Shown here: positions 1 to 64,000 of the stretch, one piece after another
How the letters are laid out: every line of letters starts with the position of its first letter
Numbering within the stretch: the stretch's first letter is position 1
Origin: Neoarius graeffei
Lineage: Eukaryota > Chordata > Actinopteri > Siluriformes > Ariidae
Length of the DNA stretch: 64,000 bases
NCBI RefSeq assembly: GCF_027579695.1
Contig: NC_083582.1
Location: 30,952,964 to 31,016,963 of the forward strand
Direction of reading: 5' to 3'
Translations under genes and position numbers: made by a program
The notes under the pieces: generated by a model
Seen by the model: the letters and a program-made list of their open reading frames with translations, nothing else
Told to the model about the DNA's origin: nothing
Databases searched by the model: none

Positions 1-1674
1 ATCACTGTGATGACCCCATCCATTCTCGGGACACGATGGGTCCTGAGTTCATTGGAGAAGATGGCCACCTGGGCCCACATGCAGTTCAAGTCTGGCAAAT
101 CCAGGAGCTTGTGCCTCCTGAATGGGAGTCTGTCGGAAAACACCTTCAGCATCCAGGGGTTGGAGATTCCAACCATTCAGGAGGAGCGAATCTGGTGCTT
201 GGGGAAGAGTTATGACAGTACCCTGAAGGATAGAGGGAACCTCGAGGACACCTCAGCCCAACTACAGGAGTGGCTGAGGAGAATCGACAAGAGTTTGCTG
301 CTGGGCAGGTTCAAGGTGTGGTGCTTCCAGTATGGCATCATACCAAGACTCCAGTGGCCATTTCTGCTTTATGACTTCCCACTAACCAGAGTAGAAGCAA
401 TGGAGAGAGTCTGTAGTAGGTTTATCCGGAAATGGCTGGGTGTCCCTCCAGCGTTTAGCTCAGTCAACCTCTACAGCAAGTCATCAGTACTCCGTTTACC
501 ATGCTCCTCCATCGTCGAAGAATTCAAGGTAACCAAGGCAAGGGCAGCGTGCACGCTTTTACTCTCCAAGGATACAAAAGTCAGGCATGCAAGCACCGCT
601 ATCAGTTGCGGCAGGAAGTGGAAACCCCTGGAAGCGGTGAAGGAAGCAGAAGCCTACTGGAGGCATCAGGAAATTGTGGGCACTGTGTGTCGGGGACGTC
701 TAGGGCTCGGCAACTACAGCGTCAAGAGCTGGGCGAAAAACAGCACACCAGATAGAAGGGACTTGGTGGTGCAAAGGGTCTGGGAGACAGCCGAAGAAGA
801 CCGTCGTATTAAAGCGGCGGGGCTGGGCTCCCAGGCGCGTTGGATGCAGTGGGAAGAGGTGCTCGAGAGGCCATTGTCTTGGAAAGAGCTGTGGCATACT
901 GACCAAGGCAAGCTGAACTTCCTGCTGCGTGCTGTGGCCGATCTCCTACCCACACCAAGCAATTTGAAGATTTGGGGCAAGGAGCAGGAGGCATCCTGCA
1001 GTCAGTGCGGTGCCAGCCTCTGCACACTGAACCACATTTTGACCAGCTGCCCAAAAGCTCTCGCGGATGGGCGCTACAGGTGGAGACACGACAAAGTCCT
1101 CACCGAGGTCGCCAAGTGGGTCGAACTGCAGAGAGGTAACGTCAACAAACAGCCGCCAGCACCACCAAGATTCACAGGCTTCCATCTAGAGGGCAGCAAG
1201 GTTCCAAAGGGAAAAAGACCCAACAACCTACCATCTCTGCTGCACCGTGCAATAGATTGGGAGCTGCATGTGGATCTCAAGAAGAAGCTGGTCTTTCCTC
1301 AGGAGGTCGTGGCAACTACCCTCCGACCGGATATGATCCTTCTTTCTAGGAGTTCAAAGTCCATCATTCTAGCCGAACTCACTGTTCCCTGGGAAGACAG
1401 GCTAGCCATATCCCATCAGGCAAAGAAGGCTAAGTACCAGGACATAGTGGAAGAGGCGAGCCTTGCTGGGTAGCATGCCACCCTCTATCCAATCGAGGTC
1501 GGCGCTCGGGGTTTCCCTGCAACGTCGTCGCACAGTTTCCTGCAGAAGATTGGGCTTGATTCCAAGCAACTGCGGAAGGCTATCAGGGAGATAGCCACAG
1601 TAGCCGAAACCAGTTCCAGGTGGCTGTGGCTGTCAAGGAATCATAGCTGGACCCCTTCTGCAGGTGAAGGCTAA
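1..1674 (+). pseudogene. Non-LTR retrotransposon, C-terminal part with restriction-like endonuclease (broken)
   Basis: The reading frame enters from the left window edge and runs to a TAG at 1471-1473. The same frame then continues with family-like sequence to TAA at 1672-1674. The product would be the C-terminal part of a LINE polyprotein: the region after the reverse transcriptase, a CCHC knuckle (C-x2-C...H-x4-C, about 991-1048), and a PD-(D/E)xK restriction-like endonuclease core (RPDMILL followed by AELTVPWEDR, about 1318-1400). This architecture is known from R2/R4/NeSL-type LINEs, which nick DNA for target-primed reverse transcription. The stop lies in a segment reading AG-stop-HATLYPIEVGARGF, where related elements normally have Trp, so a TGG to TAG change is the simplest explanation. 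The clade is not assigned. The reverse transcriptase proper is outside the window. Confidence 0.8.
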
Positions 1675-1870
1675 CTCAGCCTTTGCTGCCCCACTCAGGA
1701 GAGGTGTACAGGTTAAGGGGCGAAACACCTGTGACCCTGAGATGCCTGCTGAGGATGCAGAAGGGGTCCCTAGGAACACCACAACACTTCACCAGTTCGA
1801 TCTTTAACTTCCACATCCTTAGTTGCTCCTGCAGTCTCTGCTCGTAGCAAAGCATCTTCGGTGTTTATTT
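1675..1870. other. 3' flank of the LINE fragment, no gene seen
   Basis: This stretch follows the retrotransposon stop codon and contains no coding signal. It probably includes the LINE 3' UTR. No poly(A) tail or target duplication was recognised. Confidence 0.4.
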
Positions 1871-2311
1871 CATCTTAAAACATCTTTTTTACACATTTTA
1901 AACATCTGTGCTTTTTAAAACATTTTTTTACACATTTTAAACATCTGTGCTTTTTAAAACATTTTTTACACATTTTAAACATCTGTGCTTTTTGAAAACA
2001 TCTTTTTTTACATATTAACATCTGTGCTTTTTTAAAACATCGTTTTTTTACACATTTTAAACATCTGTGCTTTTTTAAAAACATTTTTTACACATTTTAA
2101 ACATCTGTGCTTTTTATAAACATCTTTTTTTACACATTTTAAACATCTGAGCTTTTTAAAACATTTTTTTACACATTTTAAACATCTGTGCTTTTTAAAA
2201 CATCTTTTTTACACATTTTAAACATCTGTACTTTTTTTAAAACATCTTTTTTACACATTTTAAACATCTGTGCTTTTTTAAAACATCTTTTTTTACACAT
2301 TTTAAACATCT
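1871..2311. repeat. Minisatellite, ~40-45 bp unit, about 10 copies
   Basis: The unit reads approximately TTTTTACACATTTTAAACATC followed by TGTGCTTTTTAAAACATC. The TGTGCTTTT core recurs near 1905, 1945, 1983, 2021, 2066, 2105, 2147, 2187, 2227 and 2267. Units differ mainly in T-run length. Read on the minus strand, the array stays open in places and encodes repeated HRCLKCVKK-like peptides, which is a by-product of the unit sequence. The array ends exactly where a BED-finger coding fragment begins. Confidence 0.9.
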
Positions 2312-2491
2312 CATAGCATCGTTAGCTAGCACCTCTTGGCAGACAACACACTGTGGCAGTGGAGCATCTTCAGATCCAGTCCATGAAAATCCAAACTTTA
2401 AAAAATCGTGGTCATACTTCCTTCTTTTTTTGCTTGGCCCAGACTCTGTCTCCTCACTCACTGTAGCTTTAGGTACTAAAAATCGATCCAT
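2312..2491 (-). pseudogene. BED-type zinc finger N-terminus of a ZBED/hAT transposase, truncated by minisatellite
   Basis: The minus-strand frame starts at ATG 2489-2491 (MDRFLVPK) and encodes a basic stretch (KKRRKYD). This is followed by the first half of a BED finger: FLKFGFSWTG, then PQCVVCQEVLANDAM with a C-x2-C pair. In ZBED5/8-like hAT-derived proteins the next residues carry the His pair that completes the zinc site. Here the frame passes straight into the minisatellite after LANDAM, so those histidines are missing. An upstream in-frame ATG at 2599 exists, but MDRF matches the usual start better. It is a fragment of a domesticated gene or a transposon; the sequence alone does not decide. 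Confidence 0.7.
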
Positions 2492-2652
2492 TTTGTCTCT
2501 GGCAAAGGCTAGCTGAAGTTCGCTAAATGTCCGCAATAGTAACTTATTCTGGTTTATTTTTCCTCGCGTTGCGCCCCCTAGGGGAGGCACGCCCCACACT
2601 TTGAAAAGCCCTGATTTATAGCATAACAGTGTTTTGTTCCTCGAGCTTTATA

Positions 2653-4180
2653 CAGTGGTGCTTGAAAGTTTGTGAACCCTTTAGAATTTTCTATATTTCT
2701 GCATAAATAGGACCTAAAACATCATCAGATTTTCACACAAGTCCTAAAAGTAGATAAAGAGAACCCAGTTAAACAAATGAGACAAAAATATTATACTTGG
2801 TCATTTATTTATTGAGGAAAATGATCCAATATTACATATCTATGAGTGGCAAAAGTATGTGAACCTCTAGGATTAGCAGTTAATTTGAAGGTGAAATTCG
2901 GGTCAGGTGTTTTCAATCAATGGGATGACAATCAGGTGTGAGTGGGCACCCTGTTTTATTTAAAGAACAGGGATCTATCAAAGTCTGATCTTCACAACAC
3001 GTTTGTGGAAGTGTATCATGGCACGAACAAAGGAGATTTCTGAGGACCTCAGAAAAAGCGTCATCAGGCTGGAAAAGGTTACAAAACCATTTCTAAAGAG
3101 TTTGGACTCCACCGATCCACAGTCAGACAGATTGTGTACAAATGGAGGAAATTCAAGACCATTGTTACCCTCCCAAGGAGTGGTCGACCAACAAAGATCA
3201 CTCCAAGAGCAAGGCATGTAATAGTCGGCGAGGTCACAAAGGACCCCAGGGTAACTTCTAAGCAACTGAAGGCCTCTCTCACATTGGCTAATGTTAATGT
3301 TCATGAGTCCACCATCAGGAGAACATGGAACAACAATGGTGTGCATGGCAGGGTTGCAAGGAGAAAGCCACTGCTCTCCAAAAAGAACATAGCTGTTCAT
3401 CTGCAGTTTGCTAAAGATCACATGGACAAGCCAGAAGGCTATTGGAAAAATGTTTTATGGATGGATGAGACCAAAATAGATAAGAACCTTATCCCATCTG
3501 TGAAACATGGTGGTGGTAGTATCATGGTTTGGGCCTGTTTTGCTGCATCTGGGCCAGGACGGCTTGCCATCATTGATGGAACAATGAATTCTGAATTATA
3601 CCAGCAAATTCTAAAGGAAAATGTCAGGACATCTGTCCATGAACTGAATCTCAAGAGAAGGTGGGTCATGCAGCAAGACACCGACCCTAAGCACACAAAT
3701 CATTCTAGTCAAGTCAAAGAATGGTTAAAGAATAAAGTTAATGTTTTGGAATGGCCAAGTCAAAGTCCTGACCTTAATCCAATTGAAATGTTGTGGAAGC
3801 AGTTCATGCGAGGAAACCCACCAACATCCCAGAGTTGAAGCTGTTCTGTACAGAGGAATGGGATAAAATTCCTCCAAGCCGGTGTGCAAGACTGATCAAC
3901 AGTTACCGGAAATGTTTAGTTGCAGTTATTGCTGCACAAGGGGGTCACACCAGATACTGAAAGCAAAGGTTCATATACTTTTGCCACTCACAGATATGTA
4001 ATATTGGATCATTTTCCTCAATAAATAAATAACCAAGTATAATATTTTTGTCTCATTTGTTTAACTGGGTTCCCTTTGTCTACTTTTAGGACTTGTGTGA
4101 AAATCTGATGATGTTTTAGGTCCTATTTATGCAGAAATATAGAAAATTCTAAAGGGTTCACAAACTTTCAAGCACCACTG
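2653..4180 (+). mobile_element. Tc1-like transposon, family A copy 1 (1528 bp)
   Basis: The element starts CAGTGGTGCTTGAAAG and ends with its inverted complement. It is flanked by TA on both sides (2651-2652 and 4181-4182), the Tc1/mariner target duplication. The terminal inverted repeats are about 200 bp and closely match those of the copy at 34341-35950. The internal transposase is broken, so this copy could move only if supplied in trans. Confidence 0.93.
3018..3960 (+). pseudogene. Tc1-like transposase, frameshifted (family A copy 1)
   Basis: The frame begins [14 protein letters not shown] at 3018 and corresponds to the 340-aa transposase at 34561-35583. Compared with that copy, about 10 bp are lost after 3056, which shifts the frame in the paired-like DNA-binding domain. 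About 75 bp are lost near 3480, between the first catalytic Asp (WMDETKI) and [11 protein letters not shown]. Another shift near 3800 follows SPDLNPIE. The three catalytic positions themselves are intact: D in WMDETK, D in QQDTDPKH and E in DLNPIE. The last codons before TGA at 3958-3960 read GGHTRY. It is a relic that keeps the DDE residues but not the frame. Confidence 0.88.
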
Positions 4181-4202
4181 TATGTGATTTTAAGCATAAA
4201 TT

Positions 4203-4564
4203 CATCTCATCTCATTATCTCTAGCCGCTTTATCCTGTTCTACAGGGTCGCAGGCAAGCTGGAGCCTATCCCAGCTGACTACGGGCGAAAGGTGGGGTAC
4301 ACCCTGGACAAGTCGCCAGGTCATCACAGGGCTGACACATAGACACAGACAACCATTCACACTCACACCTACGGTCAATTTAGAGTCACCAGTTAACCTA
4401 ACCTGCATGTCTTTGGACTGTGGGGGAAACCGGAGCACCCGGAGGAAACCCACGCGGACAACATGCAAACTCCACACAGAAAGGCCCTCGCTGGCCACGG
4501 GGCTTGAACCCGGATCTTCTTGCTGTGAGGCGACAGCGCTAACCACTACACCACCGTGCCGCCC
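4203..4564 (-). mobile_element. DANA/Mermaid-type tRNA-derived SINE
   Basis: A full-length minus-strand copy. Its head (right side) carries the polymerase III A-box-like GTGGTGTAGTGG and the B box GGTTCAAGCCC. The tail (left side) is the GATAATGAGATGA repeat. A 13-bp duplication TTAAGCATAAATT flanks it at 4190-4202 and 4565-4577. Confidence 0.93.
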
Positions 4565-4577
4565 TTAAGCATAAATT

Positions 4578-4968
4578 AATTAAGGAAAATTATTTATTCA
4601 GTCAAACTTGTTTACTCATCCTACTTCACCCTGTATCCATCTAATTATTTTAAACTTGATTTTAAACTGTATTAAAATTTTATGTGAATACCCAAATTAT
4701 CTGTTTACTTCTGCCTGCCGGGGCGCTGGCCAAATTATTGTGTATGTGGCTAGACAAACTTCTGGAGATCAGGTGACCTGAGGCTGCACTTTAATTGGCA
4801 GATTCAACATTTGGCCTGGGGTGCAGCAAAGTGTGCCCCAGACACACCTTCTTTTATTAGCAGCCAATTGGATCTGTTTTTAAGGGATTTTTCATGTGAT
4901 TGGACAGTTTTCTATGGATATTTGTGGCTGTCACTCACTGCTGCTCGGGAGATCGGAGCTTTCACAAG
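4578..4968. other. No gene seen; probable 5' part of the hAT relic
   Basis: AT-rich sequence followed by the leader of the hAT-type relic that starts at 4969. No TIR, splice pair or long frame was identified. Confidence 0.35.
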
Positions 4969-5793
4969 ATGGCAAATTCAAGTGGACCCGAGGAGAAACA
5001 AAATTCTGTTATTTCATTACAGAAACATCCTTTTGCATGGTGTACACTGGAAGAAAAAAGAGAATAAAGGAGCTTGTACCATCCATTATCTGTAGCCACT
5101 TATCCTGGGTCGCAGGCAAGCTGTAGCCTATCCCACTGACTATGGGCGAGAGGCGGGGTACACCCTGGACAAGTCACCAGGTCATCGTAGGGCTGACCCA
5201 TAGAGACAAACAACCATTCACACTCACGTTAGAGCCACCAATTAGCCTAACCTTCATGTCTTTGGGGGAAACTGGAGCACCCAGAGGAAACCCACTCAGA
5301 CACAAGGAGAACATGCAAACTCCACACAGAAAGGCCCTAGTCAGCCACTGGGATCGAACCCAGGACCTTCTTGCTGTGAGGCGACTGTGCTAATCACTAT
5401 ACCACCGTGCCACCTGGAGCTTGTACCAGACCAGCCCAATTTAAACATTAAGCAGCAGGCAGGTGATCGAGGACAGGCTTACACTCAAGACTTCTCCCAC
5501 TCTTGTTATGACAAACATTGCTGACTGGCTAGCTGGATGCGGTGTGAGTAATGCCTTTTATTGCTTTTCCTGTTTGCTTTTTCAAAGTGTTGGCACCTAA
5601 ACATTGTGGAAGACGACAAGTGTGACCTTAAACACCTTTCTGAAAAGTGCAAACAGCATGAAAGTAGCAGCAGCCAGAGCCATCTTGACAACTGTTTGAA
5701 GTTAAGTTTCTTTGGCAGGTTTAGTATTGCTGAGCAGTTAGATGCAGGAGAGGCTGAACGCATTGACCATGCTATCAATAGAAAAGAGAGTTA
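4969..5793 (+). pseudogene. hAT-type transposase N-terminus (ZMYM1/TTF zinc-finger type), broken
   Basis: The reading frame starts MANSSGPEEKQN at 4969. It is cut by a SINE at 5082-5415 and resumes with PDQPNLN, KHCWLAGCGV, FYCFSCLLF, then KHLSEKCKQHESS and SHLDNCLKLS. This order is that of the TTF-type zinc finger and following region of hAT transposases and ZMYM1-like proteins. Small indels break the frame near 5065 (TAA) and near 5605. The coding match stops at 5793, where a Harbinger-like MITE is inserted after NRKESYS. The catalytic part is not seen in the window. The call is by remembered family resemblance. Confidence 0.65.
5082..5415 (-). mobile_element. DANA/Mermaid-type SINE inserted in hAT relic
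   Basis: A minus-strand SINE with the typical head (complement of GTGGTATAGTG) and tail. The 13-bp target duplication GGAGCTTGTACCA is found at 5069-5081 and 5416-5428, which restores the hAT reading context when removed. Confidence 0.92.
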
Positions 5794-6502
5794 CTCAGGC
5801 CAAGTTTACATTAGACTGTATCTGTCTCGTTTTCTTCGCGGATGCACTGTCCGTTTACATTAAACCGCCTGGAAACGCCGGGAAACGGGAATCCGCCAGG
5901 GTCCACGTATTCAATCCAGATCGTGTCTGGTCCGGTGCTGTGTAAACATTGAGAATACGCGGATACGCTGTGCTGAGCTCTAGCTGGCGTCTCATTGGAC
6001 AACGTCACTGTGACATCCACCTTCCTGATTCGCTGGCGTTGGTCATGTGACGCGACAGCTGAAAAACGGCGCGGACTTCCGCCTTGTATCACCTTTCATT
6101 AAAGAGTATAAAAGTATGAAAATACTGCAAATACTGATGCAAATACTGCCCATTGTGTAGTTATGATTGTCTTTAGGCTTGCCATCCTTCCACTTGCAAG
6201 TGGTAAGTGATATGCGCTGGGATCACACACACAGCGGCTCAGTCCCGAATCACTGCTTGTGCACTCCACTCGCGCGCTCTGTGAGCTGCGCAGGGCCGGA
6301 GTGCGCACCCTCCAGAGGGCACTCGCTGTTCAGGGTGGAGTGATTTGGAGCGCAGGATGCCTGCGGAGCCGAGCGTATCCGTGTATTGGTGTTGCTGTGT
6401 GCACGCAAATCGTGTATTGGCGTTGCTGTGTGCACACTAATCGTTTTAAAAACGTTAACCTGATGATCCGCTGATACGGTCTAATGTAAACATGGGCTCA
6501 GA
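5794..6502. mobile_element. PIF/Harbinger-like MITE (about 709 bp)
   Basis: The ends are inverted repeats: GTTTACATTAGACTGTATC near 5812 and GATACGGTCTAATGTAAAC near 6473. The outer bases CTCAGGCC and GGGCTCAGA are also nearly complementary. TTA occurs on both sides (5791-5793, 6503-6505), which fits the 3-bp TWA duplication of Harbinger. It carries no transposase frame. The interior is CpG-rich compared with its surroundings. Confidence 0.65.
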
Positions 6503-6611
6503 TTAGTGACTTTAACCCGAAGGTCATTAAAAAAATTTGCAGGTCAGAATGAAAGGAGCGAAAAATTTATGTTCAAGTAGTGCTTGTTTTTAAACCTAAA
6601 TATTGGCATCT

Positions 6612-6976
6612 GGCAGCACGGTGGTGTAGTGGTTAGCACTGTTGCCTCACAGCAAGAAGGTCCGGGTTCGAGCCCCGTGGCCAACGAGGGCCTTTCTGTG
6701 TGGGGTTTGCATGTTCTCCCCGTGTCTGCGTGGGTTTCCTCCAGGTGCTCCGGTTTCCCCCACAGTCCAAAGGCATGCAGGTTAGGTTAACTGGTGACTC
6801 TAAATTGACCGTAGGTGTGAATGGTTGTCTGTGTCTATGTGTCAGCCCTGTGATGACCTGGCGACTTGTCCAGGGTGTACCCCGCCTTTCGCCCGTAGTC
6901 AGCTGTGATAGGCTCCAGCTTGCCTGCGACCCTGTAGAACAGGATAAAATGGCTAGAGATAATGAGATGAGATGAG
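6612..6976 (+). mobile_element. DANA/Mermaid-type SINE
   Basis: A full-length plus-strand copy starting GGCAGCACGGTGGTGTAGTGG-like and ending in GATGAGATGAG. The target duplication ATATTGGCATCT is at 6600-6611 and 6977-6988. Confidence 0.93.
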
Positions 6977-7037
6977 ATATTGGCATCTTCTGTGTACTCG
7001 CTCTGATCAGTAAGAATTTACTTTGATTACATTAGTA

Positions 7038-7370
7038 ACCACCGTGAGCTGGCCTTGTGGTTAATGTGTCCACCTCTCGACTGGGAGATCACGAGTTCTA
7101 CTCACAGTTGGGTCATACCAAAGACTGATATCAAAATGGCACCTACTGCCATCTGACGAGGCATGCTGTAATGTGGATGCAAGTAGGAAGTCAAACTTTC
7201 ATGGTTACCAGAGGACCAGTCCCCCACTGTAACCCCAGCTATGTAATAGGTAAGAGGCTGAGACCTACTGAAATGGAGATTGGCGCTGCCCAATGCACCT
7301 CAAGGGCCTGGTTAGTATTGGGACAGGAGACTGCCTGGGAAGACTAGGTCCTGGCACAGGAAGGGACTTT
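7038..7370 (+). repeat. Second SINE-like repeat with tRNA-like head and 5S rRNA-like segment
   Basis: The left part has GGTTAATGTGTCC and GAGTTCTACTC, weakly like tRNA A and B boxes. At about 7309-7355 the sequence CCTGGTTAGTATTGGGA, then GGAGACTGCCTGGGAA, resembles the 3' third of vertebrate 5S rRNA. It is not a functional 5S gene, since the 5' two thirds are absent. Boundaries are approximate. Confidence 0.5.
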
Positions 7371-7414
7371 GAACTTTTTGATATTATCAATAGTTGATAT
7401 TGATATTATCAATA

Positions 7415-7469
<55 letters not shown>

Positions 7470-7470
7470 T
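7415..7470. repeat. (TTTC)n microsatellite
   Basis: About 14 uninterrupted CTTT/TTTC units. Confidence 0.97.
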
Positions 7471-8212
7471 TATCTTCTGCTTGTACTTTGAGGTGTTGCA
7501 GGGAGTTGGAGATGCTGATCAAGGGCTTGGTGGGCAGCTTCTGTAGCAGACAGGTCATAGGTTCTGAGGGTTTCCTTCATGCCATCAATCCAGCATTTGT
7601 GAGGCTGCCGTCAAGCTTGGGTCTCTGAGCTTCTTTTGTTGTAGGCTATCAAAGCAGGATGATGGATTGACATCCTATTGAGATGGTCAGACTTCACTCT
7701 TTACGTTACTTTAATTTGTGTGTTTACACTTAACATCTTTCACACTGTTAACTGCTTGTTGGCTGTCGAATTGGACTCCATGCATTCTGTATGCTGCTGT
7801 TGCAGGGTTTCTGGACAGTGCTTGGGCAACATTAGTGTCTTGTTGTTTTTTTTAAAATAGTTTTTAAGGCGTATAATATGGGACCTTTTAATAAACAACA
7901 ATTTTTTAGATCATATTTAATGGCATGCAGTCATTCATCCTACCTGTTTTGGCTTCTTTAGATAAAGGTTTTCCTCGTAACGTGAATATCTCTTAATACA
8001 AACTAAATAAAAAGTCAACTAAAACTAGCTCTTAATTGATCAAAATTAAAGACTAAACTGAAACTACATATGCACTTCTTCAACTAGACTGAGATGAAAA
8101 ACCAAATTGAAAGACTCTATGATAAAAACTAATGAAAATTTCAAAACTACAATAACTCTGCCCCCAATACTGCACTCCCACCCAATTTTTTTTTTTTTTT
8201 TAGCACCAGCCA
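7471..8212. other. No gene seen
   Basis: AT-rich, unique-looking sequence with short open frames only. A poly-T run lies near 8190. No element boundaries were recognised. Confidence 0.4.
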
Positions 8213-8227
8213 CCACTGGGTTGTACA

Positions 8228-8545
8228 TCCATCCATTATCCATTATTATGCATTATCCTGTGCAGGGTCACGGGCAAGCTGGAGCTTATCCCAGCTGACT
8301 ATAGGCGAGAGGCGGGGTACACCCTGGACAAGTCGTCAGATCATCACAGAGCTGACACACTTAGAGCCACCAATTAGCCTAACCTGCATGTCTTTGGACT
8401 GTGGGGGAAACCAGAGCAAACCCACACAGACATGGGGAGAACATGCAAACTCCACACAGAAAGGCCTCCGTTGGCCACTGGACTCGAACCTAGAACCTTC
8501 TTGCTGTGAGGCAACTAGTGCTAACCACTACACCACCGTGCTGCC
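8228..8545 (-). mobile_element. DANA/Mermaid-type SINE, diverged
   Basis: A minus-strand copy missing part of the central region. The 15-bp target duplication CCACTGGGTTGTACA is at 8213-8227 and 8546-8560. Confidence 0.9.
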
Positions 8546-8560
8546 CCACTGGGTTGTACA

Positions 8561-8889
8561 AATTATTAAATGCAGGGGTGCTAGTAATAGTGGAGGGCAC
8601 TGTATAGTGAGATGTATGGATGGATAAGGAAATAAGAATAACTATGACAGTAATGAACACTAGATGGCGAGCTACTCTGCTTGTTTGTTTTTTAATCACT
8701 GAAGCTCTTCAGACCCTCTGTGTGCTACAAGATAGATCATGTTTGCTTTTTTCTTTTTCATTTTCAGTATAAACCCAACAGCAGCCCCTTTCACTGCCCT
8801 TGAAACAAAACTTAGGAGGACTTTTAGTGAGAGGGCAGCAGTCACAGAGATTTCACCACATCTGTGTTTTTATGAAGAGTCCAAAATAA
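8561..8889. other. Mostly unassigned; one weak candidate exon at 8768
   Basis: A strong polypyrimidine-AG (CTTTTTCATTTTCAG) ends at 8767. A 42-codon open frame follows on the plus strand (INPTAAPFTALETKL...), closing at TAG 8895-8897. No donor was seen and the peptide is not recognised. Confidence 0.25.
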
Positions 8890-8899
8890 CTAGATAGAA

Positions 8900-9510
8900 C
8901 TCGACGCCAACGGCGTCGATGGGGATGCCTCCGCCTGGTAGACTACATGCCTTATTAAGTTGTGATTTGGGGATGGACATTTGACCTCACAGTAATCTTA
9001 ACCTGTGACCTTTTAACCTCAAAATCTAATCAGTTCATGTTTGTCCCAAAGCGCACAAATGGTGAAAGTTTGGTGAAATTCCTTTCATTTCCTTGGAGAT
9101 ATTGTGTTCACAAGGTTTTCGGACAGACATTTGACCTCACAGTGACCTTGACCTTAGACCTTTTGATCTCAAAATCTAATCATTTCATCTTTGTCCCCAA
9201 ATGCACAAATGGTGAAAGTTTGGTGAAATTCCTTTCATTTGCCTTGGAGATATTGTTTTCACAAGGTTTTCGGACAGACATTTGACCTCACAGTGACCTT
9301 GACCTTAAATTTTGAGATCAAAAGGTCTAATCAGTTCAGGTTTGTCCCAAAGTGCACAAATGGTGAAAGTTTGGTGAAATTCCTTTCATTAGCCTTTTTT
9401 GAGATATCGTGTTCACAAGGTTTCGGGAAGGACGGACGCACGGACAGACGGACAACCCGAAAACATAATGCCTCCTGCACCTTAAGGTGGCGGAGGCATA
9501 AAAAGCGCAA
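8900..9510. repeat. Element with ~151-bp internal tandem repeats
   Basis: A unit containing GACATTTGACCTCACAGTGA and GGTGAAAGTTTGGTGAAAT is repeated at about 8970, 9121 and 9272. Outer arms carry GCCTCCGCC near 8926 and GGCGGAGGC near 9488 as inverted complements. The right end contains GACGGACGCACGGACAGACG. It is a dispersed repeat of non-coding type; the superfamily is not assigned. Confidence 0.7.
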
Positions 9511-9554
9511 AGTCAAAATTCCTACTGTCTCTGCAACTCGTCAGCTAGCCACAG

Positions 9555-10074
9555 TTGATAGTAATCAGTGGTTGGTAGAAGAGAGCAACTGGACTTGCTT
9601 GAAGATTCTTGAAGACGTTTCGCCTCTCATCTGAAAGGCATCCTCAGTTCTGTCTGACTCTGTTCAGTGACGGCCGTTCCAGGTTGACAAAAATGAACGA
9701 TCCTCTCTGGCTAAGATGTCTGCCAGTTTTCTGGAAGTCCTCTCATACTCCCGCACCAGTCGGGAGCAAGTCCAGTTGCTCTCTTCTACCAACCACTGAT
9801 TACTATGTACCTGGATGACTGAGTATCCTCACAGATATGTTTCTACGCACTTTGGGATGAGATCCCTTCGACTGGTGCGGGAGTATGAGAGGACTTCCAG
9901 AAAACTGGCAGACATCTTAGCCAGAGAGGATCGTTCATTTTTGTCAACCTGGAACGGCCGTCACTGAACAGAGTAAGACAGAACTGAGGATGCCTTTCAG
10001 ATGAGAGGCGAAACGTCTTCAAGAATCTTCAAGCAAGTCCAGTTGCTCTCTTCTACCAACCACTGATTACTATG
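9555..10074. repeat. Long inverted repeat (foldback), ~205-bp arms
   Basis: Arm 9555-9762 is nearly the exact complement of 9869-10074. The ~106-bp spacer repeats part of the arm end (AAGTCCAGTTGCTCTCTTCTA). The arm motif GAAGAC(G/A)TTTC(G/A)CCTCTCAT also appears at 46160 and 47755, at the ends of a Penelope-like relic. This foldback is therefore probably made of Penelope-type terminal sequence. Confidence 0.8.
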
Positions 10075-10089
10075 TACCTGGATGACTGA

Positions 10090-10655
10090 GTATCTTCACA
10101 GATATGTTGATAGTAAATCACACTTATATTTATTAATGAACAATATGTCACACATTTTATCCATATATAGTTGCATTTAATGTTGTTGAACATCCACAAG
10201 TCACTTCCTTTTGTCACTTAGGTCATAGCAGCTATAAACAGCTGTTTCCTCACCATCCTCCCTTTTTTTTAACCTCACTTGTCATTAAAAAGACAAAACA
10301 GCAGCTTGTCATGTTACCAAGAAACCGCAAAGTGTAAACTCCTCTGTCCTGAACATGCCAGAAAAATTTCCAGCTTTGACGGTGATGCCAGTGATAACAC
10401 TGGAGGCTGTTTCCATAAAATGTTGAAAATGTTGAATAAAAATCTCATCACAGGAAACTTATATCAACCATATCAACAAGTATGCATATTTTTGATCCTT
10501 TTATTGTGGACTGTTCATTGGTCCAGTTCCTATAAATGAGTTTTTATTATTAATCTTCTGATCAATCAGAATCTAGAATTACACTGAGCCTGTTACATTT
10601 GACACTTTACTTGGGTATTTGTGATATTGATCTGTTTAGTATAATCATGTTATGT

Positions 10656-10658
<3 letters not shown>
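10090..10658. other. No gene seen
   Basis: AT-rich sequence. An 86-codon open frame at 10279-10539 has no recognised domain and no support from splice signals. Confidence 0.4.

Positions 10659-10708
<50 letters not shown>
10659..10708. repeat. (GT)n microsatellite
   Basis: Uninterrupted GT run of about 25 units. Confidence 0.97.
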
Positions 10709-10712
<4 letters not shown>

Positions 10713-11059
10713 CTGCTCTGTGAAATTCCAGACTGCAGTGAGAGGCAGCAGAAGAAAGGAAGAGCGCAAAAGGAGCTAAAGTTGGCATCATGCTCACTAG
10801 AGGGAGGAGCTGAGGATAAATCCTCAAAGAAAAAAAAAGAGATGTGCCATTTTCGAGATGCTCAGACTCATTCATCGAGCCATCATAATTCGGCCCTTTA
10901 GTTTAGGATCTGGCTTAGACATGTATGCACGTAATTTAGGAGAGGATAACTCAACTGTTATACTGTAGGCTAATTTGACCCCAAGGAATAACTTGGGATT
11001 TGTGCCAAAAATCGCTATCCGGGGCGAACAGCCTGAAAATTACCAATCCAAGATGTCCA

Positions 11060-11412
11060 GCGGGGGTGGCACGGTACGGTGGTGTAGTGGTTAGCGCTGT
11101 CGCCTCACAGCAAGAAGGTCCGGGTTTGAGCCCAGCGGCTGGCGAGGGCCTTTCTGTGTGGAGTTTGCATGTTCTCCCCGTGTCCGCGTGGGTTTCCTAC
11201 GGGTGCTCCGGTTTCCCCCACAGTCCAAAGACATGCAGGTTAGGTTAACTGGTGACTCTAAATTGACCGTTTGTTTGTCCCTGTGTCAGCCCTGTGATGA
11301 CCTGGTGACTTGTCCAGGGTGTACCCCAACTCTCACCCGTAGTCAGCTGGGATAGGCTCCAGCTTGCCTGCGACCCTGTAGAACAGGATAAGCGGCTACA
11401 GATGATGGATGG
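11060..11412 (+). mobile_element. DANA/Mermaid-type SINE
   Basis: A plus-strand copy. The target duplication AAGATGTCCA is at 11050-11059 and 11413-11422, inside the right part of the left inverted arm. Confidence 0.92.
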
Positions 11413-11626
11413 AAGATGTCCACCAGTATTATGGTATTATTATTATTATTGTGTTACTCTTCATGTTCCTGACCCTGGTTTATGTGACACATAAACAGTA
11501 ATAATGTGATGTTAAAAGTTGTATTGTTGGCTGTTAAACATTTAGGTTCTCAAGATATCGCTGTCTACTAAAGTAATAAGTTTTGTATTTTTCACTTTAA
11601 GTTAACATTCCATTGATCATAATAGT

Positions 11627-11996
11627 CTCATCTCATCTCATTATCTCTAGCCGCTTTATCCTGTTCTACAGGGTCGCAGGCAAGCTGGAGCCTATCCCAG
11701 CTGACTACGGGCGAAAGGCAGGGTACACCCTGGACAAGTCGCCAGGTCATCACAGGGCTGACGCATAGACACAGACAACCATTCACACTCACATTCGGTC
11801 AATTTAGAGTCACCAGTTAACCTAACCTGCATGTCTTTGGACTGTGGGGAAAACCGGAGCACCCGGAGGAAACCCACGCGGACACAGGGAGAACATGCAA
11901 ACTCCACACAGAAAGGCCCTCGCCGGCCACGGGTCTCAAACCTGGACCTTCTGGCTGTGAGGCGACAGCGCTAACCACTACACCACCGTGCCGCCC
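11627..11996 (-). mobile_element. DANA/Mermaid-type SINE
   Basis: A full-length minus-strand copy. The 13-bp duplication TGATCATAATAGT is at 11614-11626 and 11997-12009. Confidence 0.93.
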
Positions 11997-12909
11997 TGAT
12001 CATAATAGTATGATTGAAAATACAATTTCTTTATATTAATCAAATGCTTGCTTTCTTATACTCTCCTAAATTATGTGCGTAGGTCTTCCAAGTCCATGAT
12101 TTCATGTTTGAGGTAGGGTTATTCTGTTTTTCTCATGTTTTCTGTGAAGCTGCAATTTTGGCCAATTTTTGGTGTTTTTTTTTTTTTTACCTTGCCCTTG
12201 GCCATAGCTTGTTCCCTTTTCCCTCAGTCATGAAAATGATGTCACTAATGGAGTCCCTATACCCAAAAACCCATAAAATGAGGTATTGCATATACTTCTG
12301 TGGTGATTGGTTCAAAAATTTATATTTTCAATATGGCTACCGGCAGCCATCTTGGATTGGTAATTTTCGGCCTGTTCGCCCAAGATAGCGATTTTGGCAC
12401 ACATCCCAAGTTGTTCCTTGGGTTCAAATTAGCCTATAACAGTTGAGTTATCCTCTCCTAAATTATGTGCATACTGTACATATCTAACCCAGGTCCTCTA
12501 CTACTTGTCAAAGTCACTCAGATCCTTACGCTTGCCCATTTTTCCTGCTTCCAACATGTCACCTTCAAGAACTGACTGTTCTCTTGCTGCCTAATGTATC
12601 CCACCACTTGACAGGTGCCATTGTAATGAGATAATCAACGTTATTCACTAAACCTCTCGGTGGTTTTAATATTATGGCTGATCGGTGTATTTTTATATCA
12701 GTTACATGCATGTCCTGTCAGTGTTGCCTGTTTTAAAAACATTTTTGTGAGTGATGAAGAAATTTTACATTTCTGAAATCATACATTTCGACCTCAGGGA
12801 ATTGTGTCTAAGACAATTTCTGGAGAAAGTACTCAAAAATATTGTTTGGTTTTGTCTAGGTTGTGATGTACAGTTCATCTGCATTCATTTGAAGTATTCT
12901 ATAGTGTCA

Positions 12910-13230
12910 GTTGGTGGCACGGTGGTGTAGTGGTCCTGGGTTTGAGTCCAGCGGTTGATGAGGCCACTTCTGTGTGAAGTTTGCATATTCTCCCCATGTC
13001 CGTGTGGGTTTCCTCCAAAGACATGCAGGTTAAGCTAATCGGTGGCTCTAAATTGGCCGTAGGTGTGAATGTGAGTGTGAATGGTTGTTTGTCTCTATGT
13101 GTCAGCCCTGTGATGACCTGGTGACTTGTCCAGGGTGTACCCCGCCTCTCGTCCATAGTCAGCTGGGATAGGCTCCAGCTTACCCGCAACCCTGTAGGTC
13201 AGGATAAGTGGCTACAGATAATGGATGGAT
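12910..13230 (+). mobile_element. DANA/Mermaid-type SINE, internally shortened
   Basis: A plus-strand copy. The duplication ATAGTGTCA is at 12901-12909 and 13231-13239. The part between the A and B boxes is deleted (GTAGTGGTCCTGGGTTTGAG). Confidence 0.9.
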
Positions 13231-13239
13231 ATAGTGTCA

Positions 13240-14454
13240 ATCATTTTGATGAAGTTTTGAATGAAAACGAGGCATTCTTCTGAGAATAATTTTTGTTAGA
13301 AATCTGTCATTTGTATTTCAAACTATTTGAGTGGAAAAATTTGAAGTTTGATCCAATTTAAAAGTATGCACTCTTCTTCACTATTCTTCATGGATGGATG
13401 GAACAACATTGAAAAGGGGAGAAAAGACAAACATGAGTTAAATTTAAAAAAAAAAAAAACTTTTCCGCTTTCTGCTGTTAGCAGAGTGAGGCAAATATTT
13501 ATCCAGGATCTTCACAAGAATGCTGGGATGTCATTTGCAGTATGAGTGAGTATCATAGGAAAAGGAAAGGAATTCTGAAGAGAAGGAATAGTGTGTGTAA
13601 AGGGAAAGAATTTATTTGACCCGTTATCAAAAATGAATACAGTTTTTGTACATTTCAAATGAAATTGCATCATTCTTCAGTAACACTGTATAAGTTTAAA
13701 AAGTATGTTCTTATCAACTGGGCAAAGGTTAATACCTTGACTGGGACATCACAATTGTGTGTGAACAGGAAATTCTGATATTTCCTATGAGGATTTCAGA
13801 TGAATTTTCTGTCCAACTTGTTTTTTTTTCTACACCATACATAAATGACAGAATAGAGATTCCCATACACTGTACGTATCTACATTACAGATGTAAGCAA
13901 ATACAAATATATTATTCAGAAGCAACAGGAAATGTGTTCTACCGTACATGCATACAGACACATCAAGACTGGAAAGGTGAAGGACCCAAGAATGCAATGT
14001 GAGCAGGTACAGACAAAAATAATAACTATAATAAGTGACTGGGATTAAATAAACGGTTTCTAGTTAAGAGCAATGATGTAGAAGAACTGTCAGAGCCAGA
14101 ATTCACACACCATGCTGACAATGCTAATATTTCTACCTCTGGGGTTTCATTCAATTAATTAAAGAAAAAAAACTTCTGGTTGAAGGACGGATGCAAGGAT
14201 ACGAAATGCTACAGGGTAGGCTATGCAAGCTTGTAATCTCACAAAAATGGTTTGATTTTCATGCAACCTTTGCAGGATTTCCTAGTATGCTCTTTTCATA
14301 TTAGACTTTTTTCTCTCCTCAACTTCCAACACAGCTTATAAACACGGTTTAAACAATTGTTTTTAAAATTGTTTCTTTGGTCACAGTAGAACTTCCAAAG
14401 TTGAAAACGTTCAAATATTCAGAAGAGCACTGACCGACGAGCGTATATACACTA
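13240..14454. other. No confident gene; weak candidate exon at 13485
   Basis: Mostly AT-rich unique sequence. CTGCTGTTAGCAG precedes an 18-codon stretch (VRQIFIQDLHKNAGMSFA, 13486-13539) ending at a possible donor GTATGAG. The peptide is not recognised and the boundaries are ambiguous. Confidence 0.25.
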
Positions 14455-15353
14455 CAGTACTGTGCAAAAGTCTTAGGCACATGTAAAGAAATGCTGTTGA
14501 CCAAAAATGGCTGAAAAATAATGAAATGAAATGTTTCAACATTAAAAAAATACTATAAGCAGTAATCAGTAAGCCATAATAAATGAAACAAAGTCAATAT
14601 TTGGTGTGAGATGACCCTTTGCTTTAAAAAAAAAATAGTACTCTCAGGTATAATGAGTGCAGTTTTATGTGGAAATGAGCTGTAGGTTTTACTGAGCATC
14701 TTACAGAACCAGCTACAGTTCTTCTGGACACTTTGACTGTCACACTCGCTTCTTCGTTTTGCACCAAAACCCAGCAGCCTTCATTATGTTTTCTTTTTTC
14801 ACCTGAAAAGTGCTCTCTTATGGAATATGCTGCTCAGATACAAACTTTTTTTCTGTAACATTTAATTTTGTGCTGGAAAATGAATGTTTGGAACTCTAAA
14901 ATGTTTTTGTACTGACTCAGTAATGTAGAAGTCCATCCATCCATTATCTGTAGCTGCTTATCCTGTACAGGGTCACAGGCAAGCTGGAGCCTATCCCAAA
15001 TGACTATGAGCGAGAGGCGGGGTACACCCTGGACAAGTCACCAGAGCTAACACATAGAGACAAACAACCGTTCACACCTACGGTCAATTTAGAGCCACCA
15101 ATTAGCCTAACCTGCATATATCTGGACTGTGGAGGAAACCAGAGTACCCGGAGGAAACCCATGCAGACACGGTGAGAACATACAAACTCCACGCAGAAAG
15201 GCCCTTGTCAGCCACTGGGCTTGAACTCAGAACCTTCTTGCTGTGAGGCGACAGTAACCACTACACCACCCTAATGTAAAAGTCATAAAATAGAAATCTA
15301 CAACAAAGTTTGTATGAAAAAAATCGGGTGCCTAAGACTTTTGCACAATACTG
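14455..15353. mobile_element. Tc1/mariner-type MITE (CAGTACTGTGCAAAAG family) with SINE inside
   Basis: Left end CAGTACTGTGCAAAAGTCTT and right end the complement CAGTATTGTGCAAAAGTCTT, with TA on both sides (14453-14454, 15354-15355). It has no transposase frame. A related copy lies at 37871-38322. Confidence 0.82.
14934..15271 (-). mobile_element. DANA/Mermaid-type SINE
   Basis: A minus-strand copy with duplication TAATGTAGAAGTC / TAATGTAAAAGTC at 14921-14933 and 15272-15284. Confidence 0.9.
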
Positions 15354-15355
15354 TA

Positions 15356-15838
15356 TCATCCAACCAAACATAACATCTAGGACAAACTGGAGGTGAAAAA
15401 ATTAGTAAATGAAAAAGTTGCATGAGGAGCCATTTTGAAAAATAGCAGCATGTTTATTTTCGCGACATTCACTGGTGAGTGATGTGATGTCCTACTTTAA
15501 CTGGGGCTACAGCAAATTCTCTCGATTTCCTGCCTCTACAGTGAAGGTACAGCGAAGGCAAACAATCTCCTCATCTTCATGACTGAATGTAATACATCTA
15601 ACACAGCAACTAGGCTAGTTATTTAGCTGATACTAGCTTGGACTGGTAATGGCGTTGTTATGATTAAAGTGTGCACATCGTATGGCCCATAATTTTCCGG
15701 TTTAAAAAAAAAAAATCACCAAGTATATAATTTGTTGGTTGGTTTGTATGTGTGTGTGCTTGCATTTGTCCTTTTAAAATCGAAAAAATATATACTGTAT
15801 ATAAAAATAACTACACATTCTGTATTTACTAAAGCACC
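15356..15838. other. No gene seen
   Basis: AT-rich sequence without recognised element ends or coding signal. Confidence 0.4.
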
Positions 15839-15839
15839 A

Positions 15840-16035
15840 ATTGGGGGAAGTCATAGCCTAAAGGTTAGAGAAGCTGCTTTAGGAGTAAAAGGTTGTTGGT
15901 TCAATTCCCTGGACTGGAAGGAATGGCTGAAGTGCCCTTGAGTGAGGTATCGAACCCTCAACTGACACCCAGGCTGCTCTAGGTAGGTTGCATGTTGCTC
16001 TGGATAAGGCAACAGTGTCTGCTAAAGGGTCCAAG
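15840..16035 (+). mobile_element. tRNA-derived SINE, second family
   Basis: The A-box-like TAGCCTAAAGGTTAGAGAAGC, a B box GGTTCAATTCCC, then GTGCCCTTGAGTGAGGTA and the tail GGATAAGGCAACAGTGTCTGC define a common teleost SINE that differs from the Mermaid type. No target duplication was identified. Confidence 0.7.
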
Positions 16036-16158
16036 ACATATTCACAGCAAAAAAAGGTGGAACTGAGTCATCTCTTTAGTCCTTAAATACTGAAACTGCA
16101 CACATGGAGAGATGATGTCCTTTTATCACCCTCTAGTCATTTCTCTCTCCATTTACAG

Positions 16159-16276
16159 AGTCTGGAACTCTACACAACTCACTTCCTGTATTCCTCAGAC
16201 CAGGTTCGATTTTCCTGCTCTGATTCCCAGCAGCGTTTGTTTGGAGAGCAGAAGTTCAAGATCAATGGTGGTTTGA
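16159..16276 (+). CDS. Candidate internal exon of an unrecognised host gene
   Basis: A good acceptor (TTTCTCTCTCCATTTACAG) and a good donor (TTTGA|GTAAGC) bracket 118 bp. They are open in one frame as SLELYTTHFLYSSDQV, then RFSCSDSQQRLFGEQKFKINGGL. The composition looks like ordinary protein. If spliced to 16415 the frame reaches a TAG at 16474-16476, and an AATAAA follows near 16551, so this could be the 3' end of a plus-strand gene convergent with the receptor gene. I do not recognise the protein; it may be fortuitous. Confidence 0.3.
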
Positions 16277-16414
16277 GTAAGCGTGTGTAATGTGTGTGTG
16301 TGTGTGTGTGCGTGCTTTCAAAGCCGCCTTTGATTTTCACACTAAGTGAAAGGGTAAGTAAAACTGTCTCAGTGCTGTGTCCTGAATGATATAGTGCTTG
16401 TCTTGTCTTCTCAG

Positions 16415-16476
16415 GTTTAACTTCACATCAGGCTTCCTGTCCTGTTCCTTTCCTAAAATGCACAGCCTGCCAGTAG
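16415..16476 (+). CDS. Candidate terminal exon (unrecognised)
   Basis: The acceptor CTTGTCTTCTCAG precedes 16415. Joined in phase to the 16276 donor it encodes about 19 residues and stops at TAG 16474-16476. AATAAA near 16551 could serve as the poly(A) signal. Supported only by these signals. Confidence 0.22.
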
Positions 16477-16753
16477 ATTGGAGGAAATTGGAATCATTTG
16501 GTCATTTGCTTTGCATTGAATACTTAAATTCTCAGTTAATATACTGTATAAATAAAGAGAGAATGAAAAGAGTAAACTGGGAGAGCAGAATACCAAACAA
16601 ATATAATACTCCATGAGCAGCATAGTTAGCAGTGTACACATTACATTCGTGATATTGATCTGTTGTTGAAGGTGATGGAATGAACAAAACGAAAAGGGAC
16701 CTCTACAGTATGTTATAATCATTTACAAAAAAAAGAATATATATACATACACA

Positions 16754-16758
<5 letters not shown>

Positions 16759-16812
<54 letters not shown>
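16759..16812. repeat. (TA)n microsatellite
   Basis: About 27 TA units immediately left of a Tc1 element. TA repeats are natural Tc1 targets. Confidence 0.97.
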
Positions 16813-16816
<4 letters not shown>

Positions 16817-17108
16817 ACCCAGTGCAAATTGTAAAAAAAAAATGGAATGCAATAATTTACAAATCTCAAAAACTGATATTGTATTCACAGTAGAACACAG
16901 ACAACATATCAAATGTCGAAAGTGAGACATTTTGAAATTTCATGCCAAATATTGGCTCATTTGAAATTTCATGACAGCACCACATCTCAAAAAAGTTGGG
17001 ACAGGGGCAATAAGAGGCTGTAAAAGTTAAAGGTACAAAAAAGGAACAGCTGGAGAACCAAATTGCAACTCATTAGGTCAATTGGCAATAGGTCATTAAC
17101 ATGACTGG

Positions 17109-17118
17109 GTATAAAAAG
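17109..17118 (+). promoter_or_regulatory. TATA-like element of Tc1 family B
   Basis: GTATAAAAAG lies about 40 bp before the preferred transposase ATG at 17155 and downstream of an alternative ATG at 17101. The same motif is conserved in the second copy. This favours the downstream start. Confidence 0.45.
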
Positions 17119-17154
17119 AGCATCTTGGAGTGGCAGCGGCTCTCAGAAGTAAAG

Positions 17155-18177
17155 ATGGGAAGAGGATCACCAATCCCCCTAATTCTGCGCCGACAAATAG
17201 TGGAGCAATATCAGAAAGGAGTTCGACAGTGTAAAATTGCAAAGAGTTTGAACATATCATCATCTACAGTGCATAATATCATCAAAAGATTCAGAGAATC
17301 TGGAAGAATCTCTGTGCGTAAGGGTCAAGGCCGGAAAACCATACCGGGTGCCCGTGATCTTCGGGCCCTTAGACGGCACTGCATCACATACAGGCATGCT
17401 TCTGTATTGGAAATCACAAAATGGGCTCAGGAATATTTCCAGAGAACATTATCTGTAAACACAATTCACCATGCCATCCGCCGTTGCCAGCTAAAACTCT
17501 ATAGTTCAAAGAAGAAGCCGTATCTAAACATGATCCAGAAGCGCAGACGTCTTCTCTGGGCCAAGGCTCATTTAAAATGGACTGTGGCAAAGTGGAAAAC
17601 TGTTCTGTGGTCAGACGAATCAAAATTTGAAGTTCTTTATGGAAATCAGGGACGCCGTGTCATTCGGACTAAAGAGGAGAAGGACGACCCAAGTTGTTAT
17701 CAGCGCTCAGTTCAGAAGCCTGCATCTCTGATGGTATGGGGTTGCATTAGTGCGTGTGGCATGGGCAGCTTACACATCTGGAAAGACACCATCAATGCTG
17801 AAAGGTATATCCAGGTTCTAGAGCAACATATGCTCCCATCCAGACGACGTCTCTTTCAGGGAAGACCTTGCATTTTCCAACATGACAATGCCAAACCACA
17901 TACTGCATCAATTACAGCATCATGGCTGCGTAGAAGAAGGGTCCGGGTACTGAACTGGCCAGCCTGCAGTCCAGATCTTTCACCCATACAAAACATTTGG
18001 CGCATCATAAAATGGAAGATACGACAAAAAAGACCTAAGACAGTTGAGCAACTAGAATCCTACATTAGACAAGAATGGGTTAACATTCCTATCCCTAAAC
18101 TTGAGCAACTTGTCTCCTCAGTCCCCAGACGTTTACAGACTGTTGTAAAGAGAAAAGGGGATGTCTCACAGTGGTAA
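17155..18177 (+). CDS. Tc1-like transposase, full length, E279Q in the DDE triad
   Basis: A DDE transposase that would bind the terminal repeats and cut and join DNA at TA. An upstream in-frame ATG exists at 17101, but a TATA-like GTATAAAAAG lies at 17109-17118 between the two. Starting at 17155 (MGRGSPIPL) gives exactly 340 residues, the usual Tc1 length. The N-terminal helix-turn-helix ([22 protein letters not shown]) and basic GRKT motif are intact. Catalytic D154 (LWSDESK) and D244 (QHDNAKPH) are present. The third residue, in [11 protein letters not shown], is Gln (CAA) instead of Glu at 279. The spacing is that of DD34E. The protein is therefore expected to be catalytically dead though complete. 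The copy at 61968 keeps Glu. Confidence 0.9.
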
Positions 18178-18397
18178 ACATGGCCTTGTCCCAACTTTTT
18201 TGAGATGTGTTGTTGTCATGAAATTTAAAATCACCTAATTTTTCTCTTTAAAGATGCATTTTCTCAGTTTAAACATTTGATATGTCATCTATGTTCTATT
18301 CTGAATAAAATATGGAATTTTGAAACTTCCACATCATTGCATTCCGTTTTTATTTACAATTTGTACTTTGTCCCAACTTTTTTTGGAATCGGGGTTG

Positions 18398-18581
<184 letters not shown>

Positions 18582-18585
<4 letters not shown>

Positions 18586-19138
18586 AGCCTACTTTATTAG
18601 GAACACCCATCCACCTGCTGTTTTATGCAGTTCTCTAATCAGCCAATCCCCTGACAACAGCACAATGCATCAAATCATGCAGATACAAATCAAGAGCTTC
18701 AGTTAATCTTCATTTCAAACATCACAATTGGAAAAATCGCGATCTCTGTGACTTTCAGTGTAGCATGGGTGTTGGTTTGAGCCAGATGGACTGGTTTGAG
18801 TATTTCAGAAACTGCTGATCTCCTGGGATTTTCACACACAACAGTCTCTAGAGTTTACACAGAATGGTGTGAAAAACAAAAAAAAATTTTGAGTGAGCGA
18901 CAGTTCTGTGGGTGGAAACAAACACCTTGTTGAGAAGAAAGGTCAGAGGAAAATGGACAGTTTGGTTTGAGCTGCCAGGAAGGATCTAGTAACTCATATA
19001 ATCACTCTTTACAACCGTAATGAGCAGAAAAGCATTTCAGCATGCAACAGCAAAAGAACACATTGGGTTCCGCTCCTGTAGCCAAGAACAGGAATCTTAG
19101 AATTAACAAGAAGTTCCTTTTAAAGTGGCCGGTGAGTG
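18582..19138. mobile_element. Tc1-type MITE (TTTATTAGG family), copy 1
   Basis: The right end AAAGTGGCCGGTGAGTG followed by TA (19139-19140) matches the right end of the copy at 32900-33436. The left end CTACTTTATTAGGAACAC is merged with the CA microsatellite. Non-coding. Confidence 0.75.
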
Positions 19139-19140
19139 TA

Positions 19141-19938
19141 TGCAAGAAGTTATAAAAAGGAAACATGAGCATTTCCTGCAAAAAGGCAATCTAAATTCTA
19201 AAGCAAAAATATTTTGAGACTAGATTCTGCTGATTTGAAGAAGGGAAATTTCAGTTTTTAGCAGAGTTGAAACAAATAATAATAATATTTATATTTATAA
19301 AACATTCATATTGCATACAGAAAACCATTTTTAACCTATGTTTTATCTAAGGGTGCACAAACTTTTGGACTTGACTGTACAACAGGTTCCAATAAAATTA
19401 AAGTAGTGTGATAGCTATACATGACAATGTAGGTGCAGCTAAACAGCGTCTGGTTAAATGGGTTGTTGTAAAAGAAGTTATATAAAATTGCATCTAATAT
19501 TAACAGCTAGTAAATTAAACAGATCTGTTTCGTGTCGACAGCACAACATTCTATAAAAAAATTAAACAATACACTATAAATGATAAAACAATTATATTAT
19601 ATCCTCACTGTGTGTTGCTTTAGGGATTTTCAGTTGGGAAAAGTCGTTAAAGCGAACCAGCAACGTTATTCCTACCAGGACCATTGCCATATCTTCAGCA
19701 CATTATACTGCGAGGTACATTTAAGAATGATGACTTCATGCAGATACTTAAATATATGATTTTTTTCAGTCTCGATGAAAAATGTTTTGTGCTCATGATC
19801 TAGCATTGTTTAAAAAATAACTAGCAAAAATAAATAAATAAAGCCACCTACATATTTCTGTCTTGCAAGATCATTACCATGATTTTAGTTGTATTTTGTT
19901 TGACTTTTTGTGATCCTAAAAATGAAATATTTACAATG
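19141..19938. other. No gene seen
   Basis: AT-rich sequence with several stop-dense frames. No element ends were recognised. Confidence 0.4.
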
Positions 19939-19946
19939 TCTTACAC

Positions 19947-21614
19947 CAGTGGCGGCTGGTAGTCTTTCAAACAGGGGAGGCTGGTCAGTTACGATATTTC
20001 CAGATTTTAAAAGAAAAAAGAAAAAACACATCAATTTTGCCCATACTCTTACCTCTGATCTGGCTGATTGTTGGCAGGGTCACAAACTGTGAAATAACAG
20101 GTTCTTTTGGCCCATTAGCCTACTGTCCAATATACATGATGGTGGTGTTGGGGGGGGGGGGGGTATATTTTAACATTTTATATTTTAAAATTGTGGCATG
20201 TTGTTTAAAAATTGATCATTATTGAAAGCAGCTCTTTGTCAGGAACCTCAGCAGTAACAGCAGAGTGTTCTGGAATAGGCACAAGCACTGACCTTGGGGA
20301 GCCAAACATAGAGCTGGGTGCCACACATTTCATTCAATGACACTTTCCCTATATTTTACTTATTTTGACTGAGAAATGTTTTATTGACAATTTTGACAAC
20401 GCTTCACTTTTAATCCAGGTCTGTAGTGTGAAATGTTCTCGGCTGTGTTTTTGTTTAAAAATGTTTTCCAAATTGTAGCTGTGTTTAATTCATATCCAGA
20501 AAAATATATATTCCAATATAATATACTCATTTTAAATAGATTCTATATTTTTGGTCCATCCATGACATATTACTAAAGTAGCCTATTTACTGTTGTTGAT
20601 GTGGGTCACTTGCTGTTAGCCAATTCACTTTCTCGTACCAGGAGAGCTGAAAGGAACGAGTATTATTCCCTACCTTTTTCACCAAGTCAATTTGAGGCGT
20701 TGGTCTACCCTGCTCTTTAATTTTAATTTTTTCCTTGAAAGGAAGACTGGCAAATGGCTTCGCCAAAATTAAATCAGCAATGCTTGGCATCCGTGCGCAG
20801 CTTTCTTGCTAGCTGACTAGCCCCCTCAAGTTCAAGTTCAGTCACTCAGATAAACGAAATTTCTGGAACTAAGATAGCAAGCTTGACAACACTATATTTA
20901 CACTTTATTTACAATGAAAATATATACAAACTAAAAAAGCTGGTAGAAACTGTATGTAATGAATGAAATCGAAATGTAAGCTGATCTCTTACAATACACC
21001 ACAGCGCTTGCGAATCCGCATGGGACTGAACTGAGATTCACCGCTGCCTGTCTATATTTGAAACGAGCTGTCAATCAAAGAATATATCCGGCCGCTTTCA
21101 CCAATCACCAGTCTCCTCGCGGAAAGCTTTGCCATGTCCCTCCCACTGTGAGGCTTGGAGTCCGTGGGCGGGCATTTTCGCAGTATTTGTCCAATAACCG
21201 TCTTGCATTTTGAGATTGAAAAGTGCATAGCTCCCAAATGCCATTGAAGTCCACTGAGGCTGGGAGTCCGGTGGGCGGGCGGTTTCGCAGTATTTGTCCA
21301 ATAATCGTCTTGCATTTTGAGATTGAAAAGCGCAGAGCTCCCAAATTCCATTGAAGTCCACTGAGGCTGGGCTGCATCGCGCTGTCACGAGGGGGAAAAA
21401 CTCACGCACACATTAGGCGAACTGGGGAAAGTTATAACGGAATGATTTCGCACTGTAGTTGGGTTGAGCACATATATTTCTATGATTCTGGATCTGAAAT
21501 AGCAATGTTATAAGGTCGGCTATAACATAAGCCTAGCGCAATTCATCCTACACGATGTTCGTCATTTTTAGAGGAGGCTGAGCCTCCCTCATTGTCTTAG
21601 AGCAATCGCCCGTG
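19947..21614. mobile_element. hAT-type non-autonomous element, copy 1 (1668 bp)
   Basis: Imperfect terminal repeats CAGTGGCGGCTGGT and (right end inverted) CACGGGCGATTGCT. A perfect 8-bp duplication TCTTACAC at 19939-19946 and 21615-21622 indicates hAT. An internal ~105-bp block (TCTTGCATTTTGAGATTGAA...) is tandemly duplicated near 21195 and 21310. A G12 run is at 20152. No transposase frame. Confidence 0.85.
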
Positions 21615-21775
21615 TCTTACACAAATATGGAATGGAAATGGATTAAACTGGGATTGTACATTATAAAGCTGCACAGTAATTCCCATAATGTTGAAGATTG
21701 AAGTATTGAAGTGAGGGCAAAAATCAATATGGTTTGAAAAATAATTTACAAATTAAAAAAAAAAAAAAGTACCAG

Positions 21776-22880
21776 CTGCCACCAGAAGTCAAATAATTAC
21801 ATGAATGGAGTCGACCTGTGTGCAATTAAAGTGACATATGATCTCAATATAAATGCACCTGTTCCTGGAAGAATCCAGAATTTGTTAGAGAACATATCTA
21901 AACAAATAGCGTCATGAAGACCAAGGAGAAATCACAAGAAATCTGGGACAAAATTGTGGAAAAGACTCACGTAGAGTTTGGTTATTAAAAAACAAACAAA
22001 CAAACAAACGAACAAACAAACAAACAAACAAACAAACAAGCAAAAAAAAAACCCCAAACTTTGAAAATCCCACAGCATGCCGTTAAATCTGTTAATACAA
22101 AAAGAGAAAGAAAATGGTATAACCATGACTCTTTGCCTAGAGGAGTTAGCTAGACCAAGGGTATATCTGACATAGCTGAAAAGATCCACTGCTCAAATTG
22201 CAGAAACGTTTTACAGGACCACAGCCCAGACATATCACAATGCTGGACTTTATAGAAGAGTGGTGAGAAGAAAGCTGTTATTTAAAACATTTGGAGACTC
22301 AGGAACTAGGTGGGAAAAGGTTCTTTTGTTTGATTAGACCAATTTACTTTTTGGAACAAAGTGCTCAATTTGGTGAAAATCCAACACTGCTGTTTCACTG
22401 ACAAAAACTTTCCTATGGTGAAGCATGGTGGTGGTAGCATCATTTTGTGCAGATGCTTTTCATCAGCACGGACTGAGAAAGTGGTCAGGATTGGGGGTAA
22501 GCTTGATGGAACCAAATACAAGAAAACGTAATCCGGTCTGCAAGAGACTTGAGCAGCACTTCACTTTCCATACTTTCCAACAGGACACTAACTCTAAGCA
22601 TTCTGCCAAAGCTACACTGGAGTGGTTTAAAACCAAGAAACTGAAAGTGTTAGCATCTCCTAGTCCTCAAACCTATTGAGAATCTGAAGCAAGACTGTTG
22701 TTCACCAATGGTCTGCATCCAATCTGACAGTGCTGGAGCTATTCTGCCAAGAAGAAGAGGCAAAAATATCAGGATCCCGATGCAAAGCTGATAGAGATCC
22801 AAGAAGACAAAGCTGCGATTGCAGCTAAAAATATAATTCTGCTTATTTATTTAATTAGCCTTTTGTGTCACAATCAAAAT
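21776..22880 (+). pseudogene. Tc1-like transposon relic (third lineage), heavily decayed
   Basis: Remnants in the order of a Tc1 transposase gene: the start region ACCAAGGAGAAATCACAAGA (21921), AAGCATGGTGGTGGTAGCAT (22421), a coding piece FQQDTNSKH with the second catalytic Asp, then LEWFKTKKLKVL (22570-22650) and the terminal helix region near 22720. Many frameshifts and stops. A (CAAA)n expansion sits at 21990-22040 inside it. Element ends were not determined. Confidence 0.75.
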
Positions 22881-23211
22881 ATTTTGCATGTTTGAATGTT
22901 AGACATACAGTATTGTGCAAATCAAATGGTAAAATACCAATTAAGTCCATTTCGGTTCCGGATTATAACACTACAAAATGAAGAAATGTTAACGGTGGGT
23001 TTGTTACTGTCAATGCTTTCAATTAGTTATGACTAATCTTCATATAAATATTCATAACTAAATACAAATGCTGGTCACTTTTCAGTAGTTTTGACTAAGT
23101 AAATAATAAAAAGATGATATACATTAGTTCCAGACATTTAACATCACAATTGCTAGAGAAAACAAAACCTGCTCGCCAGCCAAGGTTTAATAACATATCA
23201 CACAAAGTTTT
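22881..23211 (-). other. pth1r: Downstream flank of receptor gene
   Basis: This is the likely 3' UTR region. A canonical AATAAA on the minus strand was not found close to the stop; the nearest (about 22843-22850) lies in the Tc1 relic. Confidence 0.35.
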
Positions 23212-23655
23212 TCAGAGAATCGTTTCCAAATCTTTCAGCGACACCAAGCCGGAATGATCTTCAGCTATAAAGTATAGCGATGGCTCTTTCTCTAATTCCT
23301 CCTCCACTTCTTGAGGTCCTACAATTTTTTGCCCATTCTGATCATACAGTGCCCCCATGCTGTCAGCACTTCTGAGCTCTGACTGCTGAACTCTGGGTAA
23401 TATGGTCTCTGGAGTCTCACTGGGTGTGTACCCTGGCAAGTTAGCAATGTGTGATTGGCCTCTGACTCCTACAGTCACACCCCGAGCCAGGACTGGTCCA
23501 TGGGCGCCAAGGCAGATGCTCTGAGTGGTGGTGTGTGATGTCATGCCGCCATAGTAACAGCTCCCACCCCCGGTGCTGCTGACTACACGTGCCTTTTGCT
23601 TGATATCCAGAGCGAGGCTCCGCCGTAGCCACACCTTTTTCACCTCTGCCTGCAC
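23212..23655 (-). CDS. pth1r: Receptor terminal exon: cytoplasmic tail
   Basis: 444 bp including TGA at 23212-23214; acceptor TTGATCACAG. Starts [17 protein letters not shown], the helix 8 region, and ends LKDLETIL. The last four residues form a class I PDZ ligand. Confidence 0.92.
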   Translation of the reverse strand: MQAEVKKVWLRRSLALDIKQKARVVSSTGGGSCYYGGMTSHTTTQSICLGAHGPVLARGVTVGVRGQSHIANLPGYTPSETPETILPRVQQSELRSADSMGALYDQNGQKIVGPQEVEEELEKEPSLYFIAEDHSGLVSLKDLETIL

Positions 23656-26600
23656 CTGTGATCAACAAATACAGTTCTAGTACTTTTCTCAAGATGTTAC
23701 TGATGAATGAATGAAAGAGTTTTATCAGGATGCTTTGAGCTACGACACACCCCTTGATGTCTTTTGCTTTTGATTTGTTTAATTACATGCAATGAGAAAC
23801 CAAATCAAATGAAACAGCAAAGGAATGAAAAGGATAAAAGCGCACTAGGTCAGATCAAAATCAAATATACATCCGAAGTTCCAGTTTACACTTTTTTCCC
23901 CCCATTGTTCACTGTCTTACTGGGAAACGTCTGCTTATCAGGTCGTTAGTGACACTGACTTGATGACACTTTAAGAGGTTATCAAATGAACTTTAGTTAA
24001 TCCAGACTAATGGTACAGCCCTTTCTATACAATTTCACATTTCCTTACCTTCCGTTCTGACCTAACCTCTGAATGACATCGTATTTGATTTTAAAGTTAA
24101 GAAAATGGCTTTTAAAAGGATTTTAAAAGTTCAATTGGATGCAGAACAATATTAGAACATCTCATCTCATCTCATCTCATTATCTGTAGCCGCTTTATCC
24201 TGTTCTACAGGGTCGCAGGCAAGCTGGAGCCTATCCCAACTGACTACGGGCGAGAGGTGGGGTACACCCTGGACAAGTCGCCAGGTCATCACAGGGTGGA
24301 CACATATGCCGCTTTTCCACTACCAACGCGGCTGAGCCGTGCCGTGCTGAGTTGGGCTGAGTCAAGCTGAGCGGGGCTGTTGGAGTTGCATTTCGACTAC
24401 AACCGCGCTGAGCCGTGCTGGCTGGAAGTGGGTGGACACATTGGGTGGAGTTAGCGAAAGTGGGTGGACGTTACGTGATGTCGTTAGGCGGCGCAAACAG
24501 TGACATCAGTGACCTTTTAAGTGGTAGTCTCATGACCCGGAGAGTAAACAATAAACATGGAGGACATGGAGTTGTTAGTGTTGCTGGTCTTGGTGCTGTG
24601 GCTTGTTGTCACCAACAACGCCAACAGATACTGGCAAGAGTGTATAGATGAGGCGAGGCGCATAAGGCTTCAGAAATTCTCGTAATTCGTAATTCTTCTT
24701 CTTCCGGGTTTACGGTGTTTACAGATCCCAGCGTGCTCGCGGGGCGTGTGTGGGCATGTGAGGACACTCCTCCTCACCAATCAGTGCACAGGGGAGTGTC
24801 TCCTCACGCCCCTAGCCCCACTCGGCTCGGTTTGGCTTGCTTCAGCCCTACTCCAAAACCGTGCGAGTTTTGGGTGCTGAGTAAGGCTGAAGCGAGCTGA
24901 GTCGCGCCACTCTGAGGTAGTCGAAACGCGAGCCGTGTCGGGCTGAAAAAGGGTAGTGGAAAAGGGCCAATAGAGACAGACAACCATTCACAGTCAATTT
25001 AGAGTCACCAGTTAACCTAACCTGCATGTCTTTGGACTGTGGGGGAAACCGGAGCACCCAGAGGAAACCCACGTGGACAACATGCAAACTCCACACAGAA
25101 AGGCCCTCACCGGCCACGGGGCTTGAACCTGGACCTTCTTGCTGTGAGGCGACAGCACTACACCACCATGCCGCCCATATATTAGAACATATGTACATCA
25201 TTTTTACCCTTAACTGTCAACATGGTGGAAGTTGCAAACAAGGCAAAAAAATCTAATAAGATCTGTCTATGGAAAAGTAGGCGTGTCACTGAGTTGATAA
25301 ACACCGATCAGCCATAACGTTATGACCACTGACAGCTGAAGTGGATAACATTGATTATCTCATTACAGCGGCATCTGTCAAGGGTTGGGATATATTAGGC
25401 AGCAAGAGAACAGTCAGTTCTCAAAGTTAATGTGTTGGAAGCAGGAAAAATGGGCAAGCATAAGGATCTGAGTGACTTTGACAAGGGCCAAATTGTGATC
25501 GCTAGATGACTGGATCTGAACATCTCCAAAATGGCACATCTTGTGGGATTATAGAGCTACTGTAGCACAACCTGCTGAAAAAGTTAATTCTGGCTAAAAC
25601 AGAAAGGTGCCAGCATTAACTTTTGCAGCAGCTTGTGCTACAGTAGCTCTTCTGTGGGATTGGACCATATGGGCTAGCCTTCGTGACAATGGCCAAATTG
25701 TGATGGCTAGATGATTGGATCTGAGCATTTCCAAAATGGCACATCTTGTGGGGTGTTCCTGGTATGCAGTGATTAGTACCTACCAAAAGTGGTCCAAGGA
25801 AGGACACTGGCGAACTGGTGACAGGGTCATGGGTGTCGAAGGCTCATTGATTCACATGGGGTACGAAGGCTAGCCCATATGGTCCAATCCCACAGAAGAG
25901 CTTCTATAGCACAAACTGCTGCAAAAGTTAATGCTGGCACCTTTCTGTTTTAGCCAGCACGAACTTTTTCAGCAGGTTGTGCTACAGTAGCTCTGTAACC
26001 CCACAAGATGTGCCATTTTGGAGATGCTCAGACCCAGTCATCTGGCCATCACAGTTTGGCCCTTGTCAAAGTCGCTCAGATCCTTACGCTTGCCCATTTT
26101 TCCTGCTTCCAACACGTCAACTTCAAGAACTGACTGTTCTCTTGCTGTCTAATATATCCCACCCTTTGACAGGTGCCATTGTAATGAGATAATCAATGTA
26201 ATTCACTTCACCTCTCAGTGGTCATAATGTTATGTCTGATTGGTGTATGATGAGGTGCTTTTAGAAATGAACATTTTAAGGCAGCCTGAAACCAACCTCA
26301 AGAGGCAAAAATAACAACATTTTTGATTTCAAGCAAATATTTGAATACGTAAAAGGATGGAAAAAAAAAAAACAAGTCATGCATGCACTTGGATTTCCAT
26401 AAAATCAATATTACTTTTAATTAGAATTTCTGGTTTTTTAAGCATTTATAGTACCTCTCCATTGCAGAAACAGTAGATGAAGGCCACAAAAAAGCCCTTA
26501 AAGGAAGAAAAATAAAACCATCAATCCAATTATGTTTGAAACATGAATACAATATCAATAAATTTGCTTCCATGTACAAACTGATTTTCAGTAATAACTG

Positions 26601-29600
26601 CTTACTAACATGTACATAGGCACATGCTTAATTTTATTTTGCCAAGTAAAATATGTAATGTACCAAACCCTGATTATTGGGCTCTTCCAGCAAGTTAACC
26701 TTCATCTTAACTCAAGATGTAAAGTCCTTTGTAGTGTTTTCTGCCTTTTTGTATATTATAGCAAAAAATAACTTTTTTTGTAGTGTGTGGTAAAGAGCAT
26801 GGGGTCAGGTTTTACCTGTAACGAATTGAAGAATATCTCATAGTGCATCTGGATCTGCCAAAGCAGCCCGGTGACCTCGGTGTAAGGAAGACCCATAAAC
26901 ACCATGTAGTGCACCCCAAAGAGTGGCATCAGCACCAGCGTCGACTTCAACAGCTTCCTGCACAAAAAAAACCCTCGTAATAACAGTCTGTACTTTCACC
27001 TTGTTTCTATTTTACGTGAGTACGTTTTCATACTTTCACCTTGTTTTAGGGTGACCAGATTTCCCTAGTCTGAAACCGGGACACTTTTGCGCGCGACCAT
27101 GCTCGTGCACGCACACCTTTTTTTTAACGTAAACGTGACACTCAGAGAGGTGCTCTTATCATTTTGTTGAAGCTCACATTTATCAACATCTCACATGAAA
27201 TAAAACAAACAGGCATTTTGTTATCTAGTAGCATAGTGGTATACAGATCAGTTAAATTATGGTCAGACAACAGATTTTGTAATGGCTGAGAATAGGCCAG
27301 GCTATGTCCATAGGCCAAATTTAAACTGATTTATTTCACCTGTTTGTGAGAACGCCAAGAAGAATGCATATGCACATGTAGGCTATATCTCTACAATTGT
27401 ATGCACTATAGCATGAACTTAAAGTAGATATGTGACCTCAACATAGCCTAGGCCAGAATCAACCTTACTAACCATTCCCCACAACTGAATGAATAAAGCA
27501 AGAAGATGTGTACAAAAGTGAACACTTTAATGGAAGGTGCAACAAGCTGTTCAACACAGCAATATGGCCAAACTGTCAGAATGGTATGTTAAACAGAAAC
27601 AAAAAAGAGACAAGTGATTTGAGAACAGTGGCGGCTGGTAGTCTTTCAAACAGGGGAGGCTGGTCGGTTACGATATTTCCAGATTTTAAAAGAAAAAACA
27701 CATCAATTTTGCCCATACTCTTGCCTCTGATCTGGCTGATTGTTGGCAGGGTCACGAACTGTGAACTAACAGGTTCTTTTGGCCCATTAGCCTACTGTCC
27801 AATATACATGATGGTGGTGTTGGGGGGGGGGGGGGGGGGGGTATTTTAACATTTTATATTTTAAAATTGTGGCATGTTGTTTAAAAATTGACCTCGGCTG
27901 TGTTTTTGTTTAAAAATGTTTTCCAAATTGTAGCTGTGTTTACTTCATATCCAGAGAAATATATATTCCAATATAATATACTCAGCATAAACATTTTAAA
28001 TAGATTCTATATTTTTGGTCCATCCATGACATACTACTAAAGTAGCCTATTTACTGTTGTTGATGTGGGTCACTTGCTGTTAGCCAATTCACTTTCTCGT
28101 ACCAGGAGAGCCGAAAGGAACAAGTATTATTCCCTACCTTTTTCACCAAGTCAATTTGAGGCGTTGGTCTACCCTGCTCTTTAATTTTAATTTTTTCCTC
28201 GAAAGGAAGACTGGCAAATGGCTTCGCCAAAATTAAATCAGCAATGCTTGGCATCCGTGCGCAGCTTTCTTGCTAGCTGACTAGCCCCCTCAAGTTCAAG
28301 TTCAGTCACTCAAATAAACAAAATTTCAGGAACTAAGATAGCAAACTTGACAACACTATATTTACACTTTATTTACAATGAAAATATATACAAACTAAAA
28401 AAGCTGGTAGAAACCATATGTAATGAATGAAATCGAAATGTAAGCTGATCTCTTACAATACACCACAGCACTTGCGAATCCGCATGGGACTGAACTGATG
28501 TTGCCAGATATTGCTGACATTATCCAGCCCAAAATATGTTCAAACCCGCCAAAATGCACTTAAAACCGCCCAATCTGGCAACACTGTTGCCTGTCTATAG
28601 TTGAAACAAGCTGTCAATCAAAGAAAATATCCGGCCGCTTTCACCAATCACCAGTCTCCTCGCGGAAACTGCCATGTCCCTCCCATGTGAGGCTGGGAGT
28701 CTGGTGGGCGGGCGTTTTCGCAGTATTTGTCCAATAACCGTCTTGTATTTTGAGATTGAAAAGCGCATAGCTCCCAAATGCCGTTGAAGTCCACTGAGGC
28801 TGGGAGTCCGTGGGACTCCGTGGGCGGGCATTTTAGCAGTATTTGTCCAATAATCGTCTTGCATTTTGAGATTGACAAGCACATAGCTCCCAATCCACTG
28901 AGGCTGGGCTGCATCGCGCTGTCACGAGGGGGGAAAACTCACGCACACATTAGGCGAACTGGGGAAAGTTATAACGGAATGATTTCACACTGTAGTGGGT
29001 TGAGCACATATATTTCTATGATTCTGGATCTGAAATAGCAATGTTATAAGGTCGGCTATAACATAAGCCTAGCGCAATTCATCCTACACGATGTTCATCA
29101 TTTTTAGAGGAGGCTGAGCCTCCCTCGTTGTCTTAGAGCAATCGCCTGTGTTTGAGAATATATACTACGGAAGCCGAGAGAGGCCCTTTATATAATCCTT
29201 TTTTTTATTCACCTTGTTATCCCGAGATAACGACATAATTAATTCAGGATCTCGAGAAAACAACACAACTAATTCGAGATCTCGAGAAAACAAAACAATT
29301 ATTCCGTGATCTCGAGAAAACAAAATTATTTCTAGGGCTGTCAAACGATTAAAAATTTTAATTGCGATTAATCTCATAAAATTATGTAGTTAATTGCGAT
29401 TAATCGCAAAAAAATCTTTAAAGGACCCAAGGCATGGTGGTTTGTTGATGCTTTAAATGGGCTCGTGGAGGTTTCCGGATGTTATATCCGCAGCCTTTCT
29501 CGAAATGAACCCTCAGCACGTAGATATAGCCTCCTGGGAGAAAGCCCCATTTCAGCCCTTTTCCCAGTGCGTCGTTTTGCTAATGAGAAGCATGGAGGCG

Positions 29601-32600
29601 GGGAAGGGTAGAGGGTGAGGGCGGGCCATGGGGGGAGGGGGAGGGGCTTGACCAAGCTGCGCATACACATACTCACTGCTATCAGCGCCTGTAGCCACGC
29701 TGCTAAGACAAAACCCCGTTCTCCCTCGGACTCCTTTCGTAAACTCAACGTGACACAGAGAACAGAGAGTGAGAGTGTTCGGAGTGGTAGTTTACAAACG
29801 TATAATACCCTAGGCTTGAACACGCACTCCATAACCAAAGAGGATAGAAGCAGCAACTACAGCAACATATCGCTTATCCAACAGAAGACATGCATTGCGG
29901 AGCAATAGTCAAACATAAGCTCATAAGTTACAGTCAATTTCCAGACTAAACTCAGTTTAAAAGAGCATGCTGCATGCTTTTTGGTTTTGTAGCGCAGAGT
30001 ACCTGGCTAACTGCAGGAAGCGGTTAGCTGCACAGCTAATGTAGCCATTGCTAGGCTAACGCACCGATTTTAAAACACAGTAAAACGACTTAACAGTTAT
30101 ATACTTACTTGTTCGGTGTTTGTGGCTGATGTGGCAGGGATGCTTGGTACGGACCCAGACTTCAGTGACAGTTGATGTGCAAAACCTGCCCTGTACTGTC
30201 CCAAGTTGTGGAAACATTCATCAGGAAAATGCTTCCGACAAACATACACCGTCTTAGGTAGACTCGACGGCGTATTATTGGAGTAAATAAAATTAAGCCA
30301 CTGCGTCTTCAGGGGCTCTCCCGTCGGCAGTAAAAACAGACTCTTTTCTGTGTTGTCACATCCATGTACAGCGCAATTTCCATGTTTCGCTCGCTTAGGT
30401 GATGCCATGTTGTTGTGTCCTCTATGGTCTCCTCACTACAAAATTGAAGTGACGTATCTATGGTGGCAACTTTTGAGCTGAGCGGGCAATCCATACAGTG
30501 GGTGGGAATCCAGAAGGGGGGCGTGGGGATCATCTCCCTTGCTGACGTAGTAAAGGGAAGAGCTTATCAACGCGCCATTTTGACACGCCATTCTCAAATG
30601 TTGACAAAGGGTGGGCATAGTTTGGTTTACACATTATGACATTTCTAGCCACTGGGGTGACTTAAGAAGGTCAGAGGAACTCATTTTAACGTTAAAAAAC
30701 CTCAGAAAGTGAAAATTTCATGCTATGGGACCTTTAAACATCTGTTTAAATTGTACTCAAATACATTTCTACATCAGAGCAAACATTTGAATATATGCTC
30801 TGATGCTCCATGTCAATTATAAGGCTCATCTTCTTTATGATAGACAATATATCGGCCTAATGCACAAATATTTGGCATTCGGGTTTTGATATTAGATCTA
30901 GGCATGCAGCATATTCTTTCCAGTGTAGCCTATCAGACATCTGTTGGGCATACTGTAGGCTATGTGCAAAATACAATTTGGAGAAATAACAGACTGTATT
31001 TTTTTTCTCAACTGTAATGGCTGCAAGCTACACTTCGAAGAGCAAAGAGGAAGTAGTTTGACTCCTGCAAGTTCATTCAAGTGAAGCAGTAGGCTATTTG
31101 GAAATCGCTAGAATACCTACAATCTACAGGTGGAGAAAAGGGAATGTGCGCATTCCCGATCGTAGCCCGTCAGATATCAACACATTTCACCCGATAAAGT
31201 GAAAGTAAACGGAACTCGCACCGCATCGCATATGCAGACTACAATTTAACTGACCATGTTGCGGGTTTATTTGACAAGTTGTAGAGCTACGTTTTACCAC
31301 AAAGTTAATGTTATAACTAGCTTTATTTTGCATGCTAGTCACCCGCGAAAATCTGCATTGTTCCTTACCAAGATGAACCCAATTCACTGTACCCTCCAAT
31401 AACGCGTCATTTTTTTTAATCGCAATCAAATTAAATTGCGTTAACGCACTAATAACGCGTTAACTTCGACAGCCCTAATTATTTCATGATCTCGAGTAAA
31501 CAGCTGAGAAATGGTTCATTCAGGTGCGCCAAGAGACTTGTGATATGCTGACTTTGGGGCTATTTCTCATTCTGTATAGATGCAACTTTGGTCATTAGAA
31601 TGTCTGGAATAATCGATCACCTAATAAGGCAATATTTTGATCAGGGGTTGACACAGGGAGAGATTGCATTAAGTCTTTTAATAAGGGATAATTTCAAAAT
31701 TAGTCCGCGGCACCTCCGCAGAAGACTGGCCCGGCTTCGTCTCTACCCACGGAGATACAGTGATCCAGCTGAGATCATGAAATAATTGTTTTGTTTTCTC
31801 GAGATCACGGAATAATTGTTTTGTTTTCTCGAGATCTCGGAATAACGGTTTTGTTTTCTCGAGATCTCGGAATAACGGTTTTGTTTTCTCGAGATCTCGA
31901 ATTAATTATGTCATTATCTCGGGATAACAAGGTGAATAAAAAAAGATTATATGAAGGGCCTCTCTCTGCTTCCGTAAATATACACTCAAACAAAACAGCA
32001 GTAAAGGAGGAGAGGGGCGACAGCCCGAGGAAAGCCCCCACAGGAGCGCACAGCATTTGCAGCATAGGCTACCCAACTCAGTACAGGAACAAAGCACTTA
32101 CAGTGTGTGCAGTAGGCTTCGTGCGCATTGTTCTGCGCCTCTCGGAGGAAGGGGTAGGTGCCCTGTAAATCTTTGGAAAAGGTACATTTTCTTTTCGGCA
32201 TAATTGTTGCGGCATTACTGCTGCTAGACAAAGAACATTCGCGCCAGTTAATGTTTATTTTATTGTTGCATGGCAACACGTTCTGTTGTCTGGAATAATG
32301 TGACTAAATAAACACCCATGCCACAGGGCCAGGGGGCAGTAACCAGGAAAGTTTGCGATTCCTGTCAATTCATCAAAATAGTAAATGCAGGCATTTCTCC
32401 GCTAATGATTCCCACACTGCTCAGTCGCAAACGTCGCAAGTGGCGAAAACCGGGACATATCCGTGTCCCGACAGACTTTTGTCGGGACTCGGGACACACA
32501 ACCCCAAATCGGGACTGTCCCGGTAAAACCGGGACGTCTGGTCACCCTACCTTGTTTACCAAATTTATGTGATTGATTTTTGCATGCCTTCAACTAGTTT

Positions 32601-35600
32601 ACAATTCTGCATTGGTAATGTTTTCTTACATGCATGCATTGTTCATTATTGTGTAGGTCATTTTTTCTTATTGTCACCTTGCTTACTGATACTGTTCACG
32701 TTGACTGTTCACTGTTTTGTGTTCACTCATGTTTATTATTTTGGTGTTACGTACTTAGCAATCTTAGCCTTACAGCTCTGACACCAAACACATCTCGGTC
32801 CCTTAACTACATTTCAGCTGCATGGGAAATTGCATGTAAGTCTTTTGAATTAAAGCTTTAAGATTACATCAAACTGTCCCCATCGTGGTAAATCATATAC
32901 ACTTAGTGGCCACTTTATTAGGAATACCCATCCACCTGCTGTTTTATGCAGTTCTCTAATCAGCCGATCCCTTGACAGCAGCACAATGCATCAAATCATG
33001 CAGATACAAATCAAGAGCTTCAGTTAATGTTCACTTCATATGTCAGGAAAATTGTGATCTCTGTGACTTTAACTGTGGCATGGGTGTTGGTGCCAGATGG
33101 ACTGGTTTGAGTATTTCAGAAACTGCTGATCTCCTGGGGTTTTCACACACAACAGTCTGTAGAGTTTACACAGAATGGTGCGGGGGGGAAAAAAACTGAG
33201 TGAGCGACAGTTGCTGAAAACACCTTGCTGATAAGAGAGGTCAGAGAAAAATGGCCAGATTGGTTCGAGCTGCCAAGAAGGATATAGTAACTCATATAAT
33301 CACTGTTTACAACCATGGCAGGCAGAAAAGCATCTCAGCATGCAACAGCAGAAAACCACACTGGTTTTCACTCTTGCAGCCAAGAACAAGAATCTTAGAA
33401 TCAACAACAAGTTCCTATTAAAGTGGCCGGTGAGTGTATTTTGTTTTCGGTATGTTTCTGGAATGATAGTGTTTGACCTGTACTGCTGCCTTGGGTCTAG
33501 TTTCCCCGTGTTAGTCTCCCACAGCTTTGATGCCAAAACCCTGATGATGTTGAGGAAAAGAAAGAAGTTGACCTGGAGAGTAAGAGAGAAATGCAACACA
33601 GTAAAAGGTTATGATATAGAATTGTGACAGCTTCAAAAAAAAAAAAGCAGAATATTGATTGAATAAGGAGCAATGGTTTGCTTACAGCGATGGCTGCAAG
33701 GATTGGAACTTGAAAAATCCATTTCACATTCCCTGCACTTATATCCCAACATCTGAAAGACCAACAATGACATTAATTCATGCAATCATGGGTGCAGATC
33801 CCGGGGGGGACATGCCCCCCCCCATTTCTGAAAAACATGAATTGTCCCCCCCCAATAAAAATCCCCTAAATTATTAAAAATTGCACAAACAAATGTATTT
33901 TCAGACTTCACATTCTAGATAGAAATGGTGAAACAAATAATCTCATCTCATTATCTCTAGCCACTTTATCCTGTTCTACGGGGTCGCAGGCAAGCTGGAG
34001 CCTATCCCAGCTGACTACGGGCGAAAGGCAGGGTACACCCTGGACAAGTCGCCAGGTCATCACAGGGCTGACACATAGACACAGACAACCATTCACACTC
34101 ACATTCACACCTACGGTCAATTTAGAGTCACCAGTTAACCTAACCTGCATGTCTTTGGACTGTGGGGGAAACCGGAGCACCCGGAGGAAACCCACGCGGA
34201 CACGGGGAGAACATGCAAACTCCACACAGAAAGGCCCTCGCCGGCCACGGGGCTCGAATCCGGACCTTCTTGCTGTGAGGCGACAGCGCTAACCACTACA
34301 CCACCGTGCCGCCCATGGAACAAATAATATTTGACAAATACAGTGGTGCTTGAAAGTTTGTGAACCCTTTAGAATTTTCTATATTTCTGCATAAATATGA
34401 CCTAAAACATCATCAGATTTTCACACAAGTCCTAAAAGTAGATAAAGAGAACCCAGTTAAACAAATGAGAGAAAAATATTATACTTGGTCATTTATTTAT
34501 TGAGGAAAATGATCCAATATTACATATCTGTGAGTGGCAAAAGTATGTGAACCTTTGCTTTCAGTATCTGGTGTGACCCCCTTGTGCAGCAATAACTGCA
34601 ACTAAACGTTTGCGGTAACTGTTGATCAGTCCTGCACACCGGCTTGGAGGAATTTTAGCCCATTCCTCCGTACAGAACAGCTTCAACTCTGGGATGTTGG
34701 TGGGTTTCCTCACATGACCTGCTCGCTTCAGGTCCTTCCACAACATTTTGATTGGATTAAGGTCAGGACTTTGACTTGGCCATTCCAAAACATTAACTTT
34801 ATTCTTCTTTAACCATTCTTTGGTAGAACGACTTGTGTGCTGAGGGTCGTTGTCTTGCTGCATGACCCACCTTCTCTTGAGATTCAGTTCATGGACAGAT
34901 GTCCTGACGTTTTCCTTTAGAATTCGCTGGTATAATTCAGAATTCACTGTTCCATCAATGATGGCAAGCTGTCCTGGCCCAGATGCACCAAAACAGGTCC
35001 AAACCATGATACTACCACCACCATGTTTCACAGATGGGATAAGGTTCTTATGCTGGAATGCAGTGTTTTCCTTTCTCCAAACATAACGCTTCTCATTTAA
35101 ACCAAAAAGTTCTATTTTGGTCTCAGCCATCCACAAAACATTTTTCCAATAGCCTTCTGGCTTGTCCACATGATCTTTAGCAAGCTGCAGACGAGCAGCA
35201 ATGTTCTTTTTGGAGAACAGTGGCTTTCTCCTTGCAACCCTGCCATGCACACCATTGTTGTTCAGTGTTCTCCTGATGGTGGACTCATGAACATTAACAT
35301 TAGCCAATGTGAGAGAGGCCTTCAGTTGCTTAGAAGTTACCCTGGGGTCCTTTGTGACCTCGCCGACTATTACACGCCTTGGTCTTGGAGTGATCTTTGT
35401 TGGTCGACCACTCCTGGGGAGGGTAACGATAGTCTTGAATTTCCTCCATTTGTGCACAATCTGTCTGACTGTGGATTGGTGGAGTCCAAACTCTTTAGAG
35501 ATGGTTTTGTAACCTTTTCCAGCCTGATGAGCATCAACAACACTTTTTCTGAGGTCCTCAGAAATCTCCTTTGCTCGTGCCATGATACACTTCCACAAAC

Positions 35601-37584
35601 ATGTGTTGTGAAGATCAGACTTTGATAGATCCCTGTTCTTTAAATAAAACAGGGTGCCCACTCACACCTGATTGTCATCCCATTGATTGAAAACGCCTGA
35701 CTCTAATTTTGCCTTCAAATTAACTGCTAATCCTAGAGGTTCACATACTTTTGCCACTCACAGATATGTAATATTAGATCATTTTCCTCAATAAATAAAT
35801 GACCAAGTACAATATTTTTGTCTCATTTGTTTAACTGGGTTCTCTTTATCTACTTTTAGGACTTGTGTGAAAATCTGATGATGTTTTAGGTCATATTTAT
35901 GCAGAAATATAGAAAATTCTAAAGGGTTCACAAACTTTCAAGCACCACTGTATATTTCTGACTCTGGACAAATAAACAAGAAAGGTAAGCACAAATGATT
36001 CCCTGTGCAGTACTTTTTGAATGATGTGGTGAGCCTCTACGAAGTTGTGATTTATGGTTGCATAGTATGAGTTGCATACGGGCAAAAAAAAAAAAAAATC
36101 ACTTTTGTGTCCCCCCCCAATCCTGACATCGGATCTGCACCCGAGCATGCAATGTCTATAAAAAAAATGACTCTCCACTTAACCCACTCCACATGACCTA
36201 GAATTTAGATTACAACATTACATTTCTTATATAAGAAAAATAATAAAGTGTCCTCACTGAAAATGTTACCATATCAATGATTACACAGATTTTTTTTCAT
36301 CTGTTTCAGTAACGCATCTGTGGTACAAGTCCCTGTGAATGAGTTATTATTATACAAACATTATGTTCATTTCTGATGTACAGAGTCTGCATGTGAGGAG
36401 GTTTGAAATAGAAAACAGTTGGGTTTAAACTTACTGTGTATCAGCCAATGAGGCTCGAACACTGACCCAAATCGAGACAAACACAGCAGGAACACCTGCA
36501 GCAAAGAAAAGGTGGAAAATTGATAACTCTTCTGCTCAGCATGTGATGAAAAGTGATGACCAAAATATAACCCACCATTTTTATTTCTGGATATTTCTAT
36601 GCATGTTTTACCAACCCAAGCATATTAAGTAAGCATGAAATGCTTGCGATGGGCAACAGTAACTTTAAGAAGCATAAGGAAATGCAGGATGTCTCAATTT
36701 TTCCTCTATATGTAGATCAACTCTGACCACAAAACCGATTTGATGAAAAGTAGGCAGCTCACCCCAACCTATGATGGTTAGAGCCCACAGGTAATTTTTA
36801 TCAGACAGGAAAGCCATGAAGATCAGACTATGCAGGTACAGGCCCTCCACCAGGATCCAGTAGTGATTGGTCGCCAGGAAATAATGGAAAAAGGTCACGG
36901 CCACTTTACAGCCCACCTGATCCCAAGCCATACAAGTATGGAAAAAAAAGTTAGAAAACAAGTTGGCAAAAACTGAAAGTTTTTTTATTGTTGTTGTTGT
37001 TGTTGTTGTTGAGAAAATACAAATTCATATAGATTTTCCAATAACGTCAAACGCTGTTGTTGTTCAGTCAAAGTCAAACCGTTTGTTTCTTTAGTTTTAG
37101 CACAGGAGTTAGACTAATTCGCAAAGATAAGGATGTTTATGACCAGGGTCATCTTCCATGGATTTTTTTTTTGTTACTTCCACTTCAGTAATCATTTTAT
37201 CATTTTGTTTTGAGTAATTTTTGAAATTACTCAACTTTTTTGCCTTTTGTCTGGGTAATTTTTCTTACTTTTGCCTATCGGTTGTTTTTATTACTTTCAT
37301 TTTTTATTCTTTTACATGAGAAAATTGTGTTAATTTCACCTTCTTTGGCATTTTCTATGGGTGCGTTTTGTATCTTCTACCATTGTACATGTGTAATTTT
37401 ACTTATTTATGCCTGATTTATTGTTTTCTATGAGTAACTTTTGTTACTGCCCAATTAAATAGCCTATGGAATCAGAATATATAAATAACTGCAATGTTTT
37501 TTAATTCACTTGCATTTATATCTTTTTTTTTACACAATATTTTAACATTTTGATCAGTTACTTATCCCCACTAATAGAGTCATA

Positions 37585-37643
<59 letters not shown>

Positions 37644-39114
37644 CCATCTGAGCATGGGTTCCCACTTCTCCGTACTCTGCTTCGGGGTCTTCCCCTGTGT
37701 ACAGCACAGCGTCTTTCACGAAGATGCTGACTGCTCGGCATATGAAGGAGGTGAACAGGTGGGTGTGGATGTAGTTACGAGTGCAGTGTAAACGTCTACA
37801 ACAAAGGTTAAGAATGTGTTAAACTGTGCAAATCATCACACATCATGTGGTTATGGGTGGAAGGTAAATACAGTACTATGCAAAAGTTGTAGGTCCCCTA
37901 TTTTTTTCATGCAAACTTTGTTATAGATTTCTATTTTATGACTTCTACATTATCGAGTCAGTACAAAAACATTTTAGAGCTCCAAATGTTTGTTTTCCAG
38001 CACAAAATTAAATGTTACAGAAAAAAAAGTTTGTATCTGAGCAGCATGTGACATAAGAGAGCACTTTTCAGATGAAAAAAGAAAACACAATGAAGACTAC
38101 TGGGTTTGGGTGCAATATTAAGAAGCAAGTGTGACAGTTAAAAGTGTCCAGAAGAACCGTGGCTGGTTCTGCAAGATGCTCAGTAAAACCTAGAGCTCAT
38201 TTCCTTACTGTACTCACTGTTCTGGAGACTACTATTTTTTTTTTAAAGCAAATGGTCATCTCACACCAAATATTAAGCCACAGCATTTCATTACATGTGC
38301 CAAAGACTTTTGCACAGTACTGCATATTCCTGAATTTGCACCCACAAGGGAAATATATGGCATGGAGAAACCAATCTCATCTCATCTCATCTCATCATCT
38401 CTAGCCGCTTTATCCTGTTCTACAGGGTCGCAGGCAAGCTGGAGCCTATCCCAGCTGACTACGGGCGAAAGGTCATCACAGGGCTGACACATAGACACAG
38501 ACAACCATTCACACTCACATTCACACCTACGGTCAATTTAGAGTCACCAGTTAACCTAACCTGCATGTCTTTGGACTGTGGGGGAAACCGGAGCACCCGG
38601 AGGAAACCCACATGGACACGGGGAGAACATGCAAACTCCACACAGAAAGGCCCTCGCCGGCCACGGGGCTCGAACCCGGACCTTCTTGCTGTGAGGCAAC
38701 AGCGCTAACCACTACGCCACCGTACCGCCGGAGAAACCAATGGAACCAATAATTTTTTTCTCATTGTTTGGAGTAATTACTGTTACTTCCACCTCAAAAA
38801 GTATTTTTTGTTTATCATTTGGCCTGGTTAATTTTGTTATATTTGATGTTGATATGCATGGGTAATTGTCATTTTTATTACTTTATTATCTGTTTCTTAT
38901 GTCAGTTTTGTGACTTCAGTTTTGGTTATCATTTAATGTGGGCAATTTTTTGCTACAGTAGTAGTTTATTGTTTGGTGTATATAAGTGTAGTATGGCTCT
39001 GACATGGGAGGAATGCTGAAGCATGGACAGGCAGAAAATGGTGTCAATACAGATTTTATTTTTACTATTATTGCTTTTTAGCTTTACTAAACTTATTTTC
39101 TCTCTCTCTCTCTG

Positions 39115-39158
<44 letters not shown>

Positions 39159-42100
39159 TCTGGTTGGGAGAGCCCTCGCCTCTTTGCTCTCTCTCTCCTT
39201 TTCTCTGCTCCGTCATGACTGCAACAAACACACACACGCAACATTAATTAACAACAGGTATAATGACTTTGCCACTCACCTTCCCTGACCCCACCCTCAA
39301 TTCACAAACTGACACTTGACCATGCCCCCATTGCCACATACCCCCACCGCCTGACTCAGGCCCGGGAGCCATCTGGCCTGCAGTGGACTTCTCCCCGATG
39401 GGACAGAAAGTCCGCCACCACCATCTGCGCCCCCGGCCTGTGGACCACCTCAAATTTAAAAGGCTGGAGGGCTAAGTACCAACGGGTGATCTGCACATTG
39501 GCATCTTTCATACAGTGGAGCCACTGGAGCAGTGCATGGTCCGAACAGAGGGTGAAAGGGCACCCCAGCAGGTAGTACCGGAGGGTGAGGACCGCCCACC
39601 TGATGGCCAGGCACACTTTCTCGATGGTGCTGTATTTACTTTCTCACATCGAGAGCTTGTGACTGATGTACAGCACTGGACATTCCTTGCCCTTCACCTT
39701 CTGGGATAAAATGGACCCCAGCCCTCTGTCCGACTTGTCTGTCTGTAAAATAAAAGGGAGAGAGAAATCAGGGGAGTGTAAAAGTGGCCCCCCACACAGT
39801 GCAGTTTTTACCTTGATGAAGGCCTGTTGGCACTGCTCTGTCCACTGGACCGGATCTGGTGCTCCCATTTTTGTGAGATCAGTCAGCAGGCTGGTGACAT
39901 CTGAATAGTTAGGTATGAACCTGTGATAGTAGCCAGCCAGCCCCAAGAACTGTCTCACCCACTTTCTGGTCTTGGGCTTCGGGCAGGCCGCAATTGCTGC
40001 AGTCTTACCAATTTGGGGACGCACCTGCCCATGACCCTAGTGGAAACCCAGCTACCATACTTCCACCCACCCAATCGCACACTTTTTTGAGTTAGCCATA
40101 AGACCCACACGCCTCAGTAACTCCAGGACAGCCCTAAGGTGTTCTAGGTGCTGCGGCCAATATGATATATAATGATTTTGTCTAAGTAGGCCACAGCATA
40201 GGCGGCATGGGGGTGGAGGATTTTGTCCAGGAGCCACTGGAACATAGCGGGAGTGCCAAATACTCCGAAAGGAAGCATGACGAATTGATCTAAGCTAAAC
40301 GGTGTGGAAAAGGCCATTTCCTCTTGGGATAGAGGAGTCAAGGGGATCTGCCAATATCCCTTTGTCAAATCCAGTGTTGAATAAAAGCGAGCAATGCCTA
40401 ATCGATCAAGCAGCTCATCAATGTGAGGCATTGGGTACGTGTCGAATTTAGACGCTGCGTTGACTTTTCTATAGTCCACACAGAACTGGACCGACCCATC
40501 GGTCTTGGGGACCAGGACCACCAGGCTGCTCCAATCACTATAGGACTCCTCAATTATTCCGAATTTGAGCATGGCCTTGAGTTCACCCCGAACCAATGTT
40601 TTTTCGTGTTCGGGCAAGCGGTATGTGCGGCTACACACCACCACCCCTGGGGGCATCTCAGTGTGGTGTTCTGTGAGGTGAGTGTGGCTCGGAAGGGGCG
40701 AGAACATGTCAGAAAATTACATTTGTAACCTGGTAACCTCCGTGAGTTAAGCCAATGAAAGGTGGTCTCCACAGGGCACTGAAGTGTCTTGAGTAGTTAC
40801 TTTCGTTTTTAACTCCAAATCCAGCTCCACCCTTTCTGGAACTACCGACACCAATGCCACAAGGACCCCCTTGTGGGGGTTGAGGTGGTAGATTTATAGC
40901 ACCCACCCCTATCCGTTCACCTCACCTCAGTCGACGTCCCGATTCACCATGTGACCTCAAAGGGCCTGTCGTAAGTCCCTGATGTGGGTGGAATACTAAA
41001 GCACAGCAGGTGGGAGATGATGTTCACACAACTTTTATTTTTTTAATTTTGCTGCTTTTCAGCTTCACTAAGCTTGTTTACACACACAGATACACGTACA
41101 CACACGTGTTCTGGTCGGGAGAGATCCTCTCTCATCGCTCTCTCCCTCCTTTTCTCTGCTCCATCGTTACTGCAATACACATACGGTACACACACACACA
41201 CGCGCGCATGCACACACACACACACAACATTAATTGACAACAGGTGTAATGACTTTGCCACTCACCTTCCCTGGCCCCGCCCTTGATTCACAAACTGACG
41301 CTTGACCACACCCCTGCTGCCACAATAAGTATTATTTATGTGAGCCATTCTTGTTATTTCAGCCTCATTTTATCTTTTAACAGGGATCATTCTTGTTATT
41401 TTCCTCTCATTTATCATCTGACATGGGTCATTCTTGTTATATCATTCCTCAATTTATCTTTTTGCAGGGGTCAAGCTCATTATTTTACTCTCATTTATCA
41501 TTGGACATGGGTAATTCTTGATATTTTTGCCACATTTATTATCTGACATGGGTCATTCTTGTTGTATCCGTCTTGTTTCTCATTGGACATGGTTCATTAT
41601 TGTTAGTTTAGTTTCATGTCTCATTTGACATGGGTCATTTGTGTTATTTCAGCCTCTTTTATCATTTGACATTGGTCATTCTTGTTACTGCTGCCTTGTT
41701 TTTCATGTGACATGGATCATTCATGTTATTTCAGCATCATTTTGTCTTATTTCAAGGGTCATTCCTGTTCTTTCAGCCTCATTTCTCATTTGACAGAGGT
41801 AGTTTTTTTTATGTCAGCTTCATTTATAATTGGACATGGGTCATTCCTGTTATTTCAGCCTCATTTACAAGTGGACAATGGTCATTTCTGTTATTTCAGT
41901 CCCATTTATAATTGGACAATGGGCCATTCCTATTATTTCAGCCTCATTTATAATTTGATAGGGGTAGTTTTTATGTCAGCTTAATTTATAATTGGACATG
42001 GGTCATTTTTGTTATTTCAGTCTCATTTTATCTTTTTATGGGGTAATTCGTAATATTACAGCCTCATTTTTCATCTGACATGGTTTGTTCTTGATATTTC

Positions 42101-43766
42101 AGCCTTATTTATCATTTAACATGGATCTGTTTTATTAATTTTACATCATTCATTATTTAGCATGAGTAATTATGATTACGTTAGCCTTGCTTATTGTTTA
42201 AGATGGGTCATGTTTTTATTTTAGCCTCATTTATCATGGGTCACTTTTGTGGTAAAGGTCACAGTAGTGGGAGTGTTTAAAAAATAGGATGCCTGTGATG
42301 AATGTCATCATATCTAAACCTCTCATATCTCAGAACATACAACAGATGGAAATAGCAATCTTATAATTACACTGGGATAATGCTAGTGTTAAAATGATAA
42401 ACGTATGAGCGTGGACCAAGTGTGAAAAACCTCAAACATTTACGTGCTAAACATACTTGAAGTAGCAGAGGATGAAGACAGCCACCAGTAATGAGGTCAA
42501 AGAGATGGAGTAACCTGTAGTGTACATCACGTGAAGCCGCCTGAACACCTCCTGATGATGAACAAATACACAGTGGAATTCCCAATGTGTTAAAACATCG
42601 TGAGATTGTTATCATTTACACCATGAAATTTTCTTAATTGATTTGCTTGGCAAGGATAATTGTTAATAACTGTTATTTTGTCTTCGTTTATTACTGTATT
42701 TTCATCTCAGTTTAGATTTTTCAAGACATATTTCCATCTCACATCACTGTTGAATTCTGTATTCTGTATTCTGAGGGCGTATTCACACCTACGTTGTTTG
42801 GTCCGGACCAAACGACCAAACGAACCAAATTTCCCTTGGTCCGGACCTTTTGGGTTGGTCTGAATACAAACCACCGAACTCTGGTCCGGACCAAACAAGC
42901 GGACCGAGACCGAGCTGCAAGGTCGGACTCGGTCCAGACCAAAGGAACCCTGGTGCGGACCTTTTGGAGGTGTGAAAGCAGACCGGACCTAATCCGACAA
43001 TTTTGCTTTTTTTGTACCTCGGGAGCTTCCGTCGTTTGTCGAGCATTATGGGAAACAGAGTCTTGACACTCCACCGCAAAGCGCAACACTGTTTCGGTTG
43101 TCAAGGGAACCTTACAACAGTCGTTCAGTCATTCAGGCTAGACTACAGAGTACAAAAAATGAGTAGGGGGCAAACGTGGGCCGAGGAAGAAACGCGTACC
43201 CTTGTGGATATATGGGCAGATGTCCACATATCTGAGCTTTTGGAGAGAACACACAAAAATGCCGACGTGTTTGCTGTATTCAGTGAGAAAATGAAGGAGA
43301 AGGGGTTCACGCGCTCCCCAGAACAATGTCGGCTAAAAGTGAAGAAACTCCGTCAGACCTACATTAAAATCAGGGACATTCTTTCAAAAAGTGGCGGTAC
43401 TAGCGACTTGCGTGAAGAGCCAGAACTGTCACAACATGATGTGCGCTCATCAGCGCTATCCTCCGTGACTACTTTTGAACTTAACGCTTTGTGCGTGCGT
43501 CGTCTCTGACCAATAGCTGAACGACCTCAGGGCGCGTGGGTTTGTTGACAGATTTTGGTCCGCTTACTAAAATGTACAGTGTGAAAGCGAACCGCACCAA
43601 AATGAAAAAATAAAAAAAACATTTGGTTCGGACCAAAGCAAGTGAACTATCGAACTATCCTGGTCTGAATACACCCTGAGTTTGATTAATTTTCAATAAC
43701 AGCAGCTCTGACAGGAGTGCAGTTGCAAATCACAGGTTTTTATTAATATGCTTCAATTAATAATTG

Positions 43767-43827
<61 letters not shown>

Positions 43828-43950
43828 CCTCATTCCTGCCGTGGTTAGACTGCAGCTTTGTCGTGCACTCAGAATAATCAGCCCAGGTACGGTTGATGGT
43901 GGGAACCTGCTCCCAGTTCCCTGATGCATCGCAGTTACGGTACGCATGAC
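23212..43950 (-). CDS. pth1r: Parathyroid hormone receptor, PTH1R-like (ten exons, 5' part missing)
   Basis: A class B (secretin-family) G protein-coupled receptor of the plasma membrane that binds PTH/PTHrP and signals mainly through Gs and Gq. Ten minus-strand exons join in consistent phase: 43950-43826, 42551-42457, 37795-37645, 36916-36763, 36495-36435, 33752-33686, 33572-33478, 26957-26816, 26496-26455, 23655-23212. They encode the end of the hormone-binding ectodomain (NRTW, two of its cysteines), TM1-TM7 and a 147-residue tail ending ETIL, a class I PDZ motif like ETVM of mammalian PTH1[23 protein letters not shown] and [17 protein letters not shown] are close to PTH1R and unlike PTH2R. 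Exon sizes 154, 61 and 42 bp are typical of class B genes. First exons, signal peptide and promoter are not in view. Which teleost paralogue (pth1ra, or pth1rb/pth3r) is unresolved. Confidence 0.9.
23656..24148 (-). other. Last intron, distal part; no gene
   Basis: Unique AT-rich intron sequence between the terminal exon and the SINE at 24161. Confidence 0.5.
24161..25178 (-). mobile_element. DANA/Mermaid-type SINE interrupted by a MITE
   Basis: A minus-strand SINE with duplication ATATTAGAACAT at 24149-24160 and 25179-25190. Its central GACACATAGAGACA is split by the element at 24307-24969. Confidence 0.92.
24307..24969. mobile_element. PIF/Harbinger-type MITE, copy 1 (663 bp)
   Basis: Ends TGCCGCTTTTCCACTACC and (inverted) TGGCCCTTTTCCACTACC. 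The duplication ATA at 24304-24306 and 24970-24972 fits the TWA rule. GC-rich interior, no frame of known type. Second copy at 49668-50343. Confidence 0.85.
25301..26245. mobile_element. Palindromic foldback element (GATCAGCC family), complete
   Basis: The two halves are inverted copies: 25301-25560 (CACCGATCAGCCATAACGTT...) against 25990-26245. A second inner inverted pair, GAGCTACTGTAGCACAACCT with its complement and GGCTAGCCTTCG with its complement, surrounds a ~190-bp centre. TA is adjacent at both outer ends. Non-coding. It lies in the last receptor intron. Confidence 0.8.
26455..26496 (-). CDS. pth1r: Receptor exon: end of TM7
   Basis: 42 bp, the typical class B mini-exon; acceptor TTCCTTTAAG, donor GGAGAG|GTACTA. 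Encodes [14 protein letters not shown]. Confidence 0.92.
26816..26957 (-). CDS. pth1r: Receptor exon: TM6 to TM7
   Basis: 142 bp; acceptor TTTGTGCAG, donor TTACAG|GTAAAA. Encodes [20 protein letters not shown] and [17 protein letters not shown]. Confidence 0.92.
27626..29150. mobile_element. hAT-type non-autonomous element, copy 2 (1525 bp)
   Basis: Same family as 19947-21614: starts CAGTGGCGGCTGGT and ends GCAATCGCCTGTG. Perfect 8-bp duplication TTTGAGAA at 27618-27625 and 29151-29158. It contains a G20 run at about 27822. Relative to copy 1, it has lost about 150 bp after the G run. Confidence 0.87.
29422..30733 (-). mobile_element. Kolobok-type element with THAP exon
   Basis: Ends AGGACCCAAGGCATGG and (inverted) AGGTCCCATAGCATGA, with TTAA on both sides (29418-29421, 30734-30737). 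A TTAA duplication together with a THAP-domain protein is characteristic of Kolobok. The catalytic exon is not seen, so the copy is probably internally deleted. Confidence 0.75.
30110..30408 (-). CDS. THAP zinc-finger exon of the Kolobok-type element
   Basis: The minus-strand frame starts at ATG 30406-30408 ([12 protein letters not shown]). It carries the THAP C2CH signature: C12-x4-C17 (CAVHGC), C57-x2-H60 (CRKH), with SLFLLP, QWLNFIY, FPDECF and [11 protein letters not shown] between and after. It is a DNA-binding domain. A donor GAACAA|GTAAGT at about 30110 suggests that this is the first coding exon. The frame itself is unbroken over 100 residues. The downstream transposase exon is missing or degraded. 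Confidence 0.78.
31600..31785 (+). pseudogene. N-terminal fragment of an integrase-type transposase
   Basis: Encodes [34 protein letters not shown] and [10 protein letters not shown], a helix-turn-helix-like region that I associate with rve-type (integrase-like) transposon proteins in fish. The frame runs into the terminal repeat array and stops after DPAEIMK. No catalytic core remains. Identification is by remembered resemblance only. Confidence 0.45.
32094..32201 (-). pseudogene. hAT transposase N-terminus (BED-like finger start)
   Basis: From ATG 32199-32201: [18 protein letters not shown], then EAYCTHCKC with a C-x2-C pair, typical of the start of a vertebrate hAT transposase. Homology ends there. 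It lies next to the right terminal repeat of the 27047-32549 hAT element and in the expected orientation. Confidence 0.65.
32558..32897 (-). other. Receptor intron sequence, no gene
   Basis: AT-rich unique sequence between the hAT element and a Tc1-type MITE. Confidence 0.5.
32900..33436. mobile_element. Tc1-type MITE (TTTATTAGG family), copy 2 (537 bp)
   Basis: Ends CACTTAGTGGCCACTTTATT and (inverted) CACTCACCGGCCACTTTAAT, flanked by TA at 32898-32899 and 33437-33438. It ends only 41 nt from the donor of the TM5 exon. Confidence 0.82.
33478..33572 (-). CDS. pth1r: Receptor exon: TM5 and ICL3
   Basis: 95 bp; acceptor TTACTCTCCAG, donor TACAG|GTCAAA (weak beyond GT). Encodes [19 protein letters not shown] and DPRQQY, the G-protein-coupling third intracellular loop. 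Confidence 0.9.
33686..33752 (-). CDS. pth1r: Receptor exon: ECL2 and start of TM5
   Basis: 67 bp; acceptor GGTCTTTCAG, donor CATCGCT|GTAAGC. Encodes [20 protein letters not shown]; the CW pair is the conserved ECL2 motif. A hAT-type element begins 27 nt upstream of this acceptor. Confidence 0.9.
33942..34314 (-). mobile_element. DANA/Mermaid-type SINE
   Basis: A full-length minus-strand copy close to consensus. The duplication AACAAATAAT is at 33932-33941 and again at 34319-34328. Confidence 0.92.
34341..35950 (-). mobile_element. Tc1-like transposon, family A copy 2 (1610 bp)
   Basis: Starts CAGTGGTGCTTGAAAG and ends with its complement. TA lies at 34339-34340 and 35951-35952. Terminal repeats are about 210 bp. 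The transposase is on the minus strand. Confidence 0.94.
34561..35583 (-). CDS. Tc1-like transposase, full length but with D153A and E279K
   Basis: A 340-residue frame from [14 protein letters not shown] (ATG 35581-35583) to TGA 34561-34563, the standard Tc1 length. A longer upstream frame to 35661 lies in the leader. The paired-like domain ([20 protein letters not shown]), GRP-containing linker and catalytic domain are all present without a break. Two of three catalytic residues are replaced. WMAETK has Ala (GCT) where the family has Asp at 153, and DLNPIK has Lys (AAA) where it has Glu at 279. The central Asp (QQDNDPQH) is kept. The numbering coincides with that of Sleeping Beauty D153/D244/E279. 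The protein should bind DNA but not cut it. Copy 1 at 3018 has the reverse pattern: intact triad, broken frame. Confidence 0.93.
   Translation of the reverse strand: MARAKEISEDLRKSVVDAHQAGKGYKTISKEFGLHQSTVRQIVHKWRKFKTIVTLPRSGRPTKITPRPRRVIVGEVTKDPRVTSKQLKASLTLANVNVHESTIRRTLNNNGVHGRVARRKPLFSKKNIAARLQLAKDHVDKPEGYWKNVLWMAETKIELFGLNEKRYVWRKENTAFQHKNLIPSVKHGGGSIMVWTCFGASGPGQLAIIDGTVNSELYQRILKENVRTSVHELNLKRRWVMQQDNDPQHTSRSTKEWLKKNKVNVLEWPSQSPDLNPIKMLWKDLKRAGHVRKPTNIPELKLFCTEEWAKIPPSRCAGLINSYRKRLVAVIAAQGGHTRY
36154..36434 (-). other. Receptor intron sequence, no gene
   Basis: Unique AT-rich intron between the hAT-type element and the TM4 exon. Confidence 0.5.
36435..36495 (-). CDS. pth1r: Receptor exon: TM4
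   Basis: 61 bp, the standard class B size; acceptor TTGCTGCAG, donor ACACA|GTAAGT. Encodes [19 protein letters not shown]. Confidence 0.9.
36763..36916 (-). CDS. pth1r: Receptor exon: TM3 to start of TM4
   Basis: 154 bp; acceptor GGGATCAG, donor TTGGG|GTGAGC. Encodes [33 protein letters not shown] and [10 protein letters not shown]. The Cys of VGCK is the conserved disulfide partner of ECL2. Confidence 0.92.
36917..37583 (-). repeat. Intron with (GTT)n and degenerate minisatellite
   Basis: A (TTG)n run is at 36988-37011. From about 37140 to 37445 a loose repeat of TTTTATTACTTT/GTTACTT-type units appears, related to the 41340-42250 array. No coding signal. Confidence 0.55.
37584..37641. repeat. 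(GT)n microsatellite at a splice donor
   Basis: About 28 GT units. The receptor exon donor GTATAC at 37644-37639 overlaps its edge. Confidence 0.97.
37645..37795 (-). CDS. pth1r: Receptor exon: ICL1, TM2, ECL1
   Basis: 151 bp; acceptor TTTGTTGTAG, donor CAGATG|GTATAC, with a GT microsatellite starting within a few bases. Encodes [29 protein letters not shown] and a short first extracellular loop. The long loop insert of mammalian PTH1R is absent. Confidence 0.9.
37871..38322. mobile_element. Tc1/mariner-type MITE (CAGTACTGTGCAAAAG family), copy 2
   Basis: Left end CAGTACTATGCAAAAG after TA; right end TTTTGCACAGTACTG. The right TA is altered. The interior is the inverted counterpart of 14455-15353. 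Confidence 0.75.
38376..38729 (-). mobile_element. DANA/Mermaid-type SINE with 33-bp internal deletion
   Basis: A minus-strand copy. The duplication GGAGAAACCAAT is at 38364-38375 and 38730-38741. The segment between GGGCGAAAGG and TCATCACAGG is missing. Confidence 0.92.
38745..38998. repeat. Degenerate minisatellite, left part
   Basis: TTATCATTTGGCCTGG and TTATCATTTAATGTGGGC-type units resemble those at 41340-42250. A gypsy relic separates the two blocks. Confidence 0.55.
39000..39338 (-). repeat. LTR of gypsy relic (3' LTR on minus strand)
   Basis: On the minus strand starts TGTGGCAATGGGGGC after the tract GGTGGGGGTA. It contains a CT/CA microsatellite (39102-39153). Confidence 0.7.
39345..40960 (-). 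pseudogene. Gypsy pol relic: reverse transcriptase and RNase H
   Basis: Frames on the minus strand, separated by shifts, read [56 protein letters not shown] and [29 protein letters not shown] follows, where the catalytic YLDD has become [24 protein letters not shown], the RNase H region ([27 protein letters not shown]) and ADFLSHRG come after. The catalytic Asp changes (DD to DK in reverse transcriptase, TDAS to TDKS in RNase H) and stops show that it is dead. It is closely related to the element at 53265. Confidence 0.85.
40980..41324 (-). repeat. LTR of gypsy relic (5' LTR on minus strand)
   Basis: On the minus strand starts TGTGGCAGCAGGGGTGTGG. It shares GTAATGACTTTGCCACTCAC, CATTAATT and the CA tract with the other LTR. 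Confidence 0.7.
41340..42250. repeat. Degenerate minisatellite, ~51-bp unit, about 18 copies
   Basis: The unit is approximately TTTATCATTTGACATGGGTC then ATTCTTGTTATTTCAGCCTC. Copies diverge by substitutions and small indels. It lies in the receptor intron downstream of the TM1 exon. Confidence 0.82.
42457..42551 (-). CDS. pth1r: Receptor exon: TM1
   Basis: 95 bp; acceptor CATCATCAG, donor TTCAA|GTATGT. Encodes [18 protein letters not shown] and [13 protein letters not shown], the first membrane helix. Confidence 0.88.
42775..43675 (+). mobile_element. PIF/Harbinger element with Myb-like ORF
   Basis: Ends GGGCGTATTCACACC and (inverted) GGGTGTATTCAGACC, with TGA on both sides (42772-42774, 43676-43678). 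Subterminal GGTCCGGACC palindromes recur. It encodes only the Myb-like partner; no DDE transposase is seen. Confidence 0.75.
43159..43509 (+). CDS. Harbinger Myb/SANT-like DNA-binding protein
   Basis: A 116-residue frame from [19 protein letters not shown]. It contains a trihelix/Myb-like domain: [48 protein letters not shown]. Such proteins accompany PIF/Harbinger transposases and help in nuclear import and DNA binding. The frame is also open upstream to 43003, but the Met before SRGQ is the usual start. The C-terminal end after [10 protein letters not shown] may be shortened by internal deletion of the element. It lies in a receptor intron in antisense orientation. Confidence 0.72.
   Translation: MSRGQTWAEEETRTLVDIWADVHISELLERTHKNADVFAVFSEKMKEKGFTRSPEQCRLKVKKLRQTYIKIRDILSKSGGTSDLREEPELSQHDVRSSALSSVTTFELNALCVRRL
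43770..43825. repeat. (CA)n microsatellite abutting a splice donor
   Basis: About 28 CA units. On the minus strand it is a (GT)n run whose first GT is the donor of the ectodomain exon ending at 43826. Confidence 0.97.
43826..43950 (-). CDS. pth1r: Receptor exon: distal hormone-binding ectodomain
   Basis: 125 bp; acceptor TTTGTGAAG, donor GAGGAG|GTGTGT. Encodes [27 protein letters not shown] and a short linker. The NRT sequon is a likely glycosylation site. The donor GT is the first unit of the (GT)n microsatellite that follows on the minus strand. Confidence 0.88.
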
Positions 43951-44275
43951 CTTCACAAATCAGAATTTTTGTTGAAAAAATTGCATAAATAATTAAAACA
44001 GCAAACAAACATATGACCATATTATCGCACATACATTATAAAACAAGAAATGTCTTGCATGTTAAAGCTCCCAGAGAAAATATTTACTACACAAAAATCT
44101 TTGGATAGAAATTACTACAATAATAAATAACATTTTAACACCTCTACTTGAAGAACACATAAATGTCACCAGAGTGATGTGGAAATGCTTTGTCTTGGTG
44201 TCTATCTGCAAATATCACACTGTGTAAGGAGCCAGTTTAACAAAGGCAGTGGTCAAAAATCTCAGTCTGACTCAC
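43951..44275 (-). other. Receptor intron sequence, no gene
   Basis: AT-rich. I looked here for the preceding ectodomain exon (CLPEWD-type sequence) and did not find it. Confidence 0.5.
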
Positions 44276-46270
44276 CGACTGTATAAAAAATGGACAGCGC
44301 ATCATCTCTGTAAAGCGAAGCCACCACAGGTATAGCACCCCTACTAACTGGTCGCAATACAATAGCTAGCCCCATCCATTTCCGTGTGTTTCGATTAAAA
44401 AACAGCGTTTTTGTCACTTTCCTTGTCTAAACTGTCTTTCCATCTAGAGTGCCTCATTCAAATAATTAGTTTTCTCTATGCTGATATCCCCATATTTTTT
44501 ATTTCCCCCAGAAATTAGCAAAACATTATTCTCTTATAAAGTAAGCAGGTGTGGATATACTCGGGAATGAAGTGATTGACAGATTTCGTGGATAGAGACC
44601 AGCTATAGCCAGCCAGGTAACTTCATCACAGAATTCACCACCATATTCCTACTTATTTGAACTTTTCTGGAACTGTCCTTTGAACTGTCCTTATTAGACG
44701 AATCCGTGTAAATAAAATATCTCCAGCTGAAACAAGTTAATCTTTCTGGATAGATGTAAGGTTGATTACTACCATGAACACATTCTGCAATGCGTTGGAA
44801 GGGGGCGGAGCTACCAAAGGATTGGGGTGTACCTCATTTTGCCTCTCATCTGAACTGCTTCTTTGCCCAATTTGTGAAAGGACCGGACAATGTAGCTTCA
44901 CCCCAGCTGGACACTGCTGACCACCCGCTTACCCTGCAGACACAAGAGGTTAAGCGAATCCTGAGAACTGTTAACATCAAGAAGGCAGCAGGTCCGGATG
45001 GGGATTCCAGGCAGGGTGCTCAGGGACTGTGCTCATCAGCTTGCAGAAGTTTTCACCAACATTTTTAACCTCTCCCTGGCACGTGCTACTGTACCAGCCT
45101 GTCTGAAATCTGCCACAATTATTCCAGTGCCCAAACAGACCAACATTGGCTCCCTCAATGACTACAGACCAGTTGTACTCACACCCATCATATCCAAGTG
45201 CTTCGAAAAACTAGTTTTGCGGCATTTCAAAATCACCCTTTCCCCTACTTTAGATCAGCACCAGTATGCATATAGGCCAAATAGATCCACATAGGATGCC
45301 ATAAACACAGCTCTCCACACCCACCTGGAGCAGAAGGGGACATATGTAAGAATACTTTTTGTTGATTACAGCTCTGCATTCAATACTATTGTACCCAGCA
45401 GACTGGTCTGCAAACTGCTGGACTTGGGCCTTGGCAACAAACTGTGTTTATGGATCAAGGACTTTCTGAACAACTGCCCACAGATGGTGAGACTTGGTCC
45501 TTATGTCTCCCCAAGTCTCACCGTCAGCACCGGAGCACCACAAGGGTGTGTGCTAAGTCCCCTCCTCTACTCCCTCTACATGCATGACTGCACTTCCATT
45601 CACCCCACAAATACAATTATAAAATTTGCTGACGACACAACAGTTGTGGGACTGATCTCTAATGGTGATGAGACAGCTTATAGGGATGAGGTCTGCAAGC
45701 TGACTGAATGGTGTGCAGATAACAACCTGTCACTAAACATCAAAAAGAAAAAGGAGCTTCTTCTAGACTTCAGATGGCATCAGGACGAGCCCCTGCCACT
45801 AGAAATAAGGGTAGAGGAGGTGGAGAGAGTCTCCAGTTTTAAGTTTCTGGGTACCCACATCAGTGAGGATCTCAAGTGGACAGCTAACTCCACTGCTCTA
45901 GTCAAAAAGGCTCAACAAAGACTATACTTCCTAAGGACTCTGAGGAAGACCAACCTCTCTGCAAAGCTGTTGGAGTCATTCTACCACTGCTCGGTCAAGC
46001 GCATACTGACATACTGCATAATGGCCTGGTATGGAAATTGTTCAGCAGCAGACAGAGCAGCTCTTCAGAGGGTTATTAATATGGCACAAAAAAAAAATCA
46101 TCTGACTCTGTAGGTGCGAAAGAAGGCAACTGGACTTGCTTGAAATTCTTGAAGACATTTCACCTCTCATCCAAAAGATTTCTTCAGTTCTGTCTGACTA
46201 GTGGAGAGTCCCAGGTATTTATCCTCTAAGGAGACTTGTTGAGGTCACATGGGTCATTGACCCTCTCATA

Positions 46271-46901
46271 CCCCTTTTCCACCAAATCAGTTCCAGGGCT
46301 GGTTCAGGGCCAGTGCTGGTGCTGGTTCACAACTCGTTCAACTTGCAAGCCAGCTGAGAACCAGTTTGCTTTTCGATAGCTCGTGGTGCTAAGGGGAGAC
46401 ACATCATTACGTGCTTAGTGCTTAGTTTGGAACTGGGTTTTCTGTTTCCACTGACAAAGAACTGGCTTTGTTACAGTTGATAGAGAGACAAAGAACTGGC
46501 TCAGTTACGTCGCTGTATACGTCATTACGTCGCTGTATACGTCAGTTACGTCACTACGTTTGCATAAATCTTGGCACGAATATCGAAGCAAAAACAACAC
46601 GGAAGAAGCAGCAGCAGCAACAACAATAATAATGGATGACTTCATGTTTGTACAGCTGCTGCTTCTCATCGCTTAAAAATGGTGATCTTTCACGGTCTTG
46701 TTATTGTTGTTGATCTTAACAACTCCACCCCCCCGCTGACGTAAGTGGTTCTTTCCTCTGGCCCAGCAGAGAGTTGGTGCTAGCCTGGAACTGGTTTTTC
46801 TGGCCCCAGAGCCAGTTCTTTGTCAGTGGAAACAGAAAACCCAGTTCCAAACTAAGCACTGGCCCCGAACCAGCCCTGGAACTGCTTTGGTGGAAAAGGG
46901 G
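46271..46901. mobile_element. MITE with CCCCTTTTCCACC ends, inside the Penelope relic
   Basis: Near-perfect inverted ends CCCCTTTTCCACCAAATCAG and GGTGGAAAAGGGG, with GTTCCAGGGCTGGTTC and its complement further in. Flanks are ATA and CAT; the duplication is unclear. The ends resemble those of the Harbinger MITE at 24307. Confidence 0.75.
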
Positions 46902-46989
46902 CATCAGTCATCCTGTAAGTAGTTAGGCTCCCTGGAGGCCGGGTGTGAATGATGTTAGCAGCCTAGCGTTAGGGTGACCTGTGGGTCAT

Positions 46990-47155
46990 TGGCTCTCTCT
47001 GCCATCATGTAAGTCATTGAAGACAGCTGAGACTTGATGTGGATGTGTATTGAGTTTTGAAGAAACTGTCTTGCTGTCTTGAAGAAGTGGTTTCCTAACC
47101 AGTTTGACTATTTCTGTGGTGGGAATGCAGGTGAAAAGAGAAATGATTTCATAGG
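46990..47155 (-). pseudogene. Penelope-like reverse transcriptase fragment
   Basis: The minus strand encodes YEIISLFTCIPTTEIVKLVR and KPLLQDSKTVSSKLNTHP. The first part corresponds to the RT motif with the catalytic D-x-S-LFT box (here EIISLFT, the Asp replaced by Glu). Only about 50 residues remain. Confidence 0.65.
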
Positions 47156-47164
47156 GAACCATGG

Positions 47165-47480
47165 TTTCAATGCAGTGAGAAATGCACAGATCTGTACATT
47201 GGGGAAACAAAACAACTGTTTCACAAGTGCATGGCTCAACATAGGAGAGCCAGTTCCTCAGGCCAGGACTCTGCAGTCTATCTTCATCTCAATAACAAAG
47301 GACACTCATTTCAGGACTGCAATATACGCATTTTCGCCAGAGAAGACCAGTGGTTTGAAAGAGGGGTAAAAGAAGCCATCTTTATCATCCTGGAATGACC
47401 ATCACTGAACAGAGGAGGTGGTCTGAGACACCACTTATCAGTCACCGACAATGCAGTCCTTGGCACACTTCCCAGAAAAC
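47165..47480 (+). pseudogene. Penelope-like GIY-YIG endonuclease, one nonsense codon
   Basis: The plus-strand frame reads FQCSEKCTDLYIGETKQLFH, KCMAQHRRASSSGQDSAVYL, HLNNKGHSFQD, FAREDQWFERGVKEAIFII and LE. A TGA follows at 47396-47398, after which the family sequence PSLNRGGGLRHHLS continues in the same frame. YIG of the GIY-YIG motif, the Arg in AQHRRA and the Glu in FERGVKEA are visible. The domain makes the nick used for insertion by Penelope-like elements. Confidence 0.8.
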
Positions 47481-48511
47481 TGAATACGCATCCACACCAA
47501 GACTCGGCTGTCTTCAATGATTCACATGATGATAGAGAGAGAGAGCCAACGACCCACAGATCACCCTAATGACCTTCTAGGCTGCTAACACCATTCACAC
47601 CCAGCCTCCAGTGACTCTAACACCTACAGGATGACTGAGAGGGTCAACGACCTATGTGACCTCAATGACTCTCCTTAGGGTTGCTTTTGGTCCACTAGAG
47701 GTTAAATACCTGGAACTGCCCACTAGTCAGACAGAACTGAAGAAGCCTTTCAGATGAGAGGTGAAATGTCTTCAAGAATTTCAAGCAAGTCCAGTTGCCT
47801 TCTTTAGCACCTACGGTTCACAGTTCACAGTTCACCTGGATGACGGAGGACCTTCACAGACAATTATCAGTCTCCTCCCCGGAGGACATCTACAGATCTC
47901 GCTGCCTCAGTAGAGCCTGCAACATCATTAAGGACAATACACATCCCTTTCATCACTTGTTCTCACTACTGTCATCTGGAAGACACTACAGAGCCTTAAA
48001 GGCCCGCACTTCCAGATTCAGCAACAGCTTCTACCCAACAGCTATCAGTGAACTGAACTCACACCCGTCCACTGCCACCACAACAACATTACCTCAATTG
48101 CAATCATAATGCACTAATGTGCAGTAACTGCATAATTCACTTTAAATTGTTATATATATACTTTAAATTATTTTATATTCTATTTATATTATATTTTTAG
48201 TTATTATTATTATTATTCAATCGATAGTTTCTTTTAATGTGTGTACAAGTGAGTGAATGGACTGATGAGTAGAGTGAATGGGGTACAGTTTTCCTTTGTT
48301 TTAAGAGAGACAGCAAATTTCGTTGTATGTTAATATACAATGACAATAAAGGGCATTCTGATTCTGATCTCTACTGTGCAAACCTGAGAAGGAGAAAATC
48401 TCTACTGTGCAGATTCTGGTTGGAAATTTGACAACACGGTGGAGAGATTTTAGTCTCATTTCTATAGAATGGGAGTGAATGGGAGTGTGCCATCCATTTT
48501 TTATACAGTCG

Positions 48512-49554
48512 ATGGTCTTCTAACAATGTCTAAAACCTTGCTAGCTAAGTGTTCTTTTCTAAAAGAGAAACTCTTGGAACAAGGCAGATGAGGAACGGAG
48601 GAGGTAGAGAGGTTATCGACATTTACTGAACAAAAATATTATGATGGTGGGCCAAACTCCTATTCGCATCTACTGGATACTTTATTAAAGTGGAAAAGTA
48701 TAGAAGAAAGAATAAAAATTTTATTCAAACCATAAGACCTGAAGAAATTAATAAACAAATGCAAAAACAATTTAAATGATGGATTCACTAATAAATTCTA
48801 CAAAGAATCAATTACTTTCCTTTAATTAGAAGGATATACTGTAATAACTATGCACTGAAACTGTAACTTGGGCAAACTTGGGAAACAAGAACATGGAATT
48901 ACAAAATACTGCATATGGAAATGTGGGATGTATGATACACAGCACAGTAAAAAAAAAAAAACACTGCTTTTCTCATGATTTGATCAAGTTTTTGGAATTT
49001 ATATACCATAAATAAATGGAATCGATTCAGTGAGCAATCTGATAGCAGCTGTCAAAATGTTCAGAACATCATCAGAACAGAGAAACTGCTTAAACTGTCT
49101 GTTCAGAAGACAGCACACAAAGTTGTGATATGTTTAACTGACCTAATAAAAGGCATTCGTAACAAGAAATTGATCCAGCACAACAGAAGTGAGTGAATGA
49201 CTCATTGATTATTTCCCCACAGATGTTAGTGTAAACAGAAATCAATGGAGTGAAGAGACGATGATTAGGCTCATTTTAAAATGCCATGACCTTTATGCCA
49301 GGTGATAAGACACAGCCTGATGAAGATGATAACTAATATGAGAACTCATTTCCTGTCATAAACATACCTATAATTCTGCACAGTTTGGCAGTAATGCTAC
49401 TTTTCTATCAGTAGATTAGGTTATAAATGTAGACAGAGGTGCCATGGTTTTCAGTCCAATTAAATATTTATAACTTCTCCTCTTTCACTTTGGGGGAAAA
49501 TGTTGGAACTTTACTTGTGGTTGAAAAACATACGAAAGAGAAACTTTTTTCATT
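48512..49554. other. No gene seen
   Basis: AT-rich sequence without recognised ends. I searched the minus strand for receptor ectodomain exons and found none. The relic chromovirus 3' LTR may lie in the right part but could not be delimited. Confidence 0.4.
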
Positions 49555-50640
49555 TCTGTCAGGAGTAACCCCTCCCCCCACGAGGAGCTCTTTTTCTTGG
49601 TCAACCCTGTGGGGCAAGGAGCTGGTTTGTCTGGGTGATTGGTGTGGAAATTAAGACAGAACAGTTATGCCGCTTTTCCACTACAAACGTGGCTGAGTTG
49701 GGCTGAGCCGTGCCGTGCTGAGTTGGGCTGAGTCGAGCTGAGTGGGGCTGTTGGAGTTGCATTTCGACTACAACTGCGCTGAACCGTGCTGGCTGGAAGT
49801 GGGTGGACACATTGGGTGGAGTTAGCGAAAGTGGGTGGACGTCACATGATGTCGTTAGGCGGCGCAAACAGTGACATCATTGATCTTTTAAGCGGTAGTC
49901 TCACGACCCAGATAGTAAACAATAAACATGGAGGACATGGAGTCATTAGTGTTGCTGGTCTTGGTGCTGTGGCTTGTTGTCACTGACAACGCCAACAGAT
50001 ACTGGCAAGAGCATATAGATGAGGCGAGGCGCATAAGGCTTCAGAAATTCTCGTAATTCTTCTTCTTCCGGGTTTACGGTGTTTACAGATCCCAGCGTGC
50101 TCGCGGGGCGTGTGTGGGCATGTGAGGACACTCCTCCTCACCAATCAGTGTACAGGGGAGTGTCTGCTCACGCCCCTAGCCCCACTCGGCTCGGTTTGGT
50201 TCGCTTCAGCCCTACTCCAAAACCGTGCAAGTTTTGGGTGCTAAGCAGGGCTGAAGCGAGCTGAGTCATGCTGCTCTGAGGTAGTCAAAACGAGAGCCGT
50301 GTCGGGCTGAAGTGAGCTGAAAAAGGGTAGTGGAAAAGGGCCATTAGTCTAAGATGTCCTTAGCTGGGACCCAACTATGTTCCTCGGGGCCATAGCCCTC
50401 CCACTCCACTAGATATTCCAGTGTACCTCCTTTGCAGTGAGAGTTGATGATACTGTGGACTATGTAAGTGGGTGCCCATCCAGGGTGAGAAGTGCAGGTG
50501 ATGAAGTGGATGGGAGATTTGTGGTTAGAGGACCAGGGTTGGCGAGTTTCAGACATATGTGAAATTTGGGTGAGAGGCAGTTGTGTTGGGGAAGGTCAAG
50601 CTTGTAGGTGATGTCACTGACCCTTTGTAATATTTTGAAG
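49555..50640 (-). pseudogene. Chromovirus integrase end with chromodomain
   Basis: The minus strand encodes [53 protein letters not shown] and VPAKDILD. The second half is a chromodomain with aromatic Y and W positions kept; such domains direct integration to particular chromatin. After the MITE at 49668-50343 the tail continues as FHTNHPDKPAPCPTG. Confidence 0.78.
49668..50343. mobile_element. PIF/Harbinger-type MITE, copy 2 (676 bp)
   Basis: Ends TGCCGCTTTTCCACTACAA and (inverted) TGGCCCTTTTCCACTACCC. The duplication TTA is at 49665-49667 and 50344-50346. Very similar to 24307-24969. Confidence 0.87.
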
Positions 50641-50646
50641 GGACCA

Positions 50647-51388
50647 CACTGCAAAAACCCGGCTTACAGAAACAAGAAAAAAAAGTAATAAAATTAGGAA
50701 TATTTTACTTAAAATAAGCAAAATTATCTGCCAACAGAACAAGAAAATTTGACTTGGCAAGATTTTTAAAAACAAGTAAATATATCTAGCTTTAGAAACC
50801 CCACAGATGTCTTAAAACTAGTGTATTTATACTAAAAACAAGTAAAGTTGTACTACTCATTTTAACATGCTAGATACTTTGTCCCCCAACCAACAGTTTG
50901 ACTATTTCATCTGGGCGTATTGGTGTGCTCTGTTTAAGTAAGTGTTTATACCAACTGAGACCGCCAAATAAATCAAAATCAAAACAACAAACCAATCCAT
51001 TTTGTAGCCTATTTTTGTTGCCAGATTGACAATACAACAATTCATTTCATTTAGTTATCTGTTTTGTGTTAAGAGATTAAAAGAAAGGATAAGATGCTTG
51101 AAATAAGAAATTCTGACTTTGACAAACTTGTCATGGTTAATATAACACCGATGAAATTATGGTAATTCTCATTTTAAGACAGAACTTACTCATAACCAGT
51201 AATAAAATCTCAATAACAAGTTATAATACCTTATTAAGATAACTGAGGGAAAAAAATGCTTAAAGTAAGTGAAATACTCTTACACAAAACCTGCCTGGAA
51301 AGGAGAATTATCTTGGCAGACAAATAACAAGCATATTTTGTCTTGATTTAAGATATTTAATCTTGGTTAGATTTTACTTTTTGCAGTG
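50647..51388. mobile_element. MITE with CACTGCAAAAA ends (742 bp)
   Basis: Perfect 11-bp inverted ends CACTGCAAAAA / TTTTTGCAGTG. AT-rich interior with no frame. It splits the chromovirus integrase between KFI and GPFKI. A 2-bp CA duplication is the most that can be read. Confidence 0.75.
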
Positions 51389-52312
51389 CAATGAACTTGG
51401 CACTGTGCTTTTTGCAGGTTTGAGGATCTTTGATGTCTTTGGTAGACAGCCACGCTCTGTTGCCTGGATTATATTGGGGGGTTTCTCCTCTGTGACAGTC
51501 AGCAAATTGCTTATATCTTTGCATCACTTGCTCTAGGTGCTGGTGGACACTTTCCCACACCTGTTCACTGCATTTAACCCAGTCGTTGACTGTGGGTACA
51601 TTAGTGGGAGAGTTGTTTCATGGGAAAAGGGGAGGTTGATAGCTACATATGTATTGGAATGGTGTGAGTTGGATAGCAGAATGGCTTAGCGAGTTCTGGA
51701 CATATTCAGTCTATGACAGGAACTGAGCCCAGTCCTTCTGGTTCTCAGAGCAGAATACCTGAAGGAAGCATCCAATCTCCTGGGTGGCTTTTTCCACCTG
51801 GCCATTTGACTGAGGGTAGTAGCCAGAAGTTAAGCTCACTGACACTCCCAATTTGTCCCTAAATTTCACCCAGAGTCATGATGTGAACTGGTCCCTCAAT
51901 CACTGTCTATGTCCTCGGGGATGCCCAAGTACCGGAAAACAATTTCAAAGGCTGTGGAGAGACCTGCTAAGGGGATGAGTCTTAAGGATTTGGAGAAGCA
52001 GTCGATGAAAATGATAACTGTTATTTTGAGGTTTGGGAAGGTCAGTGATAAAGTTGATGGTGATGTGGGACCATAGATGGTGAGGTGTGGGTAATGGCAT
52101 GAGTCTACCCACTGAGAGGGTCCAGGACACTTTAGCCTGTGCACATGCTGAACATGAGGAAATGAGTTGGTTGATATCCGTGAGCATGTTAGGCCACCAG
52201 TACTTTGATTTGGGTAACTGTTAAGTTCCTTGGCTGCCTGGGTGTCCAGTAGTGGGGGTAGTGTTTGCTCAAGTGATAAGTCAGCCTCGAATACGTGGAG
52301 GAACATATACAT
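51357..52312 (-). pseudogene. Chromovirus integrase fragments
   Basis: Minus-strand pieces: ISSCSACAQAKVS (zinc-binding C-x2-C), FITDLP, ITVIIFIDCFSKSLRLIPL, FRYLGIPEDIDSD (second catalytic Asp region), then SVHQHLEQVMQRYKQFADCHRGETPQ and GNRAWLSTKDI. Frames change several times. Confidence 0.72.
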
Positions 52313-52499
52313 GAGATTGGGAGGGCAGCTTTCAGGAATGTGATATGGTAGGGTCTGCGCAAGTTCTTGACAGTAAACACGGTATAATGCGTCAGCCTTG
52401 GTATTTTTGGAGCCAGGTCTGTATGCGATGGTGAATTGGAATCAGGTGAAGAATAGTACCCAGCAAGCTTGACAGGAGTTAATTTTTTTTTGGCTGCTT

Positions 52500-53259
52500 T
52501 GAGATATTCCAAGTTCTTGTGGTCAGTGTATATGGTGAACTTGTAGGTGGCTCCTTTCAGCCAGTCTTGCCACTCCTCTCACTTCAACTTGACTGTAAAA
52601 AGTTCTCAGTTACTAATGTCATAGTTCTGTTCTGTGGGTGTGAGTTTTTTTTTTAAAGAATGCCATGGGGTGTAAATTGGGCTTCTCACCAAAATGCTGT
52701 GATAGTACTGCTTCCACCCCAACTCAGAAGCATCCACTTCAACAATGAAGGGTTTCGTGGGATGAGGGTGTTTCAGGATGGGAGCAGAAATGAAGGCTGT
52801 TTTGATCTGGCTAAAGGCTTTGTTAGCCTCAGAGTTCCACTGTAAGCATTTTGGCCTTTTTTCAGTAGGGTCGTCAGTGGGGAGGCAATGGAGCAATGAT
52901 AAATCAGCAATAGAAATTGACGAATCCCAGGAAATGTTGGAGTTACTTAAAAGTGGTGGGGATTAGCCAGGTAGTGACTGCTGTGACCTTGTCTTGGTCC
53001 ATGGTGACTCCCTGCATGCTGACAATGTAGCCCAGAAAGGAGATTTGAGTGATGTGGAACTCACACTTTTCTGCTTTGACGAATGGGTGATTGTCCAACA
53101 GTTTGGCCAAGACTTCCTTGACATGGGCCTCATGACTTGACATGGGTCTCATGAAGTCCAGAGAGTAAATGAGGATATAGTTGATATATACAATGACAAA
53201 CTTGCCTGGCATTTCCCTCAAGATATCATTAATTAGGCACTGGAACACACTTGGTGTAC
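52500..53259 (-). pseudogene. Chromovirus RT (3' half) and RNase H
   Basis: Minus strand: TPSVFQCLINDILREMPGKF, VIVYINYILIYS (catalytic YxDD degraded to YINY), HEAHVKEVLAKLLDNHPFVK, EKCEFHITQISFLGYIVS, then FIVEVDASELG (RNase H Asp) and ENLEYLK-type sequence near 52510. It joins at 53260 with the half on the other side of the young element. Confidence 0.8.
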
Positions 53260-53393
53260 ATATGTGTGGCAGCGGGGGCGTGGCCAAGCATCAGTCTGTG
53301 ACAGGAGGGCGGAGTCAGGGAAGGTAAGTGGCAAAATCACTACACCTGATGTCAATTAACCTGTGTTTGTGTGTCTTCCCAGTGACCGCGCCC

Positions 53394-53402
53394 TATATAA
53401 AG
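53394..53402 (+). promoter_or_regulatory. LTR TATA box
   Basis: TATATAAAG, about 98 bp before the AATAAA. Transcription would start roughly 25-30 bp downstream and the transcript would carry the PBS and gag-pol. Confidence 0.7.
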
Positions 53403-53491
53403 AGAGAGAGAGCAGAGGAAGGCAGCTCTCTCTGGAACCAGTCAACTGGTGTGTGTGGTGTGACTGGAGAGATTTGTGTCTGAAAAGAACG

Positions 53492-53497
53492 AATAAA
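53492..53497 (+). terminator. LTR poly(A) signal AATAAA
   Basis: AATAAA in GAACGAATAAAAGAGC. The equivalent in the 3' LTR (58107-58112) would end the genomic transcript. Confidence 0.7.
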
Positions 53498-53567
53498 AGA
53501 GCATTATGGAACTTTATTCTGGCCTGCCGTCTTTCTGTGCTCCTCCCCCTCCTACGAACTGCCACAG

Positions 53568-53585
53568 TGGTGCCGAAACCCGGGA
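53568..53585 (+). promoter_or_regulatory. Primer-binding site
   Basis: TGGTGCCGAAACCCGGGA begins one base after the LTR end. It starts TGG, complementary to a tRNA CCA end. Which tRNA is not assigned. Confidence 0.75.
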
Positions 53586-53610
53586 CGGAGCACAGGAAAA
53601 GAACAGCCCC

Positions 53611-56600
53611 ATGGAGCCCTCCACCTTCGCGGACCTGGTCCACGCCCTCACCACGGCCCAGCAGAGCCAGCACCAGGCGCTAATCACCCTCCGGAAGGAG
53701 CAAGAGCGCCGGTTCGAGGCCCTGGTGCTGGCGCAGCAGGAAGATCGTCAGGCGTTCCGGCACCTCCTCGCGTCGGCGGGGTCCACCAGCGCTCCCACCG
53801 CGGGCCCGTCCCCCCCCATCCTAACCAAGATGGGCCCGCAAGACGACCCCGAGGCATTCATCACGCTCTTCGAGCAAGTCGCGGAGACCTCGGGGTGGCC
53901 GATGGAGCAGCGCGCGGCGCGCCTTCTCCCCCTGCTAACAGGAGAGGCGCAGCTGGCCGCGCTACAGCTCCCCGCTGACCGCCGGCTGGCCTACGCGGAC
54001 CTTCGCCGGGCCGTCCTCCAGCGGGTGGGGCGCACCCCCGAACAACAACGACGGCGCTTCCGCGCTCTGCGGCTGGAGGAAGTCGGCCGGCCGTTCGCGT
54101 TTGGCCAGCAGCTCCGGGACGCCTGCTGGCGGTGGTTGAGGGCCAACAACTGCGACGCCGAGGGAATTCTCGATCAGGTGGTGCTGGAGCAGTTCATCGG
54201 CCGCCTGCCAGAGGGAACCGCGGAGTGGGTCCAGTGCCACCGCCCGGCGTCGCTGGATCAGGCCATCGAGTTGGCGGAGGACCATTTGGCGGCTGTTCCG
54301 ACGGCAGGACAGCGAACATCCTCTTCTCTCCTCTCCTCTCTCTCTCTCCCCCTCTCTCCTCCTGTGTCTCGTCCTCACCCTGTTCCCCCACCGCGGAGGC
54401 GGGGGCTGGCCCCACCCCAGCCGGCCCGTCGCACCCGCAGTGTCCTCCCGTTTTTCCCTTCCGTGTCTGTCTCTTCCCCCCCTCAGGTGAGTGAGCCCCG
54501 GGGCGCCAGTGCAGAGAGGAAGCCCGGGCTGGTTTTCTGGCGCTGCGGGGAGCCGGGCCACCTCCAACAGCAGTGTTCGGCAATGGAAGTGGGCGCGGTG
54601 GTTCGGATCCCCGACGCGCCAGGAGCTGCCCTCGATCGGGCCGGAGCGTATCGCATACCGGTGAGTATCCAAGGGGATACATATCAGGCATTGGTGGATT
54701 CCGGTTGTAATCAGACCTCAATCCACCAAAGCCTGGTGCAAGACGAGGCATTGGGGGGAGCACAGGGGGTGAAGGTGTTGTGTGTGCACGGGGATGTTCA
54801 CAGCTACCCATTGGTGTCGGTCCACATTTTGTTCCGAGGGGAAAAATTTATAGTAAAGGCGGCGGTTAATCCTCGCCTCACCCACTCGATAATTTTGGGG
54901 ACGGATTGGCCGGGATTCGGGGAGTTGATGAGTCATCTAGTGAAGAGTGGGTCCTGCCATAGGTCAGCAGGGGGAGGTCCCGGTGTCGCTTTGGCGGGGG
55001 CAGCTGTCGCAGAGCCGTCCACGTCATCTTCGCGTCAGAGTGAGGAGCCGCAGGCTCCTCCTCCCTCTCTCGGGGAATCCCTTGCGGATTTCCCGTTAGA
55101 GCAGTCGCGAGACGAGACTCTGCGGCATGCGTTTGACCAAGTGAGAGTAATCGATGGTCAAACGCTCCAGCCAAACGCCACCCCGTCCTTCCCCTATTTT
55201 TCTATTATGAGAGATAGATTATACCGAGTGACGCAGGACACTCAGACGAAAGAGCAAATCACCCAGCTTTTGATTCCAAAAAGCCGCCGGGAATTGGTAT
55301 TCCAGGCGGCTCACTTTAATCCCATGGCTGGACACTTAGGGCAGGATAAGACACTAGCCCGAATAATGGCCCGATTCTATTGGCCGGGGATTCGCGGCGA
55401 TGTCCGTAAGTGGTGTACGGCATGCCGCGAATGCCAGTTAGTAAATCCAGCGGCCATTCCAAAAGCGCCTTTGCGCCCCCTACCATTAATCGAGACCCCG
55501 TTCGAAAGGGTTGGGATGGATCTCGTCGGGCCATTAGATCGGTCAACACGAGGGTACCACTTTATATTAGTTCTGGTGGACTATGCAACGCGATACCCGG
55601 AAGCGGTGCCTCTTCGCAATATCTCAGCACGCAGTATTGCGGAGGCACTCTTCCGCATCATCTCCCGAGTTGGAATCCCGAAAGAGATTCTGACTGACCA
55701 AGGCACCTCGTTTATGTCACGAACACTGAGCGAACTGTATAGACTATTAGGTATTAAGCCGATCCGCACCAGCGTGTATCACTCACAAACGGACGGTTTA
55801 GTTGAACGGTTCAATCGCGCCCTCAAGAATATAATTAAAAAATTCGTAAGTGAGGACGCACGTAACTGGGATAAATGGCTCGAACCCTTGTTATTTGCAG
55901 TGCGAGAGGTCCCCCAAGCCTCCACGGGGTTCTCCCCGTTTGAATTGTTATACGGGCGTAAGCCGCGCGGCATTTTAGACGTGCTGCAAGAAAATTGGGA
56001 GGAGGGACCTTCACCCAGTAAAAATGAAATTCAATACGTTATTGACCTGCGCGCAAAACTCCACACGCTCACACACCTAACCCAGGAGAATTTGCGGCAG
56101 GCCCAAGAACGGCAAACCCGCCTGTATGACAGGGGTACGCGCCTTAGGGAGTTCGCACCGGGAGATAAAGTACTCGTACTGTTGCCCACATCGAGCTCCA
56201 AATTGATCGCCAGGTGGCAAGGACCCTTTGAGGTCACACGGCGAGTCGGGGACGTCGACTATGAGGTGAGGCGAACGGACAGAGGTGGGGCACTACAGAT
56301 TTACCACCTCAATCTACTCAAACTCTGGAACGAGGAGGTCCCCGTAGCGTTGGTGTCGGTGGTTCCGGAGAAGGCGGAGCTGGGGCCGGAGGTTCAAAAG
56401 GGCACATTGGCATCGCATACCTCTCCGGTCCCCTGTGGAGACCACCTCTCCCCGACCCAACTCGCAGAGGTCGCCCAGTTGCAGACCGAGTTTTCGGACG
56501 TGTTCTCGCCTCTGCCCGGCCGCACCGACCTCATAGAGCACCACATTGAGACGCCCCCGGGGGTGGTAGTGCGTAGCCGCCCTTACAGGCTGCCCGAACA

Positions 56601-57942
56601 CAAGAAAAAAGTGGTTCGGGAAGAACTCGAGGCCATGCTCGAGATGGGCATCGTCGAGGAGTCCCACAGTGACTGGAGCAGCCCAGTGGTCTTGGTTCCC
56701 AAGGCCGATGGGTCGGTCCGGTTCTGTGTGGACTACCGAAAAGTCAACGCGGTGTCTAAATTCGACGCGTACCCAATGCCTCGTATTGACGAGTTGCTCG
56801 ATCGGCTAGGCACGGCTCGCTTTTACTCGACACTGGATTTGACAAAGGGTTATTGGCAGATCCCCTTGACTCCATTATCCCGAGAAAAAACGGCCTTTTC
56901 CACACCGTTCGGCTTACACCAGTTTGTCACACTTCCTTTTGGGCTGTTTGGGGCGCCCGCTACATTTCAGCGGCTGATGGACAGGGTCCTCCGCCCCCAC
57001 GCCACTTATGCAGCCGCATACCTCGACGATATCATTATTTATAGTAATGACTGGCAGCGGCACTTACAACACCTGAGGGCCGTCCTTAAGTCGCTGAGGC
57101 GAGCGGGTCTCACAGCCAACCCAAAGAAGTGTGCGATTGGGCGGGTGGAAGTACGGTATCTGGGCTTCCACTTGGGCAACGGGCAGGTGCGTCCCCAAAT
57201 TAACAAGACAGCAGCAATTGCGGCCTGCCCGAGGCCCAAGACCAAAAAGGGGGTGAGACAGTTCCTGGGGCTGGCTGGCTACTATCGTAGGTTTATACCT
57301 AACTATTCGGACGTCACCAGCCCGCTGACTGATCTCACTAAAAAGGGGGCACCAGATCCGGTCCAGTGGACGGAGCAATGCCAGCGGGCTTTCTCTGAGG
57401 TAAAGGCTGCACTGTGCGGGGGGCCACTATTACACTCCCCTGACTTTTCTCTCCCTTTTATGTTACAGACGGATGCGTCGGACAGAGGGCTGGGGGCCGT
57501 GTTGTCCCAGGAGGTGGAGGGGGAGGATCGTCCCGTGCTGTACATCAGCAGAAAGCTGTCGGTACGCGAGGGGCGCTACAGCACGATAGAGAAGGAGTGC
57601 CTCGCGATCAAGTGGGCGGTCCTCGCCCTCCGCTACTACCTGCTGGGACGCCCTTTCACCCTCTGTTCGGACCACGCGCCCCTCCAGTGGCTCCACCGCA
57701 TGAAGGATGCCAACGCGCGGATCACCCGTTGGTATCTGGCACTCCAACCCTTTAATTTCAAGGTGATCCACAGGCCGGGGGCGCAGATGGTTGTGGCGGA
57801 CTTTCTCTCCCGTCAAGGGGGGGGGGGGAGTCGGCTGCAGGCCGGACGGCCGCCCGGCCTGAGTCGGGCGGTGGGGGTATGTGGCAGCGGGGGCGTGGCC
57901 AAGCATCAGTCTGTGACAGGAGGGCGGAGTCAGGGAAGGTAA
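53611..57942 (+). CDS. Gag-Pol polyprotein of Gmr1-type retrotransposon (PR-INT-RT-RH order)
   Basis: A single frame of 1443 codons plus stop from MEPSTFADLVHALTTAQQ, 26 bp after the PBS. An upstream in-frame ATG at 53506 lies inside the LTR. Gag ends with a zinc knuckle at residues 309-322 whose first Cys is Phe (FWRCGEPGHLQQQC). Protease has DSG with D363. Integrase follows, with H-H (HFNPMAGH), C-C (CTACREC) and D637, D696, E732. Then a linker, reverse transcriptase with YLDD at 1137-1140, and RNase H (TDASDRGLG, D1288; CSDHAPLQWL). Pol normally has RT-RH before INT in Ty3/gypsy; INT before RT defines the Gmr1-like group. The frame has no stop or shift, and its last 20 or so residues run into the 3' LTR. 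Apart from the knuckle it looks functional. Confidence 0.95.
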   Translation: MEPSTFADLVHALTTAQQSQHQALITLRKEQERRFEALVLAQQEDRQAFRHLLASAGSTSAPTAGPSPPILTKMGPQDDPEAFITLFEQVAETSGWPMEQRAARLLPLLTGEAQLAALQLPADRRLAYADLRRAVLQRVGRTPEQQRRRFRALRLEEVGRPFAFGQQLRDACWRWLRANNCDAEGILDQVVLEQFIGRLPEGTAEWVQCHRPASLDQAIELAEDHLAAVPTAGQRTSSSLLSSLSLPLSPPVSRPHPVPPPRRRGLAPPQPARRTRSVLPFFPSVSVSSPPQVSEPRGASAERKPGLVFWRCGEPGHLQQQCSAMEVGAVVRIPDAPGAALDRAGAYRIPVSIQGDTYQALVDSGCNQTSIHQSLVQDEALGGAQGVKVLCVHGDVHSYPLVSVHILFRGEKFIVKAAVNPRLTHSIILGTDWPGFGELMSHLVKSGSCHRSAGGGPGVALAGAAVAEPSTSSSRQSEEPQAPPPSLGESLADFPLEQSRDETLRHAFDQVRVIDGQTLQPNATPSFPYFSIMRDRLYRVTQDTQTKEQITQLLIPKSRRELVFQAAHFNPMAGHLGQDKTLARIMARFYWPGIRGDVRKWCTACRECQLVNPAAIPKAPLRPLPLIETPFERVGMDLVGPLDRSTRGYHFILVLVDYATRYPEAVPLRNISARSIAEALFRIISRVGIPKEILTDQGTSFMSRTLSELYRLLGIKPIRTSVYHSQTDGLVERFNRALKNIIKKFVSEDARNWDKWLEPLLFAVREVPQASTGFSPFELLYGRKPRGILDVLQENWEEGPSPSKNEIQYVIDLRAKLHTLTHLTQENLRQAQERQTRLYDRGTRLREFAPGDKVLVLLPTSSSKLIARWQGPFEVTRRVGDVDYEVRRTDRGGALQIYHLNLLKLWNEEVPVALVSVVPEKAELGPEVQKGTLASHTSPVPCGDHLSPTQLAEVAQLQTEFSDVFSPLPGRTDLIEHHIETPPGVVVRSRPYRLPEHKKKVVREELEAMLEMGIVEESHSDWSSPVVLVPKADGSVRFCVDYRKVNAVSKFDAYPMPRIDELLDRLGTARFYSTLDLTKGYWQIPLTPLSREKTAFSTPFGLHQFVTLPFGLFGAPATFQRLMDRVLRPHATYAAAYLDDIIIYSNDWQRHLQHLRAVLKSLRRAGLTANPKKCAIGRVEVRYLGFHLGNGQVRPQINKTAAIAACPRPKTKKGVRQFLGLAGYYRRFIPNYSDVTSPLTDLTKKGAPDPVQWTEQCQRAFSEVKAALCGGPLLHSPDFSLPFMLQTDASDRGLGAVLSQEVEGEDRPVLYISRKLSVREGRYSTIEKECLAIKWAVLALRYYLLGRPFTLCSDHAPLQWLHRMKDANARITRWYLALQPFNFKVIHRPGAQMVVADFLSRQGGGGSRLQAGRPPGLSRAVGVCGSGGVAKHQSVTGGRSQGR
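57867..57879 (+). promoter_or_regulatory. Polypurine tract
   Basis: GGCGGTGGGGGTA directly precedes the 3' LTR, the normal place for plus-strand priming. A G12 run at about 57818-57829 is a second purine stretch upstream. Confidence 0.7.
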
Positions 57943-58181
57943 GTGGCAAAATCACTACACCTGATGTCAATTAACCTGTGTTTGTGTGTCTTCCCAGTGA
58001 CCGCGCCCTATATAAAGAGAGAGAGAGCAGAGGAAGGCAGCTCTCTCTGGAACCAGTCAACTGGTGTGTGTGGTGTGACTGGAGAGATTTGTGTCTGAAA
58101 AGAACGAATAAAAGAGCATTATGGAACTTTATTCTGGCCTGCCGTCTTTCTGTGCTCCTCCCCCTCCTACGAACTGCCACA
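57880..58181 (+). repeat. 3' LTR of Gmr1-type element
   Basis: Same sequence as 53265-53566 at an offset of 4615. TATA is at 58009 and AATAAA at 58107. Confidence 0.95.
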
Positions 58182-58186
58182 ATATG

Positions 58187-59050
58187 GTATGACACAGTAC
58201 TCATAGTGGCCAGAGGTGGGGCTAAATGCCATCTTCCACTCATTGCTTTCATGTATGTGTACCAGGTTGTAGATGCTACGAAGGTCCAGCTTGTTGAATA
58301 TCTTGGTCGAGTGAAGTTGTTCCAGGGCTGATAGAACTAGAGGCAAGGGATACGGGTATTTCACCATGATCTGATTAAGGCCATGGTAGTTGATGGATGG
58401 CCTCAGACCCTCTCCTTTCTTCTGCACAAAGAAGAATCCTGCAGAGGCAGGTGACGTGGATGGATGGCTATACCCCTTTTGTCGAGCCTCCTGTAGATAA
58501 TCCTCCATAGCTTTTTGCTCTGAGATTGTCAGAGTGTAGATTCAGCAGCGAGGAGGCATAGTGCCAGGAAGAAGCTTAATGGCAGAGCCATAGGGACGAT
58601 GAGGAGGGAGCCCACTGGCTTTGCCCTTGCTGAAGACTTCCATATGTCCCCAGTAGAATTCAGGTATGTGGGCCGTGGTGGTGACTTCAGGACTTTCCAC
58701 AGTGGTGGAAGCAACTGTGAGGTTTAAGAGATGGAGACAGTGTTGTATGCAAGATGTGAGTCACTGTCCTGCCAGGAGATCGGAGGATTGTGTGGCTGTA
58801 GCCAGTGGAACCCCAAGATGATGGCCTCATTCTGGGTCTTGGTGAGCAGGAAGGAGACGGTTTCCTGATGTAGAGCACTGACTTGTAGAGTGAGGGATTG
58901 TGTGTGGTTATGAGCCCCATGGGCCCACTATTGATGGTCCTGATACTCAGTGGCTGCTGGAGTTTTTGTGTGGGCACCTACAGCTTCTGAGCAATCTTGC
59001 TGTCCATGAAGATGTCCACGGCCTCTGAGTCTATTAGTAGGCATATCAGG
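58187..59050 (-). pseudogene. Chromovirus protease and RT (5' half)
   Basis: From right to left on the minus strand: LLIDSEAVDIFMDSKIAQKL (protease, DSG changed to DSE), then [59 protein letters not shown] and [11 protein letters not shown]. There the young element cuts the gene; the rest is at 53259. Several shifts. Confidence 0.8.
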
Positions 59051-59052
59051 TG

Positions 59053-59778
59053 AAAATTCAAATTCAATCCAAGTTGCTTGAAACAGATTTCATTGCATTC
59101 AGAATTGAATGCAGAATATCATACTTTTTTACTGAATTAAAATGTTTATCCATTCCTGAGATATTACAAATCAAAGCTTGAAAAAGCAGCTTAATTTTTA
59201 GAAAACTGATGTAATATTATGTATGAGGATAACATGGTCCAAAATGAGCCTAATTAACAAATGAGATCAAATGTTTTTTCATAATAACTTTTCTAGTTTT
59301 CAAGATATTTACATGAAAATTGGCAGGCACATAGATGATTGTATACTGAATACAAAGTTTGAGAAATTAGTAAAAACGAATTATGCTAATTAGTGTTTAA
59401 TTAGTATTAATTATGCTAATTAGGTTTAAAAACAGTTAAATTGGTACACTCAATAAAAAAGTAATAAAAGATTATTTCTAATACCCTCTTTGTGCTCTGT
59501 AGGCCTTTGTTTTTCTCAAAAGTAGGGCCTACTAGTGTTTATATTAAAGAATATAAATGATAATATTCACAGCTTTCAAGGCTAACCTCAAAAAAACTGT
59601 GTGAGCCACATCCAATAAACAGTTCCAATTGACTGAATTGAAATTGACACACGTTTCTGACTTCCATTTTTTTAAAATATAATAATAACCACCAAGATCT
59701 CAATATTTTTCATCAAAACAACTACAGTTGTATTCTAAAATAGTTATTTATTTGCATGAATCAGTTTTATTTTTATGG
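59053..59778. other. No gene seen
   Basis: Very AT-rich sequence between the protease and gag parts of the chromovirus relic, so presumably a later insertion. No ends were recognised, although CTATTAGTAGGCATATCAG at 59034 recurs inverted near 60614 with one mismatch. Confidence 0.4.
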
Positions 59779-60150
59779 GTGGCATGGTGGTGTAGTGGTT
59801 AGCACGGTCGCCTCACAGCAAGAAGGTTCTGGGTTCGAAGCCGGCGAGGGCCTTTCTGTGTGGAGTTTGCATGTTCTCCCCGTGTCTGCATGGGTTTCCT
59901 CTGGGTGCTCCAGTTTCCCCCACAGTCCAAAGACATGCAGATAGGTTAACATGGGGCGGCCTTGGGCTGAGGTGCCCTTGAGCAAGGTACCTGACCCCTG
60001 ACTGCTCCCCGGGCGCTGTAGTGTGGCTGCCCACTGCTCTGGGTGTGTGTGCGTGCGTGTGTTCACTGCTTCAGATGGGTTAAATGCAGAGGATGAATTT
60101 CACTGTGCTTGAAGTGTGCATGTGACAAATAAAAGTTTCTTCTTCTTCTA
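59779..60150 (+). mobile_element. Chimeric SINE: Mermaid-type head joined to another SINE tail
   Basis: 59779-59948 is the head and middle of the Mermaid-type SINE (GGTGTAGTGGTTAGCACGG, GGTTCGAAGCC) up to AGACATGCAG. From 59953 it continues as GGCGGCCTTGGGCTGAGGTG, CCCTTGAGCAAGGTACCTGA, CACTGCTTCAGATGGGTTAA and ends ACAAATAAAAGTTTCTTCTTC. That tail belongs to a different teleost tRNA-SINE family. Confidence 0.7.
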
Positions 60151-60745
60151 TTTGAAAAAATAAATCAATAAAGCTATGAAAGCTCACTTCAAAGTCTCCC
60201 ATAAATCATAACATCAAAACTAACTGATGGAAATTTTTGCTGAATACTTCATCAGAAACAGTGAGAGCGAGAGAACATCCTTATAAAAGTTATCTGATTG
60301 ATATTCATGAGTAATCCAGTCAGAAACCAAACAGAAGGGAGCCTGACTGCTTTCCCATGACTCAAAAAGCACCGGCAGTTTCCCAACGTCACGCGAGCAG
60401 AGAGTCTACTCTGTTGTATGAACTTCAACCTGCTGTTACTCCCAAAGTACTGAACAGATCTTAACAAGATACGTTTCTTTGGAAAGCAGAAATTATAAGC
60501 TTTTTAATGATGGTATTCACGATAGAAAATATTCAAGAATTAAGCAATGACACATTTGGAAATTTAGATGAGCGTCTGCATGCACAATTTTCACAGCACG
60601 GCCAGCGAGCGTCTGATATGCCTACTATTAGGGCAGAGAGAACGTGGGCCGACTCTGACAGCTTTATCAGTACATCAATCTTGAATGACTTGAAAGAGAG
60701 ATGTTTAGAGGGACTCACCGAGAGAGGGGAAGTGGTGCTCAGATC
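60151..60745. other. No recognised gene
   Basis: Contains an 84-codon plus-strand open frame (60507-60761) that I do not recognise. Its last part overlaps chromovirus gag on the other strand. Probably insert sequence within the relic. Confidence 0.35.
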
Positions 60746-60749
60746 TCTC

Positions 60750-61614
60750 TCGGCTCCGTGAATGTCTTTGAGCCTTTTGAACAAGAAGGGCAGTGTGCCA
60801 GAAGATGTGTGGCCTCCTCATAGTAGAAACACAGTCCCTCCTTACATCTCTGTTTGCATTCTGAGTGGGCCACTCTGGTGTGAGAGATGTCCATGGGCAC
60901 TGAGGTTTCAGTGACAGGGGTTTCAGATGTGGAGCCTAGCAATGATGATCGGTTTTGAAGAACGTTATCGAGGCAGCTGGACATGTCAATGAGTGAGTCT
61001 AATGTGCCTTGCTCATCTCGACATGCTAGTTCCGTGAGGATGTGAGGGTAAAGCTTTTGACAGAAGGATTGCTTTAAGGGCTGGTTCATTCCATTCACTT
61101 CCAGCTGCGAGTGTGCAGAACTCCAGCACATATTCTGCCACTCATCAATTCCCCTGCTTAATGGTGAGGAGTTTTTCACTGATCTCCACGCCTTCAGGAC
61201 TATGTTCAAAAACCCGGCGAAACATTTCTATAAAGTGGTCATAGGATGTTGTAGGTTTGCAGCCTTTCTCCCACACTGCAGTTGCCCATTTGAGTGCCTT
61301 CACAGTGACCAAGTTGATAAACTGGTCTCTCTTCTGTTGATCGGTGATGTGATCCCTGTTTGAGCTGTGAAATACAGGGATCACTGCAGCAGGAATGCCT
61401 TGCAGTCTGACACTCCTCTTGAAAACTTATCAGGTTGAGGGATGAGCGAGTTGGAGCTCATGACAGGCACTGGGAATGTTAAGAGCACTTGCAAAACAGC
61501 AGCGGTCAGCTGGGAAATGCAGGCTTCCATTTCACTGATACGCTGCTGTTGTTCTCCCAGAAAATGCCCCTATGCGGAAAACTCAGCCTGCCTTCTCTCG
61601 TCTGCTGCATCCAT
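60750..61614 (-). pseudogene. Chromovirus gag relic
   Basis: The minus-strand frame begins MDAADERRQAEFSA at 61614 with an early TAG, then EQQQRISEMEACISQLTAAV. Further pieces read NRDHITDQQKRDQFINLVTV, KALKW, YDHFIEMFRRVFEHSPEG, then EVNGMNQPLKQSFCQKLYP and CFYYEEATHLLAHCP, a knuckle with its second Cys lost. Capsid and nucleocapsid of a Ty3/gypsy element, not functional. Confidence 0.72.
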
Positions 61615-61798
61615 GGTGCTGGCGAAGCATTCTGTCAGGAGTGCAGGCGACAGATGGATGTAAATGCAGCAGAGAATTTATTAAAGCACGCTGGCAAACA
61701 AATCCAAATCGTGACGCAATGTCAACGTCAAAGAACAGGCAATGGTTAAGCAAGGCACAGAGCATCAGAGGCACAGACAAAGGGCAAAACCCAAAGTA

Positions 61799-63400
61799 CA
61801 ACCCCGATTCCAAAAAAGTTGGGACAAAGTACAAATTGTAAATAAAAACGGAATGCAATGATGTGGAAGTTTCAAAATTCCATATTTTATTCAGAATAGA
61901 ACATAGATGACATATCAAATGTTTAAACTGAGAAAATGTATCATTTAAAGAGAAAAATTAGGTGATTTTAAATTTCATGACAACAACACATCTCAAAAAA
62001 GTTGGGACAAGGCCATGTTTCCCACTGTGAGACATCCCCTTTTCTCTTTACAACAGTCTGTAAACGTCTGGGGACTGAGGAGACAAGTTGCTCAAGTTTA
62101 GGGATAGGAATGTTAACCCATTTTTGTCTAATGTAGGATTCTAGTTGCTCAACTGTCTTAGGTCTTTTTTGTCTTATCTTCCGTTTTATGATGCACCAAA
62201 TGTTTTCTATGGGTGAAAGATCTGGACTGCAGGCTGGCCAGTTCAGTACCCGGACCCTTCTTCTACGCAGCCATGATGCTGTAATTGATGCAGTATGTGG
62301 TTTGGCATTGTCATGTTGGAAAATGCAAGGTCTTCCCTGAAAGAGACGTCGTCTGGATGGGAGCATATGTTGCTCTGGAACCTGGATATACCTTTCAGCA
62401 TTGATGGTGTCTTTCCAGATGTGCAAGCTGCCCATGCCACACGCACTAATGCAACCCCATACCATCAGAGATGCAGGCTTCTGAACTGAGCACTGATAAC
62501 AACTTGGGTCGTCCTTCTCCTCTTTAGTCCGAATGACACGGCGTCCCTGATTTCCATAAAGAACTTCAAATTTTGATTCGTCTGACCACAGAACAGTTTT
62601 CCACTTTGCCACAGTCCATTTTAAATGAGCCTTGGCCCAGAGAAGACGTCTGTGCTTCTGGATCATGTTTAGATACGGCTTCTTCTTTGAACTATAGAGT
62701 TTTAGCTGGCAACGGCGGATGGCACGGTGAATTGTGTTCACAGATAATGTTCTCTGGAAATATTCCTGAGCCCATTTTGTGATTTCCAATACAGAAGCAT
62801 GCCTGTATGTGATGCAGTGCCGTTCAAGGGCCCGAAGATCACGGGCACCCAGTATGGTTTTCCGGCCTTGACCCATACGCACAGAGATTCTTCCAGATTC
62901 TCTGAATCTTTTGATATTATGCACTGTAGATGATGATATGTTCAAACTCTTTGCAATTTTACACTGTCGAACTCCTTTCTGATATTGCTCCACTATTTGT
63001 CGGTGCAGAATTAGGGGGATTGGTGATCCTCTTCCCATCTTTACTTCTGAGAGCCGCTGCCACTCCAAGATGCTCTTTTTATACCCAGTCATGTTAATGA
63101 CCTATTGCCAATTGACCTAATGAGTTGCAATTTGGTCCCCCAGCTGTTCCTTTTTTGTACCTTTAACTTTTCCAGCCTCTTATTGCCCCTGTCCCAACTT
63201 TTTTGAGATGTGTTGCTGTCATGAAATTTCAAATGAGCCAGTATTTGGCATGAAATTTCAAAATGTCTCACTTTCAACATTTGATATGTTGTCTATGTTC
63301 TATTGTGAATACAATATCAGTTTTTGAGATTTGTAAATTATTGCATTCCGTTTTTATTTACAATTTGTACTTTGTCCCAACTTTTTTGGAATCGGGGTTG
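61799..63400 (-). mobile_element. Tc1-like transposon, family B copy 2 (1602 bp)
   Basis: Ends CAACCCCGATTCCAAAAAAG and its complement, with TA at 61797-61798 and 63401-63402. Terminal repeats are about 210 bp, imperfect. It is more complete than the copy at 16815. Confidence 0.95.
61968..63038 (-). CDS. Tc1-like transposase with intact DDE triad and extended C-terminus
   Basis: The frame starts [18 protein letters not shown] (63036-63038), after a TATA-like GTATAAAAAG. It encodes 356 residues, against 340 in the copy at 17155. One Ile codon is lost in the helix-turn-helix (VHNIKRF instead of VHNIIKRF). The normal TAA after DVSQW is GAA here, so translation runs on for 17 residues into the terminal repeat ([17 protein letters not shown]). 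All three catalytic residues are present: WSDESK, HDNAKPH and [11 protein letters not shown]. It is the only one of the three full-length Tc1 frames in the window with a complete triad. Activity is uncertain because of the Ile loss and the tail. Confidence 0.93.
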
Positions 63401-63489
63401 TACAAAATAAAGTCAGAAAACCAGAAAAGCAATGCAATAACAAATGGCTTGGTAAAATCAAACACAAGTAACTGAGTGTATACTTTGCA

Positions 63490-63511
63490 CTGTGTGTGTG
63501 TGTGTGTGTGT
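63490..63511. repeat. (GT)n microsatellite
   Basis: About 11 GT units. Confidence 0.95.
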
Positions 63512-63760
63512 ACTGAGAGCCATTATATACTGCACATTAATGAGGCTGTGATATGGAACAGGTGTGTGATAATCAGTACTCTGGAGACTGAGAGTGGTGT
63601 GCGGTGGCCATGTTTGAAGGCCACTGTGAAATCTGGAAAGTGGAGTCTTGAGTGCGAGCAGGTGCAGATGTGACAATTTCAGGAGAACTTATATTTTTCA
63701 GATCTACTCATAGGTGGAAATATAAATAAACTTATTCTGACACAAATAACATGGCAAATG

Positions 63761-63765
63761 TAGTA

Positions 63766-63796
<31 letters not shown>
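63761..63796. repeat. (AAT)n(ATT)n palindromic microsatellite
   Basis: AATAATAATAAT followed directly by ATTATTATTATT, able to form a hairpin. Confidence 0.9.
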
Positions 63797-63797
<1 letters not shown>

Positions 63798-64000
63798 TCT
63801 CATCTCATTATCTCTAGCCGCTTTATCCTGTTCTACAGGGTCGCGGGCAAGCTGGAGCCTATCCCAGCTGACTACGGGCGAAAGGCGGGGTACACCCTGG
63901 ACAAGTTGCCAGGTCATCACAGGGCTGACACATAGACACAGACAACATTCACACTCACATTCACACCTACGGTCAATTTAGAGTCACCAGTTAACCTAAC
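63798..64000 (-). mobile_element. DANA/Mermaid-type SINE, cut by window end
   Basis: A minus-strand tail half (CTCATCTCATTATCTCTAGC...) close to consensus. The head lies beyond the window. Confidence 0.9.

Follow-up and report, generated by a model that had tools for sequence, protein, structure and literature searches.

Published accounts describe Gmr1 of Gadus morhua and the elements of its clade as carrying protease, integrase, reverse transcriptase and RNase H in that order (PR-INT-RT-RH) (PMC2582038), that is, with integrase upstream of RT (PMC8220671). A SCAN domain was reported in >50% of frog Gmr elements, and in Gmr elements only (PMC4131045); the vertebrate SCAN domain is described as derived from a Gmr1-like Gag and domesticated in vertebrates (PMC3424704). 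Gmr elements of Tetraodontiformes have been reported to be single-frame and recently active (PMC11117352).

We analyzed one element in a 64,000-nucleotide stretch of the Neoarius graeffei genome (the window). It shares the PR-INT-RT-RH order with Gmr1 and its clade (PMC2582038, PMC8220671), the fusion of gag and pol in one frame with the Gmr elements described from Tetraodontiformes (PMC11117352), and a SCAN-type Gag, which has been reported for many Gmr elements though not for every one (PMC3424704, PMC4131045), among them those of the frogs Silurana and Pelophylax, compared here by description only (PMC4131045). It is shorter than its described counterparts: 4.9 kb with LTRs of 302 bp, against 6,058 to 6,465 bp with LTRs of 337 to 518 bp for the reported Tetraodontiform Gmr1-4 consensus sequences (PMC11117352). 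Its stop codon lies inside the 3′ LTR, whereas the Tetraodontiform paper reports LTR overlap for V-clade1 only (PMC11117352). It further differs from the Gmr1 clade in having phenylalanine at the first cysteine position of the Gag zinc knuckle and an extra in-frame ATG in the 5′ LTR.

We conclude that the window element is a real, complete, and young member of the Gmr1-type Ty3/gypsy group, likened to that group through published features and compared in sequence within its own genome. Integrase-first order and youth are already known; what is usefully added is that the target is itself a gypsy element, how large the population of SCAN elements is, and that a lineage has a Phe knuckle.

Structure of the element and its target

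The repeat search found a single direct repeat (53265-53564 and 57880-58179; 100% identical), which inspection of the sequence ends extended to the full LTRs (Table 1). Aligned base by base, the two LTRs showed 0 differences in 302 positions, far from a divergence of several percent, and the 5-bp word ATATG stands on both outer sides. The initial annotation had described an element complete from end to end, with LTRs that look identical over 302 bp, a perfect 5-bp duplication, and gag-pol in a single open frame; our alignment, the frame, and the ordered Pfam domains bear this out. The primer-binding site begins one base past the 5′ LTR. In a pattern search, the tRNA-Phe 3′ arm that matches it occurred at 2 places genome-wide; at the one of these that we inspected, ARAGORN found a tRNA-Phe (gaa) gene.

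A single open frame (53506-57942) spans gag and pol; counted from the gag ATG, it is open throughout its 1,443 codons. We rejected the ATG within the LTR (53506) as the ancestral gag start because it is present in 21 of 27 aligned copies, compared with 27 of 27 for the ATG at 53611. We divided the frame into five overlapping pieces for Pfam, which gave the order SCAN(Gag)-CCHC-PR-INT-RT-RH, so that INT lies ahead of RT, as had been claimed. Motifs of protease, integrase, RT, and RNase H are all present in the window copy, and the SCAN piece matched PDB SCAN domains of ZNF24, ZNF42, PEG3, ZNF174, and ZSCAN10. Among PDB structures, the integrase piece scored best with Ty3 of yeast (7q5b, E 3e-31), an element of the conventional RT-RH-INT order.

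The element thus has what defines a Ty3/gypsy LTR retrotransposon (two LTRs, a short duplication, a primer-binding site, gag, and a pol with PR, RT, RH, and INT), together with a gypsy-type integrase (H2C2, D,D35E, and a GPF/Y module). It also has three features of the Gmr1 clade: INT upstream of RT, a SCAN-type Gag, and a single frame for gag and pol. The assignment to a Gmr1 type, made in the initial annotation, is supported by domain order, by SCAN in Gag, and by the fused frame, with the likeness to Gmr1 drawn from published descriptions. That annotation mentioned neither the SCAN domain nor the gypsy target nor the noncanonical knuckle.

Table 1. Positions of the window element, its parts, and the older element into which it is inserted
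Feature	Position in window	Strand	Details
Whole LTR element	53265..58181	+	4,917 bp, structurally complete
Target-site duplication ATATG, left copy	53260..53264	.	Sequence read
Target-site duplication ATATG, right copy	58182..58186	.	Sequence read
5′ LTR	53265..53566	+	302 bp, TGTG...CACA
TATA-like box in 5′ LTR	53393..53402	+	Putative promoter function
AATAAA polyadenylation signal in 5′ LTR	53492..53497	+	Putative function
In-frame upstream ATG in 5′ LTR	53506..53508	+	Young lineage 21/21, wider family 0/6
Primer-binding site	53568..53585	+	18 bases complementary to tRNA-Phe 3′ end
gag-pol, one open frame	53611..57942	+	Stop codon within 3′ LTR
SCAN domain in Gag	54037..54288	+	PF02023, E 5.3e-21, 74.7 bits
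Zinc knuckle, Phe replacing first Cys	54535..54576	+	zf-CCHC under cut-off, E 0.018, matched from profile position 5
Aspartic protease (DSG)	54655..54909	+	PF13650, E 2.6e-5
Integrase zinc-binding H2C2 domain	55273..55449	+	PF17921, E 2.6e-21
Integrase core D-58-D-35-E	55498..55782	+	PF00665, E 6.4e-11; E residue just beyond Pfam match
Integrase C-terminal (GPF/Y-type) module, p58_C	56221..56322	+	PF22938, E 1.4e-9
Reverse transcriptase, YLDD	56695..57174	+	PF00078 (RVT_1), E 5.2e-35
RNase H	57367..57753	+	PF17917, E 5.3e-37; PF17919, E 1.5e-34
G-rich stretch, probable polypurine tract	57862..57879	+	Abuts 3′ LTR; putative function
3′ LTR	57880..58181	+	302 bp, no difference from 5′ LTR
Older element RT, N-terminal part	58182..58541	-	RVT_1 positions 1-120, E 3.4e-5, 24.1 bits, below curated 29.6
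Older element RT, C-terminal part	52946..53263	-	RVT_1 positions 125-205, E 1.1e-7
Older element RNase H	52379..52937	-	tblastn and Pfam; spread over >1 frame
Older element integrase	51633..52316	-	tblastn E 9.6e-13; follows RT and RH

The window element interrupts the RT of an opposite-strand gypsy element that is decayed, with coding broken across several frames, and that has the conventional order RT-RH-INT. This older element serves as a control, within the same window, for the integrase-first order; its RT and INT are 24% and 20% identical, respectively, to those of the window element. Pfam found no family in two segments of its integrase region (51899-52441 and 51360-51617).

Elsewhere in the window, an older, degraded relative on the minus strand (39136-41324) has RT and RH with 80 to 84% DNA identity to the window element; it is internally deleted, and LTR remnants and just the end of the integrase region are left. 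Transposons of other kinds are present as well. A Tc1/mariner-like transposon occurs in two copies of opposite orientation (16834-18252 and 61796-63403), with matched arms 98% alike; their transposase frames are 358 and 374 aa long. A second Tc1-like transposon, also in two copies (2649-4186 and 34333-35958), has terminal inverted repeats of 217 to 222 bp; in the copy at 34333-35958, a transposase frame of 366 aa matches an HTH of the Sleeping Beauty type. A frame at 43003-43506 encodes a Myb/SANT-like DNA-binding domain (PF13837, E 1.3e-17) and may derive, at a guess, from a transposon of the Harbinger type or from a gene of the host. Finally, probable pieces of non-LTR retrotransposons lie at 45424-46110 and 7-1470, where the matches are to the end of RVT_1 plus ALKBH8_N and, under the cut-off, to zf-RVT.

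Sibling copies and the wider family

We searched the 2.34-Gb genome (38 contigs) with the LTR and scored the best 40 of 3,805 candidates, all at 99 to 100% identity. These 40 matches are covered by 24 genomic stretches, a sample biased toward copies near the window LTR. Paired-LTR elements, the window copy included, are present in 21 of the 24. Two stretches (L049 and L050) have a single LTR between identical 5-bp words and look like solo LTRs; the last (L047) combines a full LTR with a partial one of 107 bp in opposite orientation. The LTR ends in CACA in 20 of the 21 copies and in AACA in one. Since a paired-LTR element lies at 20 other genomic places, and since 20 of the 21 copies are flanked by perfect 5-bp duplications of varying sequence, chance is ruled out. 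Position 1 of these 20 duplications is G in 11 and position 2 is T in 12, raw counts that may reflect a weak target preference.

Within the 21 pairs, the LTRs differ from each other by 0 to 6 substitutions (mean p 0.0068), with one gap as well in three pairs. Internal regions of the 20 other copies are 0.49 to 2.47% different from that of the window copy; because even the closest has 21 differing sites among 4,311 internal ones, no direct parent is seen among them. An open frame of >1,400 codons is kept in 5 of the 19 LTR pairs listed.

We compared coding changes in these copies with those expected from context-matched random placement. Differences from the window copy that are shared by at least two of the 20 copies (n = 170) comprise 79 synonymous changes, 88 nonsynonymous changes, and 3 stops, where 57.2, 108.8, and 4.1 were expected (omega-like value, 0.59). 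Differences confined to a single copy (n = 459) comprise 172, 272, and 15, where 145.6, 297.4, and 16.0 were expected (omega-like value, 0.77). Seeding of new copies by working ones would be expected to leave such a depletion among shared differences; the contrast is not clean, however, because differences confined to one copy, which ought to be near neutral, show some depletion as well. Copy by copy, amino acid changes are depleted at P <0.05 in 12 of 20. By these substitution counts, gag-pol as a whole appears to be under some purifying selection.

Beyond this young lineage, the exact LTR/primer-binding-site junction pattern has 361 matches in the genome (control, 0). We did not accept this number as the size of the young lineage because, at seven of eight junction places inspected, the LTR matched at only 79 to 83% identity, in one case along half its length, and the eighth had no LTR match; internal sequence was found at 85 to 89% identity in seven of the eight. 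In a gag tree of the 21 young copies and 8 wider-family relatives, a branch supported at 99/99 separates all 21 from the rest, the bootstrap not having settled. The tree retains one row (L057) that is nonhomologous over the gag piece (its internal region gave no blastn match) and has a very long branch.

A genome search for SCAN gave 17,871 candidates on first look. We scored 150 of these; every one exceeds the curated cut-off, and open frames of ≥1,300 aa, counted by eye, are present at 13. The window SCAN domain scores lower than those 150. In four other SCAN elements that we inspected, Gag is 30 to 32% identical to that of the window element, INT (37 to 53% identical) directly follows PR in each, and in the two followed further, RT (45 to 56% identical) and then RH lie beyond INT, with ∼0.6 to 0.7 kb unread between.

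Phenylalanine in the zinc knuckle

The canonical knuckle of retroviral and gypsy nucleocapsids, C-X2-C-X4-H-X4-C, is not found in the young lineage: Phe takes the place of its first Cys in all 21 copies, and the motif is changed further in 4 of these. The wider family has the canonical Cys in seven of eight copies, with no knuckle found in the eighth copy inspected, and distant SCAN elements have the canonical knuckle in four of four. Genome-wide, knuckle patterns that differ only at that codon number 6,562 with Cys and 76 with Phe (controls, 0). Comparison by eye places 22 of the Phe matches within the 24 stretches that cover the 40 best LTR hits; we rejected 76 as a clean copy number since chance changes in older copies would match too.

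CsRn1 and Saci-2, LTR elements of flatworms, lie outside the Gmr1 clade. As described, they share with the window element a Gag knuckle that departs from CCHC, but theirs has rearranged ligands (CHCC, CCCH), whereas the window element has one Cys replaced by Phe (PMC2582038). Our literature search, which was not made by residue and does not establish absence from print, found no Phe-type knuckle in Gmr1 elements.

The Phe knuckle is the unusual feature of this lineage. Because Phe is in every young copy, Cys is in the relatives, and the genome-wide counts are so unequal, the copies that gave rise to the young lineage most likely had Phe already. The chances stand about even, in our judgment, that the lineage spread after losing a zinc-coordinating Cys, in which case either a three-ligand knuckle would suffice for retrotransposition or Gag would come from its far commoner canonical relatives.

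Age, activity, and alternative explanations

Absence of any difference in 302 positions puts a 95% upper bound of ∼1% on divergence between the LTRs. At an assumed substitution rate of 2.5 to 5e-9 changes per site per year, the insertion is less than about 1 to 2 million years old. The element had been called apparently very young, which the LTRs and the perfect duplication uphold, and possibly active or recently active, which holds as recent activity of the lineage, with its 21 paired-LTR copies and their few LTR substitutions; it may still be active at present.

Judging from the features in Table 1, RNA would start in the 5′ LTR, at the TATA-like box, and end in the 3′ LTR, with its AATAAA. 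One gag-pol polyprotein would be made and cut by its own protease; the SCAN-containing Gag would assemble particles, tRNA-Phe would prime reverse transcription, and integrase would insert the new copy with a 5-bp duplication. The window copy itself entered the RT of the older opposite-strand gypsy element too recently for its LTRs to have diverged.

LTR identity alone cannot separate recent insertion from conversion, and the element could be older than it looks, with LTRs homogenized by gene conversion or by assembly error. Gene conversion would indeed yield LTRs without a difference, but it would leave to be explained a frame open over its whole length from the gag ATG, low LTR divergence at 21 independent places (in a sample biased to similar LTRs), and the position of the window copy as the shortest tip among the 21 lineage rows of the gag tree; we regard homogenization as very improbable. 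Still more remote, to the point of being scarcely credible, is a host gene domesticated from gag-pol that has lost mobility: SCAN domains were domesticated in vertebrates, according to published work (PMC3424704), yet here the LTRs are intact, the duplication is perfect, siblings are dispersed, all pol enzymes are retained, and the location is within a decayed gypsy element. We are thus nearly certain that this is a young, structurally complete Gmr1-type Ty3/gypsy element recently inserted in the RT of an older gypsy element.

Whether such an element supplies its own Gag is a separate matter. Because the knuckle lacks one ligand in all 21 copies, the element may need a helper Gag, and dependence on Gag provided in trans would find ample donors in a genome with thousands of exact matches to the canonical pattern. 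Against this, a frame of >1,400 codons is kept by some of the listed pairs, gag-pol overall seems to be under some purifying selection, and a three-ligand knuckle may suffice; we therefore consider dependence on abundant canonical relatives possible but rather unlikely.

Gmr1-like Gag is the source, in the published account, of the SCAN domain of vertebrate transcription factors (PMC3424704). With its numerous SCAN matches, several of them within long open frames, and a young lineage whose LTRs allow dating, this genome is well suited to studies of the spread of such elements. The Phe knuckle makes it possible to ask how far retrotransposition depends on an intact zinc site in the nucleocapsid.
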